This document shows, piece after piece, positions 1-63,276 of a stretch of DNA of 63,276 nucleotides; within the stretch, counting starts at the first letter, position 1, and every line of letters begins with the position of its first letter. Made by a program: the position numbers and the translations under genes. The DNA is from Pseudomonadota bacterium (GTDB taxonomy: Bacteria > Pseudomonadota > Alphaproteobacteria > Acetobacterales > Acetobacteraceae), in assembly GCA_018240405.1 (NCBI GenBank), contig JAFEFW010000002.1, forward strand, positions 1 through 63,276, given 5' to 3'. A model generated the notes under the pieces. The model made no database searches and was not told where the DNA came from. It saw nothing but the letters and a program-made list of their open reading frames with translations.

Positions 1-248
1 CCGGCCGATGGATGGTCGCGCCAATGCGGTGGCCGTAGCCTGGCGACGCGACCGCCTTCCTGGTCCACCATCAGCTCGGCGCCGGGCGGCAGGGCGGCGC
101 GCAAAGTCGCCGTCAGCCGCACAAGCTGCGCCGGATCCTGGATGTTGCGTTTGAACAGGATGACGCCGGCCGGTGGCAGCGCCTGGAACAGCGCCGCCTC
201 CTCCGGCCGCAGATCGGGGCCGGCTATGCCGACTATGGCGGCCTTCAT
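1..248 (-). CDS. nagZ: Beta-N-acetylhexosaminidase NagZ, N-terminal part (cut by window edge)
   Basis: Reverse-strand translation from the ATG at 248 begins MKAAIVGIAGPDLRP and reaches VDQEGGRVARLRPP before the window ends, so about 82 codons are visible. The DQEGGRV segment is the hallmark of family 3 glycoside hydrolases of the NagZ type, which remove N-acetylglucosamine from muropeptides during peptidoglycan recycling. In related alphaproteobacteria nagZ follows argS and a SPOR-domain gene on the same strand. Here those two lie at 2.4–5.2 kb in the same orientation, but a plus-strand permease gene separates them from nagZ. No clear ribosome-binding site precedes the ATG. The catalytic half is outside the window. 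Confidence 0.85.
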   Translation of the reverse strand, partial: MKAAIVGIAGPDLRPEEAALFQALPPAGVILFKRNIQDPAQLVRLTATLRAALPPGAELMVDQEGGRVARLRPPHWRDHPSA

Positions 249-516
249 GGCAGCGGCACGTGCTGGGGGGATGAGCAGCTCACCCGGTGTGTGTAGCCCG
301 CGGCGCGAGTGCGCACCAGAACCGCCATCAGGCGCCGGCGGACGCGCCGCACCACTGCCAGCGGTAGCACGAATGGGATGGTGAGAGCAGCCGCGGGACC
401 GCGTGGACGAGACGTGGGCCGGCAAGGTCGCTACAGCCATTGGCGGCGCTATGCCGCGCATGCAGCCGTCGCGGCCAAATGGGATGACCGCGCGACCGGT
501 TGCAGAGCACACAGCC

Positions 517-2331
517 ATGTTGAGCAGCACGGTTATCACCTACGCGATCATCGCTACGATGGTGGTGCTGTTCGTCACCAACGTGGTGCCGACCGCGGTC
601 ACTGCCCTGCTGGCCGCACTCTCGCTCTACGCGACAGGCGTGCTGACCTTGGACCAGGCGCTGAGCGGCTTTGGCGACCGGACCGTGCTGTTCATTGCCT
701 CACTGCTGGTGGTCAGTGCGAGCCTGGATGCAACGGGAGTTACAGCGTGGACTGGTCAGGTGCTGGTCGAGCGGGCGGGCAACAGCCAGAAGCGGCTGGT
801 CGCGCTGACTGCGCTGCTGGCCGCCGGTTTCGCCGCCCTGATCGGGGTCAGCGGCGCCGTCGCTGCGCTGATGCCGCTGGTCATCCTGATCGGGCTGCGG
901 CTACGCCGCTCACCGTCGACCCTGCTGATGCCGATGCTATTCGCGGCACATGCTGGATCAATGCTGGTCCTGACGGGTAGCGCGGTAAACCTGATCGTCT
1001 CCAACGCCGCGGCCCGCCTGGGTCAGCCGCCGTTCAGCTTCTTCTCGCTGAGCCTCATCGGCGTCGTTCTGGTGGCTGGCGCGATCGGCATTGTCGTCTA
1101 TCTGGGCAGCGCCCTGGTGCCGGTACGCAGCGGACGGACCATCGCCGACGACCTCAGCCGCCACTCGGCGACGCTGACGGAGCAATACAACCTGTTCGAC
1201 GGGTTGTTCCGGCTGACAGTCACAGCGGACACGGCCTGTCTGGGCAAAGCCGAGACGGAGACCGGCCTCGATGCGTATCCGGAGCTTGGGCTGGTCGCGA
1301 TTCAGGGCCCCGAGACCCACTTTCCGCGCCGGGAGACGCTGTTGGCGCTTGGCGACGTGCTGTTGGTTCGGGGCGCCGTGGACGATGTCCGTCGCTTCGC
1401 CGACGAACAGCGGTTTGCGCTGCGAGAAACCGACACCGCCGGCGATCTCCGCGGCGCGTTGTTCAACGCCACGTCAGGCCTGGCCGAGGTCGTGATTCCG
1501 CCACGGTCAGGCCTGATCGGGCAACGCATGTTTCCCGGCATGATCACGCCCAGCGGCGACTTGATGGTGATGGCAATCCAGCGGCGGGGCGAGACGCTGC
1601 GCTTTGGCGAAACCGAGATTGCCGCGGGCGATACGTTGCTGCTGCGCGGCAACTGGCGCGCGTTGGACGAGCACTTACAGGATCCGGACGTGCTGGTGGT
1701 CGACAACCCGGACCTGGTGCGGCGGCAGGCCGTGCCGATGGGTGCCGGCTCGAAGCGGGCAGTGTTTGTGCTGGTCGCGCTGGTGCTGATGCTCGCCTCC
1801 GGCCTGGTTCCGCCGGTGTTCGCCGGGTTGCTCTGCGCCAGCGCCGTCGTGCTGTTGGGCGTACTACGGATCGACCAGGCCTATCGCGCGGTGAACTGGA
1901 CCGCGATCATCATGATCGCCTCGCTGATGCCGCTGTCGACGGCAATGTATGAGACCGGCGCCGCCAGCCGCATAGCCGATATCCTGGTCAGCCTGTGCGG
2001 CAGCCGCAGCATCTATGCGCTACTGGCGGCCTTGTTCCTGCTAACAGCGATCATGGGCCAGGTGTTGAGCAGCGCTGCTACCGCATTGATCATGATCCCG
2101 GTGGCGACGGCAGCGGCGACCGAGATCGGTGTGTCCTCCCGCACCGCTCTGGTCACTGTTGCCGTTGCCGCGGCGGCTTCCTTCATGACGCCGATTGCGT
2201 CAGGGGCGAATCTGATCGTGCAGGGGCCAGGTGGTTATCGGTTCGGCGACTACTGGCGGCTGGGGCTGCCGTTGATGCTGTGGTTCTTCGTCGTCGGCAC
2301 GTTCCTGGTGCCGCTGGTATGGAGGCCATAG
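517..2331 (+). CDS. SLC13-type permease with central TrkA-C (RCK_C) domains
   Basis: A protein of about 604 residues if translation starts at the ATG at 517, where a hydrophobic helix begins at once (MLSSTVITYAIIATMVV). The reading frame is open back to 403, but that stretch is not membrane-like. The layout is a hydrophobic N-terminal half, a soluble centre with two RCK_C-like repeats (around residues 230–310 and 330–410, with segments such as GDVLLVRGAVDDV and AAGDTLLLRGNW), and a second hydrophobic half. This is the architecture of DASS/SLC13 family sodium- or proton-coupled anion transporters; the substrate (sulfate, dicarboxylate or other) cannot be read from sequence. The gene lies alone on the plus strand between nagZ and the SPOR/argS pair, which suggests insertion into an older operon. 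Confidence 0.85.
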   Translation: MLSSTVITYAIIATMVVLFVTNVVPTAVTALLAALSLYATGVLTLDQALSGFGDRTVLFIASLLVVSASLDATGVTAWTGQVLVERAGNSQKRLVALTALLAAGFAALIGVSGAVAALMPLVILIGLRLRRSPSTLLMPMLFAAHAGSMLVLTGSAVNLIVSNAAARLGQPPFSFFSLSLIGVVLVAGAIGIVVYLGSALVPVRSGRTIADDLSRHSATLTEQYNLFDGLFRLTVTADTACLGKAETETGLDAYPELGLVAIQGPETHFPRRETLLALGDVLLVRGAVDDVRRFADEQRFALRETDTAGDLRGALFNATSGLAEVVIPPRSGLIGQRMFPGMITPSGDLMVMAIQRRGETLRFGETEIAAGDTLLLRGNWRALDEHLQDPDVLVVDNPDLVRRQAVPMGAGSKRAVFVLVALVLMLASGLVPPVFAGLLCASAVVLLGVLRIDQAYRAVNWTAIIMIASLMPLSTAMYETGAASRIADILVSLCGSRSIYALLAALFLLTAIMGQVLSSAATALIMIPVATAAATEIGVSSRTALVTVAVAAAASFMTPIASGANLIVQGPGGYRFGDYWRLGLPLMLWFFVVGTFLVPLVWRP

Positions 2332-2342
2332 CGGACACCTCC

Positions 2343-2364
2343 GGGTCGCCGGTGCCGGCGACCC
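2343..2364. terminator. Hairpin between convergent genes
   Basis: A 10-bp perfect inverted repeat, GGGTCGCCGG then TG then CCGGCGACCC, lies 12 bp after the permease stop and 32 bp before the end of the convergent SPOR gene. There is no T-tract, so if it ends transcription it does so as a bidirectional or factor-assisted hairpin. Confidence 0.45.
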
Positions 2365-2395
2365 GCCGCGAGCGGTGTGCAGGAGTCTGTTGGAT

Positions 2396-3322
2396 TTAGA
2401 AGTCAGCGACAGAGCAGCCGTTCCCCTTCGTCCGGACCTTCTCGCAGAAGCTGCGCGCCTGGCCGACGTCGGTGAAACCGGCGGCGCGCAGGCGCCAGAA
2501 GGTGCGGCCGTCGCGCTCCGCCTTGACGATTGTTGGCTGCCGGCCGCCGAAAATATCAGGCATCTGCTTCTGCAGCTTCTGCCACTCCTCCTTCGCTGCC
2601 TGCTCGCTGCTGAGGGCGGCAAGCTGGACAGTGGCGCCATGACCGGACGCCGGTTTCGCCGCTGAGGCGGCAGTTGCCGGAGCAGTCGGCGTTGTCGCGG
2701 CCGGTTGGGCAGCGCTTGCCGTTACTGTCGGCTTTGCCGTTGCGGCGTCCTTGGTGGCGGCTGTGGCCTGCGCTGCGGTGCCGGTCGTCGGCGCTGGCTT
2801 ATTCGGGGCCGGCAAGTCCTTGGCGACAACAGCTGGCTTCGCGGCCGGCGCGGCTGGCTTGGCTGGCGCCGCCGGTTCGGTGGTGACCGCAGCCGACTTG
2901 GCTGCGTTCGGCGCCGGCGTCGGGACAGCAGGCGCCTGCACCACCGGGGCCGGCTTCGGCTTCGGCAGCGCTTGCAGGCCGTTCGGGTTCGGCGTTTCGG
3001 CCGGCGGCGCAAGCTTGGCGTTGGCGGTGTCGGAGCCGCCGGAGAAGACCTCGCTGTCTGCCGCGTCGATCTTCAATCCACCCGGGTTTTCCGGTTTGAC
3101 ACGGATCGGGCGCGGATCCGGCTCGATCACCGGCACCGGGCCGCCGCGGTGGCTTGTCAGCGTTGACGCTGTGACCATGGCGATCAGCAGTCCGCCGAGG
3201 CCGCCGGCATAGAGCAGCAGGCGCTTGCTATCGGGACTGAGCGGCGTGCGCGCAGCGCGTCCGTAACGGCCCGCGCGCCGGCCCGTGTAGCCAGGATTCG
3301 GGATGCTGATATCGTCGGACAC
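2396..3322 (-). CDS. SPOR-domain membrane protein
   Basis: About 308 residues from a GTG at 3322 (VSDDISIPNPGY); an in-frame GTG at 3358 would add 12 residues. A short basic N-terminus precedes one membrane helix (RLLLYAGGLGGLLIAMV, about residues 34–54), then a long low-complexity periplasmic linker rich in Ala, Pro, Lys and Thr, and a C-terminal SPOR domain of about 75 residues (from VQLAALSSEQ to GNGCSVADF). SPOR domains bind denuded septal peptidoglycan glycan strands, so a role in division or septal wall remodelling is likely. The gene follows argS after about 44 bp in the same direction, the usual arrangement in this group. Confidence 0.85.
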   Translation of the reverse strand: MSDDISIPNPGYTGRRAGRYGRAARTPLSPDSKRLLLYAGGLGGLLIAMVTASTLTSHRGGPVPVIEPDPRPIRVKPENPGGLKIDAADSEVFSGGSDTANAKLAPPAETPNPNGLQALPKPKPAPVVQAPAVPTPAPNAAKSAAVTTEPAAPAKPAAPAAKPAVVAKDLPAPNKPAPTTGTAAQATAATKDAATAKPTVTASAAQPAATTPTAPATAASAAKPASGHGATVQLAALSSEQAAKEEWQKLQKQMPDIFGGRQPTIVKAERDGRTFWRLRAAGFTDVGQARSFCEKVRTKGNGCSVADF

Positions 3323-3366
3323 TGCTCTGCTCACTCCGCTGGCTGCCTCCAGCGGCACGGCGGAGG

Positions 3367-5157
3367 TCAGCGCATTTCTTCGACGGGCTCGACCCCCATC
3401 ACGGCAAGTCCGGAGCGGATAACGATCGCCGTCGCGGCGACGAGGGCAAGCCTCGCCCGCGTCTCCACGGGGTTGTCAGTCTGGAGGAATCGAAGCGTCG
3501 TATCGTCCCGGCCTCGGTTCCACAGCATATGAAAGTCGGCCGCCAAGTCATAGAGAAAAAATGCGATTCGATGTGGCTCTTTTGCGGAAGCGGCACTTTG
3601 GACGGTGCGCGGCCATGACGCCAGGCGCTTGATCACGGCAAGTTCCGCGTCGTCCGTCAGGCCATCGAGTGGGACGTCCGCCAGCGCGCTATGAGTCAGT
3701 GCCTCCGGCCCAAACATTTCGGTTGCGGCACGCAGGACAGAGCGGCAGCGGGCGTGGGCATACTGGACGTAGAAGGCCGGATTGTCCCGCGTCGTCGCCA
3801 GCACCTGATCGAGGTCGAACTCCATCTGTGCGTCGGCCTTGCGGGTCAGCATGGTGAAGCGGACTGCGTCGCGGCCAACTTCCTCCAGCAGGTCGCGCAG
3901 CGTGACATAGCTGCCGGCGCGCTTCGACATGCGCACCGGCTGGCCGCCGCGGACAATATGGACGATCTGGCACAGCACCGCCTCGAAGCTGACCTGATCG
4001 CCGGAGACAGCGCGGACCGCGGCGCGCATGCGGGCGACGTAGCCGCCATGATCGGCGCCCAGCACATCGATCAGTTGTTGATAGCCACGGCCGATCTTGT
4101 CGGCGTGGTAGGCTATGTCGTTGGCGAAATACGTGTTGCTGCCGTCGGATTTGCGCAGCGGCCGGTCAACGTCGTCGCCGAACTGCGTGGAGCGGAAAAG
4201 CGTCTGCGGCCGTGGCTCCCAGTCATCCGGCGTCTTGCCCTTCGGCGGCTCGAGAACGCCTTCGTAGATCAGGCCGTATTCGATCAGCCGGTCGATCATG
4301 GCATCGGCGGCGCCGGAGGTGACCAGGGCGCGTTCGGAGCTGAACACGTCGAACCGCACGCCAAGAAGGCGGAGGTCTTCCTGGACCTCGGTCATCATCG
4401 CGTCGATGGTGAAGGTTCGCACCGTGTCGATCCAGCGTTCCGGCGCGGCGATGCCGAGGTCTTCGGTGGCGAGGGCGGCGCCATGGTCGCCGGCCAGGGC
4501 CTCACCGACCGGGACCAGATACTCGCCGCGGTATTGCAGGCCGCCAGGCACTTCGTTGCCAAACTCCTCCTCGGTCAGCGGCGAGCCGATGGCCTGCAGG
4601 TAGCGCCAGTAGGCGGCCCAGGCGAGGGCGGTAACCTGCGCGCCGGCGTCATTGATGTAGTATTCCTTGGTGACGTCGTAGCCGGCTTTGATCAGCAGGT
4701 TCGCCAGCGCGTCGCCGACCACGGCGCCGCGGCAATGGCCGATATGCATGGGTCCAGTCGGGTTGGCCGAGACATACTCGACGTTGACCTTCACCCCGGC
4801 GCCGATGCTGGCGTCGCCGTAGGCTTCCTGCCGCATCAGGATGACGGGCAGCAGCGCTCGGAACGCATTGGGCTTCAGGCGCAGGTTGACGAAGCCTGGG
4901 CCGGCGGCTTCCGCCGCAGCGATGTCGGGGACGGCGGCCAGCTTTGCGACAAGCCCGGCGGCGATCTTCGCCGGAGGCTGCTTCGCGGCCTTGGCCGAGA
5001 CCATGGCGGCGTTGGTGGCCATATCGCCGTGCGCCGGATCGCGCGTAGGGGTGACCTCGACGCGCGCAGCGATCTCCGCCGGCAGGTCCGGGACGAGGTC
5101 AGTCAGGGCGGCGAGGACGGTTTCGCGCAGGCGGGCAAAGAGGTCGGCGTTGCTCAT
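3367..5157 (-). CDS. argS: Arginyl-tRNA synthetase
   Basis: A full-length class I synthetase of 596 residues that charges tRNA-Arg. The HIGH signature appears as PTGPMHIGHCRGAVVGDAL near residue 140. A KMSKS-like loop appears as RMSKRAGSYVTLRDL. The N-terminal additional domain typical of ArgRS (residues 1–100) and the C-terminal DALR anticodon-binding domain (NPAFYVQYAHARCRSVL onward) are both present, and the protein ends in the usual hydrophobic tail GVEPVEEMR. It starts at an ATG 84 bp from the divergent antitoxin gene and is followed by the SPOR gene. Confidence 0.97.
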   Translation of the reverse strand: MSNADLFARLRETVLAALTDLVPDLPAEIAARVEVTPTRDPAHGDMATNAAMVSAKAAKQPPAKIAAGLVAKLAAVPDIAAAEAAGPGFVNLRLKPNAFRALLPVILMRQEAYGDASIGAGVKVNVEYVSANPTGPMHIGHCRGAVVGDALANLLIKAGYDVTKEYYINDAGAQVTALAWAAYWRYLQAIGSPLTEEEFGNEVPGGLQYRGEYLVPVGEALAGDHGAALATEDLGIAAPERWIDTVRTFTIDAMMTEVQEDLRLLGVRFDVFSSERALVTSGAADAMIDRLIEYGLIYEGVLEPPKGKTPDDWEPRPQTLFRSTQFGDDVDRPLRKSDGSNTYFANDIAYHADKIGRGYQQLIDVLGADHGGYVARMRAAVRAVSGDQVSFEAVLCQIVHIVRGGQPVRMSKRAGSYVTLRDLLEEVGRDAVRFTMLTRKADAQMEFDLDQVLATTRDNPAFYVQYAHARCRSVLRAATEMFGPEALTHSALADVPLDGLTDDAELAVIKRLASWPRTVQSAASAKEPHRIAFFLYDLAADFHMLWNRGRDDTTLRFLQTDNPVETRARLALVAATAIVIRSGLAVMGVEPVEEMR

Positions 5158-5241
5158 GCGCGGCGTGTTAGCGCGGAACAGGGTACGGGGTCGATGTCGA
5201 AGCTGTGGACCAACGTGGCGGCACTGTGGTACTGTGACGTC

Positions 5242-5478
5242 ATGCCCAATATCACAGTCACCGTGGATGAGGACACCTACCGGAACGCACGGGTTGCCGC
5301 GGCGTCAAAGGGAACGTCCGTGTCAGCGCTGGTACGCCAGTATCTGACCGAACTTGGTGCGGGAGAGAGTGAGTTCGAACGGTTGAAGCGGCTTGAGAAG
5401 GAGATGGCGGCGAAGGTCAAGAGTTTTTCGGCTTCGGACCGGCTGTCACGTGATGAGATCCATCGCCGCAACAGATGA
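5242..5478 (+). CDS. VapB-like ribbon-helix-helix antitoxin
   Basis: A 78-residue protein, MPNITVTVDEDTYRNARVAA at the N-terminus. The short beta strand followed by two helices (through SALVRQYLTEL) is a ribbon-helix-helix DNA-binding fold, and the charged tail (ERLKRLEKEMAAKVKSFSASDRLSRDE) is of the kind that wraps a PIN toxin. Its stop overlaps the start of the following PIN-domain gene by 4 bp, which indicates translational coupling. By analogy with VapBC modules it should repress its own promoter in the 84-bp gap shared with argS and neutralise the toxin. Confidence 0.85.
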   Translation: MPNITVTVDEDTYRNARVAAASKGTSVSALVRQYLTELGAGESEFERLKRLEKEMAAKVKSFSASDRLSRDEIHRRNR

Positions 5479-5891
5479 CGCCGGTCCGGTTTCTCGATAC
5501 CAACATCCTGCTCTACCGGATCAGCCGAGATCCAGCGGAGATAACGAAGCGGCAACGTGCGACCGACCTGCTTGAGCACGATGATAACGCTTTGTCTGCC
5601 CAAGTCTTGGCCGAGTTCTATGCTCAGGCAACACGCCAGTCGCGGCCCGATGCGCTATCGCACGAGACAGCCGCCACTCTGATCAAGGCATGGGCCCGGT
5701 TTCCGGTGCAACCGGTCTCGTTGGCGATTGTCATGGAAGGCATTCGCATCCGAGGTGCCTACGGCTTCTCCTACTGGGATTCAGCGATCATTGCCGCAGC
5801 CATCGCGATCGGCTGTAGCGAACTCTGCACCGAGGATCTGAGCCACGGCCGTGAAATCGAGGGTCTGCGGATCGTCAATCCGTTCCTGTAA
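5475..5891 (+). CDS. VapC-like PIN-domain toxin
   Basis: A complete 138-residue PIN-domain protein. The acidic residues expected for the Mg2+ site are all visible: FLDTNILLY near the N-terminus, LAEFYAQA in the middle, YWDSAIIAAA, and TEDLSHGREIEGLRIVNPF at the C-terminus. VapC proteins are ribonucleases that usually cleave tRNA or rRNA. It overlaps the antitoxin gene by 4 bp. No frameshift or missing acidic residue is evident, so this pair looks functional, unlike the second pair at 59.9–60.6 kb. Confidence 0.88.
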   Translation: MTPVRFLDTNILLYRISRDPAEITKRQRATDLLEHDDNALSAQVLAEFYAQATRQSRPDALSHETAATLIKAWARFPVQPVSLAIVMEGIRIRGAYGFSYWDSAIIAAAIAIGCSELCTEDLSHGREIEGLRIVNPFL

Positions 5892-5950
5892 AGGCACACT
5901 ACCCTGCGCAACTGGCTTCGGCCCTGGCGGCACCACGACGCTTCTCTTGT

Positions 5951-6451
5951 TTAGTCTTCGCAATAAACCGTGAAGCTCGTCAGAGTGTCTGGGCCGAAGG
6001 TGTCTCTGATTGGCCTATCCTTCGTGTCGTGCCCGCGCGTCATCAGCATGCGGCTGAGACGTCGCTCGTTGTTGAATAGATCTAACTTGCGCCATGCTGT
6101 CTCCAGCGGTTTGTCTGTCTCACGGTAGCGGCTGTCGAGCCGATACATTAGCACGTCGGAGGGCAGGTCCTGTACGAGATACTGGTGCGCAGGCGAGGGA
6201 ACCGGGTTGGGCTGACGCTGTCGTAGACGATGTCATGGCGGTGAAGCGGGTCAGTTCGGCGGGCGCGACAACCCTGGCGCGGAAATTGCCGAAACTGTCG
6301 AAGTCGGTCGACGCCGGACGTGTCGGCGCACTGTTGATTTAATCCTGTGCAGCAACATCGCCGCCCGGCAGTGATGCACGTTGATCGTCAACACCAGCGG
6401 CGTCGGCCGCCGGCATTCATGCACCATATCGTAGCCGACGCGGATTTTCAT
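5951..6451 (-). pseudogene. Collapsed transglutaminase-like family gene
   Basis: Reverse-strand translation from the ATG at 6451 gives MKIRVGYDMVHECRRPTPLV then NVHHCRA, the N-terminus of the bacterial transglutaminase-like family. After a frame change comes TDFDSFGNFRARVVAPAEL, then another frame gives DIVYDSVSP, and a third gives DLPSDVLMYRLDSRYRETD. All are recognisable consecutive pieces of that family's N-terminal region. The text then jumps to NNERRLSRMLMTRGHD and TFGPDTLTSFTVYCED, which resembles the family's extreme C-terminus. The central core that would carry the catalytic Cys-His-Asp triad is absent. So the locus has at least three frameshifts plus a large internal deletion. Family assignment is from memory of conserved patterns. 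Confidence 0.75.
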
Positions 6452-6601
6452 GCTGCGCCTCACGATCGAGTGGGCGGCAGTATGAGGGACGGACGCCAGA
6501 ACGCCGCCCGGGCGCAGGCAAATTTGCGCACAGGACCGCCACCCCTGCATGACAAGTTGCCATACAGGCGTGGCGCAGCCGGCACGTAGCGGCCGGCAAG
6601 T

Positions 6602-8783
<2,182 letters not shown>

Positions 8784-9560
8784 ATGTCATCATCGCACCG
8801 TATCGACTATGAGGTGAAGGATCGCATCGCGGTCATCGCCATGAACCGCCGGCCGGTGAACGCGATCGACCATCCGATGATCGACGCCATCCACGCCGCG
8901 CTGCGCCAGGCGGATGCGGACCGGGAGGTGCGGGCTGTCATCCTGACCAGCGCGCTGCCCGGGATGTTCTGCGGTGGCATGGACCTGAAGATGGCGGCAC
9001 AGGGGACGGCACTGGACATGCGTGCGTTCCTCTACAAGTTCTATGTTGAAACGATGAATCTCCAGTACGTCATGGCTAAGCCCACGATCGTTGCCATCAA
9101 CGGGCCGGCCCGTGGCGCCGGCATGACGCTGGGCATTACCTCCGACATTATCATCGCCGCCGACGACATCGACCTAGGTTATCCTGAGATCGATGTCGGC
9201 GTGATCCCGGCAATCCATTACGTGCACCTGCCGCGGCAGATCAGCCGCCACAAGGCGTTCGAACTTCTTTTCGGTGGCAACCCGATCAGCGCCCAGGAAG
9301 CCGTCTCGCTCGGTCTCATCAACAAGGCGGTGCCGCGTGCGACGCTGATGGACGAAGCGCTTGCCATGGCCAACTTGTTCGCTGCCAAGTCGCCTACGAT
9401 CATGGCGCTGGGCCGGCAATCTTTCATGCGCGCCAATGATATGGACTACAGGCGGAACGTCGAAAACCAGATCGAGACCTTGTGCAACATCTTCAGCACG
9501 CCGGACGGGCAGGAAGGTCTGAAGGCGTTCGTGGAGAAGCGGAAGCCACGCTGGTCGTAA
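8784..9560 (+). CDS. Enoyl-CoA hydratase/isomerase family protein
   Basis: 258 residues from the ATG at 8784, chosen because AGGAG lies 6 bp upstream; an in-frame ATG at 8763 is less well placed. The crotonase fold is shown by the oxyanion-hole segment MFCGGMDLKMA, the second glycine loop INGPARGAGMTLG, and the acidic residue in LGYPEIDVGVIPA at a catalytic glutamate position. The family hydrates or isomerises enoyl-CoA esters in beta-oxidation and related pathways; the exact substrate is not readable. The gene stands alone, divergent from groEL. Confidence 0.88.
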   Translation: MSSSHRIDYEVKDRIAVIAMNRRPVNAIDHPMIDAIHAALRQADADREVRAVILTSALPGMFCGGMDLKMAAQGTALDMRAFLYKFYVETMNLQYVMAKPTIVAINGPARGAGMTLGITSDIIIAADDIDLGYPEIDVGVIPAIHYVHLPRQISRHKAFELLFGGNPISAQEAVSLGLINKAVPRATLMDEALAMANLFAAKSPTIMALGRQSFMRANDMDYRRNVENQIETLCNIFSTPDGQEGLKAFVEKRKPRWS

Positions 9561-9899
9561 GTCCGGCATCGTTCGGCGCTGCCTGGAGCTGGCCTGTGGT
9601 ACGCCGCAACGCGCGTCGTCTGAGCACATCCGGTCTCATGTCGGATCGCCGTAACGGGACAGTCAGGATGACCAGGAACCTTATTGCGCAGCAGTGCGAT
9701 CCGCGGCTCATCGCCGATGCAGGGTGGGGCGGTGCCGTGCGATAATCTGCGACAAGCCATATAGCCAATTTCAGGCCCCAATATCTCACTGTCACATGAT
9801 CGAGACGATATGAACCGCCATCATTGCAACTGCGTTTATCAGCCAGTCCCACCATCAGGACAGCGCCAGGTTCGGCGTCCATCATTGGAGGAACTGACA
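9561..9899. other. Intergenic region with no gene seen
   Basis: About 340 bp between the enoyl-CoA hydratase and a 25-codon membrane peptide. Short open frames occur on both strands but none has a convincing start or composition. The last 20 bp hold the GGAGG ribosome-binding site of the next small gene. Confidence 0.4.
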
Positions 9900-9977
9900 A
9901 TGGGTCGTGGCATCCTACTCTGGCTACTCGGCGTGCCGATTCCGATCATCATTCTGCTGGCGTTCCTCTGGCATTAA
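9900..9977 (+). CDS. 25-residue single-helix membrane peptide
   Basis: A very short gene, MGRGILLWLLGVPIPIIILL followed by AFLWH and TAA, preceded by a strong GGAGG about 9 bp upstream. Nearly the whole peptide is one hydrophobic helix with a Pro-Ile-Pro kink. Near-identical short peptides of this form (GRGILLWLLG-PIP) recur, from memory, in many alphaproteobacterial genomes with no assigned function. The strong ribosome-binding site and the hydrophobic pattern argue that it is translated. Confidence 0.7.
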   Translation: MGRGILLWLLGVPIPIIILLAFLWH

Positions 9978-10162
9978 CAGGAACGACGTCGTCGTCAGCA
10001 CCTTGAACGTCAGCACAAGCCCTGTCCGCTCGGCTTCGAGATCATTGACAGCGGCTTGAAGATTGGCGCCGGCGAGCACCGGCGTGGTTGTGACGCCTCG
10101 CCGGAACCGGCACGGCGCAGAATCGTTATGCCAGCGTTGAATCACCACAGCGAGTTCAGTCA

Positions 10163-10549
10163 ATGCGATACAGTATGACGTGCCTGATTGCGGTGGCTCT
10201 ATTGGCCGGCTGCGGCACAAAACAGTCCGACCGCGTGGGTGGCGGGGCAGCCGCAGGCGCCGCCACCGGTGCCGGCGTCGGCGCGCTCGGCGGGCCACCA
10301 GGCATGGCGGTCGGAGCTTTGGTTGGAGCCGGCGCCGGCGCTGCGACCGGCGCAGCGACACGTCCCAGTGACGTAAATCTGGGGAAGCCACCGTGGTCGA
10401 ATCCGGAAACACGGGTGCCGACCCCAAACGGGCCGGTTGGACCTGGCTCACGGCGAACGAGCGCCGCCGCCTCTGGCACGACAACCACCGACCAACTCAA
10501 CGACCAGAGCTACCAGGCGTCTCAGCAGGGTAGCAGCATGGCGCGATAG
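10163..10549 (+). CDS. Glycine-zipper lipoprotein
   Basis: 128 residues. The N-terminus MRYSMTCLIAVALLAGC is a lipoprotein signal with lipobox LLAGC, so Cys17 should be lipidated. Residues 26–66 are a glycine-zipper stretch of alternating Gly and Ala (VGGGAAAGAATGAGVGALGG and similar), which usually packs as membrane-associated helices. The tail is polar and probably disordered. The family is seen in envelope-stress and outer-membrane proteins; the specific role is unknown. Confidence 0.75.
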   Translation: MRYSMTCLIAVALLAGCGTKQSDRVGGGAAAGAATGAGVGALGGPPGMAVGALVGAGAGAATGAATRPSDVNLGKPPWSNPETRVPTPNGPVGPGSRRTSAAASGTTTTDQLNDQSYQASQQGSSMAR

Positions 10550-10591
10550 GCAGCCGGAGGCGAGAGTCAGTCTCCTATCGCGCAACGGCAT

Positions 10592-10622
10592 CGACGGCGA
10601 AGGCAGAAGGCTTTCGCCGTCG
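10592..10622. terminator. Hairpin between convergent lipoprotein and P450 genes
   Basis: CGACGGCGAA and TTCGCCGTCG form a 10-bp perfect stem around an 11-base loop, between the lipoprotein stop (10549) and the P450 stop (10641). There is no clear T-run, so it is best read as a shared bidirectional terminator. Confidence 0.55.
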
Positions 10623-10640
10623 ACATCTCGCATCAGGGTA

Positions 10641-11888
10641 TCAACCGGGAATGCGGACCGGCAGCGAGCGAATGCCGTGGATGAAACAGGAGTAAACCCG
10701 GGTCGCGTCGCCCATGACCTCGATCATCGGAAACCGCGTCAGGATTTCTTCCCAGAGAATCTTCAGCTGCAGTTCGGCTAGCCGATTGCCGACGCACCGG
10801 TGGATGCCGAAGCCAAACGACAAATGCTGGCGTGGCCGGGCGCGGTCGATGATGAACTCGTTCGGCTGCTCGATCACCTCGTCGTCGCGGTTTCCTGAGA
10901 TGTACCACATGATCACTTTTTCGCCGGCCTTGATCGTCTTGCCGCCGATCTCGGTGTCCTGCCTTGCCGTGCGCCGCATGTGGATCACTGGCGTCACGTA
11001 ACGGATGATCTCCGGCACCAGCGTCTCCACCAGCGCCGGATTGGCGTGCAGTTTCCTGTACTCGTCGGGGAACTGGTTCAATGCCATGAGCCCACCGGTC
11101 ATGGAATTGCGCGTGGTATCGTTGCCGCCGACGATCAGCAGCACGAGGTTGCCGATGAACTCCATCGGCGGCATCGACTTTGTCGCGTCGGCATGTGCCA
11201 GCATCGACAGCAGGTCGAATTTCGGCGGCTGCTTCGCGCGCTCCTGGAAAAGCGCGCCCATGGCGCCGGCCATCTCTTTCAGAATGGCGGTGCGTTCCTC
11301 CTCGCTCTTCACCGGGCCGTCCGGGTCCTGCGGATTGGCGACCGCAACGTCGGACCAGTAGGTCAGCTTCGACCGCTCCTCGAAGGGAAAATCGAACAGC
11401 GTCGCCAGCATCATTGTGGTCAGCTTGATCGAGACCTCCTCGACCCAGTCGAAGGTCTCGTTCCGCGGCAGACTGTCAAGCACCAGCCGCGTTCGTTCAC
11501 GGATCAACGTTTCCATGTTGGCCAGATTGCCGGGGGCCACGATGGGGCCGACCACCTTTCGCTGCTCATCGTGCTTCGGCGGGTCCATGGTGATGAAGCT
11601 GGGCCGGTCGTGCTCCGGCAACTGGTCGCGGATCACGATGCCGCCCAGTTCGCTGGAGAACAGCCCGTGGTTCACGTCACAGTACAGAATGTCCTTGTAT
11701 TTGGTCAGCGACCAGTACGGGCCGAAAAAACTATCGGCGGTGTAGTGGACCGGGTCATCGCGGCGGAGGCGCTCGAAATACGGGTGCCAGGTGTCATTCT
11801 GGTACAGACCCGGCTCTGACACGTTTATCTGGTCGAGCGGCAGGGTCCAGGCAGGGCTGGAGGGATCGTGCGGGAGGGATGCGTTCAT
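10641..11888 (-). CDS. Cytochrome P450
   Basis: 415 residues, the normal length for a soluble bacterial P450. The haem-thiolate loop is FGFGIHRCVGNRLAEL with the ligand Cys at about residue 365. The I-helix oxygen-activation segment is LLIVGGNDTTRNSMTGG, and the K-helix ExxR equivalent lies in RYVTPVIHMRRTARQD. It needs electrons from a ferredoxin system not encoded nearby. The sequence looks like the group that hydroxylates fatty acids, terpenes or steroids in actinobacteria and proteobacteria, but no substrate can be assigned. It starts 112 bp from the divergent proA. Confidence 0.93.
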   Translation of the reverse strand: MNASLPHDPSSPAWTLPLDQINVSEPGLYQNDTWHPYFERLRRDDPVHYTADSFFGPYWSLTKYKDILYCDVNHGLFSSELGGIVIRDQLPEHDRPSFITMDPPKHDEQRKVVGPIVAPGNLANMETLIRERTRLVLDSLPRNETFDWVEEVSIKLTTMMLATLFDFPFEERSKLTYWSDVAVANPQDPDGPVKSEEERTAILKEMAGAMGALFQERAKQPPKFDLLSMLAHADATKSMPPMEFIGNLVLLIVGGNDTTRNSMTGGLMALNQFPDEYRKLHANPALVETLVPEIIRYVTPVIHMRRTARQDTEIGGKTIKAGEKVIMWYISGNRDDEVIEQPNEFIIDRARPRQHLSFGFGIHRCVGNRLAELQLKILWEEILTRFPMIEVMGDATRVYSCFIHGIRSLPVRIPG

Positions 11889-12000
11889 CGTCGGACTCCT
11901 GGACGTTGGCGGGAGGCCAGCACGCCGGGCATGGCCGGGTCAACGCCAATGGCGGGTGACGGCTCTGGAAATATGCCCGCTTCCCCGGCAGATTGCCGGC

Positions 12001-13248
12001 ATGGACGCACACGAACACCTGAAGCAGGCGGCGCACGCCGCGCGCGAAGCCAGCCATATCCTGGGCCGTAGCCTTCGGCCGGCGCGCGATGCCGCGCTGC
12101 GGGCAATGGCCGACGCGCTGCGGACGTCGATGCGCGAGATCCTGGACGCGAATGCAAAGGATACCGGCGCCTTCCAGGGCACCAAGGCGTTCCTCGACCG
12201 GTTGACCCTGAATGAGGCGCGGGTCGAGGCGATGGCGGTGGGGCTGGAGGATGTTGCGGCTCTACCGGACCCGCTCGACCGGGTGCTCGCGGAGTGGACA
12301 CGCCCGAACGGGCTGCGCTTTCAGCGCATTGCCACGCCGATCGGTGTGATCGGCATGATCTATGAAAGCCGGCCCAATGTTGGCGCCGATGCTTCCGGGC
12401 TGTGCCTGAAGTCGGGCAACGCGGTCATTCTGCGCGGTGGGTCGGACAGCGTGCACAGCGCCGCCGCGATCAATGTGGCGCTACAACGGGGTCTGGCGGC
12501 GGCCGGGCTGCCACCGGCCTGTGTGCAAAACGCGCCCACCGCCGACCGTTCGTATGTGGCCGCCATGCTGGCCGGCGCGGGGCTGCTGGATCTGATCATT
12601 CCACGCGGCGGCAAGTCGCTGGTCGAGCGCGTGCAGCAGGAGGCCCGCGTGCCAGTGCTGGCGCATGCTGAAGGACTTTGCCACACCTTTGTCCATGCAG
12701 CGGCGGATCCGGACATGGCGCGAAAGATCGTCGCCAACGCCAAGATGCGCCGCACCGGTATCTGCGGCGCCACCGAGACGCTGCTGGTGGATCGCCCGAT
12801 CGCCGCGTCGATCCTGCCGTTGCTGATCGCTGACCTGCGTGTGCTGGGCTGTGATTTCCGCGCCGACGCGGCATCCCGCGCCATCGTGCCGGAACTGGCG
12901 GTCGCGACCGAGGCGGATTTCAACACGGAATGGCTCGACGCCGTCCTGTCAGTCGCGGTGGTGGACGGCGTTGAGGGGGCGCTGTCGCATATCGCGCGGC
13001 ATGGCAGTGAGCACACCGACGCCATTGTCACGCAGGATGAGGGCGCAGCGCGGCAGTTCCTGCGTGGCGTGGACAGCGCGGTGGCGCTGTGGAACGCTTC
13101 GACGCAGTTCTGCGATGGCGGCGAATTCGGCTTTGGCGCCGAGATCGGCATTGCCACCGGTCGTATCCATGCGCGCGGGCCGGTCGGGCTGGAGCAACTG
13201 ACCACGTACCGCACGTTGGTGTTCGGGACTGGACAGGTCCGCCCCTGA
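12001..13248 (+). CDS. proA: Glutamate-5-semialdehyde dehydrogenase (gamma-glutamyl phosphate reductase)
   Basis: 415 residues from the ATG at 12001. It reduces gamma-glutamyl phosphate to glutamate semialdehyde with NADPH, the second step of proline synthesis. The catalytic cysteine lies in NAKMRRTGICGATETLLVD, and the cofactor-binding segment in IGVIGMIYESRPNVGADA. It ends in GLEQLTTYRTLVFGTGQVRP, as other ProA proteins do. proB and obgE, its usual upstream partners, are not here; the upstream gene is the divergent P450. nadD begins at its stop codon. Confidence 0.96.
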   Translation: MDAHEHLKQAAHAAREASHILGRSLRPARDAALRAMADALRTSMREILDANAKDTGAFQGTKAFLDRLTLNEARVEAMAVGLEDVAALPDPLDRVLAEWTRPNGLRFQRIATPIGVIGMIYESRPNVGADASGLCLKSGNAVILRGGSDSVHSAAAINVALQRGLAAAGLPPACVQNAPTADRSYVAAMLAGAGLLDLIIPRGGKSLVERVQQEARVPVLAHAEGLCHTFVHAAADPDMARKIVANAKMRRTGICGATETLLVDRPIAASILPLLIADLRVLGCDFRADAASRAIVPELAVATEADFNTEWLDAVLSVAVVDGVEGALSHIARHGSEHTDAIVTQDEGAARQFLRGVDSAVALWNASTQFCDGGEFGFGAEIGIATGRIHARGPVGLEQLTTYRTLVFGTGQVRP

Positions 13249-13859
13249 CCGACCCTCTTCCCCGCTTCGGTGACCGCCGCCGCACCCGCGTCGGCCTGCT
13301 CGGCGGGTCGTTCAATCCGGCACATGCTGGCCACCACCACATCGCGGAGATGGCGCGCCAGCGGCTCCGATTGGGCCAGGTCTGGCTGCTGGTCTCCCCT
13401 GGCAACCCTCTGAAGCCGCGCGCGGGGATGGCGCCACTGGCGAAACGGCTGGCCACGGCACAGGCGGTTGCCGATGGACGGCGCGTGATTGCGTCCGGCA
13501 TCGAGGCGGCGTTCGGCACGCGCTACACGGTCGACACGTTGCGCACCCTGCAGCAGCGTTTTCCGCGCGTGCGCTTTGTCTGGATCATGGGCGCTGACAT
13601 CCTGACGCAACTGCCGCACTGGCGCTGCTGGCTCGAGATCACGAACCGCTTGCCCTTCGTTGTGCTGCCGCGCCCCGGCTATACCTACGCAGCGCTTGCC
13701 GGACAGGCGGCGCATCGGCTAGGGGCGAACCGCCGGCCAGCGCGGGAAGCCGCTCTGCTGCCGGGCCTGCGTTCCGCCTGGGTGTTCCTGCCGGGGCCGG
13801 AGACTGCGCTGTCTGCTACCGCCATCCGTCAAGCCGCTGCCGAGAGGACCGTGCCATAG
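13245..13859 (+). CDS. nadD: Nicotinate-nucleotide adenylyltransferase
   Basis: About 204 residues. It adenylates nicotinate mononucleotide in NAD synthesis. The nucleotidyltransferase signature is VGLLGGSFNPAHAGHHHIAEM, with the second signature near the C-terminus (ETALSATAIRQAAAE, the ISSTxIR equivalent). No ATG or GTG lies near the conserved N-terminus. The best-placed start is a CTG at 13245 that overlaps the proA stop as CTGA; the only in-frame ATG nearby (13089) would overlap proA by 160 bp and adds sequence unlike NadD. The start is therefore unusual or miscalled. Confidence 0.9.
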   Translation: MTDPLPRFGDRRRTRVGLLGGSFNPAHAGHHHIAEMARQRLRLGQVWLLVSPGNPLKPRAGMAPLAKRLATAQAVADGRRVIASGIEAAFGTRYTVDTLRTLQQRFPRVRFVWIMGADILTQLPHWRCWLEITNRLPFVVLPRPGYTYAALAGQAAHRLGANRRPAREAALLPGLRSAWVFLPGPETALSATAIRQAAAERTVP

Positions 13860-13948
13860 CCAAGACGACGAAACTAGCCCCATCCCCTGCGCGCCATGCT
13901 CCGGCGCCGCGCAAGAAGGCTGCCAAGCCTGCTCTGCCAGATGCTGCA

Positions 13949-14365
13949 ATGCCTACAACGCCACGCAAAAAGACGATCGTAGCGGGCCCCAAGCCCGTGC
14001 GCGCGCGGGCGGCAAAGACTGAGCCGTCCAAGCTCGACCAGCTTCAGACGGTTATCGTGGGCAGCCTGGAGGACGATAAGGCCGAAAACGTTGTGACGCT
14101 GGACCTGGCCGGGAAAGCGATGTTCTGCGACAGGATGGTGATCGCTACCGGGTTGGCCGATCGGCAGATTGCCGCCATGGCGCAGCACCTTGCGGAGAAG
14201 CTGAAGGACGGTGGATTCGGCCGCGTCCAGGTGGAGGGCGCGGGCGGTTCCGACTGGGTGCTGATCGATGCCGGCGATATTGTGGTGCACCTGTTCAAGC
14301 CGGAGGCGCGAGCGATGTACGCGCTGGAAAAGATGTGGGGCCAGGATCTGGACGAAGCGGTATGA
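13949..14365 (+). CDS. rsfS: Ribosome silencing factor RsfS
   Basis: 138 residues from the ATG at 13949. The core resembles RsfS/Iojap proteins: VIVGSLEDDKAENVVTLDL, then MVIATGLADRQIAAMAQHL, SDWVLIDAGDIVVHLF and YALEKMWGQ. RsfS binds ribosomal protein L14 and blocks subunit joining when nutrients are short. The N-terminus is an extra basic Lys/Arg/Pro-rich stretch of about 30 residues, and the frame stays open back to the nadD stop. It follows nadD as in many bacteria; the usual next gene, rlmH, is not present. Confidence 0.93.
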   Translation: MPTTPRKKTIVAGPKPVRARAAKTEPSKLDQLQTVIVGSLEDDKAENVVTLDLAGKAMFCDRMVIATGLADRQIAAMAQHLAEKLKDGGFGRVQVEGAGGSDWVLIDAGDIVVHLFKPEARAMYALEKMWGQDLDEAV

Positions 14366-14545
14366 TACCCGCGACGGACCGAGGGCTCCGTGTGGGAAAG
14401 AGTATTTGGTCGGATTGGAGCTAGGTCGCATCTGCGGCCGGATGTGGTGGCGGCTGGAGCCAGCATGAGCGGCCGCATTCCGCCGGTGTCACCCAATCAG
14501 ATGGGCACGCACGCTTGATAACCGGGCAAAACTTCATGCTGGCAG

Positions 14546-15700
14546 ATGTCGTGCGGTTCGCGCGGGACGAACCAGCGCCCGCCGTCTGTAGCCATTCAAG
14601 TGCAGCAAGGCCACCAGCAGCCTGCGGAGCAAGTCACAGCTATTGTGCCACGCACGCAGGCTGAACTGTCGCTTGCTACGTCACAGCCATCTGTGCCACA
14701 GCGCGCGCCTGTGTCCCTAAGCGCGCGTCCTCCCATCCCCATCGACCTGTCCGAAGCGCGGCCGCAGACCGACGGGGTCGTGTGGTCTTTGCGCGTTCCC
14801 GGACACGACGGCCAACCGGACTGGGACTGGTGGCACTATGACCTGGTGAACGGTCAGGCCCGGCGCGCGCTGGAGCACCATCCGGCACTGCCAGAATTCG
14901 CGCAGTCCATCCTGCTCGGCACCGACGAGACTCCCCGCATCCTGGAGGATGACGGCGTCATCGCCGGCGTCATGCCCGCCTTTGCCCGCACTGGGGATGC
15001 TGAGGAATTTACCGTCTCCGCCTGGCACTTCGCTCTAGCGCAGCATGCTCTGATCACGGGCCGGCGCAGTGCCTCCCGTTCGCTGGTCCACATGTGGGAG
15101 GCGGTGCGGCGCGGCGATGGGCCAACCGGGCCTGGTGATCTGGTTGAACGTTGTATCGTGGATTTCGCGCGGGCCGCGCGGTCGCACCTTGCCACATTGG
15201 CGGCGAAGCTCGAACCGATTGAGGATGTGCTGCTTGAACCGCGTGATTCGGCAGGACTCGCGGATATCGGCCGGAAGCTTGGTGCCGTCAGGCGCGAGGC
15301 AACGCGGTTGCAACGCGTTTTGACGCCGCTGGCGCGGACGCTCGATGATGAGGACGAGGAGCTGCCGTTATGGGCCGGGCTTACAGAGCACAATATCAGC
15401 CTGCGGCTGGTGAACGCGGCGCTGGATGACATAGCGGCTTTAAATGACCGTGCGCGGTCGCTGCAGGATGAGCTGACGACACGGCTGACGGAGGAAACCA
15501 ACAGGCGCCTGTATATCGTCTCCGTGGTAACGACACTGATTGTGCCAGGAACGTTCATCACGGGCTTCTTCGGCATGAACACGGGCGGCATGCTGTGGGC
15601 CGGTGAGGGCATGCGTTATGGCACGCTGTACGCGACGATGCTGTGCGTGGGAGCTATTCTGGCGACAATGCTATGGCTGAAATGGAAGCGGCTGCTGTAA
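14546..15700 (+). CDS. ZntB/CorA-like divalent cation transporter
   Basis: Up to 384 residues. The long helical soluble domain runs from about residue 80 to 310. Two C-terminal membrane helices follow (IVSVVTTLIVPGTFITGFF and TLYATMLCVGAILATMLWL), with the CorA-family GMN pore motif between them as FFGMNTGGMLW, the variant typical of ZntB zinc transporters. The start is uncertain: the ATG at 14546 gives a poorly conserved-looking N-terminus, and a GTG at 14711 is possible. It is a single gene on the plus strand. Confidence 0.85.
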   Translation: MSCGSRGTNQRPPSVAIQVQQGHQQPAEQVTAIVPRTQAELSLATSQPSVPQRAPVSLSARPPIPIDLSEARPQTDGVVWSLRVPGHDGQPDWDWWHYDLVNGQARRALEHHPALPEFAQSILLGTDETPRILEDDGVIAGVMPAFARTGDAEEFTVSAWHFALAQHALITGRRSASRSLVHMWEAVRRGDGPTGPGDLVERCIVDFARAARSHLATLAAKLEPIEDVLLEPRDSAGLADIGRKLGAVRREATRLQRVLTPLARTLDDEDEELPLWAGLTEHNISLRLVNAALDDIAALNDRARSLQDELTTRLTEETNRRLYIVSVVTTLIVPGTFITGFFGMNTGGMLWAGEGMRYGTLYATMLCVGAILATMLWLKWKRLL

Positions 15701-15980
15701 GCGGCGCCGCCGCATAGCCTGGCCAGGCCGGACCATGACGGCATAGCGCAAACGTCAAGTGTCTGGTCGTCATGCACTGTGGCTCAGAAACGATCCCTGG
15801 CTTGCCTGCCGTTACTGTTGCGGCGACCTGCTTCAACGCAGCGAAAGCACCTCGCACGTCCTGTCAACCCGGGCGATTGGGCCTCGGAAGGGGCGCCTGG
15901 TTGACGCGATTGCGCGGGACACCTGGCGGTACTGAACCTGGTCCGGAAAGCGCGGAGGCTGCGTGGACCGGCGCGGCCCG

Positions 15981-17564
15981 TCAGTGGGGCGTAAACAGCG
16001 TGTGCAACTGATTCTTCTGCAGCTTGCCGGTGACCGTCAGCGGTAGCTGCGCGTGCTGAGCAAAGACCAGGCGGCGTGGCACCTTGTAGGCTGCCATGTG
16101 GTGCCGGCAATGCATCAGCAGCTCCGCTTCGGTCACGTCGGCGCCGGAGTGTCGCACAACCACGGCTGCAACGATCTCATCGCGTTCCGGATCCGGCAGC
16201 CCGATGACATGCGCCTGCTCGACCGCCGGATGGAGTTGCAGGATCTCCTCCACCTCCATCGGTGCGACATTGATGCCGCCAGTCTTCAGCATCTCCTTCA
16301 GCCGGCCGCGGAACAACAGGTTCCCACCAGCGTCGAGCTGGCAGTAGTCGCCGGTGCGGAAGAAGCCGTCGGCATCGAAGGCCTCGGTCGTTCGTTCCGG
16401 ATCCTTGTAGTAGCCGGGCGTGACATAGCCTTTAACCCGCAGCTCGCCGGTCGTCTCGGGCGGGAGCACGGCGCCGGTCTCCGGATCGACGATACGGAAC
16501 TGCGTACCGGGCAGCACCCGGCCGGTGGTGCGCGCGCGCAGTTCGTCCGGATCTCGCCAGTCGGTGACGGCGCAGTTGCCGTAGGTCTCGGTCAGCCCGA
16601 AGATCTGGCAGGCGTTCGGCAGCAGGTCGCGCATGACGCGCAGCATCTGCTCCGGCGTCCCGATCGTTGCGCCCTTACGCATGGCATTGATGTCGCGGCG
16701 TGCGAAGTCGGGATGATCCAGCAGCGCCTGCACCATGTTCGGCGTGGCATAGAGGACGCTGCAGCGCTCCTTCTCCATGATGTGCAGCGCCTCAGCGGCA
16801 TCGAAGGATTCCTGCAGCACGACACAGGCGCCGTGGGTCAACGCGGCGAATAGTGCATTCTCGCAGCCAAGGCCCCAGAACAGCGAAATCGCCAGCCACA
16901 GCCGGTCGGTATCATCGATGCCAAGCCGCTCGCCAATATTGTAGAGGTTTTCGATCAGCGGCCGGTGCAGGATCATCACGCCCTTGGGTCGCGAGGTCGA
17001 GCCGGAAGTGTAAAGAATATACGCCATGTCCTCCGGTGTCACGTCAGCCGCCCGTTCCCGAACTGCCTCCGGTGCGACGCCGGCACCGGCCATCTCGAAT
17101 GCCGCGAATGTCATCATATCCGGACGAGCGGCCGCACCGACGATGATGACGTGGCGCAGCAAGGGCAGGGTCTCCGGCCACGGCCGCAATTCATCCAGCA
17201 GCGCGAGGTAGTCCGCCTTCAGGAACCGGTCCGACGCGATCAGCACCGTGGTGTCCGAGTGCGACAAGACGTATTCGAGTTCGCGCGCCGTCGACCATGT
17301 GTTGACGCCGACCATCACCGCGCCGATCGCAGTGATGGCAAAGTCCATCAGCACCCATTCGGCCTTGTTGCCCATCAGGATGGCGACCTTCTCGCCTTTC
17401 CGGACGCCGAGGGCGATCAGTCCGCGTGCCAGTTCATGGACACGGTCGCGCAACGTCCGAAATGTCCAGCTGCGATCGCCGTCTACCAGTGCCTGACGGT
17501 CCGGATACTTTACCGCGAACTCGTCGAGGAAGGCCGGGATGGTGCGGCCCGTTGGCATCGGCAT
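15981..17564 (-). CDS. Acyl-CoA ligase (adenylate-forming)
   Basis: 527 residues of the AMP-forming synthetase family. The ATP-binding loop is YILYTSGSTSRPKGVM. The motif FRTGDYCQLDAGGNLLFRGRLKE gives the hinge, and the C-terminal catalytic lysine lies in LPLTVTGKLQKNQL. It activates a carboxylic acid to its CoA thioester; sequence flavour is of crotonobetaine/carnitine or medium-chain ligases, but the substrate is not certain. It is the last gene of a minus-strand block (thiolase-like, DUF35, MmgE/PrpD, alcohol dehydrogenase, ligase) that looks like one degradation pathway, with 22 bp separating it from the dehydrogenase gene. Confidence 0.92.
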   Translation of the reverse strand: MPMPTGRTIPAFLDEFAVKYPDRQALVDGDRSWTFRTLRDRVHELARGLIALGVRKGEKVAILMGNKAEWVLMDFAITAIGAVMVGVNTWSTARELEYVLSHSDTTVLIASDRFLKADYLALLDELRPWPETLPLLRHVIIVGAAARPDMMTFAAFEMAGAGVAPEAVRERAADVTPEDMAYILYTSGSTSRPKGVMILHRPLIENLYNIGERLGIDDTDRLWLAISLFWGLGCENALFAALTHGACVVLQESFDAAEALHIMEKERCSVLYATPNMVQALLDHPDFARRDINAMRKGATIGTPEQMLRVMRDLLPNACQIFGLTETYGNCAVTDWRDPDELRARTTGRVLPGTQFRIVDPETGAVLPPETTGELRVKGYVTPGYYKDPERTTEAFDADGFFRTGDYCQLDAGGNLLFRGRLKEMLKTGGINVAPMEVEEILQLHPAVEQAHVIGLPDPERDEIVAAVVVRHSGADVTEAELLMHCRHHMAAYKVPRRLVFAQHAQLPLTVTGKLQKNQLHTLFTPH

Positions 17565-17586
17565 GGCGACGGTCTCTACGTTGCGG

Positions 17587-18630
17587 TCACAGCGACGGTT
17601 TCAGCAGGATGCGGCCGGCCGGTGCCGCCTGTTCCACCATCTGGTGGGCGTCGGCCGCGCGCTCCAGCGGTATCCGGTCGGCAATGACGGGCCGCACCAA
17701 TCCACGGCGTACGAGATCAAGGCAGTCCCATAATTGCCGGCGATTGGTGCTTTGTGCGCTATGGATCGATAGGCCGCGCAGGAACAATTGTGCCGGGTTC
17801 AGTCTGACGAAGTCACCGCTGAGCTGGCCGATGAAGATCCAGCGCCCGCGCAGCGCCAGCGACCGGCGCATTGCATCGAAGGTGTGGCTGCCGACATTGT
17901 CGATGGCGACGTCGGCGCCTTCGCCGCCGGTCAGTGCCTTAACGCGGGCCGAGAAGTCTTCGCCTCGTTGATAAACCACCACGTGGTCGGCGCCGGCGGC
18001 GCGGATCGTCTCTGCCTTCCCGAGCGATCCCGTCACCGCAATCACCTCGGCGCCGGCGATGTGGGCCAACTGCACGCCGTGGATGCCAAGACCGCCGCCG
18101 GCGCCGTTGATCACCACACGCTCACCGATCCTGACGCCGGCAACGTCGCGGATGGCATTCAGTTCGGTGCCGACGGTGCAGGCGACAATCGCCGCCTCAT
18201 CCAGTGCGACGCCGTCCGGCACATGCGCCACATTGTCCTCGGACACGCAGACCAGCTCGGCGTAGCCGCCGTTCAGCCCCATGTCGCCCAGGAATTCCTG
18301 TTTGGGACACGCCGTCTCCTGGTCGTTGCGGCAGTAGCGGCAACGGCCGCAGATGGAACGGCGCTGCAGCGTGGCGACGCGGTCGCCGGGCCGGAAGTCG
18401 CGCACGGCGGGGCCGACGGATTCCACGATGCCGGAAACCTCATGGCCGGGGATGAGCGGCATCTCCACGCCTCGGCGCAGGGTGCCGTTGCGGGTGACGA
18501 CGTCGTGGAAGCAGACGCCGCAGGCCTCAACCCGGATTCGCACGTCGTTCGGACGCAATTCCGGCGGGTCGACGTCTTCCAGCGACAAGGCGTCGAGCCC
18601 ACCCGGCGTGCGGACGACTATCGCTCTCAT
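17587..18630 (-). CDS. Zinc-dependent alcohol dehydrogenase family oxidoreductase
   Basis: 347 residues of the medium-chain dehydrogenase/reductase superfamily. Catalytic zinc ligands are in EACGVCFHD and IPGHEVSG. The structural zinc site is the four-cysteine lobe CGRCRYCRNDQETAC. The nucleotide-binding loop is INGAGGGLGIHGVQLA. It oxidises an alcohol or reduces an enone or acryloyl-type CoA substrate using NAD(P)(H). It sits between the MmgE/PrpD gene and the acyl-CoA ligase in the same direction. Confidence 0.9.
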   Translation of the reverse strand: MRAIVVRTPGGLDALSLEDVDPPELRPNDVRIRVEACGVCFHDVVTRNGTLRRGVEMPLIPGHEVSGIVESVGPAVRDFRPGDRVATLQRRSICGRCRYCRNDQETACPKQEFLGDMGLNGGYAELVCVSEDNVAHVPDGVALDEAAIVACTVGTELNAIRDVAGVRIGERVVINGAGGGLGIHGVQLAHIAGAEVIAVTGSLGKAETIRAAGADHVVVYQRGEDFSARVKALTGGEGADVAIDNVGSHTFDAMRRSLALRGRWIFIGQLSGDFVRLNPAQLFLRGLSIHSAQSTNRRQLWDCLDLVRRGLVRPVIADRIPLERAADAHQMVEQAAPAGRILLKPSL

Positions 18631-18732
18631 AACGCGGACTCGAGTGCCGGCAATGCGCCGGCCGTTTGGCCATGCAGACCCTCGAAACCGATCCAGCCGT
18701 CCGCGTCAGCGATTAGGTGGCGAGAGGTGAGA

Positions 18733-20106
18733 TCAGGCATCGCCAGGTCTCCCGTTCACAGTCTCAAGCAATTCGAAAAGTGCACGGCAATCCGGTGCGT
18801 CCGACAATGAGAAGGCCAGCGCTTCGATCTGCCGCACAGTTCCTGATTCATAATGATGGCGGGCTTCATCGCGGAAGCGGCATCGCACCGCGTCAGCCCC
18901 CAGCCATGGCACGTCCGGCAGGCCGGCGTGGCACTCGGTGCCGTCGCGGCGATGGAGCGTGATCTCAGCCGGTTGGCGGGCCGGGTAGGCCATATCGAAG
19001 TCAGGCACGATCTGCAGCCGGCAGCGCTGCGCAAGGTCGACGATCATCGGATCGGCAAAGCGGGCGTATGCGGCTTCATCCACCGTACCAAGCTGCAGGG
19101 CGGCGGCCACGCCGAACTGGATGCTCATTTTCGCCTGTGTCGCACTGGCAAAAGGGCCGGCGCAGTCGCAGCCCGGATAGGCGCGAGCGGCGGTGAACGT
19201 ACGGATCGTGACGGCCTCGATCTCATTCGGCGGCACCCCATGCAGCGCCTGCGCAACCGCAACCGGCGTCAGGATGTAGTTGCAGCCGGCGAATGGCTTG
19301 AATTCCACCTGTGCGATCGCTGGCGGAGCTGTGCCCAGTCCGTCAGTCAGGATGTCGCCCGCCTCCGGCCCTGATCCGTAGGCGGCGAACATGCCGTCGA
19401 TGCCTTCCAGGATTGTTTCCGAGGCCGCAAGGCCGGCGCGCGCCATGTCCACCGCGATCAGGCCGTTGCGAGCAGCGCTGCCGGCGTGGATGTAGACCTC
19501 CTGCGCGCCGGTACGAGTCCATTCGTTCAGGCCGGCGGAAAGGTTGGCGCCGAAGCCCAAGGCATGCACAGCCGTCGTTTCATCCAGCCGCAAGGCTGTG
19601 GCGCAGCCGGCGGCAACACCCAAGGCGCCTGACAGTCCGGTCGGCCGGAAATGCGGGTTGAACCGGCCGGAGCGGACGGCCATGCCGGTCCGCGCCATGA
19701 TTTCGTAGCCGGCGACGACGCCGCGCAGCAGGTCCTTGCCCGACAGGGACTCGCGTTGCGCCAGCGCCAGCATTGCCGGGATCACGACGACGCCGATGTG
19801 CGAGCCGCTGGGCACGTGCATGTCGTCGCGGATCAGCAGATGGCCCAGCGCGGCGTTGCCGAAGGCGGCATCGGGGGCAGGGATGCGGCGGCCCAGCCAC
19901 CAGTGATGCGCTTCCGCCGCGCCGCTTGACCGGCTGGCGTACCGCAGGATCGCATCGGCAATGGGCAGGCCGCGGACAGCGAGGCAGTTGGCAATATGGT
20001 CCAGCAGGCACAAGGCCACCTGATCGCGTATCGCATCAGGCGGTCCGCCATCCGCCAGCACGCGACGGACCAGTCTGCGCGCCAGCGATGGTCCTGCTTC
20101 AGCCAT
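18733..20106 (-). CDS. MmgE/PrpD family protein
   Basis: 457 residues of the MmgE/PrpD fold, which includes 2-methylcitrate dehydratase and aconitate decarboxylase. Recognisable regions are the helical N-terminal domain with DHIANCLAVRG, SHIGVVVIPAMLALAQRE in the middle, and FKPFAGCNYILTPVAVA. Many members outside propionate metabolism have unknown hydratase or isomerase substrates, so only the family is called. It overlaps the DUF35 gene by 8 bp, which supports one operon. Confidence 0.88.
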   Translation of the reverse strand: MAEAGPSLARRLVRRVLADGGPPDAIRDQVALCLLDHIANCLAVRGLPIADAILRYASRSSGAAEAHHWWLGRRIPAPDAAFGNAALGHLLIRDDMHVPSGSHIGVVVIPAMLALAQRESLSGKDLLRGVVAGYEIMARTGMAVRSGRFNPHFRPTGLSGALGVAAGCATALRLDETTAVHALGFGANLSAGLNEWTRTGAQEVYIHAGSAARNGLIAVDMARAGLAASETILEGIDGMFAAYGSGPEAGDILTDGLGTAPPAIAQVEFKPFAGCNYILTPVAVAQALHGVPPNEIEAVTIRTFTAARAYPGCDCAGPFASATQAKMSIQFGVAAALQLGTVDEAAYARFADPMIVDLAQRCRLQIVPDFDMAYPARQPAEITLHRRDGTECHAGLPDVPWLGADAVRCRFRDEARHHYESGTVRQIEALAFSLSDAPDCRALFELLETVNGRPGDA

Positions 20107-20527
20107 TGCGCTCCCCGGCCTGACGAGGACGGAAGCGTGGCAGCGTCACCTCGGGTGTGACGTCGTCGAAGATCACCTCGACCGCCATGCCGATGCGTGG
20201 CCCGCCGGGTGGCGGGTCGACCAGATTGGCCGTCAGACGCGGGCCCTCCTCGAGTTCGACCTGAATGACGTTGTATGGACCGTTGACCATCAGCGCCGGG
20301 TACCAATCGCGGTGGACGATGGTGAACGTGGTGATCGTTCCACGCCCGCTCATGTCGCGCCAGGTGAGGCCATCGCCGAAGCAGAACGGGCAGACCGGGC
20401 CGGGCGGCCAGTGCGCCCGATGGCAGGTCTCACAAACCGGCAGACTGAGTCGGTGCTCGCGCGCGGCCGCCCAGAATTTTGCCGTATCCGGGCCGATATA
20501 GGGCAGGGGCTTGTCGGGATGGGCCAT
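20099..20527 (-). CDS. DUF35 zinc-ribbon/OB-fold protein
   Basis: 142 residues. An N-terminal helix precedes a zinc ribbon of form C-x2-C…C-x2-C (CETCHRAHWPPGPVCPFC), followed by an OB-fold (RGTITTFTIVHRDWYPAL, then YNVIQVELEEGPRLTANLV). Such proteins bind acyl-CoA and partner with thiolase-like proteins, for example ChsH2 with Ltp2 in steroid side-chain cleavage. Here it lies only 3 bp after the thiolase-like gene, as expected for a two-subunit enzyme. Confidence 0.9.
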   Translation of the reverse strand: MAHPDKPLPYIGPDTAKFWAAAREHRLSLPVCETCHRAHWPPGPVCPFCFGDGLTWRDMSGRGTITTFTIVHRDWYPALMVNGPYNVIQVELEEGPRLTANLVDPPPGGPRIGMAVEVIFDDVTPEVTLPRFRPRQAGERNG

Positions 20528-20530
20528 GCC

Positions 20531-21703
20531 TCAGCTCTGCAGAATGACGGAGTCGCCCCAGGCGGTAGCCCATTGCAGGCAGGCCACGTCGGGGATCTGG
20601 CGTGGGCCGGCGGTGCCGCGTAGTTGCCGGACCATCTCCGCAATCGAGTTCCAGCCGCCGACATGCGCTTCCGACAACAGCCCGCCGGAGGTGTTCATCG
20701 GCAGCTCGCCACCAATTTCGATGCTGCCGTTCTGGACGAAGCCGGCTGCCTCGCCCGGACCGCAGAAGCCGAAACGTTCCAACGTGAACAGCACCAGCGG
20801 CGAAAACGCATCATAGGTGAACAAGCCCTGCACGTCGGCGCGTTCAATGCCGGCGCCGCGGTAGACCTCCAGGTCACGCGCGCGCGCCGGCTGGCGACCG
20901 AAATTCTGCTGCGCGATGCCCATGCCGCGCGGCGCAAAGATGAACTCCTCGCGTCCCGTCCGCAGCCCCTGCATGCCGGTGATACGGACGGGCTTCTGCC
21001 TCAGGTCCCTTGCCCGCTCGGCCGAGGTGACGAGCACAATGACGGCGCCGTCGGTGACGAGGCAGCAATCCAGCAGATGCAACGGCTCGACGACGAAGCG
21101 TGATGCCTGGTGGTCGGCCACCGTGATGGGCGTGCGCATCAGCGCGGCTGGATTCAGCGACGCGTGCTTGCGGAACGCCACGGGCACGGCTGCGAGTTGT
21201 TCCGATGTTGCGCCGTGGACATGCATGTAACGCTGCATACCCAGTGCGGCGCCGCTGGCCGGTGCGGTCAGGCCATAATGCGGGGATTCGCCGTGTGTGC
21301 CCCCTTCCTCCCGCATATCCTCGGCGTCGACACCGCCTAACACCGGAATGGCTCGCGTGAAGCTGATGGCGGTGACGCAGGCGACGACATCCGCAAGGCC
21401 GGCCTCCACGGCCAGCGCAGCGTGTTGCAGCGACATCGTGACGAACCGGCCGTGCATCCACGTCTGGCTCACGTAGCGGATGTCCAGCCCGAAGGCCTGG
21501 GCGAACCGGTCGTAGTCCGTGCCGAGGGGAAAGCCCATGTTGATACAGAGCCCGTCGATGTCCTCTCGCGTCAGGCCGGCATCGGCCAGCGCTTGCTTGA
21601 AGGCGACGGCGGCCAAAGCGGTCTGGCTTTCCGGCAGGCGGCGGCCGAAGCGGCTGGCGCCAATGCCGACGATGCAGGCCTGTTTGCCATCGTTACGCCG
21701 CAT
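20531..21703 (-). CDS. Thiolase-like (SCP2/Ltp2 type) protein
   Basis: 390 residues of the thiolase superfamily. The second-half signature GGLLSEAHVGGWNSI near the C-terminus corresponds to the GGxxSxGHxxGxxG loop. At the usual nucleophile position the local sequence is MHGRFVTMSLQHAALAVEAG, which shows no obvious catalytic cysteine. That pattern is known in SCP2-like thiolases and in Ltp2 retro-aldolases, which work with a DUF35 partner, and the next gene is exactly such a partner. First gene of the catabolic block. A cysteine nucleophile in another position cannot be fully excluded without alignment. Confidence 0.85.
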   Translation of the reverse strand: MRRNDGKQACIVGIGASRFGRRLPESQTALAAVAFKQALADAGLTREDIDGLCINMGFPLGTDYDRFAQAFGLDIRYVSQTWMHGRFVTMSLQHAALAVEAGLADVVACVTAISFTRAIPVLGGVDAEDMREEGGTHGESPHYGLTAPASGAALGMQRYMHVHGATSEQLAAVPVAFRKHASLNPAALMRTPITVADHQASRFVVEPLHLLDCCLVTDGAVIVLVTSAERARDLRQKPVRITGMQGLRTGREEFIFAPRGMGIAQQNFGRQPARARDLEVYRGAGIERADVQGLFTYDAFSPLVLFTLERFGFCGPGEAAGFVQNGSIEIGGELPMNTSGGLLSEAHVGGWNSIAEMVRQLRGTAGPRQIPDVACLQWATAWGDSVILQS

Positions 21704-22323
21704 GAAGAGCGCTCCAGGCGCTGGCGCCTGCCGTGGGCCCTGGTGTGTCCATGGGAGCTGGCAGGACGCTCCGACCAGGCGTCAGGCGCGGACGCGGATC
21801 GCGGCGGCAAGCCCGATCCGGCCGGTCTGAAGACCGGCTGGGCCCAGCCGGCGGCCGGTGGGCAAGACCGGCGCCTGTCGACTCGAACTGGTCCATGGTG
21901 GACGCCTTTCATCCCTATCGTCTTGCGGCAACCATAGCGCGGCCTGCGGCGGTCTTGGCTATCCCCAGCCGGTGCCGCTGCGCGGAAAGGAGCATAAGTG
22001 ACCGGGTGGCCGCACCGGACGACGAGGTTCCGGACGGCTGCCGGTTCACCGGGATAGGCTTGCGCCTGTTCGAGACGGCAAGACCAATGGCCGCGCAGCA
22101 AGGATCTTTCACTGTGTTGGCCGATCGCAGTGCGGGCTAGGACACTGCGCCGCCGGCAGGCTCCCGACGTGCCTTGCTATGGGAGCCGCCGCGGTGCCGG
22201 AAGGCTTGCCTGCGGCACTGGCTATGGGATAAGGCGAGCCGGCCATGGTGCGAGCGTCGGCTTTGCCGGAGGCTTGATCCGTGGCTGTTATTCAAGACAG
22301 CCAGCATACCGGCTGCTTGTCGC
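21704..22323. other. Intergenic region with no gene seen
   Basis: 620 bp between the thiolase-like gene and tRNA-Arg. Open frames on both strands are present but look like chance frames in GC-rich DNA, with no recognisable motif. It should contain the promoter of the minus-strand catabolic block and of the tRNA. Confidence 0.4.
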
Positions 22324-22400
22324 GCGCCCTTAGCTCAGCTGGATAGAGCAACAGCCTTCTAAGCTGTGGGTCACAGGTTCGAGTCCTGTAGGGCGCGCCA
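22324..22400 (+). tRNA. tRNA-Arg (anticodon UCU)
   Basis: A 77-nt cloverleaf with CCA encoded. Acceptor GCGCCCT pairs with AGGGCGC; the D arm is GCTC…GAGC; the anticodon stem ACAGC/GCTGT encloses the loop CTTCTAA with anticodon TCT; the T arm is ACAGG-TTCGAGT-CCTGT. It reads AGA codons. No integrase or second copy of the 3' end was noticed nearby. Confidence 0.96.
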
Positions 22401-22596
22401 CCCGATCGATCGCGTCCTGGCGAACGTGCGACATCAGTGCCATCCAGATCCCGACCTACGCCAGGGTCCTGCGTGTCAGCGGGTGGTCATAAGCCTGTGT
22501 TGCCGCACCCGGCTCTGGCGGAAGCCGTATGCCATCCAATGCAGGACGGTCGCAGCGCCGACAATGGTTCGCGGCGGGCGCCGCGGCACTCCATCG

Positions 22597-22767
22597 CTAG
22601 AGGAACGCGTATGCCGCTACCGCCACCGCAATCCAGAACGGAAGGGAAAGCGCCGCCGCAATCAGAATCGCTCTGGCAAAGGAACCAGAGCTCCGGTCGG
22701 TCCGGTCACTCCGAGTCTCGTGGCGGCGGGAGAGGGACGGCGCCGCGACGACATTAAATGAAGTCAT
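22597..22767 (-). CDS. Small single-pass membrane protein (56 aa)
   Basis: From the ATG at 22767, 56 codons end at the TAG at 22597–22599. A polar, basic N-terminus (MTSFNVVAAPSLSRRHETRS) leads to one strong membrane helix, ARAILIAAALSLPFWIAVAV, ending AAYAFL. A GAAAGGG ribosome-binding sequence lies about 8 bp upstream. The shape (Ser/Arg-rich head, single C-terminal helix) matches short uncharacterised alphaproteobacterial proteins. A six-codon reading frame (ATG at 22785 to TGA) overlaps the start as CGATGA and could be a leader. Confidence 0.6.
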   Translation of the reverse strand: MTSFNVVAAPSLSRRHETRSDRTDRSSGSFARAILIAAALSLPFWIAVAVAAYAFL

Positions 22768-23118
22768 CGTCTGTGCCCTTTCATGGTGACGTGATAACGC
22801 CCGCGTGAGCGGACAACAAGAAAAATCACGCCTCGGTGACCAGCCGACACCCTAGCCGCGGCAACTTATGCGCACATCGGAACAAATTCCCGGAACAGTT
22901 TTGAATAAGAAAAAGATTTTATACCGTATCGTATGCATGGAAATTCCGGCGATCTAGCCTAATTATTCAGCTTCCGCCGCGCACGTCGCTGCCATTTTCA
23001 TTGCTAAACTATTTCTTATACTAGAATATTCTTGCAATCCGCGGCATTGCTGCGGCAAAAATCACGTGTTCGTGAGACCAACGGGCGCCGTACCAGGCAA
23101 CACAGGGACGATCCGAGT
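22768..23118. other. AT-rich intergenic region
   Basis: 350 bp much poorer in GC than the rest of the window, especially 22900–23040. A possible −10 (TATACT, 23017–23022) with a weak −35 (TTTTCA, 22995–23000, 16-bp spacing) precedes the small gene at 23119. A partly symmetric run of ATAC/GTAT words lies near 22921–22936. Both neighbours could have their promoters here. No coding potential seen. Confidence 0.45.
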
Positions 23119-23418
23119 ATGCTGCTGCGCACCACCGCTGCCGCCCCAAAAGGCCTCTCCTTCGATATTGCCGACCTGCTGCTCGTGCGCGCATGGGCGG
23201 ACTTCCATGAACTGCGCATGGAGGTGGAACTCGACTTCACCGCCGAAGGCGATGAATTCGAAGAGATTATCGGCTTGTTTTCACCGGCAACGGGTTTTCG
23301 CCGCTGGATGATCTGGCGCTCCGCCGACGGCATTGTTGCGCAGCCGATGGTTGGGCGGCCGCGCGCCTTCCAGGCAGTTGCCGACGCTCTGGAGACGCTG
23401 ATTCCGGCCCAGGATTGA
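23119..23418 (+). CDS. Conserved-looking small cytosolic protein, unknown function
   Basis: 99 residues from the ATG at 23119; the frame is open upstream to 23032 but that region has noncoding character. The sequence is compact and globular, with alternating hydrophobic and acidic segments (SFDIADLLLVRAWADFHELR, VELDFTAEGDEFEEIIGLF, FRRWMIWRSADGIVAQP). No signal peptide, membrane helix or known motif is evident. It converges on the GH15 gene, 18 bp apart. I do not recognise a named family. Confidence 0.65.
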   Translation: MLLRTTAAAPKGLSFDIADLLLVRAWADFHELRMEVELDFTAEGDEFEEIIGLFSPATGFRRWMIWRSADGIVAQPMVGRPRAFQAVADALETLIPAQD

Positions 23419-23436
23419 TCAGGGTTCGCGCCGGGC

Positions 23437-25275
23437 TTACATCTCGGTCGCTTGCCGGCGTTGCTGCGCCGGCGATGCATGATCACTCAGGTTCAGCGCC
23501 GAGTTGATCAGCGCCAGGTGCGATAGCGCCTGCGGGAAATTGCCAAGCTGCCGGTGGTGAATTGGATCGTACTCCTCGGCCAATAGGCCGACATCGTTGC
23601 ACAGCCCGAGCAATCGTTCGAACATCTGTCGCGCGTCGTCGGTGCGGCCCAGCAGGACCAACGCATCGACATACCAGAAACTGCAGGCGAGGAACGTCCC
23701 TTCCTCGCCGCGCAGCCCCTCTACCGCTTCGGCTGTGCGGTAACGCCGGATCAAACCGTTCACCATCAGGTCGCGGCCGATCGCGTCCACCGTGCCAACG
23801 ACCCGGGGATCGTTCGGTTCAAGAAACCCGACCAGCGGGATCAGCAGCAGGCTGGCATCCAGCGTGTCGCCACCAAAGGACTGGACGAAACTGTTCAGCT
23901 GCGTGTTGAACCCTTCGGTGCAGACCATCTCATGAATCCGCGCGCGGACGGCGCGCCACCGGTCCAGTGGCGCCTTCAGCTTATGCGTCTCCGCGCTGCG
24001 GATGCCGCGGTCGAATGCGACCCAGGCCATGACCTTCGAGAAGGTGAAGTGGCGGGGATCGCCGCGCACCTCCCATATGCTCCGATCCGGCTGTGACCAG
24101 GCCGCCTCCAAATGGTGCAGCAGCGCGGATTGCAGATCCCAGCTGGCGGACGGCCGGACCAGTCCCAGCGCGGCCTCCTGGAACAGCGCATCGATCAGCT
24201 CCCCATACACGTCGAGCTGCAACTGTGTGCTGGCCGCATTGCCGATCCGCACCGGGCTGGCACCTCGGTAACCCGGCAGCCACGGCACCTCCCATTCCTG
24301 AATCCAGCGCTCGCCGCGGATGCTGTAGAGCGTCTGCACCTGATCGGGCGAGCCGGCGACGCTGCGGCGAAGCCAGGCGCCCCAGGCCTGCGCCTCCTCC
24401 CGGTAGCCGGCATGCATCAGCGCCAGCAGGGTGAAGGTGGCATCGCGCAGCCAGCAATAGCGGTAGTCCCAATTGCGCTCGCCGCCGAGTTCCTCAGGCA
24501 GCGAGGTTGTCGGCGCGGCGACGATACCGCCGGTCGGGTCAAAGGTCAGCGCCTTCAGCGTCAGCAGGGAGCGGTTAACCGCGTCGTAATACTCACCACG
24601 ATAGGCGCAGCGGTTTGACCACCCGGTCCAAACCGCCTCGGCCGCGTCCAGTGCGGCATCGGCCTCCGGTGGCGTCGGGGGATCCAGATGCGAGTCCGCA
24701 TGGCACATCACGAAGCGGGTGCGGTGGCCGGCCTCGGCGGTGAATTGCGCCACGGTGGTCATCGCCCGGCCGCGCAGCGGGACTTCGCTGTGCAGCACCA
24801 CCTGGTCAGGGCCGGCAACGGCTCTGATGCCGTGGTTCCGGCGGGTCACCCACGGCACGGCAGAACCGTATTCGAAACGCAGTGCCAGGTCGAAAACCAT
24901 ATCCACCGACCCGCTTCGACCCTCGACAATGCGCACGAGGGCCTGCTGCTCCACCGCCATGCAGTCGATCAGCGCCACCTCGCCGGTGGCGGTGGTGAAA
25001 ACGGTCTCCAGGATCATCGTACCCGGCCAATAGCGCCGCGTCACCGTACCCGTCGCGTCGGCTGGCCGGATGCGCCAGCGTCCGTTGCCTGGCGTGCCGA
25101 GGATGGCCGCAAAACAGGCCGGGCTGTCGAAGCGCGGCCAGCATAGCCAGTCGATCGAGCCGGACCGGCTGACGAGCGCGGCGGAGTGGCAGTTGCCGAT
25201 CAGGGCGTAATCCTCGATGGGCGGGGGCGGTTCTGCCTCGGCTGCGGCCGGGCGTGGCGAGCGGTCCGGGGCCAT
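23437..25275 (-). CDS. GH15 family glycoside hydrolase (glucoamylase/trehalase-like)
   Basis: 612 residues from the ATG at 25275, chosen because it overlaps the upstream stop as TGATG; the frame is open further upstream but that overlaps another gene. An N-terminal beta-sandwich domain begins EDYALIGNCHSAALVSRSGS, followed by the alpha/alpha toroid. GERNWDYRYCWLRDATFTLL carries one conserved acidic region and GLRGEEGTFLACSFWYVDAL the other. The family hydrolyses alpha-glucans or trehalose. No signal peptide, so it probably acts in the cytoplasm. Confidence 0.92.
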   Translation of the reverse strand: MAPDRSPRPAAAEAEPPPPIEDYALIGNCHSAALVSRSGSIDWLCWPRFDSPACFAAILGTPGNGRWRIRPADATGTVTRRYWPGTMILETVFTTATGEVALIDCMAVEQQALVRIVEGRSGSVDMVFDLALRFEYGSAVPWVTRRNHGIRAVAGPDQVVLHSEVPLRGRAMTTVAQFTAEAGHRTRFVMCHADSHLDPPTPPEADAALDAAEAVWTGWSNRCAYRGEYYDAVNRSLLTLKALTFDPTGGIVAAPTTSLPEELGGERNWDYRYCWLRDATFTLLALMHAGYREEAQAWGAWLRRSVAGSPDQVQTLYSIRGERWIQEWEVPWLPGYRGASPVRIGNAASTQLQLDVYGELIDALFQEAALGLVRPSASWDLQSALLHHLEAAWSQPDRSIWEVRGDPRHFTFSKVMAWVAFDRGIRSAETHKLKAPLDRWRAVRARIHEMVCTEGFNTQLNSFVQSFGGDTLDASLLLIPLVGFLEPNDPRVVGTVDAIGRDLMVNGLIRRYRTAEAVEGLRGEEGTFLACSFWYVDALVLLGRTDDARQMFERLLGLCNDVGLLAEEYDPIHHRQLGNFPQALSHLALINSALNLSDHASPAQQRRQATEM

Positions 25276-25676
25276 CAGTTGGCCTGGCCATAGACACGTT
25301 GGCCGCCATTGCCCGGGCACCAGCAGGTCGCGCCTGGTGCAATCGGCTGGTCCATTGGACAGACATAGGCGCCGGCGTAGCAGCTTTGCCGGGCAGCGCT
25401 TTGCACGCCGCCTGGCATCGGCGTGTAGGGCCGGGGTGGCGTGTAATACGTCGGCGGAGGCGGCGGCGTGTAATATACGGGCGGAGGTGGCGCGTAATAC
25501 ACTGGTGGCGGTGCGACGTAGACCGGCGGCGGATAGGCGTAAGGCGCGACCAGCGGCAGGCCAAATCCGAAGCCGACGAAGACACGTGCCTCGGCACGGC
25601 CAACGAGGGCCATGGTGCCCGCGCACAGCAGGAGGGCAAGGCGAGGGCGGCAAAGCATCCGGCGCAATCCGGTCAT
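25275..25676 (-). CDS. Secreted Pro/Tyr-rich repeat protein
   Basis: 133 residues from the ATG at 25676, which has GGGAG 7 bp upstream; an ATG at 25694 is an alternative. A signal peptide (RPRLALLLCAGTMALVGRAEA) is followed by a stretch of repeated Tyr-Tyr-(Thr/Ala)-Pro-Pro-Pro units and a small C-terminal part with four cysteines (SCYAGAYVCPMDQPIAPGATC and CPG) that may form disulfides. Short proteins of this kind are common in alphaproteobacterial envelopes and have no known activity. Its stop overlaps the GH15 start by one base, so the two are translationally coupled. Confidence 0.75.
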   Translation of the reverse strand: MTGLRRMLCRPRLALLLCAGTMALVGRAEARVFVGFGFGLPLVAPYAYPPPVYVAPPPVYYAPPPPVYYTPPPPPTYYTPPRPYTPMPGGVQSAARQSCYAGAYVCPMDQPIAPGATCWCPGNGGQRVYGQAN

Positions 25677-25971
25677 GGTCAGGCTCCCGATCATGCGTGA
25701 CTACCGCAGTATGTCACATTGCGGCATTCAATCCGAAGCGCGGGCGGCCGGGTTTCCAGCTACCCCCCCCGCTCTTCGGCCAGATCCGCTGACAGCGCGC
25801 TATGCAACCGTCGCGCGCCTTGATGCCAGGGCTACCGGGGGCCGGGCGGTCATGGGCCAGGGGCGGAACGCCCGTTTGCCACAGGCCTCGAAGCGCTGAA
25901 CCTTCACCTGCCGGCCCGCCGCGCGCAGCGCATCAGTGCCCACGACGCGAACCGCCGCCGGCGCCCTCGGC

Positions 25972-27216
25972 TCATGTGCCAGTTTCGGCGGGCCGCTCCA
26001 TCACATACAGCCCGACATCAATGTTGCCGGCCCTGAAGCCGCCCTCGCAGTAGGCGAGGTAGTAGTCCCACATGCGCCGAAAGCGTTCGTCGAAGCCCTG
26101 GCGCTGCACCTCCGGCCAGGCGGCGTGGAAGCGCTGGCGCCATTCCGCCAGGGTCCGGGCGTAGGACGGTGCGAAGCGCTCCTCCGATCGCATCACCAGG
26201 CTAGCCTGCGCCACCTGCCGGCGCAGTTCGGTCACCGTGGGCAGCATGCCACCGGGGAAGATATAGTGCTGGATGAAGTCGGTGGCGCGCTTGTAGCCCT
26301 CAAACAGCGGTTCGGCGATGGTGATCGCCTGGATCACCGCCCGTCCGCCGGGCCGCAGCCGGTCATGCACCGCTCGGAAGTAGCTGGGCCAGTAGGCTTC
26401 GCCGACGGCTTCCAACATTTCGATCGAGACGATCCGGTCGAAGGCGCCATCCGCGTCGCGGTAGTCCTGCAGCCGCATGTCAGCCTGTGCCTGGTGCGCC
26501 GCCAGCCGCGCCTGCGCGGCCTCGAGCTGCGCCGGAGACAGCGTCAGCCCGGTAACGTGGCAGCCGCCGTCGCGGACCAGGCGCTCCGCCAGCCCACCCC
26601 AGCCGCAGCCGATTTCCAGAACCCGCTCGCCGCCGCGCAGATCCAGCAGCGCCAGGATGCGGTCCTGCTTGGTCGATTGCGCGGCTTCCAGCGTTGTCAC
26701 GCCATCGCCGTAGATCGCCGACGAGTAGCTCATGCCCTCGTCCAACCACAGGCGGTAGAAGTCGTTGCCGAGGTCATAGTGGCGGACGATGTTGCGCTTA
26801 CTGCCCTCTCTCGTGTTGGCATTGCGCCGATGCACTAACCGGTTGCGCAGGCGCTTCAGCCAGGTACCGTCGATCGCATCCGTGAGCGTCGGCATATTGC
26901 GCCCGGCCAGTTCGATCAGCGCCGGCAGGTCGGGGCTGTGCCAGTCGCCGTCCATGTAGGCCTCGGCAAAGCTGATGTCGCCCTGGAACAGCAGGCGACG
27001 CAGCGTGCGCCACCGGCGCAGCACCATGACGCCGTGTGGTCCGTTGGTCCGTTCCGGCACTGCGCTGCTGAGACGGAGGCCGGATGGTGTGACGATGGTC
27101 AGTGTGCCCGTCCGGATGCGCGACAGCAGCATGCGTGCCAGCGGCCGAGCCAGCCAGCCGATGCCGGGTCGTATCGCTGTGTTGTTTATTGCGCCATCGA
27201 ACGACAGGTCACTCAT
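25972..27216 (-). CDS. cfa: Cyclopropane-fatty-acyl-phospholipid synthase
   Basis: 414 residues. The C-terminal methyltransferase domain has the SAM-binding motif VLEIGCGWGGLAERLV, and the YDLGNDFYRLWLDEGMSYSSA segment is typical of Cfa. It adds a methylene group from S-adenosylmethionine across the double bond of membrane phospholipid acyl chains, which protects membranes from acid and oxidative stress. It is the third gene of the operon led by the flavin oxidoreductase and DUF1365 genes, the order often seen under ChrR/RpoE-type control. Confidence 0.93.
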   Translation of the reverse strand: MSDLSFDGAINNTAIRPGIGWLARPLARMLLSRIRTGTLTIVTPSGLRLSSAVPERTNGPHGVMVLRRWRTLRRLLFQGDISFAEAYMDGDWHSPDLPALIELAGRNMPTLTDAIDGTWLKRLRNRLVHRRNANTREGSKRNIVRHYDLGNDFYRLWLDEGMSYSSAIYGDGVTTLEAAQSTKQDRILALLDLRGGERVLEIGCGWGGLAERLVRDGGCHVTGLTLSPAQLEAAQARLAAHQAQADMRLQDYRDADGAFDRIVSIEMLEAVGEAYWPSYFRAVHDRLRPGGRAVIQAITIAEPLFEGYKRATDFIQHYIFPGGMLPTVTELRRQVAQASLVMRSEERFAPSYARTLAEWRQRFHAAWPEVQRQGFDERFRRMWDYYLAYCEGGFRAGNIDVGLYVMERPAETGT

Positions 27217-27260
27217 TGGTTCCAGCCATTGCCTCCCGGCACTCTGGGCAGTCTCGCCGG

Positions 27261-28034
27261 TTACCCTTGGGGGGTCGGGATGATGGTAACAGCCTGCGCC
27301 GGCGGTTCCGGCCGCGGCTGCATGCGAACGCCTTTCAGCCAGAGCTTCAGCGCCTCCCAGTGAATGGCGGCCAGAACCTTAAGAGACAACAACCCGTGCC
27401 GTGCGACAAGTCCAAGGAGTGCCCGGTCCGTCAGCGGCTGCCGTCGGCCAGCGAAGGAGGCGGCGATGATCCGACCTTCGGCGTCGTCACCGTTGATCAC
27501 CACGGCGGTCGTCTCACCCGGGGGAAGGACCCGGAAGTTGTAGATGATGTCCATCTGCAGGAAGGGCGAGACATAGAACGCCTTGGCGCAGTGCTGGCGG
27601 ATGACGCGTTGGCCGATTGCCTCCACGGGAATGAGGTAAGAGTGCCGCTGGCCGAACGTGTTGTTGACCTCGTACAGCAGTGCGGCGACCGACCCGTCGC
27701 GGCGGTGGCAGAAAAAGACGCTGAGCGGGTTAAACACATGGCCAAGAACGCGGGGCATGCACAAGACGCGGATGGGTCCGCCGTCCGGAACCAGTCCGGC
27801 ACCTGTCATTGCAGCTTCAACCTGAACACGTAGTGGCGCGGCTGGCGCGGCACCACGACCGAGGTGGTCACGGTCGTGGAAGCTGACCAGGTTGAAGCGG
27901 TTGCGGGAGAACAGGCGCGCCGTCGGCACCTCATCGAGGTCCAACAGCATCCAATCCATGCTGTAGCGAAGCCGGTGCCTGGTCGGGCGGAACCGCTGAT
28001 GCACGACAACCCCGGCGTACAGCGCTGAGGTCAT
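27261..28034 (-). CDS. DUF1365 family protein
   Basis: 257 residues. Typical features of this family are the start SALYAGVVVHQRFRP, the middle motif VFNPLSVFFCHRRDG, and EVNNTFGQRHSYLIP. The biochemical function is unsettled, but the family almost always lies between a flavin amine-oxidase-like gene and a cyclopropane synthase, and I infer a role in fatty-acid modification. It overlaps the upstream oxidoreductase gene by 4 bp. Confidence 0.92.
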   Translation of the reverse strand: MTSALYAGVVVHQRFRPTRHRLRYSMDWMLLDLDEVPTARLFSRNRFNLVSFHDRDHLGRGAAPAAPLRVQVEAAMTGAGLVPDGGPIRVLCMPRVLGHVFNPLSVFFCHRRDGSVAALLYEVNNTFGQRHSYLIPVEAIGQRVIRQHCAKAFYVSPFLQMDIIYNFRVLPPGETTAVVINGDDAEGRIIAASFAGRRQPLTDRALLGLVARHGLLSLKVLAAIHWEALKLWLKGVRMQPRPEPPAQAVTIIPTPQG

Positions 28035-29347
28035 GCGAACTCCAGCTCTGGGGCGGTCAGATGGATGCGCTTGCTTTCGCCGGCGACGGTCCAGGGCCGA
28101 CGGACCCCGCCAAGCTGTTCTGCCACCGCCAGCCCGGCCTGCAACCCGTCCTCATGGAAGCCGGCACCGAAATAGGCGCCGCAGAACCAGGTACGCTGGC
28201 GGCCCTGTAGCGACCACAGCCCGGACTGTGCCCGCATCGCCTCGGCGTCGAACTGTGGGTGGCGGTAGGTTTCCTCGTGCAGAACGGCATCGGGCCTCGG
28301 CGCAACCGCCGGATTCAACGTCACGAACAGCGGCGGCGCCTCCGGCAGGCCCTGCAGGCGATTCATCCAATAGGTCACGTGCAGGAGGTCGGCCTGGTCG
28401 CGCCGGCCGATATAATTCCAGCTTGCCCAAGCCGCCCGCCGCTTCGGCATCAGTGTCGCATCGCTGTGCAGCACCGCCCGGTTGGTGCTGTAACCGAAGG
28501 CGCTGAGCAGCGCCGTTTCGGCGTCCGTCGGGTCGTCCAGCATCGCCAGTGCCTGGTCCGCATGGCAGGCCAGCACGACATGATCGTGGCGTCGCACGGA
28601 TCCCGCTGTATTGCGCACGGCGACGCAATCGTACTCTCGGCGTATCTGTGCCACGCCCTGGCCGAGCCGCGTTTCGATCCCGGCCACCATCCGCTTGACG
28701 TAGTTGCGGGAGCCGCCATCGACGGTGCGCCAAAGCGGGCGCCCGCTGAACTTCAACAGTCCATGGTTCTCGCAAAAGCGGATGAAGTGTGCCGCTGGGT
28801 AATCCTGTAGTCGCATGGCCGAGGCAGACCAGATCGCCGCCGCCATGGGCAGCAGATGATCCTCCCGAAATGCAGCGCCGTAGCCATGTGCTGCCAGGAA
28901 CTCGCCGAGGCTGGTGGCCGGAGAGGCGTGTCGTGCCTGCGCCGGCGCTTGCAGGTAAAAGCGGCGCAGGTCGCGCAGCATGGACCAGAAGCGCGGCCGC
29001 GCGATATTGCGCCGCTGGGCAAACAACCCAAACAGATCGGTGCCGGCATATTCGGTGTGACCGCCATCCAGTGAGACGGCAAAGCTCATGTCCGAAGCCT
29101 TGGTGTTGACGCCCAGATGGGCGAACAGCGCCGTCAGATTGGGATAGGTCTGCTCGTTATAGACGATGAACCCGGTGTCGACGCTGCGCGGGCCGGCCGG
29201 CGTCTGCACGTCGACCGTGTTGCTGTGACCCCCTGGGCGCCGCTCTGCCTCATAAAGTGTGACCCGATGGCGCTGTTGCAGCAGCCAGGCGGCTGACAGA
29301 CCAGCGATCCCGCTGCCCACTACCGCGATATCCAAGCCAGCCGCCAT
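28031..29347 (-). CDS. NAD(P)/FAD-dependent flavin amine-oxidase-like protein
   Basis: 438 residues. The dinucleotide-binding fold is at the N-terminus (DIAVVGSGIAGLSAAWLL), followed by TLYEAERRPGGHSNTV, and the C-terminus WFCGAYFGAGFHEDGLQAG holds the FAD-closing segment. The family is flavoprotein oxidase/desaturase-like. First gene of the minus-strand operon, starting 39 bp downstream of the −10 of an ECF-type promoter. Homologues in singlet-oxygen regulons are linked to modification of phospholipid acyl chains; the reaction here is inferred, not shown. Confidence 0.9.
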   Translation of the reverse strand: MAAGLDIAVVGSGIAGLSAAWLLQQRHRVTLYEAERRPGGHSNTVDVQTPAGPRSVDTGFIVYNEQTYPNLTALFAHLGVNTKASDMSFAVSLDGGHTEYAGTDLFGLFAQRRNIARPRFWSMLRDLRRFYLQAPAQARHASPATSLGEFLAAHGYGAAFREDHLLPMAAAIWSASAMRLQDYPAAHFIRFCENHGLLKFSGRPLWRTVDGGSRNYVKRMVAGIETRLGQGVAQIRREYDCVAVRNTAGSVRRHDHVVLACHADQALAMLDDPTDAETALLSAFGYSTNRAVLHSDATLMPKRRAAWASWNYIGRRDQADLLHVTYWMNRLQGLPEAPPLFVTLNPAVAPRPDAVLHEETYRHPQFDAEAMRAQSGLWSLQGRQRTWFCGAYFGAGFHEDGLQAGLAVAEQLGGVRRPWTVAGESKRIHLTAPELEFA

Positions 29348-29385
29348 GCCATCCCCGTATCCGTCGCCGTGTTGTCACCCATCGT

Positions 29386-29412
29386 TTACGCCAACGCCAG
29401 CGTTTTGGATCA
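29386..29412 (-). promoter_or_regulatory. ECF-type promoter for the oxidoreductase–DUF1365–cfa operon
   Basis: On the minus strand TGATCC (29412–29407) is followed after exactly 17 bp by GTAA (29389–29386). This matches the form TGATCC-N16/17-(C)GTAA associated with RpoE–ChrR type sigma factors. It lies 39 bp before the flavin oxidoreductase start. Confidence 0.72.
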
Positions 29413-29429
29413 CCCGGGGGTGATCCAAA
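29404..29429. repeat. 26-bp inverted repeat joining two −35 elements
   Basis: TTTGGATCACCC, two bases, GGGTGATCCAAA: perfect 12-bp arms. Each arm contains the −35 hexamer TGATCC of a divergent promoter, so the two promoters share one symmetric core and their −35 ends are only 8 bp apart. Confidence 0.85.
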
Positions 29430-29447
29430 CGCGACGGACCGCCGTAT
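29421..29447 (+). promoter_or_regulatory. ECF-type autoregulatory promoter for the sigma/anti-sigma operon
   Basis: TGATCC (29421–29426), 17 bp, GTAT (29444–29447). It has the same spacing and near-identical elements as the divergent promoter, placed about 120 bp before the sigma-factor start. It implies that the sigma factor drives its own gene. Confidence 0.72.
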
Positions 29448-29566
29448 GGAGGAACGTGACCGCAACTTCTTTCCGGACCGCACCCCGTCCAGAGCCCCAC
29501 CAGAGCGCGTTTGTTGCGCCAAGGGGGGTGGTGCTGCCGTTTCGACATCGCATATTCCAGGTCAGC

Positions 29567-30142
29567 ATGAACCGCCCGCCTGCCGCGTCGGACGCTGCTG
29601 ACCATGCTGCGCTGATCCTCGCGATCGCGCAGCGGCAGGATCGCGCCGCATTTGCCACGCTGTTCGCCTACTTCGCCCCGCGGGTGAAAGCCTGGATGCT
29701 CCGCGCCGGCGTCCCGCCGACAGGTGCCGAGGAACTGGCGCAGGAAACCCTGCTGATGGTCTGGCGCAAGGCGAAGCTGTTCGATCCCGCGCGGGCCGGT
29801 GCCTCAACCTGGATCTTTGCCATCGCCCGCAACCTGCGGCTGGACGTGCTGCGGCGGGAGCGGCATCCCAGCGAACTGCTTGCCGAAGAGGCCGCTGATG
29901 AAGACGCTGAAACGGCGCCGGCGGCCGATCACGCCTTCGACCAGCGTGAGCGCGAGGTGCGCATACGCGCCGCTCTTGCGACTCTGCCGGTGGAGCAGGC
30001 GACGGTCATCCGCAAGGCGTTCTTTGAGGACAAGGCGCACGGCGACATTGAAAAGGAGCTTGGTATTCCCCTCGGAACCGTAAAATCCCGCATGCGGCTG
30101 GCGATGAACCGGCTGCGTGCCGCATTGGGTGATGTCGTATGA
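29567..30142 (+). CDS. rpoE: ECF sigma factor (RpoE/ECF11-like)
   Basis: 191 residues from the ATG at 29567; the frame is open upstream, but that DNA holds the promoter repeat. Region 2 is seen as LFAYFAPRVKAWMLRAGV through LAQETLLMVWRKAKLFDP and STWIFAIARNLRLDVLRRER. Region 4 is LPVEQATVIRKAFFEDKAHG and IPLGTVKSRMRLAMNRLRAA. It overlaps the ChrR-like anti-sigma gene by 4 bp, the hallmark of the group that responds to singlet oxygen in Rhodobacter. The symbol is by analogy with that group. Confidence 0.92.
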   Translation: MNRPPAASDAADHAALILAIAQRQDRAAFATLFAYFAPRVKAWMLRAGVPPTGAEELAQETLLMVWRKAKLFDPARAGASTWIFAIARNLRLDVLRRERHPSELLAEEAADEDAETAPAADHAFDQREREVRIRAALATLPVEQATVIRKAFFEDKAHGDIEKELGIPLGTVKSRMRLAMNRLRAALGDVV

Positions 30143-30768
30143 CGACCACCACCATCCGGCATCATCCGTCCGAAGCCACGCTGCTCGCCTACGCAGCCGG
30201 TACGCTGCCGGCGGCACTGGCCCTGGTGGCGGCGACGCATCTGGCGCGTTGCCCGGTGTGCCGTGACATGGTGGCCGCCGCCGAAGCGATAGGGGGAACC
30301 CTGCTGGACTCGTTGTCGCCGGCAGAGATGGAAGTCGATGTCGCCGCCGTCGATCAGGTCCTGGAACGTGCCGGACTGCCGCCTGCGGCGCCCGCGCCGG
30401 TGCTGCATCCTGATCTGGCGCCGCCGCTGAACCGCGTGCGCATGGGACGCTGGTGGCCAATCGGCCGCGGCGTCCGCTGGCGCCCGCTGCATGTCGGAGG
30501 CCGCGCCTGGGCAGGCCTGCTGCTCGCGCAGCCGGGTCGCTCGATACCCAGCCATGGCCACGCCGGGCTCGAGTTGACCTGCCTGCTTTCCGGCGGGTTC
30601 CGCGATGGCGGGGAGGAGTATGCCGCGGGTGACGTCGCTGAACCGGTCGGCGAGCACGATACGCCACCGGTTGCGATCGGCGCCGAACCATGCCTGTGTG
30701 TGGTGGGGTTTGAGGGCATGCGGTTCCACGGATGGCTCGGCCTCGCGCAGCGGCTTGGCCGATGGTGA
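30139..30768 (+). CDS. chrR: ChrR-type zinc anti-sigma factor with cupin domain
   Basis: 209 residues. The N-terminal zinc anti-sigma motif has His8/His9, His34, Cys38 and Cys41 (ATHLARCPVC), the same pattern as Rhodobacter ChrR. The C-terminal cupin keeps metal-ligand candidates His139, His141, Glu145 (PSHGHAGLE) and His173 (GEHDTPP). In the known system the N-domain holds the sigma factor and the cupin domain is needed for singlet-oxygen sensing. All expected ligands are present, so it should be functional. Confidence 0.93.
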   Translation: MTTTTIRHHPSEATLLAYAAGTLPAALALVAATHLARCPVCRDMVAAAEAIGGTLLDSLSPAEMEVDVAAVDQVLERAGLPPAAPAPVLHPDLAPPLNRVRMGRWWPIGRGVRWRPLHVGGRAWAGLLLAQPGRSIPSHGHAGLELTCLLSGGFRDGGEEYAAGDVAEPVGEHDTPPVAIGAEPCLCVVGFEGMRFHGWLGLAQRLGRW

Positions 30769-30926
30769 CGATGAAAGCGCGACCGGCGGCGGCGGCGCCG
30801 GCTTGGACCACGGACGGCGATGCGGCTGGCGAGACTGCGGCGGTGCAGCAGGTGTGCCGCGGGACGGCGTCCCGGCCGCGCGGTGAGCGGTGTCTTCCAC
30901 CGGCGGCAGCAGGCCGCGCGCATGGA

Positions 30927-31802
30927 ATGCGGAACTTGTTTCCGTCCGCTGCCCTGATGACGACGCTGCTGTCCGCCTGCTCGCCGGTCGGCTTGCTGAA
31001 TGCGACAGCGCCGACCGGCGGCGTGACGATCACGCACGACGTTTCGTATGGTACTGGACAGCGGCAGCACCTGGATATTTACGCGCCGTCCCTACAGAAC
31101 GCGCCAGTCGTCGTGTTCTTCTATGGCGGCGGCTGGACGGACGGCGACAAGGCGATGTACCGCTTCCTCGGCTCCGCCCTGGCCGCGCGCGGCTACCTGA
31201 CCGTGGTACCTGACTACCGGATCTACCCGGACGCGCGCTTTCCGGCCTTCGTCCAGGACGGCGCGGCGTCGGTTGCCTGGACACAGGCGAATATCGCCCG
31301 TTACGGCGGCGATCCGACGCGGATCGCGCTGCTTGGCCATTCCGCTGGCGCCCATACAGCGGCAATGCTGACGCTTGATCGACGGTGGCTGCGGGCTGAA
31401 GGCTTGGACCCGGATCGCAGCATTACGGCCATGGCCGGACTTGCGGGACCCTACGACTTCCTGCCGCTGAACGATCCGGAACTGGAGGCGATTTTTGCGC
31501 CGGCCGGCGACCTGCGCCTGACGCAACCGATCACCTTTGCCCGGGGCGACGCGCCGCCGCTGTTCCTCGCCACCGGCACGTCCGACACGACCGTCTGGCC
31601 GCGCAATACGCTGAACCTCGCGGCCGCAATCCGCCGGCAGGGCGGGCAGGTCGAGGTGGCCACCTATGCGGCCGCCAGCCACCGCCTGATTATCGGTGCC
31701 CTGGCCGGGCCGCTGCGCTGGACGGTGCCGGTTATGCGCGACGTCAGCCGGTTTCTCGACCACCACTTCGGCCGTCTCGCAGCGGATGTGGCGCATCCAT
31801 GA
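30927..31802 (+). CDS. Alpha/beta hydrolase lipoprotein
   Basis: 291 residues from the ATG at 30927. The N-terminus MRNLFPSAALMTTLLSAC has a lipoprotein-like signal with LLSAC. The fold is an esterase/carboxylesterase-type hydrolase: oxyanion segment VVFFYGGGWTDGD, nucleophile elbow LLGHSAGAHTA (GxSxG), a later acidic region LATGTSDTTV, and His in ASHRLII. It could release or edit acyl groups at the envelope. It lies 158 bp after chrR on the same strand and overlaps the DUF1295 gene by 4 bp. Confidence 0.88.
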   Translation: MRNLFPSAALMTTLLSACSPVGLLNATAPTGGVTITHDVSYGTGQRQHLDIYAPSLQNAPVVVFFYGGGWTDGDKAMYRFLGSALAARGYLTVVPDYRIYPDARFPAFVQDGAASVAWTQANIARYGGDPTRIALLGHSAGAHTAAMLTLDRRWLRAEGLDPDRSITAMAGLAGPYDFLPLNDPELEAIFAPAGDLRLTQPITFARGDAPPLFLATGTSDTTVWPRNTLNLAAAIRRQGGQVEVATYAAASHRLIIGALAGPLRWTVPVMRDVSRFLDHHFGRLAADVAHP

Positions 31803-32596
31803 TTGTGGCCTTCGTCCTCGCTGCCGTGTTGCTATCCGCGCTGATGGCAGGCGCCTGGGTGCTGGCGCAACGTACCGGGCAATCCGGATGGGTGGACGTG
31901 GTGTGGTCCTTCGCCCAGGGCGCTGCCGGCATACTGGTGGCGCTGGTACCCCTAAGCGGCGGCAGCGCGGGCTGGCGCCAGGTCACAGTCGCCGTCCTCG
32001 TTGGATTATGGTCGCTGCGGTTAGGGTTGCACATTGCCCAGCGGTCGAGGCACGGTCCGGAGGATGCGCGCTACGCCGCGCTGCGCCGGGAATGGGGCGC
32101 CAACTTTCCGCGCCGGCTATTCTGGTTCCTGCAGGTGCAGGCGGCGGCCGCCGCTTTGCTGACGCTGTCGATCCTGCTCGCCGCGCATAACCCGGCGCCA
32201 TTCCCCATGCCGCTGGATCTGCTTGGCGTGCTGGTCATGTTGGCCGCCATTGCCGGCGAAGGTATCGCAGACGAGCAATTGCGCCGGTTCAAGGCCAACC
32301 CCGCCAACAAGGGCCGCGTCTGTAACACCGGCCTGTGGGCGTGGTCGCGCCATCCCAACTACTTCTTCGAGTGGTTCGGCTGGATCGGCTATTTCCTGCT
32401 GGCGATCTCCGGCGGCTGGACCTGGGGCTGGCTGGCGCTGAGCGGGCCTGCATTCATGTATTTCCTGCTGGTCCATGTGTCGGGCATCCCGCTGACCGAG
32501 AAATTGATGCTGGAATCACGCGGCGAAGTCTTCGCCCGGTATCAAGCTCGCGTCAGTCCGTTCTTTCCGCTGCCGCCAAAGGATCGAGCCTCGTGA
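31799..32596 (+). CDS. DUF1295 (steroid 5-alpha-reductase-like) membrane protein
   Basis: 265 residues with about six hydrophobic segments. The C-terminal signature FKANPANKGRVCNTGLWAWS then RHPNYFFEWFGWIGYFLLA is that of the DUF1295/isoprenylcysteine-methyltransferase-like superfamily, whose members bind NADPH or SAM and act on lipids. It overlaps its neighbours by 4 bp on both sides, so it belongs to one operon with the hydrolase and the second Cfa-like gene. Substrate unknown. Confidence 0.9.
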   Translation: MIVAFVLAAVLLSALMAGAWVLAQRTGQSGWVDVVWSFAQGAAGILVALVPLSGGSAGWRQVTVAVLVGLWSLRLGLHIAQRSRHGPEDARYAALRREWGANFPRRLFWFLQVQAAAAALLTLSILLAAHNPAPFPMPLDLLGVLVMLAAIAGEGIADEQLRRFKANPANKGRVCNTGLWAWSRHPNYFFEWFGWIGYFLLAISGGWTWGWLALSGPAFMYFLLVHVSGIPLTEKLMLESRGEVFARYQARVSPFFPLPPKDRAS

Positions 32597-33621
32597 GCCT
32601 GATCACCGCCGCTACAAGCGTCATCGAGCGTGTGCCGATGCCCGACAGCGTCACATCGGCCGGCATCGCATATCTGGTTGGCCGCACGCGTCGGAGACTG
32701 GCGCGCGCTGGCGGCAAGGAGGCGGAGTTCGCCCGCCTGATGGCGCAGCATCCGATTGCCGTCCGTCCGGATGCGGCGAACGCGCAGCATTACGAGGTTC
32801 CCGCTGAGTTTTTCGGTCTCGTCCTTGGCCCGCGGCGCAAATATTCATGCTGTTTGTACGACGGGCGCACCACAACTCTGGCGATCGCAGAGGAACGGGC
32901 GCTGGCCGAAACAGCTGCCCACGCGGCGCTGGCGGATGGTCAGGATGTGCTTGAACTCGGCTGCGGCTGGGGCTCGTTAAGTCTGTGGATGGCTGAACAT
33001 TTTGCCGGCTCGCACATCACCGCCGTATCGAACTCCCATTCGCAGCGTGCGTATATCGAGGCCCAGGCACGGGAGAGGGGCCTGACCAACCTGCGTGTCG
33101 TCACTGCTGACATGAATGACTTCGATGCCGGCGCATCGTTCGACCGAGTGGTTTCGGTCGAAATGTTTGAGCACATGACCAACTGGCGAGCGCTGCTGCG
33201 GCGGATTCATGCATGGCTGCGGCCGGATGGGCGCCTGTTCCTGCATGTGTTCAGCCATCACTCGGCACCGTACCTGTTCGACATGGGCGATCAGGAGGAC
33301 TGGATCGCGCAGCACTTCTTCACCGGCGGCATTATGCCCAGCCATGGCCTGCTTTGGCACGTGACAGAGCAATTCGATGTCGAACAGGATTGGCGCTGGG
33401 GCGGCCTGCATTACGCACGCACCGCCCGGGACTGGCTGGGCAATTTTGACCGCAACGAAGATCGCGTGATGAACCTGTTACGAAAGGTGTATGGAGCCGA
33501 CGCGGCATTATGGAAGCGGCGCTGGCGGCTGTTCTTCCTGGCGACAGCAGGGCTGTTCGGGCACGCCGACGGCGCCGAGTGGGGTGTGAGTCATTACCTG
33601 CTACAACCCCGATGCACCTGA
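32593..33621 (+). CDS. Cfa-like SAM-dependent methyltransferase (second copy)
   Basis: 342 residues from a GTG at 32593 that overlaps the previous stop as GTGA. The SAM motif is VLELGCGWGSLSLWMAEHF, followed by ITAVSNSHSQRAYIEAQA and VVSVEMFEHMTNWRALL. It belongs to the same COG as cyclopropane synthase but lacks the long N-terminal domain of the 25.9-kb copy. In Rhodobacter a comparable short enzyme methylates unsaturated phospholipid acyl chains on the way to furan fatty acids; that role here is inferred. Confidence 0.9.
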   Translation: MSLITAATSVIERVPMPDSVTSAGIAYLVGRTRRRLARAGGKEAEFARLMAQHPIAVRPDAANAQHYEVPAEFFGLVLGPRRKYSCCLYDGRTTTLAIAEERALAETAAHAALADGQDVLELGCGWGSLSLWMAEHFAGSHITAVSNSHSQRAYIEAQARERGLTNLRVVTADMNDFDAGASFDRVVSVEMFEHMTNWRALLRRIHAWLRPDGRLFLHVFSHHSAPYLFDMGDQEDWIAQHFFTGGIMPSHGLLWHVTEQFDVEQDWRWGGLHYARTARDWLGNFDRNEDRVMNLLRKVYGADAALWKRRWRLFFLATAGLFGHADGAEWGVSHYLLQPRCT

Positions 33622-34012
33622 GGCTGCTCCGCCCAGGGCTTCAACATCCGTTCCCGGATCGGGGCATCGGCAACCGGGCATCGAGCGTTTCGAGTCTGGT
33701 CTGTACCAGGAGACGGTCAAGGGCATCCGCTTCGATTAAGCCACGATACTTTCAAAAGAGGCCAGACAGAAGCGTGGTAACGGACCCGGATGGTTGATCG
33801 CCGAATCGGTGACTGCCTACCACTCAAGCCGGTGCCACTTTCGGTGTAGGCAAATTCTGATAACGACTTTTATTGCCGACGGTAGGCTAGTCAAGACAAG
33901 TCCTTGTGTCGTTCTTTATATGTATCACATTCCCGGCACGGCCCTTCCTGCCTGTCCAGCTGTACTCTAGTTGCTCTCCTACAGTTTGCCTTTTAGCACA
34001 GAGGAACGGCCT
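33622..34012. other. Intergenic region with no gene seen
   Basis: About 390 bp. The second half (33840–33960) is AT-richer and may hold a promoter. A near-palindrome GACAAG-TC-CTTGTGTC lies around 33894–33910. A GAGGA ribosome-binding site at 34001–34005 serves the next gene. Confidence 0.4.
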
Positions 34013-35302
34013 TTGCGGCACGAACCCGACATCTCTCGACCTCCACCTCAACGAACGTCGCACGATCCTCATTACGTTCCGGACTATGATGTTGCGATCG
34101 TGGGCGGCGGCTTCAGCGGAACGTGTGCTGCTATCCTGCTCAGCCGTCAGGGACTGCGTGTAGCGGTTGTCGATCTGCACGCGGATTACCCACCAGATTT
34201 TCGAGCGGAACACCTGGACGGGGCGCAGATCGACCAACTGGAGCGCCTGGGCCTGTTGGCAGGGCTTACGGCGGGTGTGCAGCGGGGCGACAGTGTCGTT
34301 TGCGGGCGCCGCGGCAGGACTCTGGGCTGCTGGCCCACAATCAACTACGGCCTGTCCTATGACCGGCTGGTCAACATGGCGCGCGCGATGCTGCCGCCAA
34401 CGGTGGTTCGCATCTTTGGCAAGGTGATCGCCGCCAGTACCAATGCGGCAAGGCAACAGATACACCTGGCCGATGGCCGGCGGCTGACCGCCCGGTTGCT
34501 GGTCATCGCCACGGGCCTTAGCCCGGGCTTTGCCCGAGCGCTGGGGATGCGCCGGGTCATGCTGCACAAGGCGCATTCGCTGACGTTTGGGTTCAACCTG
34601 CAGCCCATCGGCAGACCAGACTTTGAACATAGTTTCTATGTGTATGAAGGTGAAAGTCTTGCTGAAAGAATTGATTACATCTCGGTATTTCGGCTTGGTG
34701 ATGAGACGCGGGCCAACCTGTTCACCTTCGCCGACCACCACGGCGCACGCGCGGCCGCTTTCCGAACCTGTCCGACACAGGCGCTGCGGGACGCGCTGCC
34801 TGGCTTGGCACGTGTGATAGGCGAATATTGCGTCAGCGGGCCGGTCGTGGCGCGGCCGATGGATCTGTATGTAACGGAAGGATACCGCCAGCCGGGCGTC
34901 GTGTTGATCGGGGACGCGTTCCAGACGGCATGTCCGGCCGCCGGAGCCGGCATTGCACGCGCCCTCATCGACGTGGAGCGGCTGTGCTGCGTGCACATTC
35001 CGCAATGGTTGCAGGCAAATCGTACTGACCGGACAATGATAGAGCAATTCTACGATGATCCGGTGAAAATGAGCAGCGATGCAAAGGCGCTGCATGATTC
35101 GAGGTATCGGCGTCTCCATGCGACGCAGCCCGGCTTCTCTTGGGCGCTTCACCGGCAGCAGGTCCACCTTCGTCGCCGCGTTCATGGCTGGGCGTTGCGG
35201 CAGAAGCTGGCGCTGCGTACGATGCGTGAGCGTGTTGCCGCGCCTTCGGCCGACGCAGGCGACGAACTGGCTTCCGGTGAGGGTGTGGCAGCGCAGCGCT
35301 GA
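34013..35302 (+). CDS. FAD-dependent oxidoreductase (group A monooxygenase-like)
   Basis: 429 residues from a TTG at 34013 with GAGGA 7 bp upstream; an upstream TTG at 33971 is possible. The Rossmann motif is YDVAIVGGGFSGTCAAILLS and the FAD-ribityl motif is VLIGDAFQTACPAAGAGIARA, as in para-hydroxybenzoate-hydroxylase-type flavoproteins and halogenases. Around residues 200–235 the codons turn markedly AT-rich (FEHSFYVYEGESLAERIDYI) compared with the rest. It lies just after the lipid-modification operon and may act on the same lipids or on a pigment; unproven. Confidence 0.82.
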   Translation: MRHEPDISRPPPQRTSHDPHYVPDYDVAIVGGGFSGTCAAILLSRQGLRVAVVDLHADYPPDFRAEHLDGAQIDQLERLGLLAGLTAGVQRGDSVVCGRRGRTLGCWPTINYGLSYDRLVNMARAMLPPTVVRIFGKVIAASTNAARQQIHLADGRRLTARLLVIATGLSPGFARALGMRRVMLHKAHSLTFGFNLQPIGRPDFEHSFYVYEGESLAERIDYISVFRLGDETRANLFTFADHHGARAAAFRTCPTQALRDALPGLARVIGEYCVSGPVVARPMDLYVTEGYRQPGVVLIGDAFQTACPAAGAGIARALIDVERLCCVHIPQWLQANRTDRTMIEQFYDDPVKMSSDAKALHDSRYRRLHATQPGFSWALHRQQVHLRRRVHGWALRQKLALRTMRERVAAPSADAGDELASGEGVAAQR

Positions 35303-35502
35303 CTGAAGGTCACCATCCATTGCCGGTTCGTCAGAGCGCGGTTTCGACGACTGGCCATAGCCGTCGCGCACCGGCGCCCCTGCAACATTCTGCTGCCGCT
35401 TTTCACGCGCGTCTGCCATAACAGCCGTCCAGCGCGGTTCGCCGCCGGTCGATGGCTGACGCGTGAGGTGACCATAATTGTAATGACCATCCAGCAACAG
35501 CG

Positions 35503-36066
35503 ATGGCCGTGATGCTGAGGTGGCTTCGGGCCTACATCGCCGACGACGATCCCTACGTCGGGGCAGCCAACTTTATTGCCGTGATGCTGGCGTGGAACCA
35601 GCCCTACTATCCCCTGTACCTCTGGTGGATTGTCGGCCGCGACGCCTGGGTTGCGGCGCCGTTCGCCGTGGCTTTTTTCCCGTTCTTTGCCATTCCCGCC
35701 ATCACCCGGCGTGCCCCGCTGCTCGGCAAGATGACATTGGTCGTCGTCGCTACCGTCAACATCGTCTTCTGTTCCGCTATGTTGGGCGAGGCGGCCGGTA
35801 TCCAATTGCTCTACCTGCCCTGTGGTATGCTGGCGGCAATTCTATATCCGTGGCGGGAGCGTATGGTCATGCTCGTGATGACCGGGCTGCCGCTTGTGGT
35901 CTGGTTGCTGACGCGGGAGCGGTTCGACCATCCGCCGGTGCGCTTCACGCCGGAGGCGTATGCCTCGTTGTTTACACTGAATGCCGTCAGTGCCGGCCTG
36001 CTGATCATCCTGTTCGGCTGGCTCCTTGCCGGGATTGGCCGGGCGAGCAAGCCATCATGCGGATGA
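35503..36066 (+). CDS. Polytopic membrane protein, unknown
   Basis: 187 residues with five or six hydrophobic segments (for example FIAVMLAWNQPYYPLYLWWI, MTLVVVATVNIVFCSAML, LLIILFGWLLAGIG). The N-terminus VMLRWLRAYIADDDPYVGAA is amphipathic. No catalytic motif is visible; the shape resembles membrane sensor or anchor domains, but no output domain follows. It lies between the FAD oxidoreductase and the desaturase on the same strand. Confidence 0.7.
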   Translation: MAVMLRWLRAYIADDDPYVGAANFIAVMLAWNQPYYPLYLWWIVGRDAWVAAPFAVAFFPFFAIPAITRRAPLLGKMTLVVVATVNIVFCSAMLGEAAGIQLLYLPCGMLAAILYPWRERMVMLVMTGLPLVVWLLTRERFDHPPVRFTPEAYASLFTLNAVSAGLLIILFGWLLAGIGRASKPSCG

Positions 36067-36247
36067 CGACCCTGGCTTGGCAGCAGCCGGTCGGACGCCC
36101 CGGGGCCTCACGTTTTTGCTAGTAATCCAGTGGTTTCCATGCGGACACGGATCAGGCATAAGTCCGCCACCGACAGTGTGCTTCGGGGCGCCGCCCGACG
36201 GGCGAGGCAGCCGGACCCTTGGCGGACAACCGCCCGAAAGGTTAGCC

Positions 36248-37267
36248 GTGTTGCCTTCGCCTGTCGCCGCCTCCCGGGCTGTCCGGCTTGCGCTGCCTGC
36301 CGCCGTGGACCGCCGCCGTATCGTGTGGTCCTACGCCGTCACGGTTGGCCTTTATCACCTGCTGGCATTGCTCGCGCTGCTGCCCTGGATGTTCAGTTGG
36401 ACCGGCGTCGTGCTGGCTTTGGTCGGCACCTACGTGTTCGGTGGTCTTGGCATTAACCTGGGTTTTCATCGCCTGCTGACGCATCGTGGCTTTTCCTGCC
36501 CTAAATGGCTTGAGCATGCCTGCGTCATTGTTGGCGTCTGCTGCGTGCAGGACACGCCGGCTCGTTGGGTCGCCGTCCATCGCCGTCACCATGAGCAAGC
36601 GGACCTGCGCGATGACCCCCATAGTCCGCTGGCTGGGTTTCTTTGGGGCCATGCCGGCTGGATGCTGGTGGAAAATCGTGATCTGGCCCGGCTGGGCATT
36701 TACGACCGCTATGCCAAGGACGTTTTGCGGGACCCGTTTTACCGGCGGTTGGAGCGCTCGCTGCTTTACCCGGCCATTGTCCTGGCTTCCTGGGTGCTAT
36801 TCTTCCTGTGTGGTGCGGTTGCCAGCCTCGCCGGTGGCGGAACCCTGGCGGATGCAGCGCAATTCGGTGCCAGCGTGCTGGTCTGGGGCGTCTTCGTTCG
36901 GACCATCGCAGTCTGGCATATTACCTGGTCCGTCAATTCGGCTGCTCACCTTTGGGGGTACCGCAGCTATGAGACGGCGGAGCAGAGCCGCAACAACTGG
37001 GTCGTCGCCCTGTTAAGCAACGGAGAGGGCTGGCACAACAACCATCACGCGCAGCCGCGCGCGGCTCGGCATGGTCATCGGCCCTGGGAGATTGACGGAA
37101 TTTTCGGTGTGGTGCGGGTCCTGGAGGCTATGGGCCTGGTATGGGATGTGGTGCGGCCTGATCCGAAGCTTGTTGCTGCCGCAGCCCAACGTGCCGCCAT
37201 GTCGGCTGGCTGTTCGGACGACGGCCACCGTGCATTGCAAGAGCCGACAAGGGATGCGGGACTATAA
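36248..37267 (+). CDS. Fatty-acid desaturase (delta-9 type)
   Basis: About 339 residues from a GTG at 36248 with AAAGG upstream; the frame is open further back. All three histidine boxes of membrane di-iron desaturases are present: HRLLTH, HRRHHEQAD and HNNHHAQPR. Four hydrophobic segments lie around them. It should introduce a cis double bond, probably delta-9, into acyl-lipid or acyl-CoA. A monounsaturated chain is the substrate both for cyclopropane synthesis and for methylation by Cfa-like enzymes, so this gene fits the locus. Confidence 0.9.
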   Translation: MLPSPVAASRAVRLALPAAVDRRRIVWSYAVTVGLYHLLALLALLPWMFSWTGVVLALVGTYVFGGLGINLGFHRLLTHRGFSCPKWLEHACVIVGVCCVQDTPARWVAVHRRHHEQADLRDDPHSPLAGFLWGHAGWMLVENRDLARLGIYDRYAKDVLRDPFYRRLERSLLYPAIVLASWVLFFLCGAVASLAGGGTLADAAQFGASVLVWGVFVRTIAVWHITWSVNSAAHLWGYRSYETAEQSRNNWVVALLSNGEGWHNNHHAQPRAARHGHRPWEIDGIFGVVRVLEAMGLVWDVVRPDPKLVAAAAQRAAMSAGCSDDGHRALQEPTRDAGL

Positions 37268-37678
37268 ATCGGGCTGGTAGGCGCGCGAGCCCGGTGGTCG
37301 GAATCCTGGTCCGCCCGGGAGCCAGGCCGCTTTCTTGTGAAGGCGACTAGAAATCCCCGCCTCGGAGTCCTGGCCGCGCAGCCAACGCGTCCTTCATAGA
37401 AGGTGATATCGGATCATCGCCGCATCGACCGTTTTTGTGACGTTGCGCTGACCGGCTTAATCCGGCGTGACAGGCCGCAAATGCGCGGGTATTGTGCGCT
37501 GCAACAGGCGAGTTGATCTGCTACTTTAAATTGTGACAGACTGCCGCCACAACTCTAGGCTTCATTACGAGTGCTTGACCCGATTCGGCCTGTCGCTTGA
37601 TGCGCCGCAACGACGCAGCCTCACTAGCGGAGCATAGACCGGTCTCGCACCAATGCCACGCAAGACAGGACTGAATCC
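37268..37678. other. Intergenic region with no gene seen
   Basis: 411 bp before DUF3141. A relatively AT-rich patch (CTACTTTAAATTGTGAC, around 37520) may be promoter. No clear FNR, FixK or paired Pho box was found. Confidence 0.4.
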
Positions 37679-40126
37679 ATGACCAAAACGGCCCGTGATA
37701 GCGGCACAGCCTGGTTCGGTGCCTGCGGACCCGCCACCATGCCGACGAACTTTATCGCCGATTACTGGATCGACGCTGTTCAGCGTTCCATTCTGTTCCT
37801 CGACGTGCTGCGTCAGCGCGGCAACATTGCGCGCGCGCACAATGCGCGCGAAGCGCCTCACGTCCTGCACTACAAAGCTGAGATTCTGATCGATGGCCGC
37901 ACGCTGGAGCGCCCGGTCAACTACGCGCTGGTCCGCATCATTCCGCCGCCGGGAACGCATACTGATCCTCACCGGCGCCCGTTCATTGTCGTGGACCCGC
38001 GCGCCGGGCACGGTCCTGGCATTGGCGGCATGAAGCAGGACAGTGAGATCGGTGTGGCGTTGAACGCCGGGCATCCCTGTTATTTCGTCGGCTTCCTTCC
38101 CAATCCGGTGCCTGGCCAGACGGTCGAGGATGTTTGCCGGGCGGAAGCGCTGTTCGTAAAGCAGGTAGCGGAGCGCCACCCGGACGCCGAGGGCAAACCG
38201 GTGCTGATCGGCAACTGCCAAGCCGGGTGGCAATTGATGATGATGGCCGCGGTCAACCCCGACCTGTGCGGCCCGATCATGCTGGCCGGATCGCCACTGT
38301 CATACTGGGCTGGGGTGCGTGGCAAGAACCCGCTTCGCTATTTGGGCGGCCTCCTCGGCGGCACCTGGCTTACGGCTCTTGCCGGGGACCTCGGCGCCGG
38401 CATTTTCGACGGCGCGGACCTGGTACGCAATTTTGAGCAGATGAACCCGGCCAACACGGTCTGGCAAAAGCCTTACAATGTCTACGCCAAGGTGGACACG
38501 GAGGCGGAACGCTTCCTCGACTTCGAGACCTGGTGGGGCAGTCCGGTTCTGCTGAATGCCGGGGAAATGCAGTGGATCGCTGACAACCTGTTCGTTGGCA
38601 ACAAGCTGACTGCCGGGACGCTGCACACCAGCGACGGCGTGCGCATTGATCTGCGCAATATCCGCTCCCCTATCGTTGTGTTCTGCTCCTGGGGCGATGA
38701 CATCACGCCGCCGCAGCAGGCGCTGGGCTGGATTACCGACCTGTACGACGAGGATCGGGAGATCGTCGCCAATGGGCAGACAATCGTCTATACTCTGCAC
38801 CAGAGCATTGGCCACCTGGGTATCTTTGTCTCCGGCAAGGTGGCGACGCGCGAGCATCAGGAATTTGCCAGCGCCATGGACATGATCGACCTGGCGCCAC
38901 CCGGCCTGTACGAGGCCGTTATCACCGATGTGGGCGAGGACACCGAAAATCCCGAGCTGATTCAGGGTCGCTACCTGTTCCGGCTGGAGCATCGCTCACT
39001 GGCTGACATTCGTGCCTTGGGCAACAACGACCCCGAGGACCAGCTTCGTTTCGCAACTGCCGCGCGGGTATCGGATGCCAATCTGGCACTGTATCAGACC
39101 ACGCTGGCACCGCTTGTGCGGGCGGCGACGACAGCGCAGTCGGCCGAGGCGCTGCGCGCTCTGCACCCTGCGCGACTGCGTTTCGACCTGTTCTCGGACC
39201 AGAACCCCTTGATGCAGCCGGTGAAACTGCTGGCGGAGCAGGTGCGGGAGAACCGCCAGCCCACGCCGGCCGATAACCCTCTTCTGGCCATGGAGCGCAT
39301 GGCATCCGACTGGATGGTCACCTGCCTCAATACCGCGGCCGCGGCCCGTGACTCGATTCAGGAGCAGGTGTTCCTGTCGACCTATGGTGCCCCTTGGCTG
39401 CAAGCCCTCATGGGCTTCGGCCCGGATGCGGTGAAAACCCTGCAACGGGCTGACCACGACGTGCTGCGGGAGGCGAACGAAGCGCGCTTGCGCGCGGAAC
39501 TGGAAACCCAGTTCCAGACCGGCGGTCTGACCGACGCCATCATTCGGGCGTTGATCTACATCCGGATGCCCGAACGCAGCATCGATGAACGCGGTTACAA
39601 CATGGCCAAGGCGCTGCATGACCGTCAGCCGGCGGGCGTTCGGCTCCGCCTGCCGGCGCTGAAGGCGGCGTTCCGCGATCAGTACCTGTTGCTGCTGCTC
39701 GACGAGGCGCGGGCGGTGCAGGCCATACCGGACCTGCTGCCGAACGATCCGGCCGCGAGGCGCGATGCATTGGATGGAATCCAGGACGTTCTCACGGCGT
39801 CCGGTAGCCTGTCGGCCGAAGCGGCACGACGCCTGGCGGAGATCAAGGCGCTGTTCGTTCCCGTGACATTGCCTGCCACGTCAGACTCTGCCGCTGCGCC
39901 GGAGATGGCGCCGCTGGCGACCGCACAGTCCGGCCCGGCGCCATCGATCCCGGTACGGCCCGCGCCAGAAACCGGTCCCCCGGGCGCGGCGGCACCGGCC
40001 GGCCGGCCAACGCCATCCGGCGAAAAAACCGTACAACAGGCCCGCGGCACGTCAGCTCCGATCAGGACGGCAGCGCCCGCGCCATCCGTCCGCCGGAACC
40101 GGACGCCGGGTCGGAAAGCGAAGTAG
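37679..40126 (+). CDS. DUF3141 domain protein (PHA-synthase-like alpha/beta hydrolase)
   Basis: 815 residues. The N-terminal two-thirds resembles poly-hydroxyalkanoate synthase and related alpha/beta hydrolases: RPFIVVDPRAGHGPGIGGMK, PVLIGNCQAGWQLMMMA (nucleophile elbow with Cys in GNCQAG), FCSWGDDITPPQQALGW and HQSIGHLGIFVSG with a conserved His. The C-terminal 90 residues are low-complexity Ala/Pro. The family is named DUF3141 and its activity is not settled. It is the first gene of a tight four-gene cluster with a phosphotransacylase, FabI and acetate kinase. Confidence 0.9.
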   Translation: MTKTARDSGTAWFGACGPATMPTNFIADYWIDAVQRSILFLDVLRQRGNIARAHNAREAPHVLHYKAEILIDGRTLERPVNYALVRIIPPPGTHTDPHRRPFIVVDPRAGHGPGIGGMKQDSEIGVALNAGHPCYFVGFLPNPVPGQTVEDVCRAEALFVKQVAERHPDAEGKPVLIGNCQAGWQLMMMAAVNPDLCGPIMLAGSPLSYWAGVRGKNPLRYLGGLLGGTWLTALAGDLGAGIFDGADLVRNFEQMNPANTVWQKPYNVYAKVDTEAERFLDFETWWGSPVLLNAGEMQWIADNLFVGNKLTAGTLHTSDGVRIDLRNIRSPIVVFCSWGDDITPPQQALGWITDLYDEDREIVANGQTIVYTLHQSIGHLGIFVSGKVATREHQEFASAMDMIDLAPPGLYEAVITDVGEDTENPELIQGRYLFRLEHRSLADIRALGNNDPEDQLRFATAARVSDANLALYQTTLAPLVRAATTAQSAEALRALHPARLRFDLFSDQNPLMQPVKLLAEQVRENRQPTPADNPLLAMERMASDWMVTCLNTAAAARDSIQEQVFLSTYGAPWLQALMGFGPDAVKTLQRADHDVLREANEARLRAELETQFQTGGLTDAIIRALIYIRMPERSIDERGYNMAKALHDRQPAGVRLRLPALKAAFRDQYLLLLLDEARAVQAIPDLLPNDPAARRDALDGIQDVLTASGSLSAEAARRLAEIKALFVPVTLPATSDSAAAPEMAPLATAQSGPAPSIPVRPAPETGPPGAAAPAGRPTPSGEKTVQQARGTSAPIRTAAPAPSVRRNRTPGRKAK

Positions 40127-40127
40127 A

Positions 40128-41096
40128 ATGCCTGACGATCGCCCCGTGCTGCCGGCTGCTCCGCGGCATGAGAAGTACGCCCGCCTGGTGGAAGCTGCGC
40201 AGGCCCTGCCCGTGACTCGCATGGCCATCGCGCATCCCTGCGATCAGGTCTCACTGGAAAGCGCCGTTGAGGCGGCAAAGCTCGGGCTGATCGCGCCGAT
40301 CCTGGTAGGGCCGCCGGACCGGATCAGGGACGTCGCCGCGCGCTGGAACCTTGACATCAACGGGATGCCCATCGTCGCCGCGGAGCACAGCCATGATTCG
40401 GCGGCGAAGGCGGTCGAGCAGGTGCGTTGTGGCGCCGCCGAGGCGCTGATGAAGGGCAGCCTGCACACCGATGAGCTGATGGCCGCCGTCGTTTCGAAGA
40501 CGGACGGCATCCGTACCGGACGCCGCATCAGCCACTGCTTTATCATGGACGTGCCGAACCACGCCGATCCACTGATCATCACGGACGCCGCCGTCAACAT
40601 CGCGCCGACGCTCGATGAGAAGGTGGACATCATCCAGAATGCGATCGACCTCGCGCACGCCATCGGCTTCCCCGAGGTGCGCGTCGCCATCCTTAGCGCG
40701 ATGGAGACAGTGACGTCGAAAGTGCCCTCAACGGTCGAGGCGGCGGCGCTGTGCAAGATGGCGGAGCGCGGGCAGATCAAGGGTGGCCTGCTCGACGGTC
40801 CGCTGGCCCTGGACAACGCCATCAGCGTGGAGGCCGCGGCCATCAAGGGCATCGTGTCGAAAGTGGCTGGCCATGCCAATGTGCTTGTCGTGCCGGACCT
40901 GGAGGCAGGCAACATGCTGGCGAAGAGCCTGTCCTTTCTCGCCGGCGCCGACGCGGCCGGCATCGTGCTTGGGGCGCGGGTGCCGATCGTGCTGACAAGC
41001 CGGGCGGACACGCTGGTGACGCGGCTGGCGTCCTGCGCCGTGGCGGCGCTGGTGGCCGAGGCGCGCCGGGCGAGCGCGTCGATCATGGGGGATTGA
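40128..41096 (+). CDS. pta: Phosphate acetyl/butyryltransferase family
   Basis: 322 residues. Recognisable regions of the PTA/PTB family are AAKLGLIAPILVGPPDRIRD, AAEALMKGSLHTDELMAAV, and the C-terminal VLVVPDLEAGNMLAKSL with GADAAGIVLGARVPIVLTSR. It interconverts an acyl-CoA and acyl phosphate; whether acetyl or butyryl is not certain. It begins 2 bp after the DUF3141 stop and pairs with acetate kinase two genes on. Confidence 0.92.
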   Translation: MPDDRPVLPAAPRHEKYARLVEAAQALPVTRMAIAHPCDQVSLESAVEAAKLGLIAPILVGPPDRIRDVAARWNLDINGMPIVAAEHSHDSAAKAVEQVRCGAAEALMKGSLHTDELMAAVVSKTDGIRTGRRISHCFIMDVPNHADPLIITDAAVNIAPTLDEKVDIIQNAIDLAHAIGFPEVRVAILSAMETVTSKVPSTVEAAALCKMAERGQIKGGLLDGPLALDNAISVEAAAIKGIVSKVAGHANVLVVPDLEAGNMLAKSLSFLAGADAAGIVLGARVPIVLTSRADTLVTRLASCAVAALVAEARRASASIMGD

Positions 41097-41101
41097 CCGG
41101 T

Positions 41102-41881
41102 ATGAGCGAAACTGTCCGGCCGGTGCTGAGCGGTCAGAAGGCGCTGATCGTCGGCGTCGCCAACGACCAGTCCATCGCCTATGGCTGTGCCAAGGCATTC
41201 GCCGCGGTCGGGGCAGAGCTTGCCATGACCTGGCTGAACGACCGGGCGCAGCCGCATGTCGAGCCATTGGCGAAGGAGCTGGGCGCCACCATAACCGCGC
41301 CGCTCGACGTGTCGGTACCGGGCCAATTGGAGGCGGTGTTCGACAGGATCCGCACGCGGTGGGGCCAGCTCGACATCCTGGTCCACTCGATCGCCTTTGC
41401 ACCAAAGGACGATCTGCAGGGCGGATTGCTGAACTGCTCCGCCGATGGGTTCGCCAAAGCAATGGATGTGTCGTGCCATTCCTTCGTCCGGATGGCGAAG
41501 CTGGCAGCGCCGTTGATGACCCGTGGCGGCACGATGTTCGCCATGAGCTACTATGGTGCCAACCGCGTGGTGCCGAACTATAATGTGATGGGGCCGGTCA
41601 AGGCGGCGCTGGAGGCAGCCTGTCGCTATTTGGCTTACGAGCTTGGTCCGCAGGGCATCCGTGTGCATGCCATTTCCCCGGGACCGCTGAAGACCCGGGC
41701 CGCGTCGGGGCTGAAGGATTTCGAACTGCTGCTGAACGAGGCTGCGGCGAAATCGCCGATCGGCGAATTGGTTGACATCATGGATGTCGGTTACACCTGT
41801 GCCTACCTGGCGACCCCGTTCGCCCATCGGATCACCGGCGGCACGGTCTATGTCGACGGTGGCGCCAACATCGTCGCGTGA
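41102..41881 (+). CDS. fabI: Enoyl-ACP reductase FabI-type (short-chain dehydrogenase)
   Basis: 259 residues. The cofactor segment is ALIVGVANDQSIAYGCAKAF and the active-site Tyr/Lys pair lies in YYGANRVVPNYNVMGPVKAAL. HAISPGPLKTRAASGL and GTVYVDGGANIV complete the family pattern. NADH-dependent reduction of enoyl-ACP is expected. Its place between phosphotransacylase and acetate kinase is a recurrent alphaproteobacterial arrangement, suggesting a copy specialised for this cluster; other FabI copies may exist elsewhere. Confidence 0.9.
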   Translation: MSETVRPVLSGQKALIVGVANDQSIAYGCAKAFAAVGAELAMTWLNDRAQPHVEPLAKELGATITAPLDVSVPGQLEAVFDRIRTRWGQLDILVHSIAFAPKDDLQGGLLNCSADGFAKAMDVSCHSFVRMAKLAAPLMTRGGTMFAMSYYGANRVVPNYNVMGPVKAALEAACRYLAYELGPQGIRVHAISPGPLKTRAASGLKDFELLLNEAAAKSPIGELVDIMDVGYTCAYLATPFAHRITGGTVYVDGGANIVA

Positions 41882-41888
41882 GCACGCC

Positions 41889-43073
41889 GTGACCGAGTTT
41901 GTCGTCGTCCTGAATGCCGGCTCCTCCAGCATCAAGTTCGCCATCCACGATCTGGCGGACGCGCCGGCCCGGTTTCGTGGCCAGATCGAGGCCATCGGTG
42001 TTGCGCCGGTCCTGAAGGCGCGCGACTCCGAGGGTAAGGTGGTGGCGGAGCATAGCTGGCCGGCGGACGGGCTGAACCACGAGGCGGCGACGCGCGAACT
42101 GATCGGAACGATCAATACGCTGCTGGGCGGTGACAGGATCGCTGCCGTCGGCCATCGTGTCGTGCACGGCGGGATAAACTATGCCGCACCGGTCCGGGTA
42201 ACGGATGCGGTCCTGGCGGACCTCGACAAGCTGGTGCCGCTGGCGCCACTGCATCAGCCGCATAACCTGGCACCGATCAGGGCGATTGCAGCGCATGCGC
42301 CGAACCTGCCGCAAGTGGCGTGCTTCGACACTGCGTTTCACCGGTCCCAACCGCCGGTGGTGCAGGCCTTCGGCCTGCCGCGGTCGTACTTCGAGCAGGG
42401 CGTCCGGCGATACGGGTTCCACGGACTGTCTTACGAGTATATCGCGAGCCGCCTGTCGGAGGTCGCGCCAGGACTCGCGGCGGGACGGGTTGTCGTCGGA
42501 CACCTGGGCAACGGTGCGTCGCTGTGCGCTATGCACGCCGGTCGCAGCATCGCCAGCACGATGGGGTTCACGGCTGTCGAGGGCCTGCTGATGGGCACGC
42601 GCTGCGGGTCCATCGATCCGGGCGTCCTGATCTACCTGATGGACAGCGAAGGCCTGGATGCCCGCGGCATCGAAGCATTGATCTACCGCAAATCCGGCCT
42701 GCTTGGTGTCTCAGGCGGAATCTCGTCGGATATGCGCACTTTGCGGTCCTCGGCCGCCCCGGAGGCGAAGGAGGCGATCGCGCTGTTCGTGCACCGGATC
42801 GTACGCGAAGCCGGGTCCCTTGCCGCGGCAATGGGCGGGATCGATGGCATCGTATTTACTGCCGGCATTGGCGAAAACGACGCGGCAACCCGGCTGGAGG
42901 TCATGCGTGGCTGTGCCTGGCTTGGCGTCGTCCCCGACGAGGGCGCTAATGAGGCCGGCAGGCACCGGATCAGCGCTGCTGGCTCTCCCGTCTCCGTCTG
43001 GGTGATCCCCACGGATGAGGAACGCATGATCGCCCGCCATACCCGGGCCGTCCTGACGATTGGCACAAAGTAA
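41889..43073 (+). CDS. ackA: Acetate kinase
   Basis: 394 residues from a GTG at 41889, 7 bp after the fabI stop. Family signatures are VVLNAGSSSIKFAIHD, VGHRVVHGGINYA, ACFDTAFHRSQP, GHLGNGASLCAMHAG and FTAGIGENDAATRLEVM. It makes ATP and acetate from acetyl phosphate, completing the overflow or stress pathway with the phosphotransacylase. Last gene of the cluster. Confidence 0.95.
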   Translation: MTEFVVVLNAGSSSIKFAIHDLADAPARFRGQIEAIGVAPVLKARDSEGKVVAEHSWPADGLNHEAATRELIGTINTLLGGDRIAAVGHRVVHGGINYAAPVRVTDAVLADLDKLVPLAPLHQPHNLAPIRAIAAHAPNLPQVACFDTAFHRSQPPVVQAFGLPRSYFEQGVRRYGFHGLSYEYIASRLSEVAPGLAAGRVVVGHLGNGASLCAMHAGRSIASTMGFTAVEGLLMGTRCGSIDPGVLIYLMDSEGLDARGIEALIYRKSGLLGVSGGISSDMRTLRSSAAPEAKEAIALFVHRIVREAGSLAAAMGGIDGIVFTAGIGENDAATRLEVMRGCAWLGVVPDEGANEAGRHRISAAGSPVSVWVIPTDEERMIARHTRAVLTIGTK

Positions 43074-43524
43074 CGGCCTGACGCTGACGTAGCGCCACGC
43101 GACCGATTCTTACGCTTCTTGTCCAACGGCCTTTGTTGGAGGCGTCGGGCGCCCCTGGTCTGACTGGCACGGAATATTGCCTGTATCAAATGGTGCGCAG
43201 TTGGAGAATATTGCTGTATGCATTATGCCATTTTGCGACGAGCATGCTTGAAATGGATTGCAAATCTGCAAGGAAGCAGGTTATTGGGGCGCTACGGTTA
43301 AGCGTTGCATCATGCGCCATGGTCAGGTTCCAACGTCTTGGACAGCGGTGTACGCGACCAAGCATCGATCGGCAGCGCTGTCCGTCGGGACCGTGCTGGA
43401 CAGTGTCTGCCTGCGGGAGCCAGTTGGCCCGGGCAGCGGCAGGTCCGGCGTCTTGATATATCGGGTCGCGCTGAAGATGGCGCGGAGCGACAGGTTAATT
43501 GGCGGGGTTGAACGGGGATAAACG
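43074..43524. other. Intergenic region upstream of the Hint protein
   Basis: 451 bp with no convincing gene. A candidate promoter is TTGGAG (43201–43206), 17 bp, TATGCC (43224–43229), in an AT-richer patch. GGGG-containing sequence precedes the next ATG. Confidence 0.4.
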
Positions 43525-44910
43525 ATGGCAAATGCGTTCACGAGTGCGACGATCACCAACATTGCCGGCGTTAATAACTGGGTCGATGGCATCGAAGCGA
43601 CCACGACGTTCGATGTCAGTGGCGTCGCTTCATTTTCTCCGTCGGCGACCATCAACGCCGGGGACACGTTCTCCGTCATTCTCGGCTTCGGTGGTGGTAA
43701 GAAGATGACCGTCACCGGTACGGTCGCCACCGTCGATAACGTTAACCACACGATTACCTGGACGGCCCCGTGCAGCAACCTCGCGTCGCTTCTGTCCGAC
43801 GCCGAGGGCACGAAGCGCATGACGGCCAGCATCTCCACTGACCCCGGCCCGCTCAACAACCAGTATGTGACGAGCGCGCAGCAGACGTTTGCGTATCTGA
43901 GCTGTTTCGTTCGTGGCACGCTGCTGTCCACGCCCGATGGCGAACGCGCCGTGGAGACGCTGCAGGCCGGCGACATGGTGCTGACCGCATCCGGCGCTGC
44001 CCGCCCTGTCAAGTGGCTCGGCCGCCGCGTGGTCAAGGCCAGCCGCCATGTGTTCGCTGGCCGTATCGCGCCGGTGCGGGTCTGCCGCGCTGCCTTCGCC
44101 GATGGCGTGCCGGCGCGTGACGTCCTGCTCTCCCCGGATCACGCTGTGCTGGTTGACGGCAAGCTGATCCCCGTGCGCCAGCTGGTGAACGGTGCTTCGG
44201 TCCTGCTGGAACCCCACCAGCCGGAAGTAGAGTATTTTCATGTTGAGCTCGACACGCATGACGTGCTGCTGGCGTCCGGCCTGCCGGTAGAAAGCTACCT
44301 TGATGCCGGCGACCGCGGCTTCTTCGCCAATGGCGGCGTGCAGGTTGAACTGCATCCGACGCTGGATGAGCAGTCCGGCTACCGGGCGCGTGAAAACGCC
44401 TCCTGCATGCCGTTCGTGACCGATGAGCAGAGCGTTCAGCCGGTCTGGCAGCGCTTGGTGGAACGCGCGCAAACTAAGGGCCAGCAGGTTCCGTCGCAGC
44501 CCGTCGTTGCCGATCCTGACCTCCATCTGACAATCGATGGTGCTCGGGTGGACGCTGTGTCGCGCACCGGTTCACGTTACGTCTTTCCGCTGCCGGATGG
44601 CAGTGCCGTGGTGCGGGTGATGTCGCGGAATGCGCTGCCGATCGATAGCCGCCCTTGGATGGAGGACACCCGCCAACTGGGTGTTCGAATCGCCCGGCTG
44701 CGGCTGCGCCAGGGAAGTTCGGTCGAGGACATCTCGCTCGATGGCCCGGCGCTGCACGACGGTTGGTGGAGCATTGAGCGCGACGGTCCGGACCTGCGCC
44801 GCTGGACTGACGGCGATGCCATGCTGACGCTGCCGCGGCCAGCCCGCATGGCCATGCTGGAAGTGGAGCTCAGCGACGTGCTGGCCTACCCTGATCGAAA
44901 GGCGGCCTGA
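43525..44910 (+). CDS. Hint-domain protein (Hedgehog/intein-type autoprocessing)
   Basis: 461 residues. Residues 1–126 are a Thr/Ser-rich beta domain that looks like an adhesin repeat. A Hint domain starts at Cys127 (SCFVRGTLLSTPDGERAVET), followed by LQAGDMVLTASGAARPVKWL, DVLLSPDHAVLVDGKLIPVR and VEYFHVELDTHDVLLASGLP, the Hint_2 pattern abundant in Acetobacteraceae. Such domains can cleave the chain at the Cys by N–S acyl shift, releasing or modifying the N-domain. The C-terminal 130 residues are a further beta-rich region. No classical signal peptide. Confidence 0.9.
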   Translation: MANAFTSATITNIAGVNNWVDGIEATTTFDVSGVASFSPSATINAGDTFSVILGFGGGKKMTVTGTVATVDNVNHTITWTAPCSNLASLLSDAEGTKRMTASISTDPGPLNNQYVTSAQQTFAYLSCFVRGTLLSTPDGERAVETLQAGDMVLTASGAARPVKWLGRRVVKASRHVFAGRIAPVRVCRAAFADGVPARDVLLSPDHAVLVDGKLIPVRQLVNGASVLLEPHQPEVEYFHVELDTHDVLLASGLPVESYLDAGDRGFFANGGVQVELHPTLDEQSGYRARENASCMPFVTDEQSVQPVWQRLVERAQTKGQQVPSQPVVADPDLHLTIDGARVDAVSRTGSRYVFPLPDGSAVVRVMSRNALPIDSRPWMEDTRQLGVRIARLRLRQGSSVEDISLDGPALHDGWWSIERDGPDLRRWTDGDAMLTLPRPARMAMLEVELSDVLAYPDRKAA

Positions 44911-44961
44911 ACAAGGCTTGATCCGCCGTCTCTGGAGGCGGATCCAGTGCCGGCTTGAACG

Positions 44962-44998
44962 CACAACGCCCGGATGGTTGCTCCATCCGGGCGTTGTG
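44962..44998. terminator. Strong bidirectional hairpin terminator
   Basis: A 16-bp perfect stem, CACAACGCCCGGATGG with CCATCCGGGCGTTGTG, around a TTGCT loop, lies between the convergent Hint gene (stop 44910) and moaC (stop 45054). TT follows the stem. It is the strongest hairpin noticed in the window. Confidence 0.85.
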
Positions 44999-45053
44999 TT
45001 ATCCGCTTTCGCACGCAGCCAGGGCGGCTGGGCGCCGCGCTGCGCCTCTGCTG

Positions 45054-45530
45054 CTACGCCTGCGAGAACTCTCCCGATTTACCACCCGCCTTGTGGGTAA
45101 CTCGCAACCCGTCGATCCGCATGCCCCGGTCGACCGCTTTGCACATGTCGTAGACCGTCAGAGCGGCGATGCTGGCGGCGGTCAGCGCCTCCATCTCCAC
45201 ACCCGTCTGCCCCGTCGTGCGGACCGTCGCGGTGATCTCCACCGCGTGCGCAGCGGGGTCAGCTTGCAGATCGAGCTTCACCGACGTGATCGGCAACGGG
45301 TGGCAGAGCGGGATGAGGTCCGCTGTGCGCTTCGCCGCCATGATCCCGGCCAGACGCGCCACGCCTAGTACATCACCCTTCTTGGCACTGCCCTCCTGGA
45401 TCATCGCCAGGGTGCTCGGCGCCATGACTACGGTAACGCGGGCGGTGGCAGTGCGGTCGGTGGCCGGCTTGTCCGAGACATCCACCATCGCCGCATTGCC
45501 CGCCTGGTCGAAGTGGGTAAAGCCACTCAT
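45054..45530 (-). CDS. moaC: Cyclic pyranopterin monophosphate synthase MoaC
   Basis: 158 residues, complete. It converts the MoaA product to cyclic pyranopterin monophosphate in molybdenum cofactor synthesis. Signatures are [20 protein letters not shown] at the N-terminus, [14 protein letters not shown] in the middle, and [20 protein letters not shown] with KAGGKSGEF at the end. It begins 1 bp after the trpC stop, the conserved trpCD–moaC order of alphaproteobacteria; moeA and lexA, which often follow, are not here. Confidence 0.95.
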
Positions 45531-45531
45531 G

Positions 45532-46356
45532 TCAGGGCGCCCGGTCGCCGAGCAGCGTGCGGGTTGCCTCGTAAACGTCCGGCTGGCGCATCAGGCTTTC
45601 GCCAACCAGGAAGCCCTGCGGACCGATCGCGGACAGGCGCTGAAGGTCGCCGTTGCTGCGGATGCCGCTTTCCGCGATCAGGAACCGGTCAGGCGGCACC
45701 AGTGGCGCAAGGTCCTCCGTCGTCTTCAGGTCCGTAACCAAAGTCTTAAGGTTGCGGTTGTTGATGCCAATCAGCGAGGTCTCCAGCAGCAGCGCGCGGT
45801 CAAGCTCCTCGCGGTCATGCACTTCCACCAGCACGTCCAGGTCAATGCTGCGCGCTACTTGCTCCAGTTCGCGCGCTTGATTGTCTGACAATGCGGCCAT
45901 GATCAGCAGGATGCAGTCGGCGCCGATCAGCCGGCTTTCGTAGACCTGCCATGGGTCAAGCATGAAATCCTTGCGCAGAATCGGCAGCGGCACCGCGGAG
46001 CGCACCGCCTTCAGATGCGCCGGATCGCCCTGAAAGTGCTGCCGCTCCGTCAGGATCGACAGACAGGTCGCGCCGGCGTTCTGGTAGGCAAAGGCGAGCG
46101 CGACCGGATCAAAGTCAGGCCGGATCAGCCCAGCCGACGGCGACGCCTTCTTGATCTCGGCAATCAGCGCATAGCGGCCTGCCGCAGCGGCCTCCTTCAG
46201 GGCAAAGCCGAACCCCCGCGGCGGGTTCTCGCGTGATGAGATATCGCTGCGCAGCGATTCTATGCTGCGTTTAGCCTTCGCAGCAGCGACCTCGGCGCGC
46301 TTGTCGGCACAGATGCCGGCCAGCACGTCCGGGATAACAGGGGCAGTGTCCGGCAT
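45532..46356 (-). CDS. trpC: Indole-3-glycerol-phosphate synthase
   Basis: 274 residues from the ATG at 46356 (preceded by GGGAG); an ATG at 46383 would overlap trpD. A TIM-barrel enzyme of tryptophan synthesis: [20 protein letters not shown] gives the conserved lysine region, then [44 protein letters not shown] and [14 protein letters not shown]. Stand-alone, not fused to TrpF. Confidence 0.95.
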
Positions 46357-46370
46357 CTTCTCTCCCGGTG

Positions 46371-47396
46371 TCAGGCGGCGCACACGCGCCGCAGCGTCTC
46401 CAACGCGGCAAGCGCGGCCCCGGATGCAAGTGAACGGCTGGCCAGATCAACACCCTCTCGCATGTCGCCCGCCTTGCCGGCGACGATCAGCGCAGCGGCG
46501 CTGTTGAGCAGCACGGTGTCACGGTATGGTCGGGCCGCCGCGTCGTTGCGGTTCTCCAGCAACGCGCGCAGGGCGGCCGCATTCTGCGCCGCCTCTCCAC
46601 CCTTGATGGCGGACACCGGCGCGCGGTCCAGTCCCGCATCGGCGGCGTCAATGGTGAAGCTGCTGATGCTGCCGTCACGCAGCGCCGTCACGTGATTGGG
46701 ACCAGCAACGGTCAACTCGTCCAAACCCTGCCCGTGCACCAGCCAGGCCGAACTGTGGCCGAGCGCCGCCAGGGTTTCGGCCATCGGCAGCGTCCAGTCG
46801 GGGGAAAACACGCCGGTGAGTTGCCGGCGTACGCGCGCGGGATTGGCCAATGGGCCGAGCAGGTTGAAGATGGTGCGGGTGGCGAGTTCGACCCGCGGTC
46901 CAGCGGCATGGCGCATTGATGGATGGTGGCGGGGTGCAAACAGGAAGACGCACCCGGCCTCGGCCAGCACCGCCGACAATTTCTCGAGCGGCACGTCGAG
47001 GTTGACGCCGAGTTCCGCCAGCACGTCGGCGCCACCAGTGCGTGAGGACAGCGCGCGGTTGCCATGCTTGGCGACTTTCACACCGCAGCCGGCAACCACG
47101 AACGTGACGGCGGTAGAAACGTTCAACGTGCCCGCGCCGTCGCCGCCGGTGCCACAGACATCGATCGCATCGTCGGGTGCCTCAACCGCTGTCATGCGAC
47201 TGCGCATGGCACGCACCGCGCCGGTGATCTCCGCGACCGTCTCACCGCGCAGGCGCATGGCCATCAGCAACGCGCCGATCTGCGCCGGTGTCGCTTCGCC
47301 GGACATAATGATGTCGAAGGCGGCCTCGGCCTGGTCGTCGGACAGGGTTTCGCCCGCGGCAAGGCGGGCGATGACGGATTTCAGGTTGTTGGACAT
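46371..47396 (-). CDS. trpD: Anthranilate phosphoribosyltransferase
   Basis: 341 residues from the ATG at 47396 ([16 protein letters not shown]). The PRPP-binding motif is [37 protein letters not shown] and [14 protein letters not shown] are also typical. It transfers the phosphoribosyl group to anthranilate. It follows trpG by 7 bp and precedes trpC. Confidence 0.95.
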
Positions 47397-47403
47397 TGAG
47401 GTG

Positions 47404-48015
47404 TCAGGCAGCCTGCGCCGGGTTGTTGGAGCCGCGGGCGAGCGCGAGGAAATTGGCCAGAAGCGTGTGGCCATGCTCGCTGGCGATGCTCTCGGGGTGG
47501 AACTGCACGCCCCAGACGGGCAGCGTGCGGTGCTTCATCGCCATGATCAGCCCGTCCTCGGTCCATGCCGTCGCCACAAGGCAGTCAGGCAGGCTCGCAC
47601 GCTCGACGATCAGCGAGTGATAGCGGGTGGCGGTGAACGGGGAGGGGATGCCGGCGAGAATATCGGTCGCCGTATGAGTAATGGCGGAGACCTTGCCGTG
47701 CTTCGGTTCCGGCGCGCGGATGACATTGCCGCCGAACGCTTGGCCAATGGATTGGTGGCCCAGACAAACGCCAAGAATCGGCACCTTGCCGGCAGCTGCG
47801 GTGATCAGGTCGAGGCAGATCCCGGCCTCATTTGGCGTGCAGGGACCGGGTGAGAGAATGATCGCCTCGGGCTGCATCGCCAGGGCCTGTTCCACAGACA
47901 GCTTATCGTTACGCCAAACGTCGCAGTGATAGGGGCCACTACGCAGCGCCGCCTCCCCCAGGACGTGGTAAAGGTTGAAGGTGAAGCTGTCGTAGTTGTC
48001 GATAAGCAGGATCAT
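47404..48015 (-). CDS. trpG: Anthranilate synthase glutamine amidotransferase subunit
   Basis: 203 residues of a class I glutamine amidotransferase. N-terminus [20 protein letters not shown], nucleophile Cys in [15 protein letters not shown], and His/Glu in [13 protein letters not shown]. It supplies ammonia to TrpE (and possibly PabB). trpE is not adjacent: the upstream neighbour is a divergent methyltransferase, so trpE must lie elsewhere. Confidence 0.94.
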
Positions 48016-48281
48016 GACGGGCTATCTTTGGTCCTGCCGCGCGTCCCGGTCAATCACGGAACGGGACGGCGACCCGCGCCGCGAGCGGGCAACGCCGCGC
48101 CGGCCGGCACAGCGGCGATCGATGTCCGGGCTGGGCGAACAGCCGTATCCCCCATGGCCTCGTAGCAAAGCGTCACCGAAGTTTCGTTGCGCGCTCCTGG
48201 CGCCGTGATGCACGGTCGGCCGCCCAATCCGGTTACGATGTCCGTGACGACGACCTGACGGCGGGTCCAACACGGGGAGGT

Positions 48282-49103
48282 ATGGCTTTGAGCGATGCCA
48301 TCGCAGCCTTCACGGGCAGTGTCCCGGAGTATTACCACCAGTATCTCGGGCCGGTCATCTTTGTTGACGCCGCCGCCGACATGGCGCGCCGTGCCGTTGC
48401 GGCCGGTGGTGAGAGGCTGCTGGAAACCGCAGCCGGCACCGGCATCGTCACCCGGGCACTCCATGATGCCTTGCCAGCAGGCACCGCGATCACCGCGACC
48501 GATCTGAACCCAGCCATGCTGGCTGTGGCAGAATCGAAGCTGGAGGGCTGTGGACGAATCACGTTCCGCCCAGCTGATGGCACCGACCTGCCGTTCCCGG
48601 ATCAGTCCTTCGACACCGTCGTGTGCCAGTTCGGCGTCATGTTCTATCCCGACAAGGCGCGCGGCTATCGCGAGGCGCTCCGGGTGCTGAGGCCTGGTGG
48701 GCGCTATCTGTTCAGCGTGTGGGATTCGCATCGGTATAACCACTATGCCGGCATCGCTCACCGCGTGGCTGGCGAAGCGTTTCCCGACAACCCGCCCCGC
48801 TTCCTTGGGGTGCCGTATGGCTACAGCGCCATTGATCCGATCAAGGAGGCGCTGATCGAGGCCGGCTTTCGAATCATCAGCGCGACCGTGCTGCGGATCG
48901 ATCGGCCGGTTGCCGACCTTGTCGCTTTCGCCACAGGGTTCGTTTTCGGCACACCCCTGTTTGGCCAGATCCAGGAGCGCGATCCGGCTGCGCATGCCAG
49001 TGTCCGCGACCGGATCGTTGCGGCGTGGCAGCGCGAATATGGTGGCTTATCAGCCACCTTGCCGTTGCAGGCGATCATGTTTGAGGCCCACCGGCCGGCA
49101 TAA
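48282..49103 (+). CDS. Class I SAM-dependent methyltransferase
   Basis: 273 residues with a strong GGGGAGG ribosome-binding site just before the ATG. Motif I is RLLETAAGTGIVTRAL, motif II TAITATDLNPAML, motif III VLRPGGRYLFSVWDSHRY. It resembles UbiE-like or small-molecule methyltransferases; the substrate is unknown. A radical SAM gene follows after 116 bp on the same strand. Confidence 0.88.
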   Translation: MALSDAIAAFTGSVPEYYHQYLGPVIFVDAAADMARRAVAAGGERLLETAAGTGIVTRALHDALPAGTAITATDLNPAMLAVAESKLEGCGRITFRPADGTDLPFPDQSFDTVVCQFGVMFYPDKARGYREALRVLRPGGRYLFSVWDSHRYNHYAGIAHRVAGEAFPDNPPRFLGVPYGYSAIDPIKEALIEAGFRIISATVLRIDRPVADLVAFATGFVFGTPLFGQIQERDPAAHASVRDRIVAAWQREYGGLSATLPLQAIMFEAHRPA

Positions 49104-49219
49104 CCGCCGGGGCCGGAAACGGCGCCCTCTGTCCAGGACTACGCCCTTGCGTTGGTGGCGGTCATTTCAGCAGCAACGGCTTAACCGCTTGTTAAGGCCC
49201 CTCCGGCCAGATTGGCCCA

Positions 49220-50206
49220 ATGCCGACGCTCGAAATCACCACCCATCTAGGCTGCGCGATGGCCTGTCGCTTCTGTCCGCAAGACCGGCTGGTAAAGTCC
49301 TATCCGAAGGGCGATGCGCGCTCGCTGACGCCCGAGGCCTTCCGCATGATCCTTGGGCGAGTGCCACGGCATGTGCGTCTCGACTTCTCCGGTATGGCGG
49401 AACCTTGGCTGAACCCGGACGCGACATCGATGGTCGTTGCGGCGTTCGAGCAGGGGCGGGCGGTTGCATTGTACACCACGCTGCAGGGAATGAACCCGGA
49501 CGACGCGACCATGCTGATCCACCGGTATGGCGAGCGCATTACACCCGAGACGCCCTGGGTTATCCACCTGCCGGATGCTGACGGACACATGACCGGCTGG
49601 AAGCCCAGCGAGACCTATCGCGAGGCATTACGACGCTTCCTCGGGTTCCGCGACGCGCAGCTCGGCCCCGGTCTTGGGTTCATGACCATGAGCGCGGATG
49701 GATCCGTGGCCGCGCCGCTGCGCGATCTGCTGCCGGAGAAGCTGGCGCCATTCGCGGGCATCTCGCGCGCCGAGAACCTCGACCGATCCGCCTTTCAGCC
49801 GGGAGCTCTGCTGCGGGCGGTGCGCCACGACCAGGCGCTGCTGTGCGGGTCTACGCCGTTCTTTGACCACAACATGCTGCTGCCCAATGGCGATGTTCTG
49901 CTGTGCTGCATGGACTACGGGCGGCAGCATGTCATCGGCAATCTCTTGCGCGAAAGTTATGAACAGATCCACGCCGGCGCCGCCATAGGCGTGATCCGTG
50001 CACATGCGATGATGCCAGGGCAAGGAGACCTGCTCTGCCGGCGGTGCCACAACGCGGTATGCCTGAGCCAGCAGGGTGGCACGCATTGGCATCTGGCCGG
50101 TGCGTCGATGTGGGCGCCTGTCGTGACGGCGGCACCTGTGCCGAGCCCCGAGCACGTGTCGCGGCCGAGGCTGCGCCGCGTGCTGGACCGTGTGCTGCCC
50201 TTGTAA
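49220..50206 (+). CDS. Radical SAM protein with SPASM-like C-terminal cysteines
   Basis: 328 residues. The radical SAM iron-sulfur site is C12-x3-C16-x2-C19 (GCAMACRFCPQDRL). The C-terminal half has further cysteines in LLPNGDVLLCCMDYGRQHVI and QGDLLCRRCHNAVC, the pattern of SPASM auxiliary-cluster domains. Such proteins modify peptides, sugars or protein side chains. No short precursor peptide gene was seen within about 300 bp on either side, so the substrate is unknown. Confidence 0.88.
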   Translation: MPTLEITTHLGCAMACRFCPQDRLVKSYPKGDARSLTPEAFRMILGRVPRHVRLDFSGMAEPWLNPDATSMVVAAFEQGRAVALYTTLQGMNPDDATMLIHRYGERITPETPWVIHLPDADGHMTGWKPSETYREALRRFLGFRDAQLGPGLGFMTMSADGSVAAPLRDLLPEKLAPFAGISRAENLDRSAFQPGALLRAVRHDQALLCGSTPFFDHNMLLPNGDVLLCCMDYGRQHVIGNLLRESYEQIHAGAAIGVIRAHAMMPGQGDLLCRRCHNAVCLSQQGGTHWHLAGASMWAPVVTAAPVPSPEHVSRPRLRRVLDRVLPL

Positions 50207-50257
50207 CATCCGCCGGAACCGCCAGTCTAAAGGCCGTTCGCAACAACGCGAGGCGGC

Positions 50258-50926
50258 ATGGCAGACGACGATATCCCCATCACCGGTGCGGTCCGGGACA
50301 AGCTGATCGAGCGCAAGCAGGATTGGGCGCGTGAGGGCCGCCTGTTGACCGGCACCTCGGCCGATCCTACCCGTGAGCGTCTGCCGCCCGGCCAGCGCCT
50401 TGTCCGTGACTGGCCAGTCCTCGATCTCGGCGCACAACCGCAGGTGACGGAGCAGAAGTTCCGCCTGGACGTGGATGGCGCGGTGGAGAACCGCCTGAGT
50501 CTAAACCTCAGCGAGTTCATGGCGCTGCCGCAGACCGAGAGCGTTTCCGACATGCACTGCGTGACGCAGTGGTCCCGCTACGACAATCACTGGAAGGGCG
50601 TGGCGGCGCGGGACCTGCTGGCGGTCGTACAACCGAAGCCGGAGGTGAAGCACGTCATCTTCACGGCCTATGACGGCTACACGACCAACATCCGGCTCGA
50701 GCAGTTCGACCAGCCCGACGTGTTCCTTGTGCATCAATGGGAAGGCCAGCCAATCTCCCGCGAACATGGTGGTCCGGTGCGCATGCTGGTGCCGCGGCTG
50801 TACCTGTGGAAGTCGGCGAAGTGGCTGCGCCGCATCCATTTCACCATCAGCGACCATCCCGGGTTCTGGGAGGTGCGCGGCTATCATAACAACGGCGATC
50901 CGTGGCTGGAGGAGCGTTATGGCTGA
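50258..50926 (+). CDS. Sulfite-oxidase-like molybdopterin-dependent protein
   Basis: 222 residues of the YuiH/sulfite-oxidase-like family. The molybdenum-ligand cysteine lies in SVSDMHCVTQWSRYDNHWKG, and the following AYDGYTTNIRLEQFDQPDVF and LVPRLYLWKSAKWLRRIHF are typical. No signal peptide, so it is cytoplasmic or needs another export path. It requires the cofactor whose synthesis involves MoaC, encoded 5 kb away. It overlaps the glutathione peroxidase gene by 8 bp. Confidence 0.88.
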   Translation: MADDDIPITGAVRDKLIERKQDWAREGRLLTGTSADPTRERLPPGQRLVRDWPVLDLGAQPQVTEQKFRLDVDGAVENRLSLNLSEFMALPQTESVSDMHCVTQWSRYDNHWKGVAARDLLAVVQPKPEVKHVIFTAYDGYTTNIRLEQFDQPDVFLVHQWEGQPISREHGGPVRMLVPRLYLWKSAKWLRRIHFTISDHPGFWEVRGYHNNGDPWLEERYG

Positions 50927-51482
50927 ACCGACTCGTCGCATGCTGCTTGCGGCATCGGCACTGGTATGGACAGGAGGGACCGGGGTCATGGCGGCGGACA
51001 AGGACAAACTGGCCTGGGACTTCAGCTTTCCGGGCATCGAAGGCGGCACGATTGATTTCGCCGCCTTCAAAGGTCGTGTGCTGCTGGTGGCTAATACCGC
51101 CAGTTTCTGCGGCTACACGTACCAGTATGAGGCGCTGCAAAAGCTTTACGACGCCCGCAAGTCAGCCGGTCTGGTGGTGATCGGCGTGCCAAGCCAGGAC
51201 TTCAACCAGGAATCGGCCGACAACAAGACGGTGAAGGATTTCTGTGAGACCCGCTTCGGCATTGACTTTCCGATGACCGGTCTGGCGCATGTCCGCGGGG
51301 CACAGGCGGCGCCATTCTATGCCTGGGTCAACAGCCAGCGTCTCTGGCATCCCAACTGGAACTTCAACAAGGTTCTGATCGGGCGCGACGGCCGGATCCT
51401 CGGAACGTTCGGATCATCGGATGAGCCAAATGGGGCGGCGTTGACCAAGGCGATTGATCAGGCCCTGGCTGCGGCGGTGTAG
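50919..51482 (+). CDS. Glutathione peroxidase family protein, exported
   Basis: 187 residues. The catalytic Cys64 lies in LLVANTASFCGYTYQYEAL, with the later conserved Gln/Trp/Asn region in HPNWNFNKVLIGRDGRI. The N-terminus has a twin-arginine-like pattern (TRRMLLAASALVW) and a cleavable hydrophobic core ending GVMAADKD, suggesting export in folded form. It reduces peroxides using thiols. Coupled by overlap to the molybdenum protein. Confidence 0.9.
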   Translation: MAEPTRRMLLAASALVWTGGTGVMAADKDKLAWDFSFPGIEGGTIDFAAFKGRVLLVANTASFCGYTYQYEALQKLYDARKSAGLVVIGVPSQDFNQESADNKTVKDFCETRFGIDFPMTGLAHVRGAQAAPFYAWVNSQRLWHPNWNFNKVLIGRDGRILGTFGSSDEPNGAALTKAIDQALAAAV

Positions 51483-51579
51483 CGCCGGGGCGCCTGTCGA
51501 AGGCAGCGCCCATTTCGGTCGTCACGGTTCCCAGTGCGTCAGGCGGTTTCGCGCATGAGATCAAGTCGTGCGCGTCCTG

Positions 51580-52224
51580 CTACGTGATCGCCTTCAGGAT
51601 GTCGCCGACCACCGTTTCGAACATTGCCGTCGTCAGCCGCCCGGTGTTCGTGTTGAGGCGGGAGACGTGGTAGCTATCGGCCAGCACAAGCCCGTCTGCC
51701 AGGCGGTGCAGGACACCGTGCTGGAATGGCACGTGGCTCGCCCGCAGGCCTCGGGCGCGCAGCACCGCCTTATGCGCCACCCCACCCAAGGCGAGGATCG
51801 CGCGCAGCCGCGGCATCGCCGCCAGTTCGGCCATCAGGAAGCGATTGCACGTGCTGATCTCTGCCGGAGTCGGCAGGTTTGCCAGTGGCACGCAGCGAAC
51901 GGCGTTGGTGACCCGCGTATCGACGAGCGCCATCCCGTCCGCCGGGTCGGCGCCATAGTTGCCTGTTGCGCGGCCGAACTTCAACAGCGTCTGGTAGAGC
52001 AGCACACCGGCGTAATCACCCGTGAATGGACGGCCGGTACGGTTCGCCCCGCGCACGCCTGGGGCCAGGCCAACAACAAGCAACGTCGCGTCCAGCGATC
52101 CGAAGCTCGGCACAGCACCATTGTACCAGGCCGGATGAGCAGCCTGGTTATTTTGACGGTACCCAACCAGCCGGTCGCACAGCGGGCAGTCTGGCGCCGG
52201 CAGGGCCGGCTGCGACTCGCTCAA
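51580..52224 (-). CDS. Uracil-DNA glycosylase family 5 (UDGb)
   Basis: 214 residues. The family motif A is GLAPGVRGANRTGRPFTGD and the later motif is HVSRLNTNTGRLT, characteristic of UDGb-type enzymes, which remove uracil and deaminated purines from DNA. N-terminal cysteines (APDCPLCDRLV) and later ones (AVRCVPL, STCNRFL) can form the iron-sulfur site. It overlaps the NYN gene by 4 bp. Confidence 0.9.
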   Translation of the reverse strand: MSESQPALPAPDCPLCDRLVGYRQNNQAAHPAWYNGAVPSFGSLDATLLVVGLAPGVRGANRTGRPFTGDYAGVLLYQTLLKFGRATGNYGADPADGMALVDTRVTNAVRCVPLANLPTPAEISTCNRFLMAELAAMPRLRAILALGGVAHKAVLRARGLRASHVPFQHGVLHRLADGLVLADSYHVSRLNTNTGRLTTAMFETVVGDILKAIT

Positions 52225-52826
52225 GCGGCGTCGTGCGGGTCGGCGTAGGGTTCAGCCGGCGTGCTGCGCACCCCGGCGTTGCGGGTGCGCGGCTCCGTCT
52301 GTCGGCGGGTGAACTCCTGGGCGATCTCCGCCAACTCCAGGAAGTTGTCGGCTTGCCGGCGCAGGTCATCGGCGACCATGGGCGGGCTGGTGCGAACGGA
52401 TGACACCACCGACACGCGCACGCCCTTGCGCTGTACGGCTTCGACCAGCCGGCGGAAGTCCGAGTCGCCGCTGAACAAGACAGCGTGATCAATTTTGTCG
52501 GCGAGTTCCAGCATGTCGACCGCGACCTCGATATCCATATTGCCTTTGACCCGCCGGCGACCCGTCGCGTCGGTGAATTCCTTCGCCGGCTTCGTCACCA
52601 GGGCGTAGCCGTTATAAGCCAGCCAGTCGGTCAGAGGTTTCAGCGGAGAGTATTCTTCAGTTTCAAGAACCGCTGAATAGTAATATGCACGCAAAACGCG
52701 AGCTCGTTTCCTGAAATACTCTAGCAGGTTGCGGTAATCGACATCGAAGCCGAGGTTCCGCGATGCGGAGTAAAGATTTGCGCCGTCTATGAACAGCGCC
52801 ACCCGCTCATTCGGGAGAAATGGCAT
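52221..52826 (-). CDS. NYN-domain (LabA/DUF88) protein
   Basis: 201 residues from the ATG at 52826; the frame is open to 52934 but the upstream part is AT-rich and unlike the family. The NYN nuclease-fold acidic residues are in VALFIDGANLYSASRNLGF, GNMDIEVAVDMLELAD and HAVLFSGDSDFRRLV. Such proteins are predicted RNases in RNA processing. A polar, disordered C-terminus follows. The 5' end of the gene is notably AT-rich. Confidence 0.88.
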   Translation of the reverse strand: MPFLPNERVALFIDGANLYSASRNLGFDVDYRNLLEYFRKRARVLRAYYYSAVLETEEYSPLKPLTDWLAYNGYALVTKPAKEFTDATGRRRVKGNMDIEVAVDMLELADKIDHAVLFSGDSDFRRLVEAVQRKGVRVSVVSSVRTSPPMVADDLRRQADNFLELAEIAQEFTRRQTEPRTRNAGVRSTPAEPYADPHDAA

Positions 52827-52967
52827 TGGCTCAACCTTGTTATATTCGTACGTGGGATAGAAATCCGGTTTCCGAATCCGGTGCTCGATGAAGCGTGAAG
52901 TCTCTGGTAACCCCTCACTATACCCATGAAACAATTTTATGAAAGCCGAAATGGTCCGACTCCCGTC

Positions 52968-53483
52968 ATGAAAGATGACGTTTTTGTCGCATTAGGCGCG
53001 AACCTGCCCGGCAACGATGGCCGGCCGCCGCTCAGCACTCTCCGCGAGGCCGTGCGTCAGCTGGATTCGTTGCCGAACCTGCGGGTCGCGCGCATATCCC
53101 GCTGGTACCGCAGCGCGCCGGTACCAGCTTCCGATCAACCCGACTACATCAACGCCGTTGCGGCACTAACGGTTGATTCCAAAGATGGTGTGGATCCCGC
53201 CTGGCTCCTCGCCCAGCTCATGGACATCGAGTCAGCCCATGGCCGCCGGCGCAGCTCGACAAATGCCGCGCGCACCCTGGATCTCGACATTGTCGCCATC
53301 GGCGGGTTAGTCCGGGACGCGCCCGATCCAATCCTGCCGCATCCGAGGGCGCATCTTCGCCGCTTCGTCATGGCGCCGCTCGCCGATGTGGCGCCCGATT
53401 GGGTGCATCCGGTGCTGGCGGAGACTGCTGTCGCTATTCTGGCCCGGCTGCCAGAAGCGGGCGTGATACCATTCGAGCCCTAG
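52968..53483 (+). CDS. folK: HPPK (2-amino-4-hydroxy-6-hydroxymethyldihydropteridine pyrophosphokinase)
   Basis: 171 residues from the ATG at 52968; an in-frame ATG at 52926 is possible. FVALGANLPGN starts the fold, and RRRSSTNAARTLDLDIVAIG then HPRAHLRRFVMAPLADVAPD are the family signatures. It makes the pyrophosphorylated pterin for folate synthesis. It converges on corC, 13 bp apart, and is divergent from the NYN gene. Confidence 0.94.
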   Translation: MKDDVFVALGANLPGNDGRPPLSTLREAVRQLDSLPNLRVARISRWYRSAPVPASDQPDYINAVAALTVDSKDGVDPAWLLAQLMDIESAHGRRRSSTNAARTLDLDIVAIGGLVRDAPDPILPHPRAHLRRFVMAPLADVAPDWVHPVLAETAVAILARLPEAGVIPFEP

Positions 53484-53496
53484 GGAGGCTGGATTT

Positions 53497-54369
53497 TCAG
53501 GCCGCGGCCGCTTCCACTCGTCGCGCCCGAAGGCGCCGGATACGGCGCGGGTCGGCGTCCAGAATACGGAACTCGATGCCGGACGGATGGCTGATGACCT
53601 CACCCCGGGCCGGTACGCGCCCGGCGAGGGTGAATACCAGGCCGCCAACCGTGTCGATATCGGCGTCGCGCTCATCCTCGGTCAGGATCGGGCCGACCTT
53701 GTCCTCAAAATCCTCGATCGACAGCCGCGCGTTCAGATCGATCGCGCCATCCTGCCGCTCCGTCATCATGGGCGCTTCCGGATCGTCGTGCTCATCCGCG
53801 ATGTCGCCGGTGATGGTCTCGACCAGGTCCTCGATCGTCACCAGCCCGTCGATGCCACCATATTCATCGACCACCAACGCCATGTGCACGCGCTGCTGGC
53901 GCATCTGCAGCAGCAGATCCAGCACGGGAATCTGCGGCGCAACCAGTAGCGGCTTGCGCATGATCGCTTCGATCGAAAACTCCTCCGGCCGGCCGACATA
54001 GGCGAACACGTCCTTGACGTGAACCATGCCGATCACGTCGTCCAACTGATCACGATACACCGGCAGGCGCGAATGCCCGTCTGCCCGGATCAGTTCGATC
54101 GCCTGCTGCAGCGTGACGTCGGCCCGGATGGCGACGATGTCGGCGCGCGGTACCATTACGTCGTCGGCCGTGGTCTCCCGCAGGCGCAATACATTAGCAA
54201 TCAACAGCCGCTCATGCCGGTCGAGTTCCGGCTGCTCTCCGGGGCTGTGCTGTGCCTCGGCGGCCTCCTGCACCAGTTCAGCAATCGAATCGCGCAATGA
54301 ATGTTCCGCCTGCCGGCGGCCCAGCAGCACGCCGATGCGGCCGAGCAGGGTACCCCTCTGTCCGCTCAT
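53497..54369 (-). CDS. corC: CBS-domain hemolysin/CorC family protein
   Basis: 290 residues, no membrane segments. Two CBS domains span about residues 60–190 ([54 protein letters not shown]) and a CorC_HlyC domain forms the C-terminus. Implicated in magnesium/cobalt homeostasis. It overlaps ybeY by 4 bp in the miaB–phoH–ybeY–corC operon; lnt, often next, is not here. Confidence 0.92.
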
Positions 54370-54792
54370 GCGCGTTTCCAGGGATTCGGCACGCCGATGC
54401 TGCCGAGGATGCGGGACTCTGCCATTTCCATGCGCCGTGCATCGCCCGGATGCTCATGATCCTCGCCCTGCAGATGCAGGGCGGCGTGAACGATCAGGTG
54501 CGCGAGATGGTGGGCCGGGCGGCGCTTTTGCGCCTGCGCCTCGGTGCGGACCACGCCCAGCGCCAGGATCGCCTCGGCGGCCGGTTCCTCGTAGGTCAGC
54601 ACGTTGGTCGGCTTGTTCTTGCCGCGATGCGCAGCGTTGAGCCGCCGAACCATGCGGTTGTCGGCGAGCACAATTGTGCCCTGCATGCCCGCGGCTTTGG
54701 CAGCCCGCCTGACAATGTCCTCGACCCGTGGGACCAACCGGCGCCAGGCCGGGTCGGTGATGATCAGATCGATGTCGTCAGGGTCGGGCCGT

Positions 54793-54809
<17 letters not shown>
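54366..54809 (-). CDS. ybeY: Endoribonuclease YbeY
   Basis: 147 residues. The zinc-binding motif HxxxHxxxxxH is present as [17 protein letters not shown]. It matures the 3' end of 16S rRNA and takes part in ribosome quality control. Its start overlaps the phoH end by 17 bp and its stop overlaps corC. Confidence 0.95.
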
Positions 54810-55919
<1,110 letters not shown>

Positions 55920-55923
<4 letters not shown>

Positions 55924-57275
55924 GCGATCAGTCTCTCCTGGACTAGAGTTCCTGCGAGGGAGTTTGGATGAGCCGCAACGATTCGGACCAAGACTTCATT
56001 GCCGATCAGGTCAGCATGACCTTGCAGATGGACGGGATGAAGAAATGGTGACCGTCCGACGACTTGGCCAGGGTGCCGGCCGGGCCCGGTGAACAATACT
56101 GGCATGGTCAGGCCAACGCAGGACTGGGCGAAGCTGGCCTGTTGTTCGCGCAGCAACGCCTGCAACGCCTGCAGGCGGCGATCCTTCTCGGGCTCCGCCA
56201 CCTGGCGGGGCGCGCCGGCGGCAGGGGTGCCGGGACGGGATGAATACTTGAAGCTGTAGGCTTGCGCGAAATTGACGTCTCGCACGAGGGCCATGGTGGC
56301 CTCGAAATCCGCCTCGGTCTCGCCGGGATGGCCGACGATGAAGTCGGACGACAGCGCCAGATCCGGTCGCGCTGCGCGCAGGCGGTCGACGATCCGCCGG
56401 TAGTCGGTGCCGGTATGCTTGCGGTTCATCGCCTCCAGGATGCGGTCGGATCCGGACTGCACTGGCAGGTGCAGGAACGGCATCAGCGCGGGGATGTCGC
56501 GGTGCGCCGCGATCAGGTCGTCGTCCATGTCGCGCGGGTGGGACGTGGCGTAACGCAGCCGCGGCAGGTTCGGGATATTGGCGAGTTCCCGTAACAGACG
56601 GCCGAGGCCCCAGGTGGAGCCGTCCGGCGCCTCGCCGTGCCAGGCGTTGACGTTCTGGCCGAGCAGGGTGATCTCGCGGGCGCCCTGGGCGACGAGGTGC
56701 CGGGCTTCGCGCAGGATCGCCGCGGCCGGGCGCGATTGCTCCGCGCCGCGGGTATAGGGCACGACGCAGAAGGAGCAGAACTTGTCGCAGCCTTCCTGGA
56801 TGGTCAGGAACGCGGTGACTCCCTGCGGCGTGGTACTGTCCGGCAGGTGGTCGAACTTGTCCTCCGCCGGGAACTCCGTCTCAATCACCGCCCCGCCCGC
56901 CCGGCTGGCGCGCGCGACCATTTCCGGCAACCGGTGATAGGTCTGCGGACCAAGGACGATGTCCACATACGGTGCACGGGCGAGAATCTCGGCGCCTTCC
57001 GCCTGCGCAACGCAGCCCGCGACGGCAAGGATCATATGGCCGCCGGAGGCTTCCTTCAGCCGGCGCAGGCGGCCAAGTTCGGAGAACACCTTCTCGGCTG
57101 CCTTGTCGCGGATATGGCAGGTGTTGAGGATGACCATGTCGGCCCCATTGGGCGTTTCGGCTGGTGCATAGCCGAGCGGGGCGAGCACGTCCGTCATCCG
57201 GCCGCTGTCATACACGTTCATCTGGCAGCCCCAGGTGATGACGTGGAGACGCTTGCGATCGGGAAGGCTGGTCAA
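55920..57275 (-). CDS. miaB: tRNA-2-methylthio-N6-dimethylallyladenosine synthase
   Basis: 451 residues from a TTG at 57275 with GGAG 8 bp upstream; no ATG is available near the conserved N-terminus, and a TTG at 57422 is too far. The N-terminal cluster cysteines are in [21 protein letters not shown] and [10 protein letters not shown]; the radical SAM motif is CDKFCSFC; a TRAM domain ends the protein. It thiomethylates A37 of tRNAs reading UNN codons. Confidence 0.95.
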
Positions 57276-57484
57276 GGGGCACGCTCCGCACTGCCCTGCC
57301 GGACCGTTCCGGCCTGGGGAGCGGGAGGAATGGGCATGCGAATCGTCGTGGTCAAGCGCAACAGCGCGGTTTTGCCTCCTGAACGGGCGATAGTCTGAGA
57401 TTATCCACAGGGGGCGTGTCAACCACCCGATTGAATGCCATGCTTTGCCAGCCGGCGTGCCGCGCCGGATGATCGGGGGACAGC

Positions 57485-58864
57485 ATGAGCGACGCCGGGT
57501 TTTCTGCCTTCCTCTCTGCCATCTGGACCGGGACGGGCGGCGCGCCGGACGCGCTGCGGCATGTGACGCAGACCGGGACCGGAGCGCTGCCCTCGGTGTT
57601 CGCGGTCACCGACCTTGCTGCGGGGTCGATCGGCGCGGCGGGGCTGGCGGCGGCGGAACTGCTCGCGGCCCGGCATGACATGTGGCCTGCGGTCCATGTG
57701 GACCGGCGGCTGGCCTCCTTCTGGTTCGGAATGACGCTCCGACCCGAGGGTTGGGCGCTGCCGCCTGCCTGGGATTCGATCGCTGGCGACTACGCTGCTG
57801 CGGATGGCTGGATCCGCCTGCATACCAACGCCCCGCACCACCGGGCCGCGGCGCTCGCGGTGCTGGGTGTGGCGGAGGACCGGGCCGCTGTGGCGCAGGC
57901 GGTCGAGCGTTGGACGACGGCGGAACTCGAGGCGGCGGTGGTCGCACAGGGCGGCTGCGCCGCGGCAATGCACACACTGGACGAATGGGCGGCGCATCCA
58001 CAGGGTGCCGCTGTCGCTGCCGAACCGTTGGCCTGGGTCGAGCCGACAGACCCCGCAGCCGCGTCCGTCTGGCCCGTGCCGCGCGACCGCCCGCTGCGCG
58101 GCGTGCGGGTGCTGGATCTGACCCGCGTGCTCGCCGGCCCGGTGGCGACGCGCTTCCTCGCCGGCCTCGGTGCCAAAGTGCTGCGCATCGACCCGCCGGA
58201 CTGGGACGAACCCGGCGTTGTCCCCGAGGTCGTCCTGGGCAAGCGCACCGCTCGGCTGGACCTGCGATCGGCCGAGGGGCGGGCGGTGTTTGAGCGTCTG
58301 CTGGCCGAGGCCGACGTGCTGGTGCACGGCTACCGGTCCGATGCGCTGGAACGGCTCGGTCTGGGGCCGGAGCGGCGGCGGGTGCTGCGGCCGGGGCTGG
58401 TCGATGTGTGCCTGGACGCGTACGGCTGGACCGGCCCGTGGCGGACGCGGCGCGGCTTCGACAGTCTGGTGCAGATGAGCAGCGGTATTGCAGACGCCGG
58501 CATGCGGCGGCTGGGGAAGGAGAAGCCGTTCCCGTTGCCGGTGCAGGCGCTGGACCACGCCTGCGGCTACGCCATGGCGACGGCGGCACTGCGCGGTCTG
58601 ACCCGGCGGCTGGTGAGCGGGCAGGGGTCGGCGTCCCGGCTGTCGCTGGCGCGGATCGCGGCGCTGCTGACGTCTGTGCCGGCGGCGGATGAACCGGCGC
58701 TGTCGCCAGAGACGTCGGACGATCTGGCGCCGGCGGTGGAGGCGACCGGTTGGGGGCCAGCGCGGCGGGTCCGGGCGCCGGTGGCAATCGAGCGCGCGCC
58801 GCTGGCATGGGATGTGCCGGCTGGGCCGTTGGGGGCGGGGGCGCCGGGGTGGGTATCGTCATAA
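57485..58864 (+). CDS. Class III CoA transferase (CaiB/BaiF)
   Basis: 459 residues. The family signature region is [33 protein letters not shown], here in pieces [15 protein letters not shown] and [35 protein letters not shown] and [13 protein letters not shown]-type segments follow. It moves CoA between carboxylic acids. The N-terminal 200 residues form an extra half-domain as in other two-part members. It is a single gene, divergent from miaB. Confidence 0.88.
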
Positions 58865-59257
58865 TAGGTGTGCGCACACACCGGGTTGCCGCACCGCTTT
58901 TGAGGTGAAGCTGAAGCTGAGTCTGTCGCCTACCTCATCTTCTTGCATCAAGTGCAAGAGCCCGCACTGACGAACCCTTCGGCCATCGCGATGTGGGGGC
59001 GGATGTCGATCAGCCAGTGTCGCGTCCTGCTCAGAAGGCAGAGATCGCATCGGCGGTCACAGCAGGCCGCACGTAGGCTGCGGTTAGCCGGGACTCCTCG
59101 TGAACGGCACCGAAAGCCTGGCGTTAGAGTTGTTCGCCCGAGCTGTTGGTGGCACGGCCGGACTCGTGTACGCCTGACAGCACAGATAGGACAACCGGCA
59201 GCCAACGCGACGCAAAGCCGCGCGCGCCGCCCGCCTTTTCGTGCCACGGAGGCACCC
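58865..59257. other. Intergenic region with no gene seen
   Basis: 393 bp. An open frame continuous with the next gene runs back to 58943 but its translation lacks protein character. A GGAGG at 59248–59252 marks the true start of the next gene. Confidence 0.4.
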
Positions 59258-59746
59258 ATGCAGCCACCGACCTCTGCCGCTCGTCCCTACTCCACCATTG
59301 ACGGTCTTTCCGACGACGTCGTCGCCGACCTTCTGCGCACGACCAGGCGGATTGCCCTGGTTGGCGCGTCCACCAATCCCGGCAGAGCCTCGCACGGCGT
59401 AATGCGCTTCCTGTTGGAATGCGGCTATGACGTCACGCCGGTCAATCCAGACCATCTAGGCCACACGATCCATGGCCGTACCGTGGTCGCCACACTGGAT
59501 GAGGCGGCTCCGCTCGACATGGTGGATGTCTTCCGACGCAGCGCGTTCGTCGCTCCTGTCGTCGATAGCGCGATCCGGCTTGGCGCCAGGAGCGTCTGGA
59601 TGCAACTCAGGGTCATCGATGAGTCCGCCGCGGTGAAGGCGCGCGCGGCGGGCATTACGGTCGTAATGGATCGCTGTCCGGTGATAGAGGCCCGGCGGAT
59701 GAATCTGCAACTGGCAGGAATGGCGTTGCGGTCACGCTCTTCTTAA
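59258..59746 (+). CDS. CoA-binding domain protein (YccU-like)
   Basis: 162 residues from the ATG at 59258, with GGAGG 5 bp upstream. The Rossmann CoA-binding fold is seen as IALVGASTNPGRASHGVMRF, YDVTPVNPDHLGHTIHGR, MVDVFRRSAFVAPVV and SVWMQLRVIDESAAV, ending VVMDRCPVIEARR. Proteins of this type bind CoA; the role is not established. Confidence 0.9.
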   Translation: MQPPTSAARPYSTIDGLSDDVVADLLRTTRRIALVGASTNPGRASHGVMRFLLECGYDVTPVNPDHLGHTIHGRTVVATLDEAAPLDMVDVFRRSAFVAPVVDSAIRLGARSVWMQLRVIDESAAVKARAAGITVVMDRCPVIEARRMNLQLAGMALRSRSS

Positions 59747-59901
59747 TCGGTCTGCGCTGCCCGCACGCTCTTGAAGCTGCAGGTCAAGCCAGTACTGTCC
59801 GGTCGATCTTGTCGTAATCGATGGCCATAGCTGCTCCTCTGGTGCTGCTCCTCTGGTTGCTGGTGAGTGCCGACACTGATATCGTGGCACGCCCATCACA
59901 G

Positions 59902-59921
59902 TCTTACCTTTACTGGTAAGA
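59902..59921 (+). promoter_or_regulatory. Palindromic operator upstream of vapB
   Basis: TCTTACC, six bases, GGTAAGA: 7-bp perfect arms, 12 bp before the antitoxin start. This is the expected site for autorepression by an AbrB/MazE-type antitoxin. Confidence 0.6.
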
Positions 59922-59933
59922 AAGGCACTGCCA

Positions 59934-60191
59934 ATGCGGATTACCGCCAAGGGTCAGGTCACTATCCCTCAAGACATTCGAGAACGCGCGGGGCTTATGC
60001 CTGGCACGGATGTTGAGTTCCTGATCGATGCTTGCTCCCGCGCTGTTCGCCTGGTCAAGGCGACCACAAAGGGTGCCCGCCGGACCCGCGGCAAAAGACT
60101 GGTCGACAGCCTTCGCGGGCACGGGGACTTCAGGATGACCACCGATGAGATCGTCGCCCTGATGCGAGGCCCGTCCGCTGACGAAGGCTAA
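59934..60191 (+). CDS. vapB: AbrB/MazE-fold VapB antitoxin
   Basis: 85 residues. The swapped-hairpin DNA-binding N-terminus is MRITAKGQVTIPQDIRERAG with MPGTDVEFLIDACSRAVRLV, and the C-terminal tail (DSLRGHGDFRMTTDEIVALM) is the toxin-binding segment. Complete. The gene is 11 bp upstream of a broken toxin gene, so it may survive as a lone regulator or anti-toxin for another VapC. Confidence 0.9.
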   Translation: MRITAKGQVTIPQDIRERAGLMPGTDVEFLIDACSRAVRLVKATTKGARRTRGKRLVDSLRGHGDFRMTTDEIVALMRGPSADEG

Positions 60192-60202
60192 AGCCCGGCG
60201 CC

Positions 60203-60602
60203 ATGACCTTTGTGGATTCCAACGTCATCATCGATGTCCTGACGCGGGATCCTGACTGGCACGCTTGGTCGGAAGCCGCCCTCGCCGAGGCTGCCGATCG
60301 TGACGATATCGTGATAAATCCAATATCTATGCCGAGATCGCATCCGGGTTCCTGCCGATCGGTGAACTCAACCGTCATCCGGGCGCCGACAGGTTCCGCC
60401 GGCTGGCACTTTCCTACAAGGCTCGCTGCGTCGCTGGCCGAGCTTTCATGGAATACCGCAGGCGGGGCGGCGTCCGGACGTCACCGCTGCCAATTTCTAT
60501 ATTGCGGCGCATGCCGCTGTTTCGGGGCTCAGCCTGCTGACCCGCGATGCCCGCCGTTATGCCGGCTACTTCCCGAAGGTGCGGCTGATAACGCCGGACT
60601 AA
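60203..60602 (+). pseudogene. vapC: VapC PIN toxin, two frameshifts
   Basis: The first frame gives MTFVDSNVIIDVLTRDPDWH through DIVINPI. A shift near 60328 is needed to continue with YAEIASGFLPIGELNRH and on to AFMEYRRRGGVRTSPLP. A second shift near 60493 restores FYIAAHAAVSGLSLLTRDAR and YFPKVRLITPD before the TAA at 60600. Both look like one-base losses. Read this way, the full PIN domain is present but in three frames, so no intact toxin is made. Confidence 0.88.
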
Positions 60603-60683
60603 TCCAGGAAATGTCCGCACGCGCCGCTTGGCAAGCGCGCTGTGGCATCGCACCATCCGCGCCGCAAGCTACCGGAGCCCCGC

Positions 60684-61457
60684 ATGGTCGCCGTCGTTCA
60701 ATCGCTCTCCTCCACCACTGCCGAACAGCTTGAGTGGCAACTCCGCTGCGACATGGCCGCCGTGTTCCGCGTCGCCGCCCGCCTCGGCTGGAATGAGCAG
60801 ATCGGCAACCACAACTCACTGATGCTGCCGACGCGAACGCCGGACGAGAAACCGACCTTCCTGATCAACCCGCGCGGCTATCTGTTCCAGGAACTCACTG
60901 CCAGCAGCCTGATCGTCTGTGACCTCGACGGCAACGTGCTGCGCGGCAAGGGGGAACTGCGGAAGGTCGCGTTCCACATCCATTGCCGCATCCACCTGCA
61001 GAATCCGGCGGCGACCTGTGTCGTGCACGTCCACCCGCAATACCTCACCGCGCTGTCCATGCTGGCGGACCCGGAGATCACACTCTCCCACCACAACAAT
61101 CTGCTGCTGAACGATCGCATCGCCATCGACCAGCACGGCGACGCCCCCGCCGACAGCCATGCCGAGGGCGACCGCCTCGCCGCCGCGCTTGGCGACAAGT
61201 CGGTCCTGCTGATGGGCGGCCACGGCGTCACCGTCGTTGGTCCGACGGTGCATGAGGCATTCGACGAGTGCTTCATCGCCGAACGCACGGCGATGTACCA
61301 GGTCACCGCCATGTCCACCGGCCGCCCCCTGCGCGCGCTCGCGGACTCCGGGCGTCGCCGCTGGTCCGGCCCCTGGGGCGAGAAGGTGGATGCCCGCCTG
61401 CACCTCGATGCCTGGCGCCGCGTGCTGGACCGCGAGGAGCCTGATTACGCCAGCTGA
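60684..61457 (+). CDS. Class II aldolase/adducin family protein
   Basis: 257 residues from the ATG at 60684 with GGAG upstream. The zinc-site histidines are in TCVVHVHPQYLTALSML and LLMGGHGVTVVG, and NEQIGNHNSLMLPTR begins the fold. Members cleave sugar phosphates such as fuculose-1-phosphate or act on related hydroxyacids. Substrate unknown. The next gene starts at its end. Confidence 0.88.
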   Translation: MVAVVQSLSSTTAEQLEWQLRCDMAAVFRVAARLGWNEQIGNHNSLMLPTRTPDEKPTFLINPRGYLFQELTASSLIVCDLDGNVLRGKGELRKVAFHIHCRIHLQNPAATCVVHVHPQYLTALSMLADPEITLSHHNNLLLNDRIAIDQHGDAPADSHAEGDRLAAALGDKSVLLMGGHGVTVVGPTVHEAFDECFIAERTAMYQVTAMSTGRPLRALADSGRRRWSGPWGEKVDARLHLDAWRRVLDREEPDYAS

Positions 61458-61494
61458 TCGCCCCCGTTGGCACTGGCCGGTACTGCTCCGGCCA

Positions 61495-63276
61495 GTGTCC
61501 CCGGGCCTTGGTAGCACCGGCCTCACCGCAGGCGCGCCCGCCGCCGACATCGTCCTGGACGCGCGGCTGCCGGAACAGGATCTGCTGCGGCGCCTGGATA
61601 CCGGCCGTGACGGCCTGACCGAGACCGAGGCGGCCGCGCGCCTCCAGCGCGTCGGCCCGAATCAGGTGATGCGGGAGGCGGAGCAGAGCGCCTGGCTGGA
61701 ACTGGCGGCGCGGGCGAAAAACCCGTTGAACGCCCTGCTGTTGGGCTTGGCGCTGATCTCCTGGCTGACCGGCGATGCCAGGGCCGCCTTGGTCATCTGC
61801 TTCATCGTTGCGCTCAGCGTGCTGCTGTCCTTCGTGCAGGAGCACCGCTCCAGCCGCGCTGCCGCTTCGCTGCGCGCCATGGTGAAGACCCGGGTGGCGG
61901 TGCACCGGCGTGCCGAAGGCGGCGGCAGCCAGGTCGTGGACATCGCCATCGACCGGCTGGTGCCGGGCGACATTGTCAGCCTTGCGGCCGGCGATATCGT
62001 GCCTGCCGATCTGCGCCTGCTGGAAGCGCGCATCCTGCATGTGAACCAGGCGGCGCTGACCGGCGAGGCGCTGCCGGTCGACAAGTCGTCCGCTCCGCCC
62101 GACGGCTCGCCCGTGGAGCCATTTGAGGCCGCCAATCTCTGTTTCATGGGTAGCCATGTGGTCAGCGGGTCGGGCGTCGCCGTCGTGCTACGCACCGGCC
62201 AGGCAACGGCCTTCGGCCAATTGGCGGAGAGCCTCACCGGGCCGGCGCCCTCAACCAGTTTCGACCGCGGCGTCGCTCGCTTCACCTGGCTGATGATCCG
62301 CTTCATGGCGGTGCTGGTGCCCGCGGTGTTCCTGATCAACGGCCTGACGAAAGGCGACTGGCTGGAGGCGCTGCTGTTCGCGGTCGCCGTCGCCGTCGGG
62401 CTGACGCCGGAAATGCTGCCGATGATCGTTACGGTCAACCTCGCCAAGGGCGCACTGGCGATGGCGCGCAAGCGGGTGATCGTAAAACGCCTGCCGGCCA
62501 TTCAAAACTTTGGCGCAATGGATGTGTTGTGCACCGACAAGACCGGCACGCTGACGCAGGACCGCGTCATCCTGCAATACCACCTGGATTTCGAGGGCGA
62601 GGAATCCGACCGTGTCCTCGAATTCGCCTATCTCAACAGCTACCATCAGTCCGGCCTGCGCAACCTGCTGGATGAGGCGGTGCTGGCGCATGCCAATCGG
62701 CCGGAGCACACCGGCCACATTGCCAGCTACCAGAAAGCCGACGAGATACCCTTCGACTTCCAGCGGCGGCGTATGTCAGTGGTCCTTCGCCGTCCCGACG
62801 GCGTTCATCTGATGATCACCAAAGGCGCCGTCGAGGAGGTGTTGGGCATCTGCAACCGTTACGTCCTCGGTGATAGCGGCGGCACGCTCGATCCGCGGCA
62901 TCTGGTGGACGCCAAGCGGGAAATGGCAAAGCTGAATGCCGATGGGTTCCGTGTCGTTGCCGTGGCGTTCAAGGCATTCACCGATCCGCCCCCCGTCTAC
63001 GACGAGAGCGCGGAGCAGGGGCTGACGCTGCTCGGCTATGTCGCCTTCCTCGACCCGCCGAAGGAGTCCGTCGACGAAGCGCTGCGGCGCCTGGCGCGCG
63101 CGGGCGTCGGCGTGCGTGTTCTGACCGGCGATAACGACGTGATCACCCGAACGATTTGCCGGCAGGTCGGGCTGAGCGTGGATCGCATCGTCCTGGGCCA
63201 CGAACTCGATGCGATGGACGATGCCGCACTCAGCCAGGCGGTCGAGGAGGTTCCTGTCTTTGCCAAAATGACCCCG
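61495..63276 (+). CDS. mgtA: Magnesium-translocating P-type ATPase, N-terminal two-thirds (cut by window edge)
   Basis: About 594 codons visible, no stop before the edge. The phosphorylation motif is VLCTDKTGTLTQDRVIL; the actuator-domain TGE is in NQAALTGEALPVDKSS; the membrane PEML motif is VGLTPEMLPMIVTV; the nucleotide-domain KGA is MITKGAVEEVL; the hinge TGD is VRVLTGDNDVITR. These identify the MgtA/MgtB class. The start is unclear: a GTG at 61495, or an ATT/CTG start overlapping the aldolase end behind GAGGAG. Confidence 0.9.
   Translation, partial: MSPGLGSTGLTAGAPAADIVLDARLPEQDLLRRLDTGRDGLTETEAAARLQRVGPNQVMREAEQSAWLELAARAKNPLNALLLGLALISWLTGDARAALVICFIVALSVLLSFVQEHRSSRAAASLRAMVKTRVAVHRRAEGGGSQVVDIAIDRLVPGDIVSLAAGDIVPADLRLLEARILHVNQAALTGEALPVDKSSAPPDGSPVEPFEAANLCFMGSHVVSGSGVAVVLRTGQATAFGQLAESLTGPAPSTSFDRGVARFTWLMIRFMAVLVPAVFLINGLTKGDWLEALLFAVAVAVGLTPEMLPMIVTVNLAKGALAMARKRVIVKRLPAIQNFGAMDVLCTDKTGTLTQDRVILQYHLDFEGEESDRVLEFAYLNSYHQSGLRNLLDEAVLAHANRPEHTGHIASYQKADEIPFDFQRRRMSVVLRRPDGVHLMITKGAVEEVLGICNRYVLGDSGGTLDPRHLVDAKREMAKLNADGFRVVAVAFKAFTDPPPVYDESAEQGLTLLGYVAFLDPPKESVDEALRRLARAGVGVRVLTGDNDVITRTICRQVGLSVDRIVLGHELDAMDDAALSQAVEEVPVFAKMTP

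Follow-up and report, generated by a model that had tools for sequence, protein, structure and literature searches.

Among the closest described systems is that of R. palustris, comprising RPA2571-2570-2569 (ufaD-ufaO-ufaM) and fufM (RPA0924). According to the available part of PMC7380195, formation of the monomethyl product needs ufaD, ufaO and ufaM and no further gene, FufM gives the dimethyl one, and UfaO is a DUF1365 protein. The strain table of that study includes a strain deleted for RPA0923, which neighbours fufM; the outcome of this deletion is absent from the Results as far as these are available. In R. sphaeroides, furan genes belong to the sigmaE-ChrR regulon, ufaM (RSP2144) is located outside the RSP1087-1091 operon, and 9D5-FuFA is produced once R. 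palustris fufM is supplied (PMC6852236 and PMC7380195, available parts). The path leading from a singlet-oxygen event in the membrane to the loss of the cytoplasmic anti-sigma factor ChrR is a stated open need in the accessible text of PMC6852236. A more distant parallel comes from Chlamydomonas, where the 104 SAK1-dependent singlet-oxygen genes of Table 5 in PMC4067076 (available in part) include CFA1, CFA2, DUF1365, DUF2177 and DUF1295.

The window analysed here is a stretch of 63,276 nucleotides from an Acetobacteraceae contig (JAFEFW010000002.1). Its enzyme set and the ufaD-ufaO-ufaM order, compared by gene order and family, are those of R. palustris. However, R. palustris fufM lies apart from ufaDOM, judging by locus-tag numbers, whereas in the window a single putative promoter region separates ufaDOM from the oppositely oriented fufM, DUF1295, rpoE and chrR. 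The window shares with R. sphaeroides the ECF11 sigma factor, the ChrR metal ligands and, as a prediction, sigmaE control of the furan genes, but not the detached ufaM. The likeness to Chlamydomonas is one of family names only, and the algal genes are nuclear, under SAK1 and not in an operon, unlike those of the window.

Gene content and recurrence of the locus

All eleven genes named in the first-pass annotation were found by open reading frame and Pfam analysis, with open frames and with coordinates matching or near those given there (Table 1).

Table 1. Features of the locus and its neighbours; functions are predictions.
Feature	Position	Strand	Evidence or remark
Conserved locus: ECF11 sigma/ChrR with furan fatty acid gene set	25972-33621 + 35503-36066		
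ufaM, SAM-dependent acyl methylase, third gene of the ufaDOM operon	25972..27216	-	Pfam CMAS, E 1.2e-80
ufaO, DUF1365, furan-forming oxygenase	27261..28034	-	Pfam DUF1365, 7.3e-77
ufaD, FAD-dependent desaturase of methylated acyl chain	28031..29347	-	Pfam Amino_oxidase, 9.9e-24
ECF11-type promoter-like site into ufaD, TGATCC-N16-CGTA	29387..29412	-	conserved motif; putative
ECF11-type promoter-like site into rpoE, TGATCC-N16-CGTA	29421..29446	+	conserved motif; putative
rpoE, ECF11-like sigma factor	29567..30142	+	Pfam Sigma70_r2 and r4
chrR, zinc anti-sigma factor	30139..30768	+	ChrR cupin; NCBIfam TIGR02451, 128.8 bits, cut-off 124.5
alpha/beta hydrolase, lipoprotein-like signal, BD-FAE/LipQ-like	30930..31802	+	Pfam BD-FAE 2e-30, also Abhydrolase_3
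DUF1295 membrane protein, steroid-reductase/ICMT-type fold, usual FufM companion	31799..32596	+	Pfam, 3.6e-67
fufM-type methylase	32593..33621	+	CMAS 5.9e-40; open frame 32485-33621; start inferred
Insertion, this genome only, outside conserved locus	33622..35502	+	1.9 kb between fufM and membrane-protein gene
UbiH/geranylgeranyl-reductase-like FAD oxidoreductase, within insertion	33971-35302	+	FAD_binding_3, 5.3e-14
Stand-alone six-helix membrane protein, MASE7-like, conserved fufM partner	35503..36066	+	MASE7, 8.4e-9
Fatty acid desaturase, DesA-like, adjacent in this genome only, outside conserved locus	36248..37267	+	FA_desaturase 7.7e-21; frame 36026-37267

Neighbourhood comparison shows nine of the eleven genes recurring as a group across alphaproteobacteria; neither the FAD oxidoreductase nor the desaturase was found so placed a second time among the alphaproteobacterial loci compared. 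In the fetched stretches of 80 named FufM loci, enzyme genes are frequent (DUF1295 in 69, UfaD in 61, UfaO in 61 and UfaM in 40), as are RpoE (46, some being distant ECF matches only) and ChrR (38). The membrane protein is found in 33 of them and the hydrolase in 25 (at least one a weak match), while none carries the FAD oxidoreductase or the desaturase. Across 120 genomes of the family, ufaD matches at E 1e-90 or better occur in 43, and FufM is present in 32 of these 43 versus one of the 77 genomes without ufaD.

Our reading, with a probability of roughly 85%, is that the locus serves the formation of dimethyl furan fatty acids under the control of sigmaE and ChrR. This reading draws on gene content, gene order, motif conservation, co-occurrence and fold matches, and takes its chemistry and control from the available parts of PMC7380195 and PMC6852236. 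The singlet-oxygen lipid remodelling with furan fatty acid genes anticipated in the first-pass annotation is borne out by the ECF11/ChrR pair and the furan gene set. For the window, the gain is mainly corrective: the pathway is a known one, and two of the genes assigned to it look like bystanders.

Putative shared promoter region and predicted sigmaE/ChrR control

A Group IV sigma gene adjoins the gene of a ChrR-type zinc anti-sigma factor keeping both metal sites. All eight ligand positions are filled when aligned by eye (H8/H9, H34, C38 and C41; H139, H141, E145 and H173), corresponding to H6, H31, C35, C38, H141, H143, E147 and H177 in R. sphaeroides (PMC6852236, available part). Pfam, TIGR02451 and residue inspection agree with the initial assignment of an ECF11-like sigma factor and a ChrR with full metal ligands.

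ECF-type promoters had been expected on sequence grounds, and two putative sites of the TGATCC-N16-CGTA type are located divergently between ufaD and rpoE, the TGATCC of the rpoE-side site being an inverted copy of that at the ufaD side. Among relatives, the motif occurs upstream of ufaD in 29 of 35 loci with sigma/ChrR in the fetched locus, but in only 1 of the 26 that lack the pair there (p 2e-10 by Fisher's test; p-values throughout ignore kinship among genomes and loci), with a background of 0.008 per 280 bp away from the ufaD upstream region in the same loci. As the CGTA half was taken from the loci later counted and not from a published consensus, this count is not an independent test. 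Both directions carry the motif in 23 of 61 loci. Since 26 of the 61 ufaD loci have no close sigma/ChrR pair in the fetched stretch and nearly always miss the motif, sigma/ChrR control is not universal.

We propose that singlet oxygen would cause the loss of ChrR and free sigmaE, upon which the two divergent promoters would fire. Products of the ufaD-ufaO-ufaM operon, whose CMAS methylase, FAD desaturase and DUF1365 protein genes adjoin in the window (Pfam), would methylate C18:1 phospholipid chains, then desaturate them and then close the furan ring with O2. The rpoE-chrR-hydrolase-DUF1295-fufM operon, followed by the membrane-protein gene in many relatives, would provide for the addition of the second methyl group. 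In the hydrolase, inspection by eye shows an LLSAC stretch resembling a lipobox.

The fufM side of the locus

GTG 32593, overlapping the DUF1295 stop, is the likelier start of fufM. Its product shares 30% identity with UfaM across 226 residues, and both belong to the CMAS family, as the earlier label of two Cfa-type enzymes implied. That label would also allow the second protein to be an ordinary cyclopropane synthase, the product then being a cyclopropane plus a monomethyl furan lipid. The family match (Table 1) agrees with this, but the protein scores 136 bits against a cyclopropane-synthase cut-off of 400. UfaM of the window is itself below the cut-off at 266 bits, so a score short of it is not in itself diagnostic of FufM. 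The ten best solved relatives are N-methyltransferases of coclaurine, pavine, protoberberine or unspecified type (E 9e-59 to 2e-40) and outrank the best cyclopropane synthase among solved sequences (E 2e-22). With both the score and these relatives against it, we rejected the plain cyclopropane synthase as highly improbable. The second protein is more plausibly a furan methylase of the FufM type, an assignment based on similarity (coclaurine-type relatives) and gene neighbourhood; its homologue in Rhodopseudomonas sp. B29 is 59% identical. The coclaurine-type relatives suit FufM as already described, which has a plant match, AT4G33110 (38% identical); Chlamydomonas CFA2 is labelled coclaurine N-methyltransferase in Table 9 of PMC4067076 (available part). 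Because the second Cfa-type gene appears to be of the FufM type, the predicted product is the already known dimethyl furan lipid.

The DUF1295 protein is a genuine member of the locus and tracks fufM: it was found by profile search in 16/16 loci of the initial neighbourhood survey, and occurs in 69 of the 80 FufM loci versus 1 of 12 ufaD loci lacking FufM. In Rhodopseudomonas sp. B29 a DUF1295 gene neighbours fufM, and RPA0923 of R. palustris may be its counterpart. The available text of PMC7380195 contains no occurrence of DUF1295. In the literature searched, no publication connects furan fatty acids with DUF1295, DUF2177 or a MASE7 protein, and an earlier mention may exist elsewhere. The fold match of DUF1295 is a tie between steroid 5-alpha-reductase-like proteins and ICMT. 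In place of a reductase, an assembly factor is conceivable, as is a methyltransferase with the related fold of ICMT. This alternative seems rather unlikely, though to be taken seriously, as PNYLGE of the 5-alpha-reductase 7c83 has an aligned counterpart in a PNY-x-x-E stretch (a weak match, E 0.003). In 26 sequences D158 and N187 do not vary and E191 is at least 90% conserved, and all three positions can be aligned with 7c83. DUF1295 is probably an NAD(P)H-dependent membrane reductase.

The membrane protein, too, is a real member of the locus tracking fufM. It had been counted with the sigma/ChrR block, and fufM is indeed present in all 19 family genomes carrying it, the two matches being at most 65 bp apart in 16 of the 18 such genomes other than that of the window. 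For the 53 loci without it directly 3' of fufM, the scan covered 35 hand-picked frames from 35 of them. The protein has 187 residues and a six-helix membrane domain as in the class III cyclase Rv1625c-type fold (18% identity to the Rv1625c membrane domain, 7yzk). Unlike adenylyl cyclase Rv1625c, its frame ends without a catalytic domain; it therefore resembles a cyclase in fold without being one. Fold similarity suggests that it is probably a stand-alone acyl-lipid-binding domain, with ligand binding hypothetical. In the window, the insertion separates its gene from fufM and co-transcription is not assured.

Taking these proteins together, we speculate, as a long shot, that the fufM side forms a module for sensing and repairing lipids. 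In this view, the membrane protein would be an acyl-chain receptor (an Rv1625c-type domain without cyclase) reading the state of C18:1 or furan chains, and could form part of the missing link between membrane lipid oxidation and ChrR turnover. DUF1295 would be an NAD(P)H enone reductase acting on the ene-dione formed when singlet oxygen destroys the furan ring; the resulting 1,4-diketone could close back to the furan, making the furan lipid a renewable quencher. For the question of ChrR loss, two genes become testable. One encodes the conserved membrane protein, which is usually located beside fufM, as in a Mesorhizobium, and shares its fold with a domain reported as a receptor for C18:1 fatty acid; the other encodes the reductase-like protein tied to the furan methylase. 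The presence of members of DUF1295 and DUF2177, two companion families of the furan genes, among green-alga singlet-oxygen genes would suggest, by analogy, one shared response. The parallel also marks these families as candidates in algae.

The FAD oxidoreductase and the desaturase

The first-pass annotation had tentatively joined the desaturase, the methylases and the second FAD oxidoreductase into one self-contained route, possibly leading to an undescribed fatty acid. The genes do adjoin in the window, some oxidoreductase homologues lie near thiolase or acyl-CoA dehydrogenase genes, and the desaturase often co-occurs with fufM in the genus (see below). Against this, both genes are missing from the fetched stretch of every named FufM locus, as noted above. 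They are on another contig than fufM or in a genome without fufM in 10/10 congeners for the oxidoreductase and 19/19 for the desaturase, and 5 of those 10 oxidoreductase-bearing congeners have no fufM match. Unlike the membrane protein, neither gene travels with the sigma/ChrR block, and the ECF-type motif looked for in the 300 bp before 34013 and before 36248 is absent (best matches with 4 and 3 mismatches in 10 positions). In addition, the FAD 'amine oxidase' UfaD and UfaO already supply the oxidising steps, by analogy with the available part of PMC7380195. The new desaturate-methylate-oxidise pathway was rejected on neighbourhood, congener contig and motif evidence, and we regard it as very unlikely. 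Both genes look like passengers of the furan locus and would be later arrivals outside its pathway.

The insertion has lower G+C in part, and no repeats were found bracketing its ends. Of 60 relatives, 11 (own genome included) match its DNA, mostly inside the FAD oxidoreductase; two short matches (39 and 53 query columns) are located just 3' of this gene. Neighbours of oxidoreductase homologues in 39 chosen frames are mixed (solute-binding proteins, thiolases, acyl-CoA dehydrogenases), with no furan-gene families at E 1e-8. Scanning of 33400-37800 for promoters and terminators gave counts near those of shuffled sequence (1 vs 1.1 and 6 vs 4.3).

In the desaturase, three histidine boxes can be recognised by eye (HRLLTH, HRRHH and HNNHH). 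A role as the source of the monoenoic substrate looked attractive because the genome has no FabA above the TIGR01749 cut-off. However, this gap is family-wide: FabA exceeds the cut-off in 0/120 family genomes, with weak matches in 108/120, and the control passes in 2/14. The desaturase occurs in only 5 of the 43 family genomes with ufaD and is therefore not generally needed, so its role as the required source was rejected. In 24 chosen frames, the neighbours of its homologues are mixed, with no furan-gene families at E 1e-8 and glutathione transferase in 4. Nevertheless, fufM is present in 17 of the 19 other desaturase-bearing genomes of the genus (p 0.04 when the own genome is counted), a faint sign that it may not be wholly unrelated to the locus.

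Furan fatty acid genes and the plus-strand operon

All eleven genes listed in the first-pass annotation are present in the window, which is one contig of a 7.4-Mb draft genome, and ChrR has the metal ligand residues at all eight positions. The observation was therefore confirmed. Its interpretation is supported only in part: a self-contained desaturate-methylate-oxidise pathway, possibly leading to an undescribed fatty acid, is not supported. A known system is present here in a well-conserved variant, and its undescribed companion genes raise its interest.

The minus-strand genes code, in order, for an FAD amine oxidase, a DUF1365 protein and a CMAS methylase, and correspond to ufaD, ufaO and ufaM. 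In R. palustris, their counterparts RPA2571, RPA2570 and RPA2569 are all required for making the monomethyl furan fatty acid 9M5-FuFA and together suffice for it; UfaO is a DUF1365 protein, and the ring oxygen of the furan comes from O2 (PMC7380195). The proposed “oxidise” step is thus already covered by known enzymes.

On the plus strand, the overlapping rpoE and chrR are followed by a hydrolase gene, the product of which has a lipoprotein-like signal and the end of which overlaps the start of the DUF1295 gene. If the second methylase starts at GTG 32593, as we infer, its gene would in turn overlap the DUF1295 stop. This methylase shares 30% identity with UfaM over 226 residues. The ten solved proteins most closely related to it are N-methyltransferases; those named by substrate belong to the coclaurine, pavine or protoberberine types. 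Cyclopropane synthases rank far below them. FufM converts 9M5-FuFA to the dimethyl 9D5-FuFA (PMC7380195) and has a plant counterpart, AT4G33110, with 38% identity (PMC10940516). The simplest view of these sequence relationships would be that the second methylase is FufM-type.

Promoter-like sites between ufaD and rpoE

Two divergent sites pointing away from each other are located between ufaD and rpoE.

Putative promoter sites in the ufaD-rpoE intergenic region
Feature	Coordinates	Strand	Motif
Putative promoter site	29387-29412	-	TGATCC-N16-CGTA
Putative promoter site	29421-29446	+	TGATCC-N16-CGTA

The motif was counted in 61 ufaD upstream regions (280 bp each) from the named loci of relatives; a locus was considered to have sigma/ChrR if the fetched stretch held both a ChrR match and a sigma match with 45% identity or more. 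It is present in 29 out of 35 regions with sigma/ChrR versus 1 out of 26 without (p = 2e-10), and in both directions in 23 of the 61. As the CGTA half was first noticed in the same loci, these numbers do not test the motif independently, which leaves untouched the background rate of 0.008 per 280 bp outside ufaD upstream regions. Among the six exceptions with sigma/ChrR, four (L087, L088, L089, L106) have the motif directly before rpoE, and the other two (L091, L097) carry a nearly matching site that ends in CGTT. The motif is almost always absent from furan clusters whose fetched stretch has no close sigma/ChrR pair (e.g., L082, L083, L095, L103, L104), so these probably answer to a different regulator or to none.

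Genes accompanying fufM

Eighty named loci were fetched with up to 7 kb per side, some shortened by contig ends. They are the best 80 of at least 583 confirmed relatives found with an alignment of twelve FufM-type proteins, and so lean to close relatives. Window proteins matched in them were DUF1295 (69), UfaD (61), UfaO (61), RpoE (46, some merely distant ECF sigma matches), UfaM (40), ChrR (38), the membrane protein (33) and the hydrolase (25). Neither the FAD oxidoreductase nor the desaturase was found in any of these 80 stretches.

We also searched 120 genomes of the family (cut-offs: E 1e-90 or better for ufaD, 1e-30 for FufM, desaturase and oxidoreductase, 1e-5 for the membrane protein). 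FufM is present in 32 of the 43 genomes with ufaD versus 1 of the 77 without. The membrane protein does co-occur with the locus: all 19 genomes having it also have FufM (p = 1e-13, kinship ignored) and ufaD. The desaturase was found in nine genomes, five of them with ufaD, and the oxidoreductase in four, of which only the window's own has ufaD. No family genome reached the FabA cut-off, and 108 of the 120 gave weak FabA matches.

Within the genus, 34 genomes were covered, counting the window's own: 26 have FufM, 20 the desaturase and 11 the oxidoreductase. In the other congeners, the oxidoreductase (0/10) and the desaturase (0/19) are never on the fufM contig; as these genomes are drafts, an assembly break between two neighbours is possible in any single case. 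Of the ten congeners carrying the oxidoreductase, five lack a fufM match. In these genomes, the two genes on which the novelty claim depended do not travel with the locus. Against this reading for the desaturase, fufM is present in 17 of the 19 other congeners having the desaturase (p = 0.04 when the window's own genome is counted, kinship ignored). In one congener, G099, the desaturase match is split into two pieces in different frames (L066 7135-8050), owing either to gene decay or to an assembly error.

The membrane protein occurs in 18 other family genomes, which were compared by hand. In 16 of them its match lies within 65 bp of that of fufM on the same strand; in G002 the two are at the ends of different contigs, and in G053 the membrane protein matches only weakly and on a different contig from fufM. 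Three more congeners (G139, G124, G131; L171-L173) have them within 75 bp; G139 also has an oxidoreductase homologue, on a separate contig. The window has 1,881 bp between the two genes, with the oxidoreductase inside. G+C is 0.57 at 33700-34299, compared with 0.61-0.71 across 25900-33699; in the remainder of this insertion it is near 0.63, about the same as in the downstream genes for the membrane protein and the desaturase. No bracketing repeats were found at the insertion ends.

Between the oxidoreductase and membrane protein genes (35303-35502), an antisense frame resembles the beginning of a further protein and may be a remnant of the insertion; two short stretches matching the DNA of other genomes also lie there. 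Further downstream (37679-43073), genes for a DUF3141 protein, phosphate acetyl/butyryltransferase and acetate kinase stand in a row, apparently unrelated to the locus.

Possible role of DUF1295 and links to light

Singlet oxygen converts furan to an ene-dione. The DUF1295 protein, if a steroid-reductase-like enzyme, would suit the reduction of this product, and the resulting 1,4-diketone could close again to furan. R. sphaeroides produced 9D5-FuFA when given fufM of R. palustris (PMC7380195), which would fit a role of DUF1295 outside synthesis, unless R. sphaeroides has a DUF1295 of its own. Furan lipids are destroyed by singlet oxygen, and lipid peroxidation has been proposed to lead to ChrR turnover (PMC6852236). 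In the literature searched, we found nothing tying DUF1295 or DUF2177 to furan fatty acids.

The 104 SAK1-dependent singlet-oxygen genes that Table 5 of PMC4067076 ranks by induction in Chlamydomonas include CFA1 (row 2), CFA2 (row 11; coclaurine N-methyltransferase in Table 9), DUF1365 (row 18), DUF2177 (row 22) and DUF1295 (row 25). By family name only, this list shares families including DUF1295 with 25972-33621 of the window, and DUF2177 matches the relatives' loci. A 2021 review links CFA genes to furan fatty acids, with work said to be under way (PMC8491031). Heliorhodopsin genes also have DUF2177 among their frequent operon neighbours (PMC11109279), a further tie of this family to light. 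Among 35 proteins adjoining fufM, a photolyase (L108 8163-9548) and a BLUF blue-light sensor (L146 7817-8365), both putative frame assignments, occur once each, which would be in keeping with a light-stress setting.
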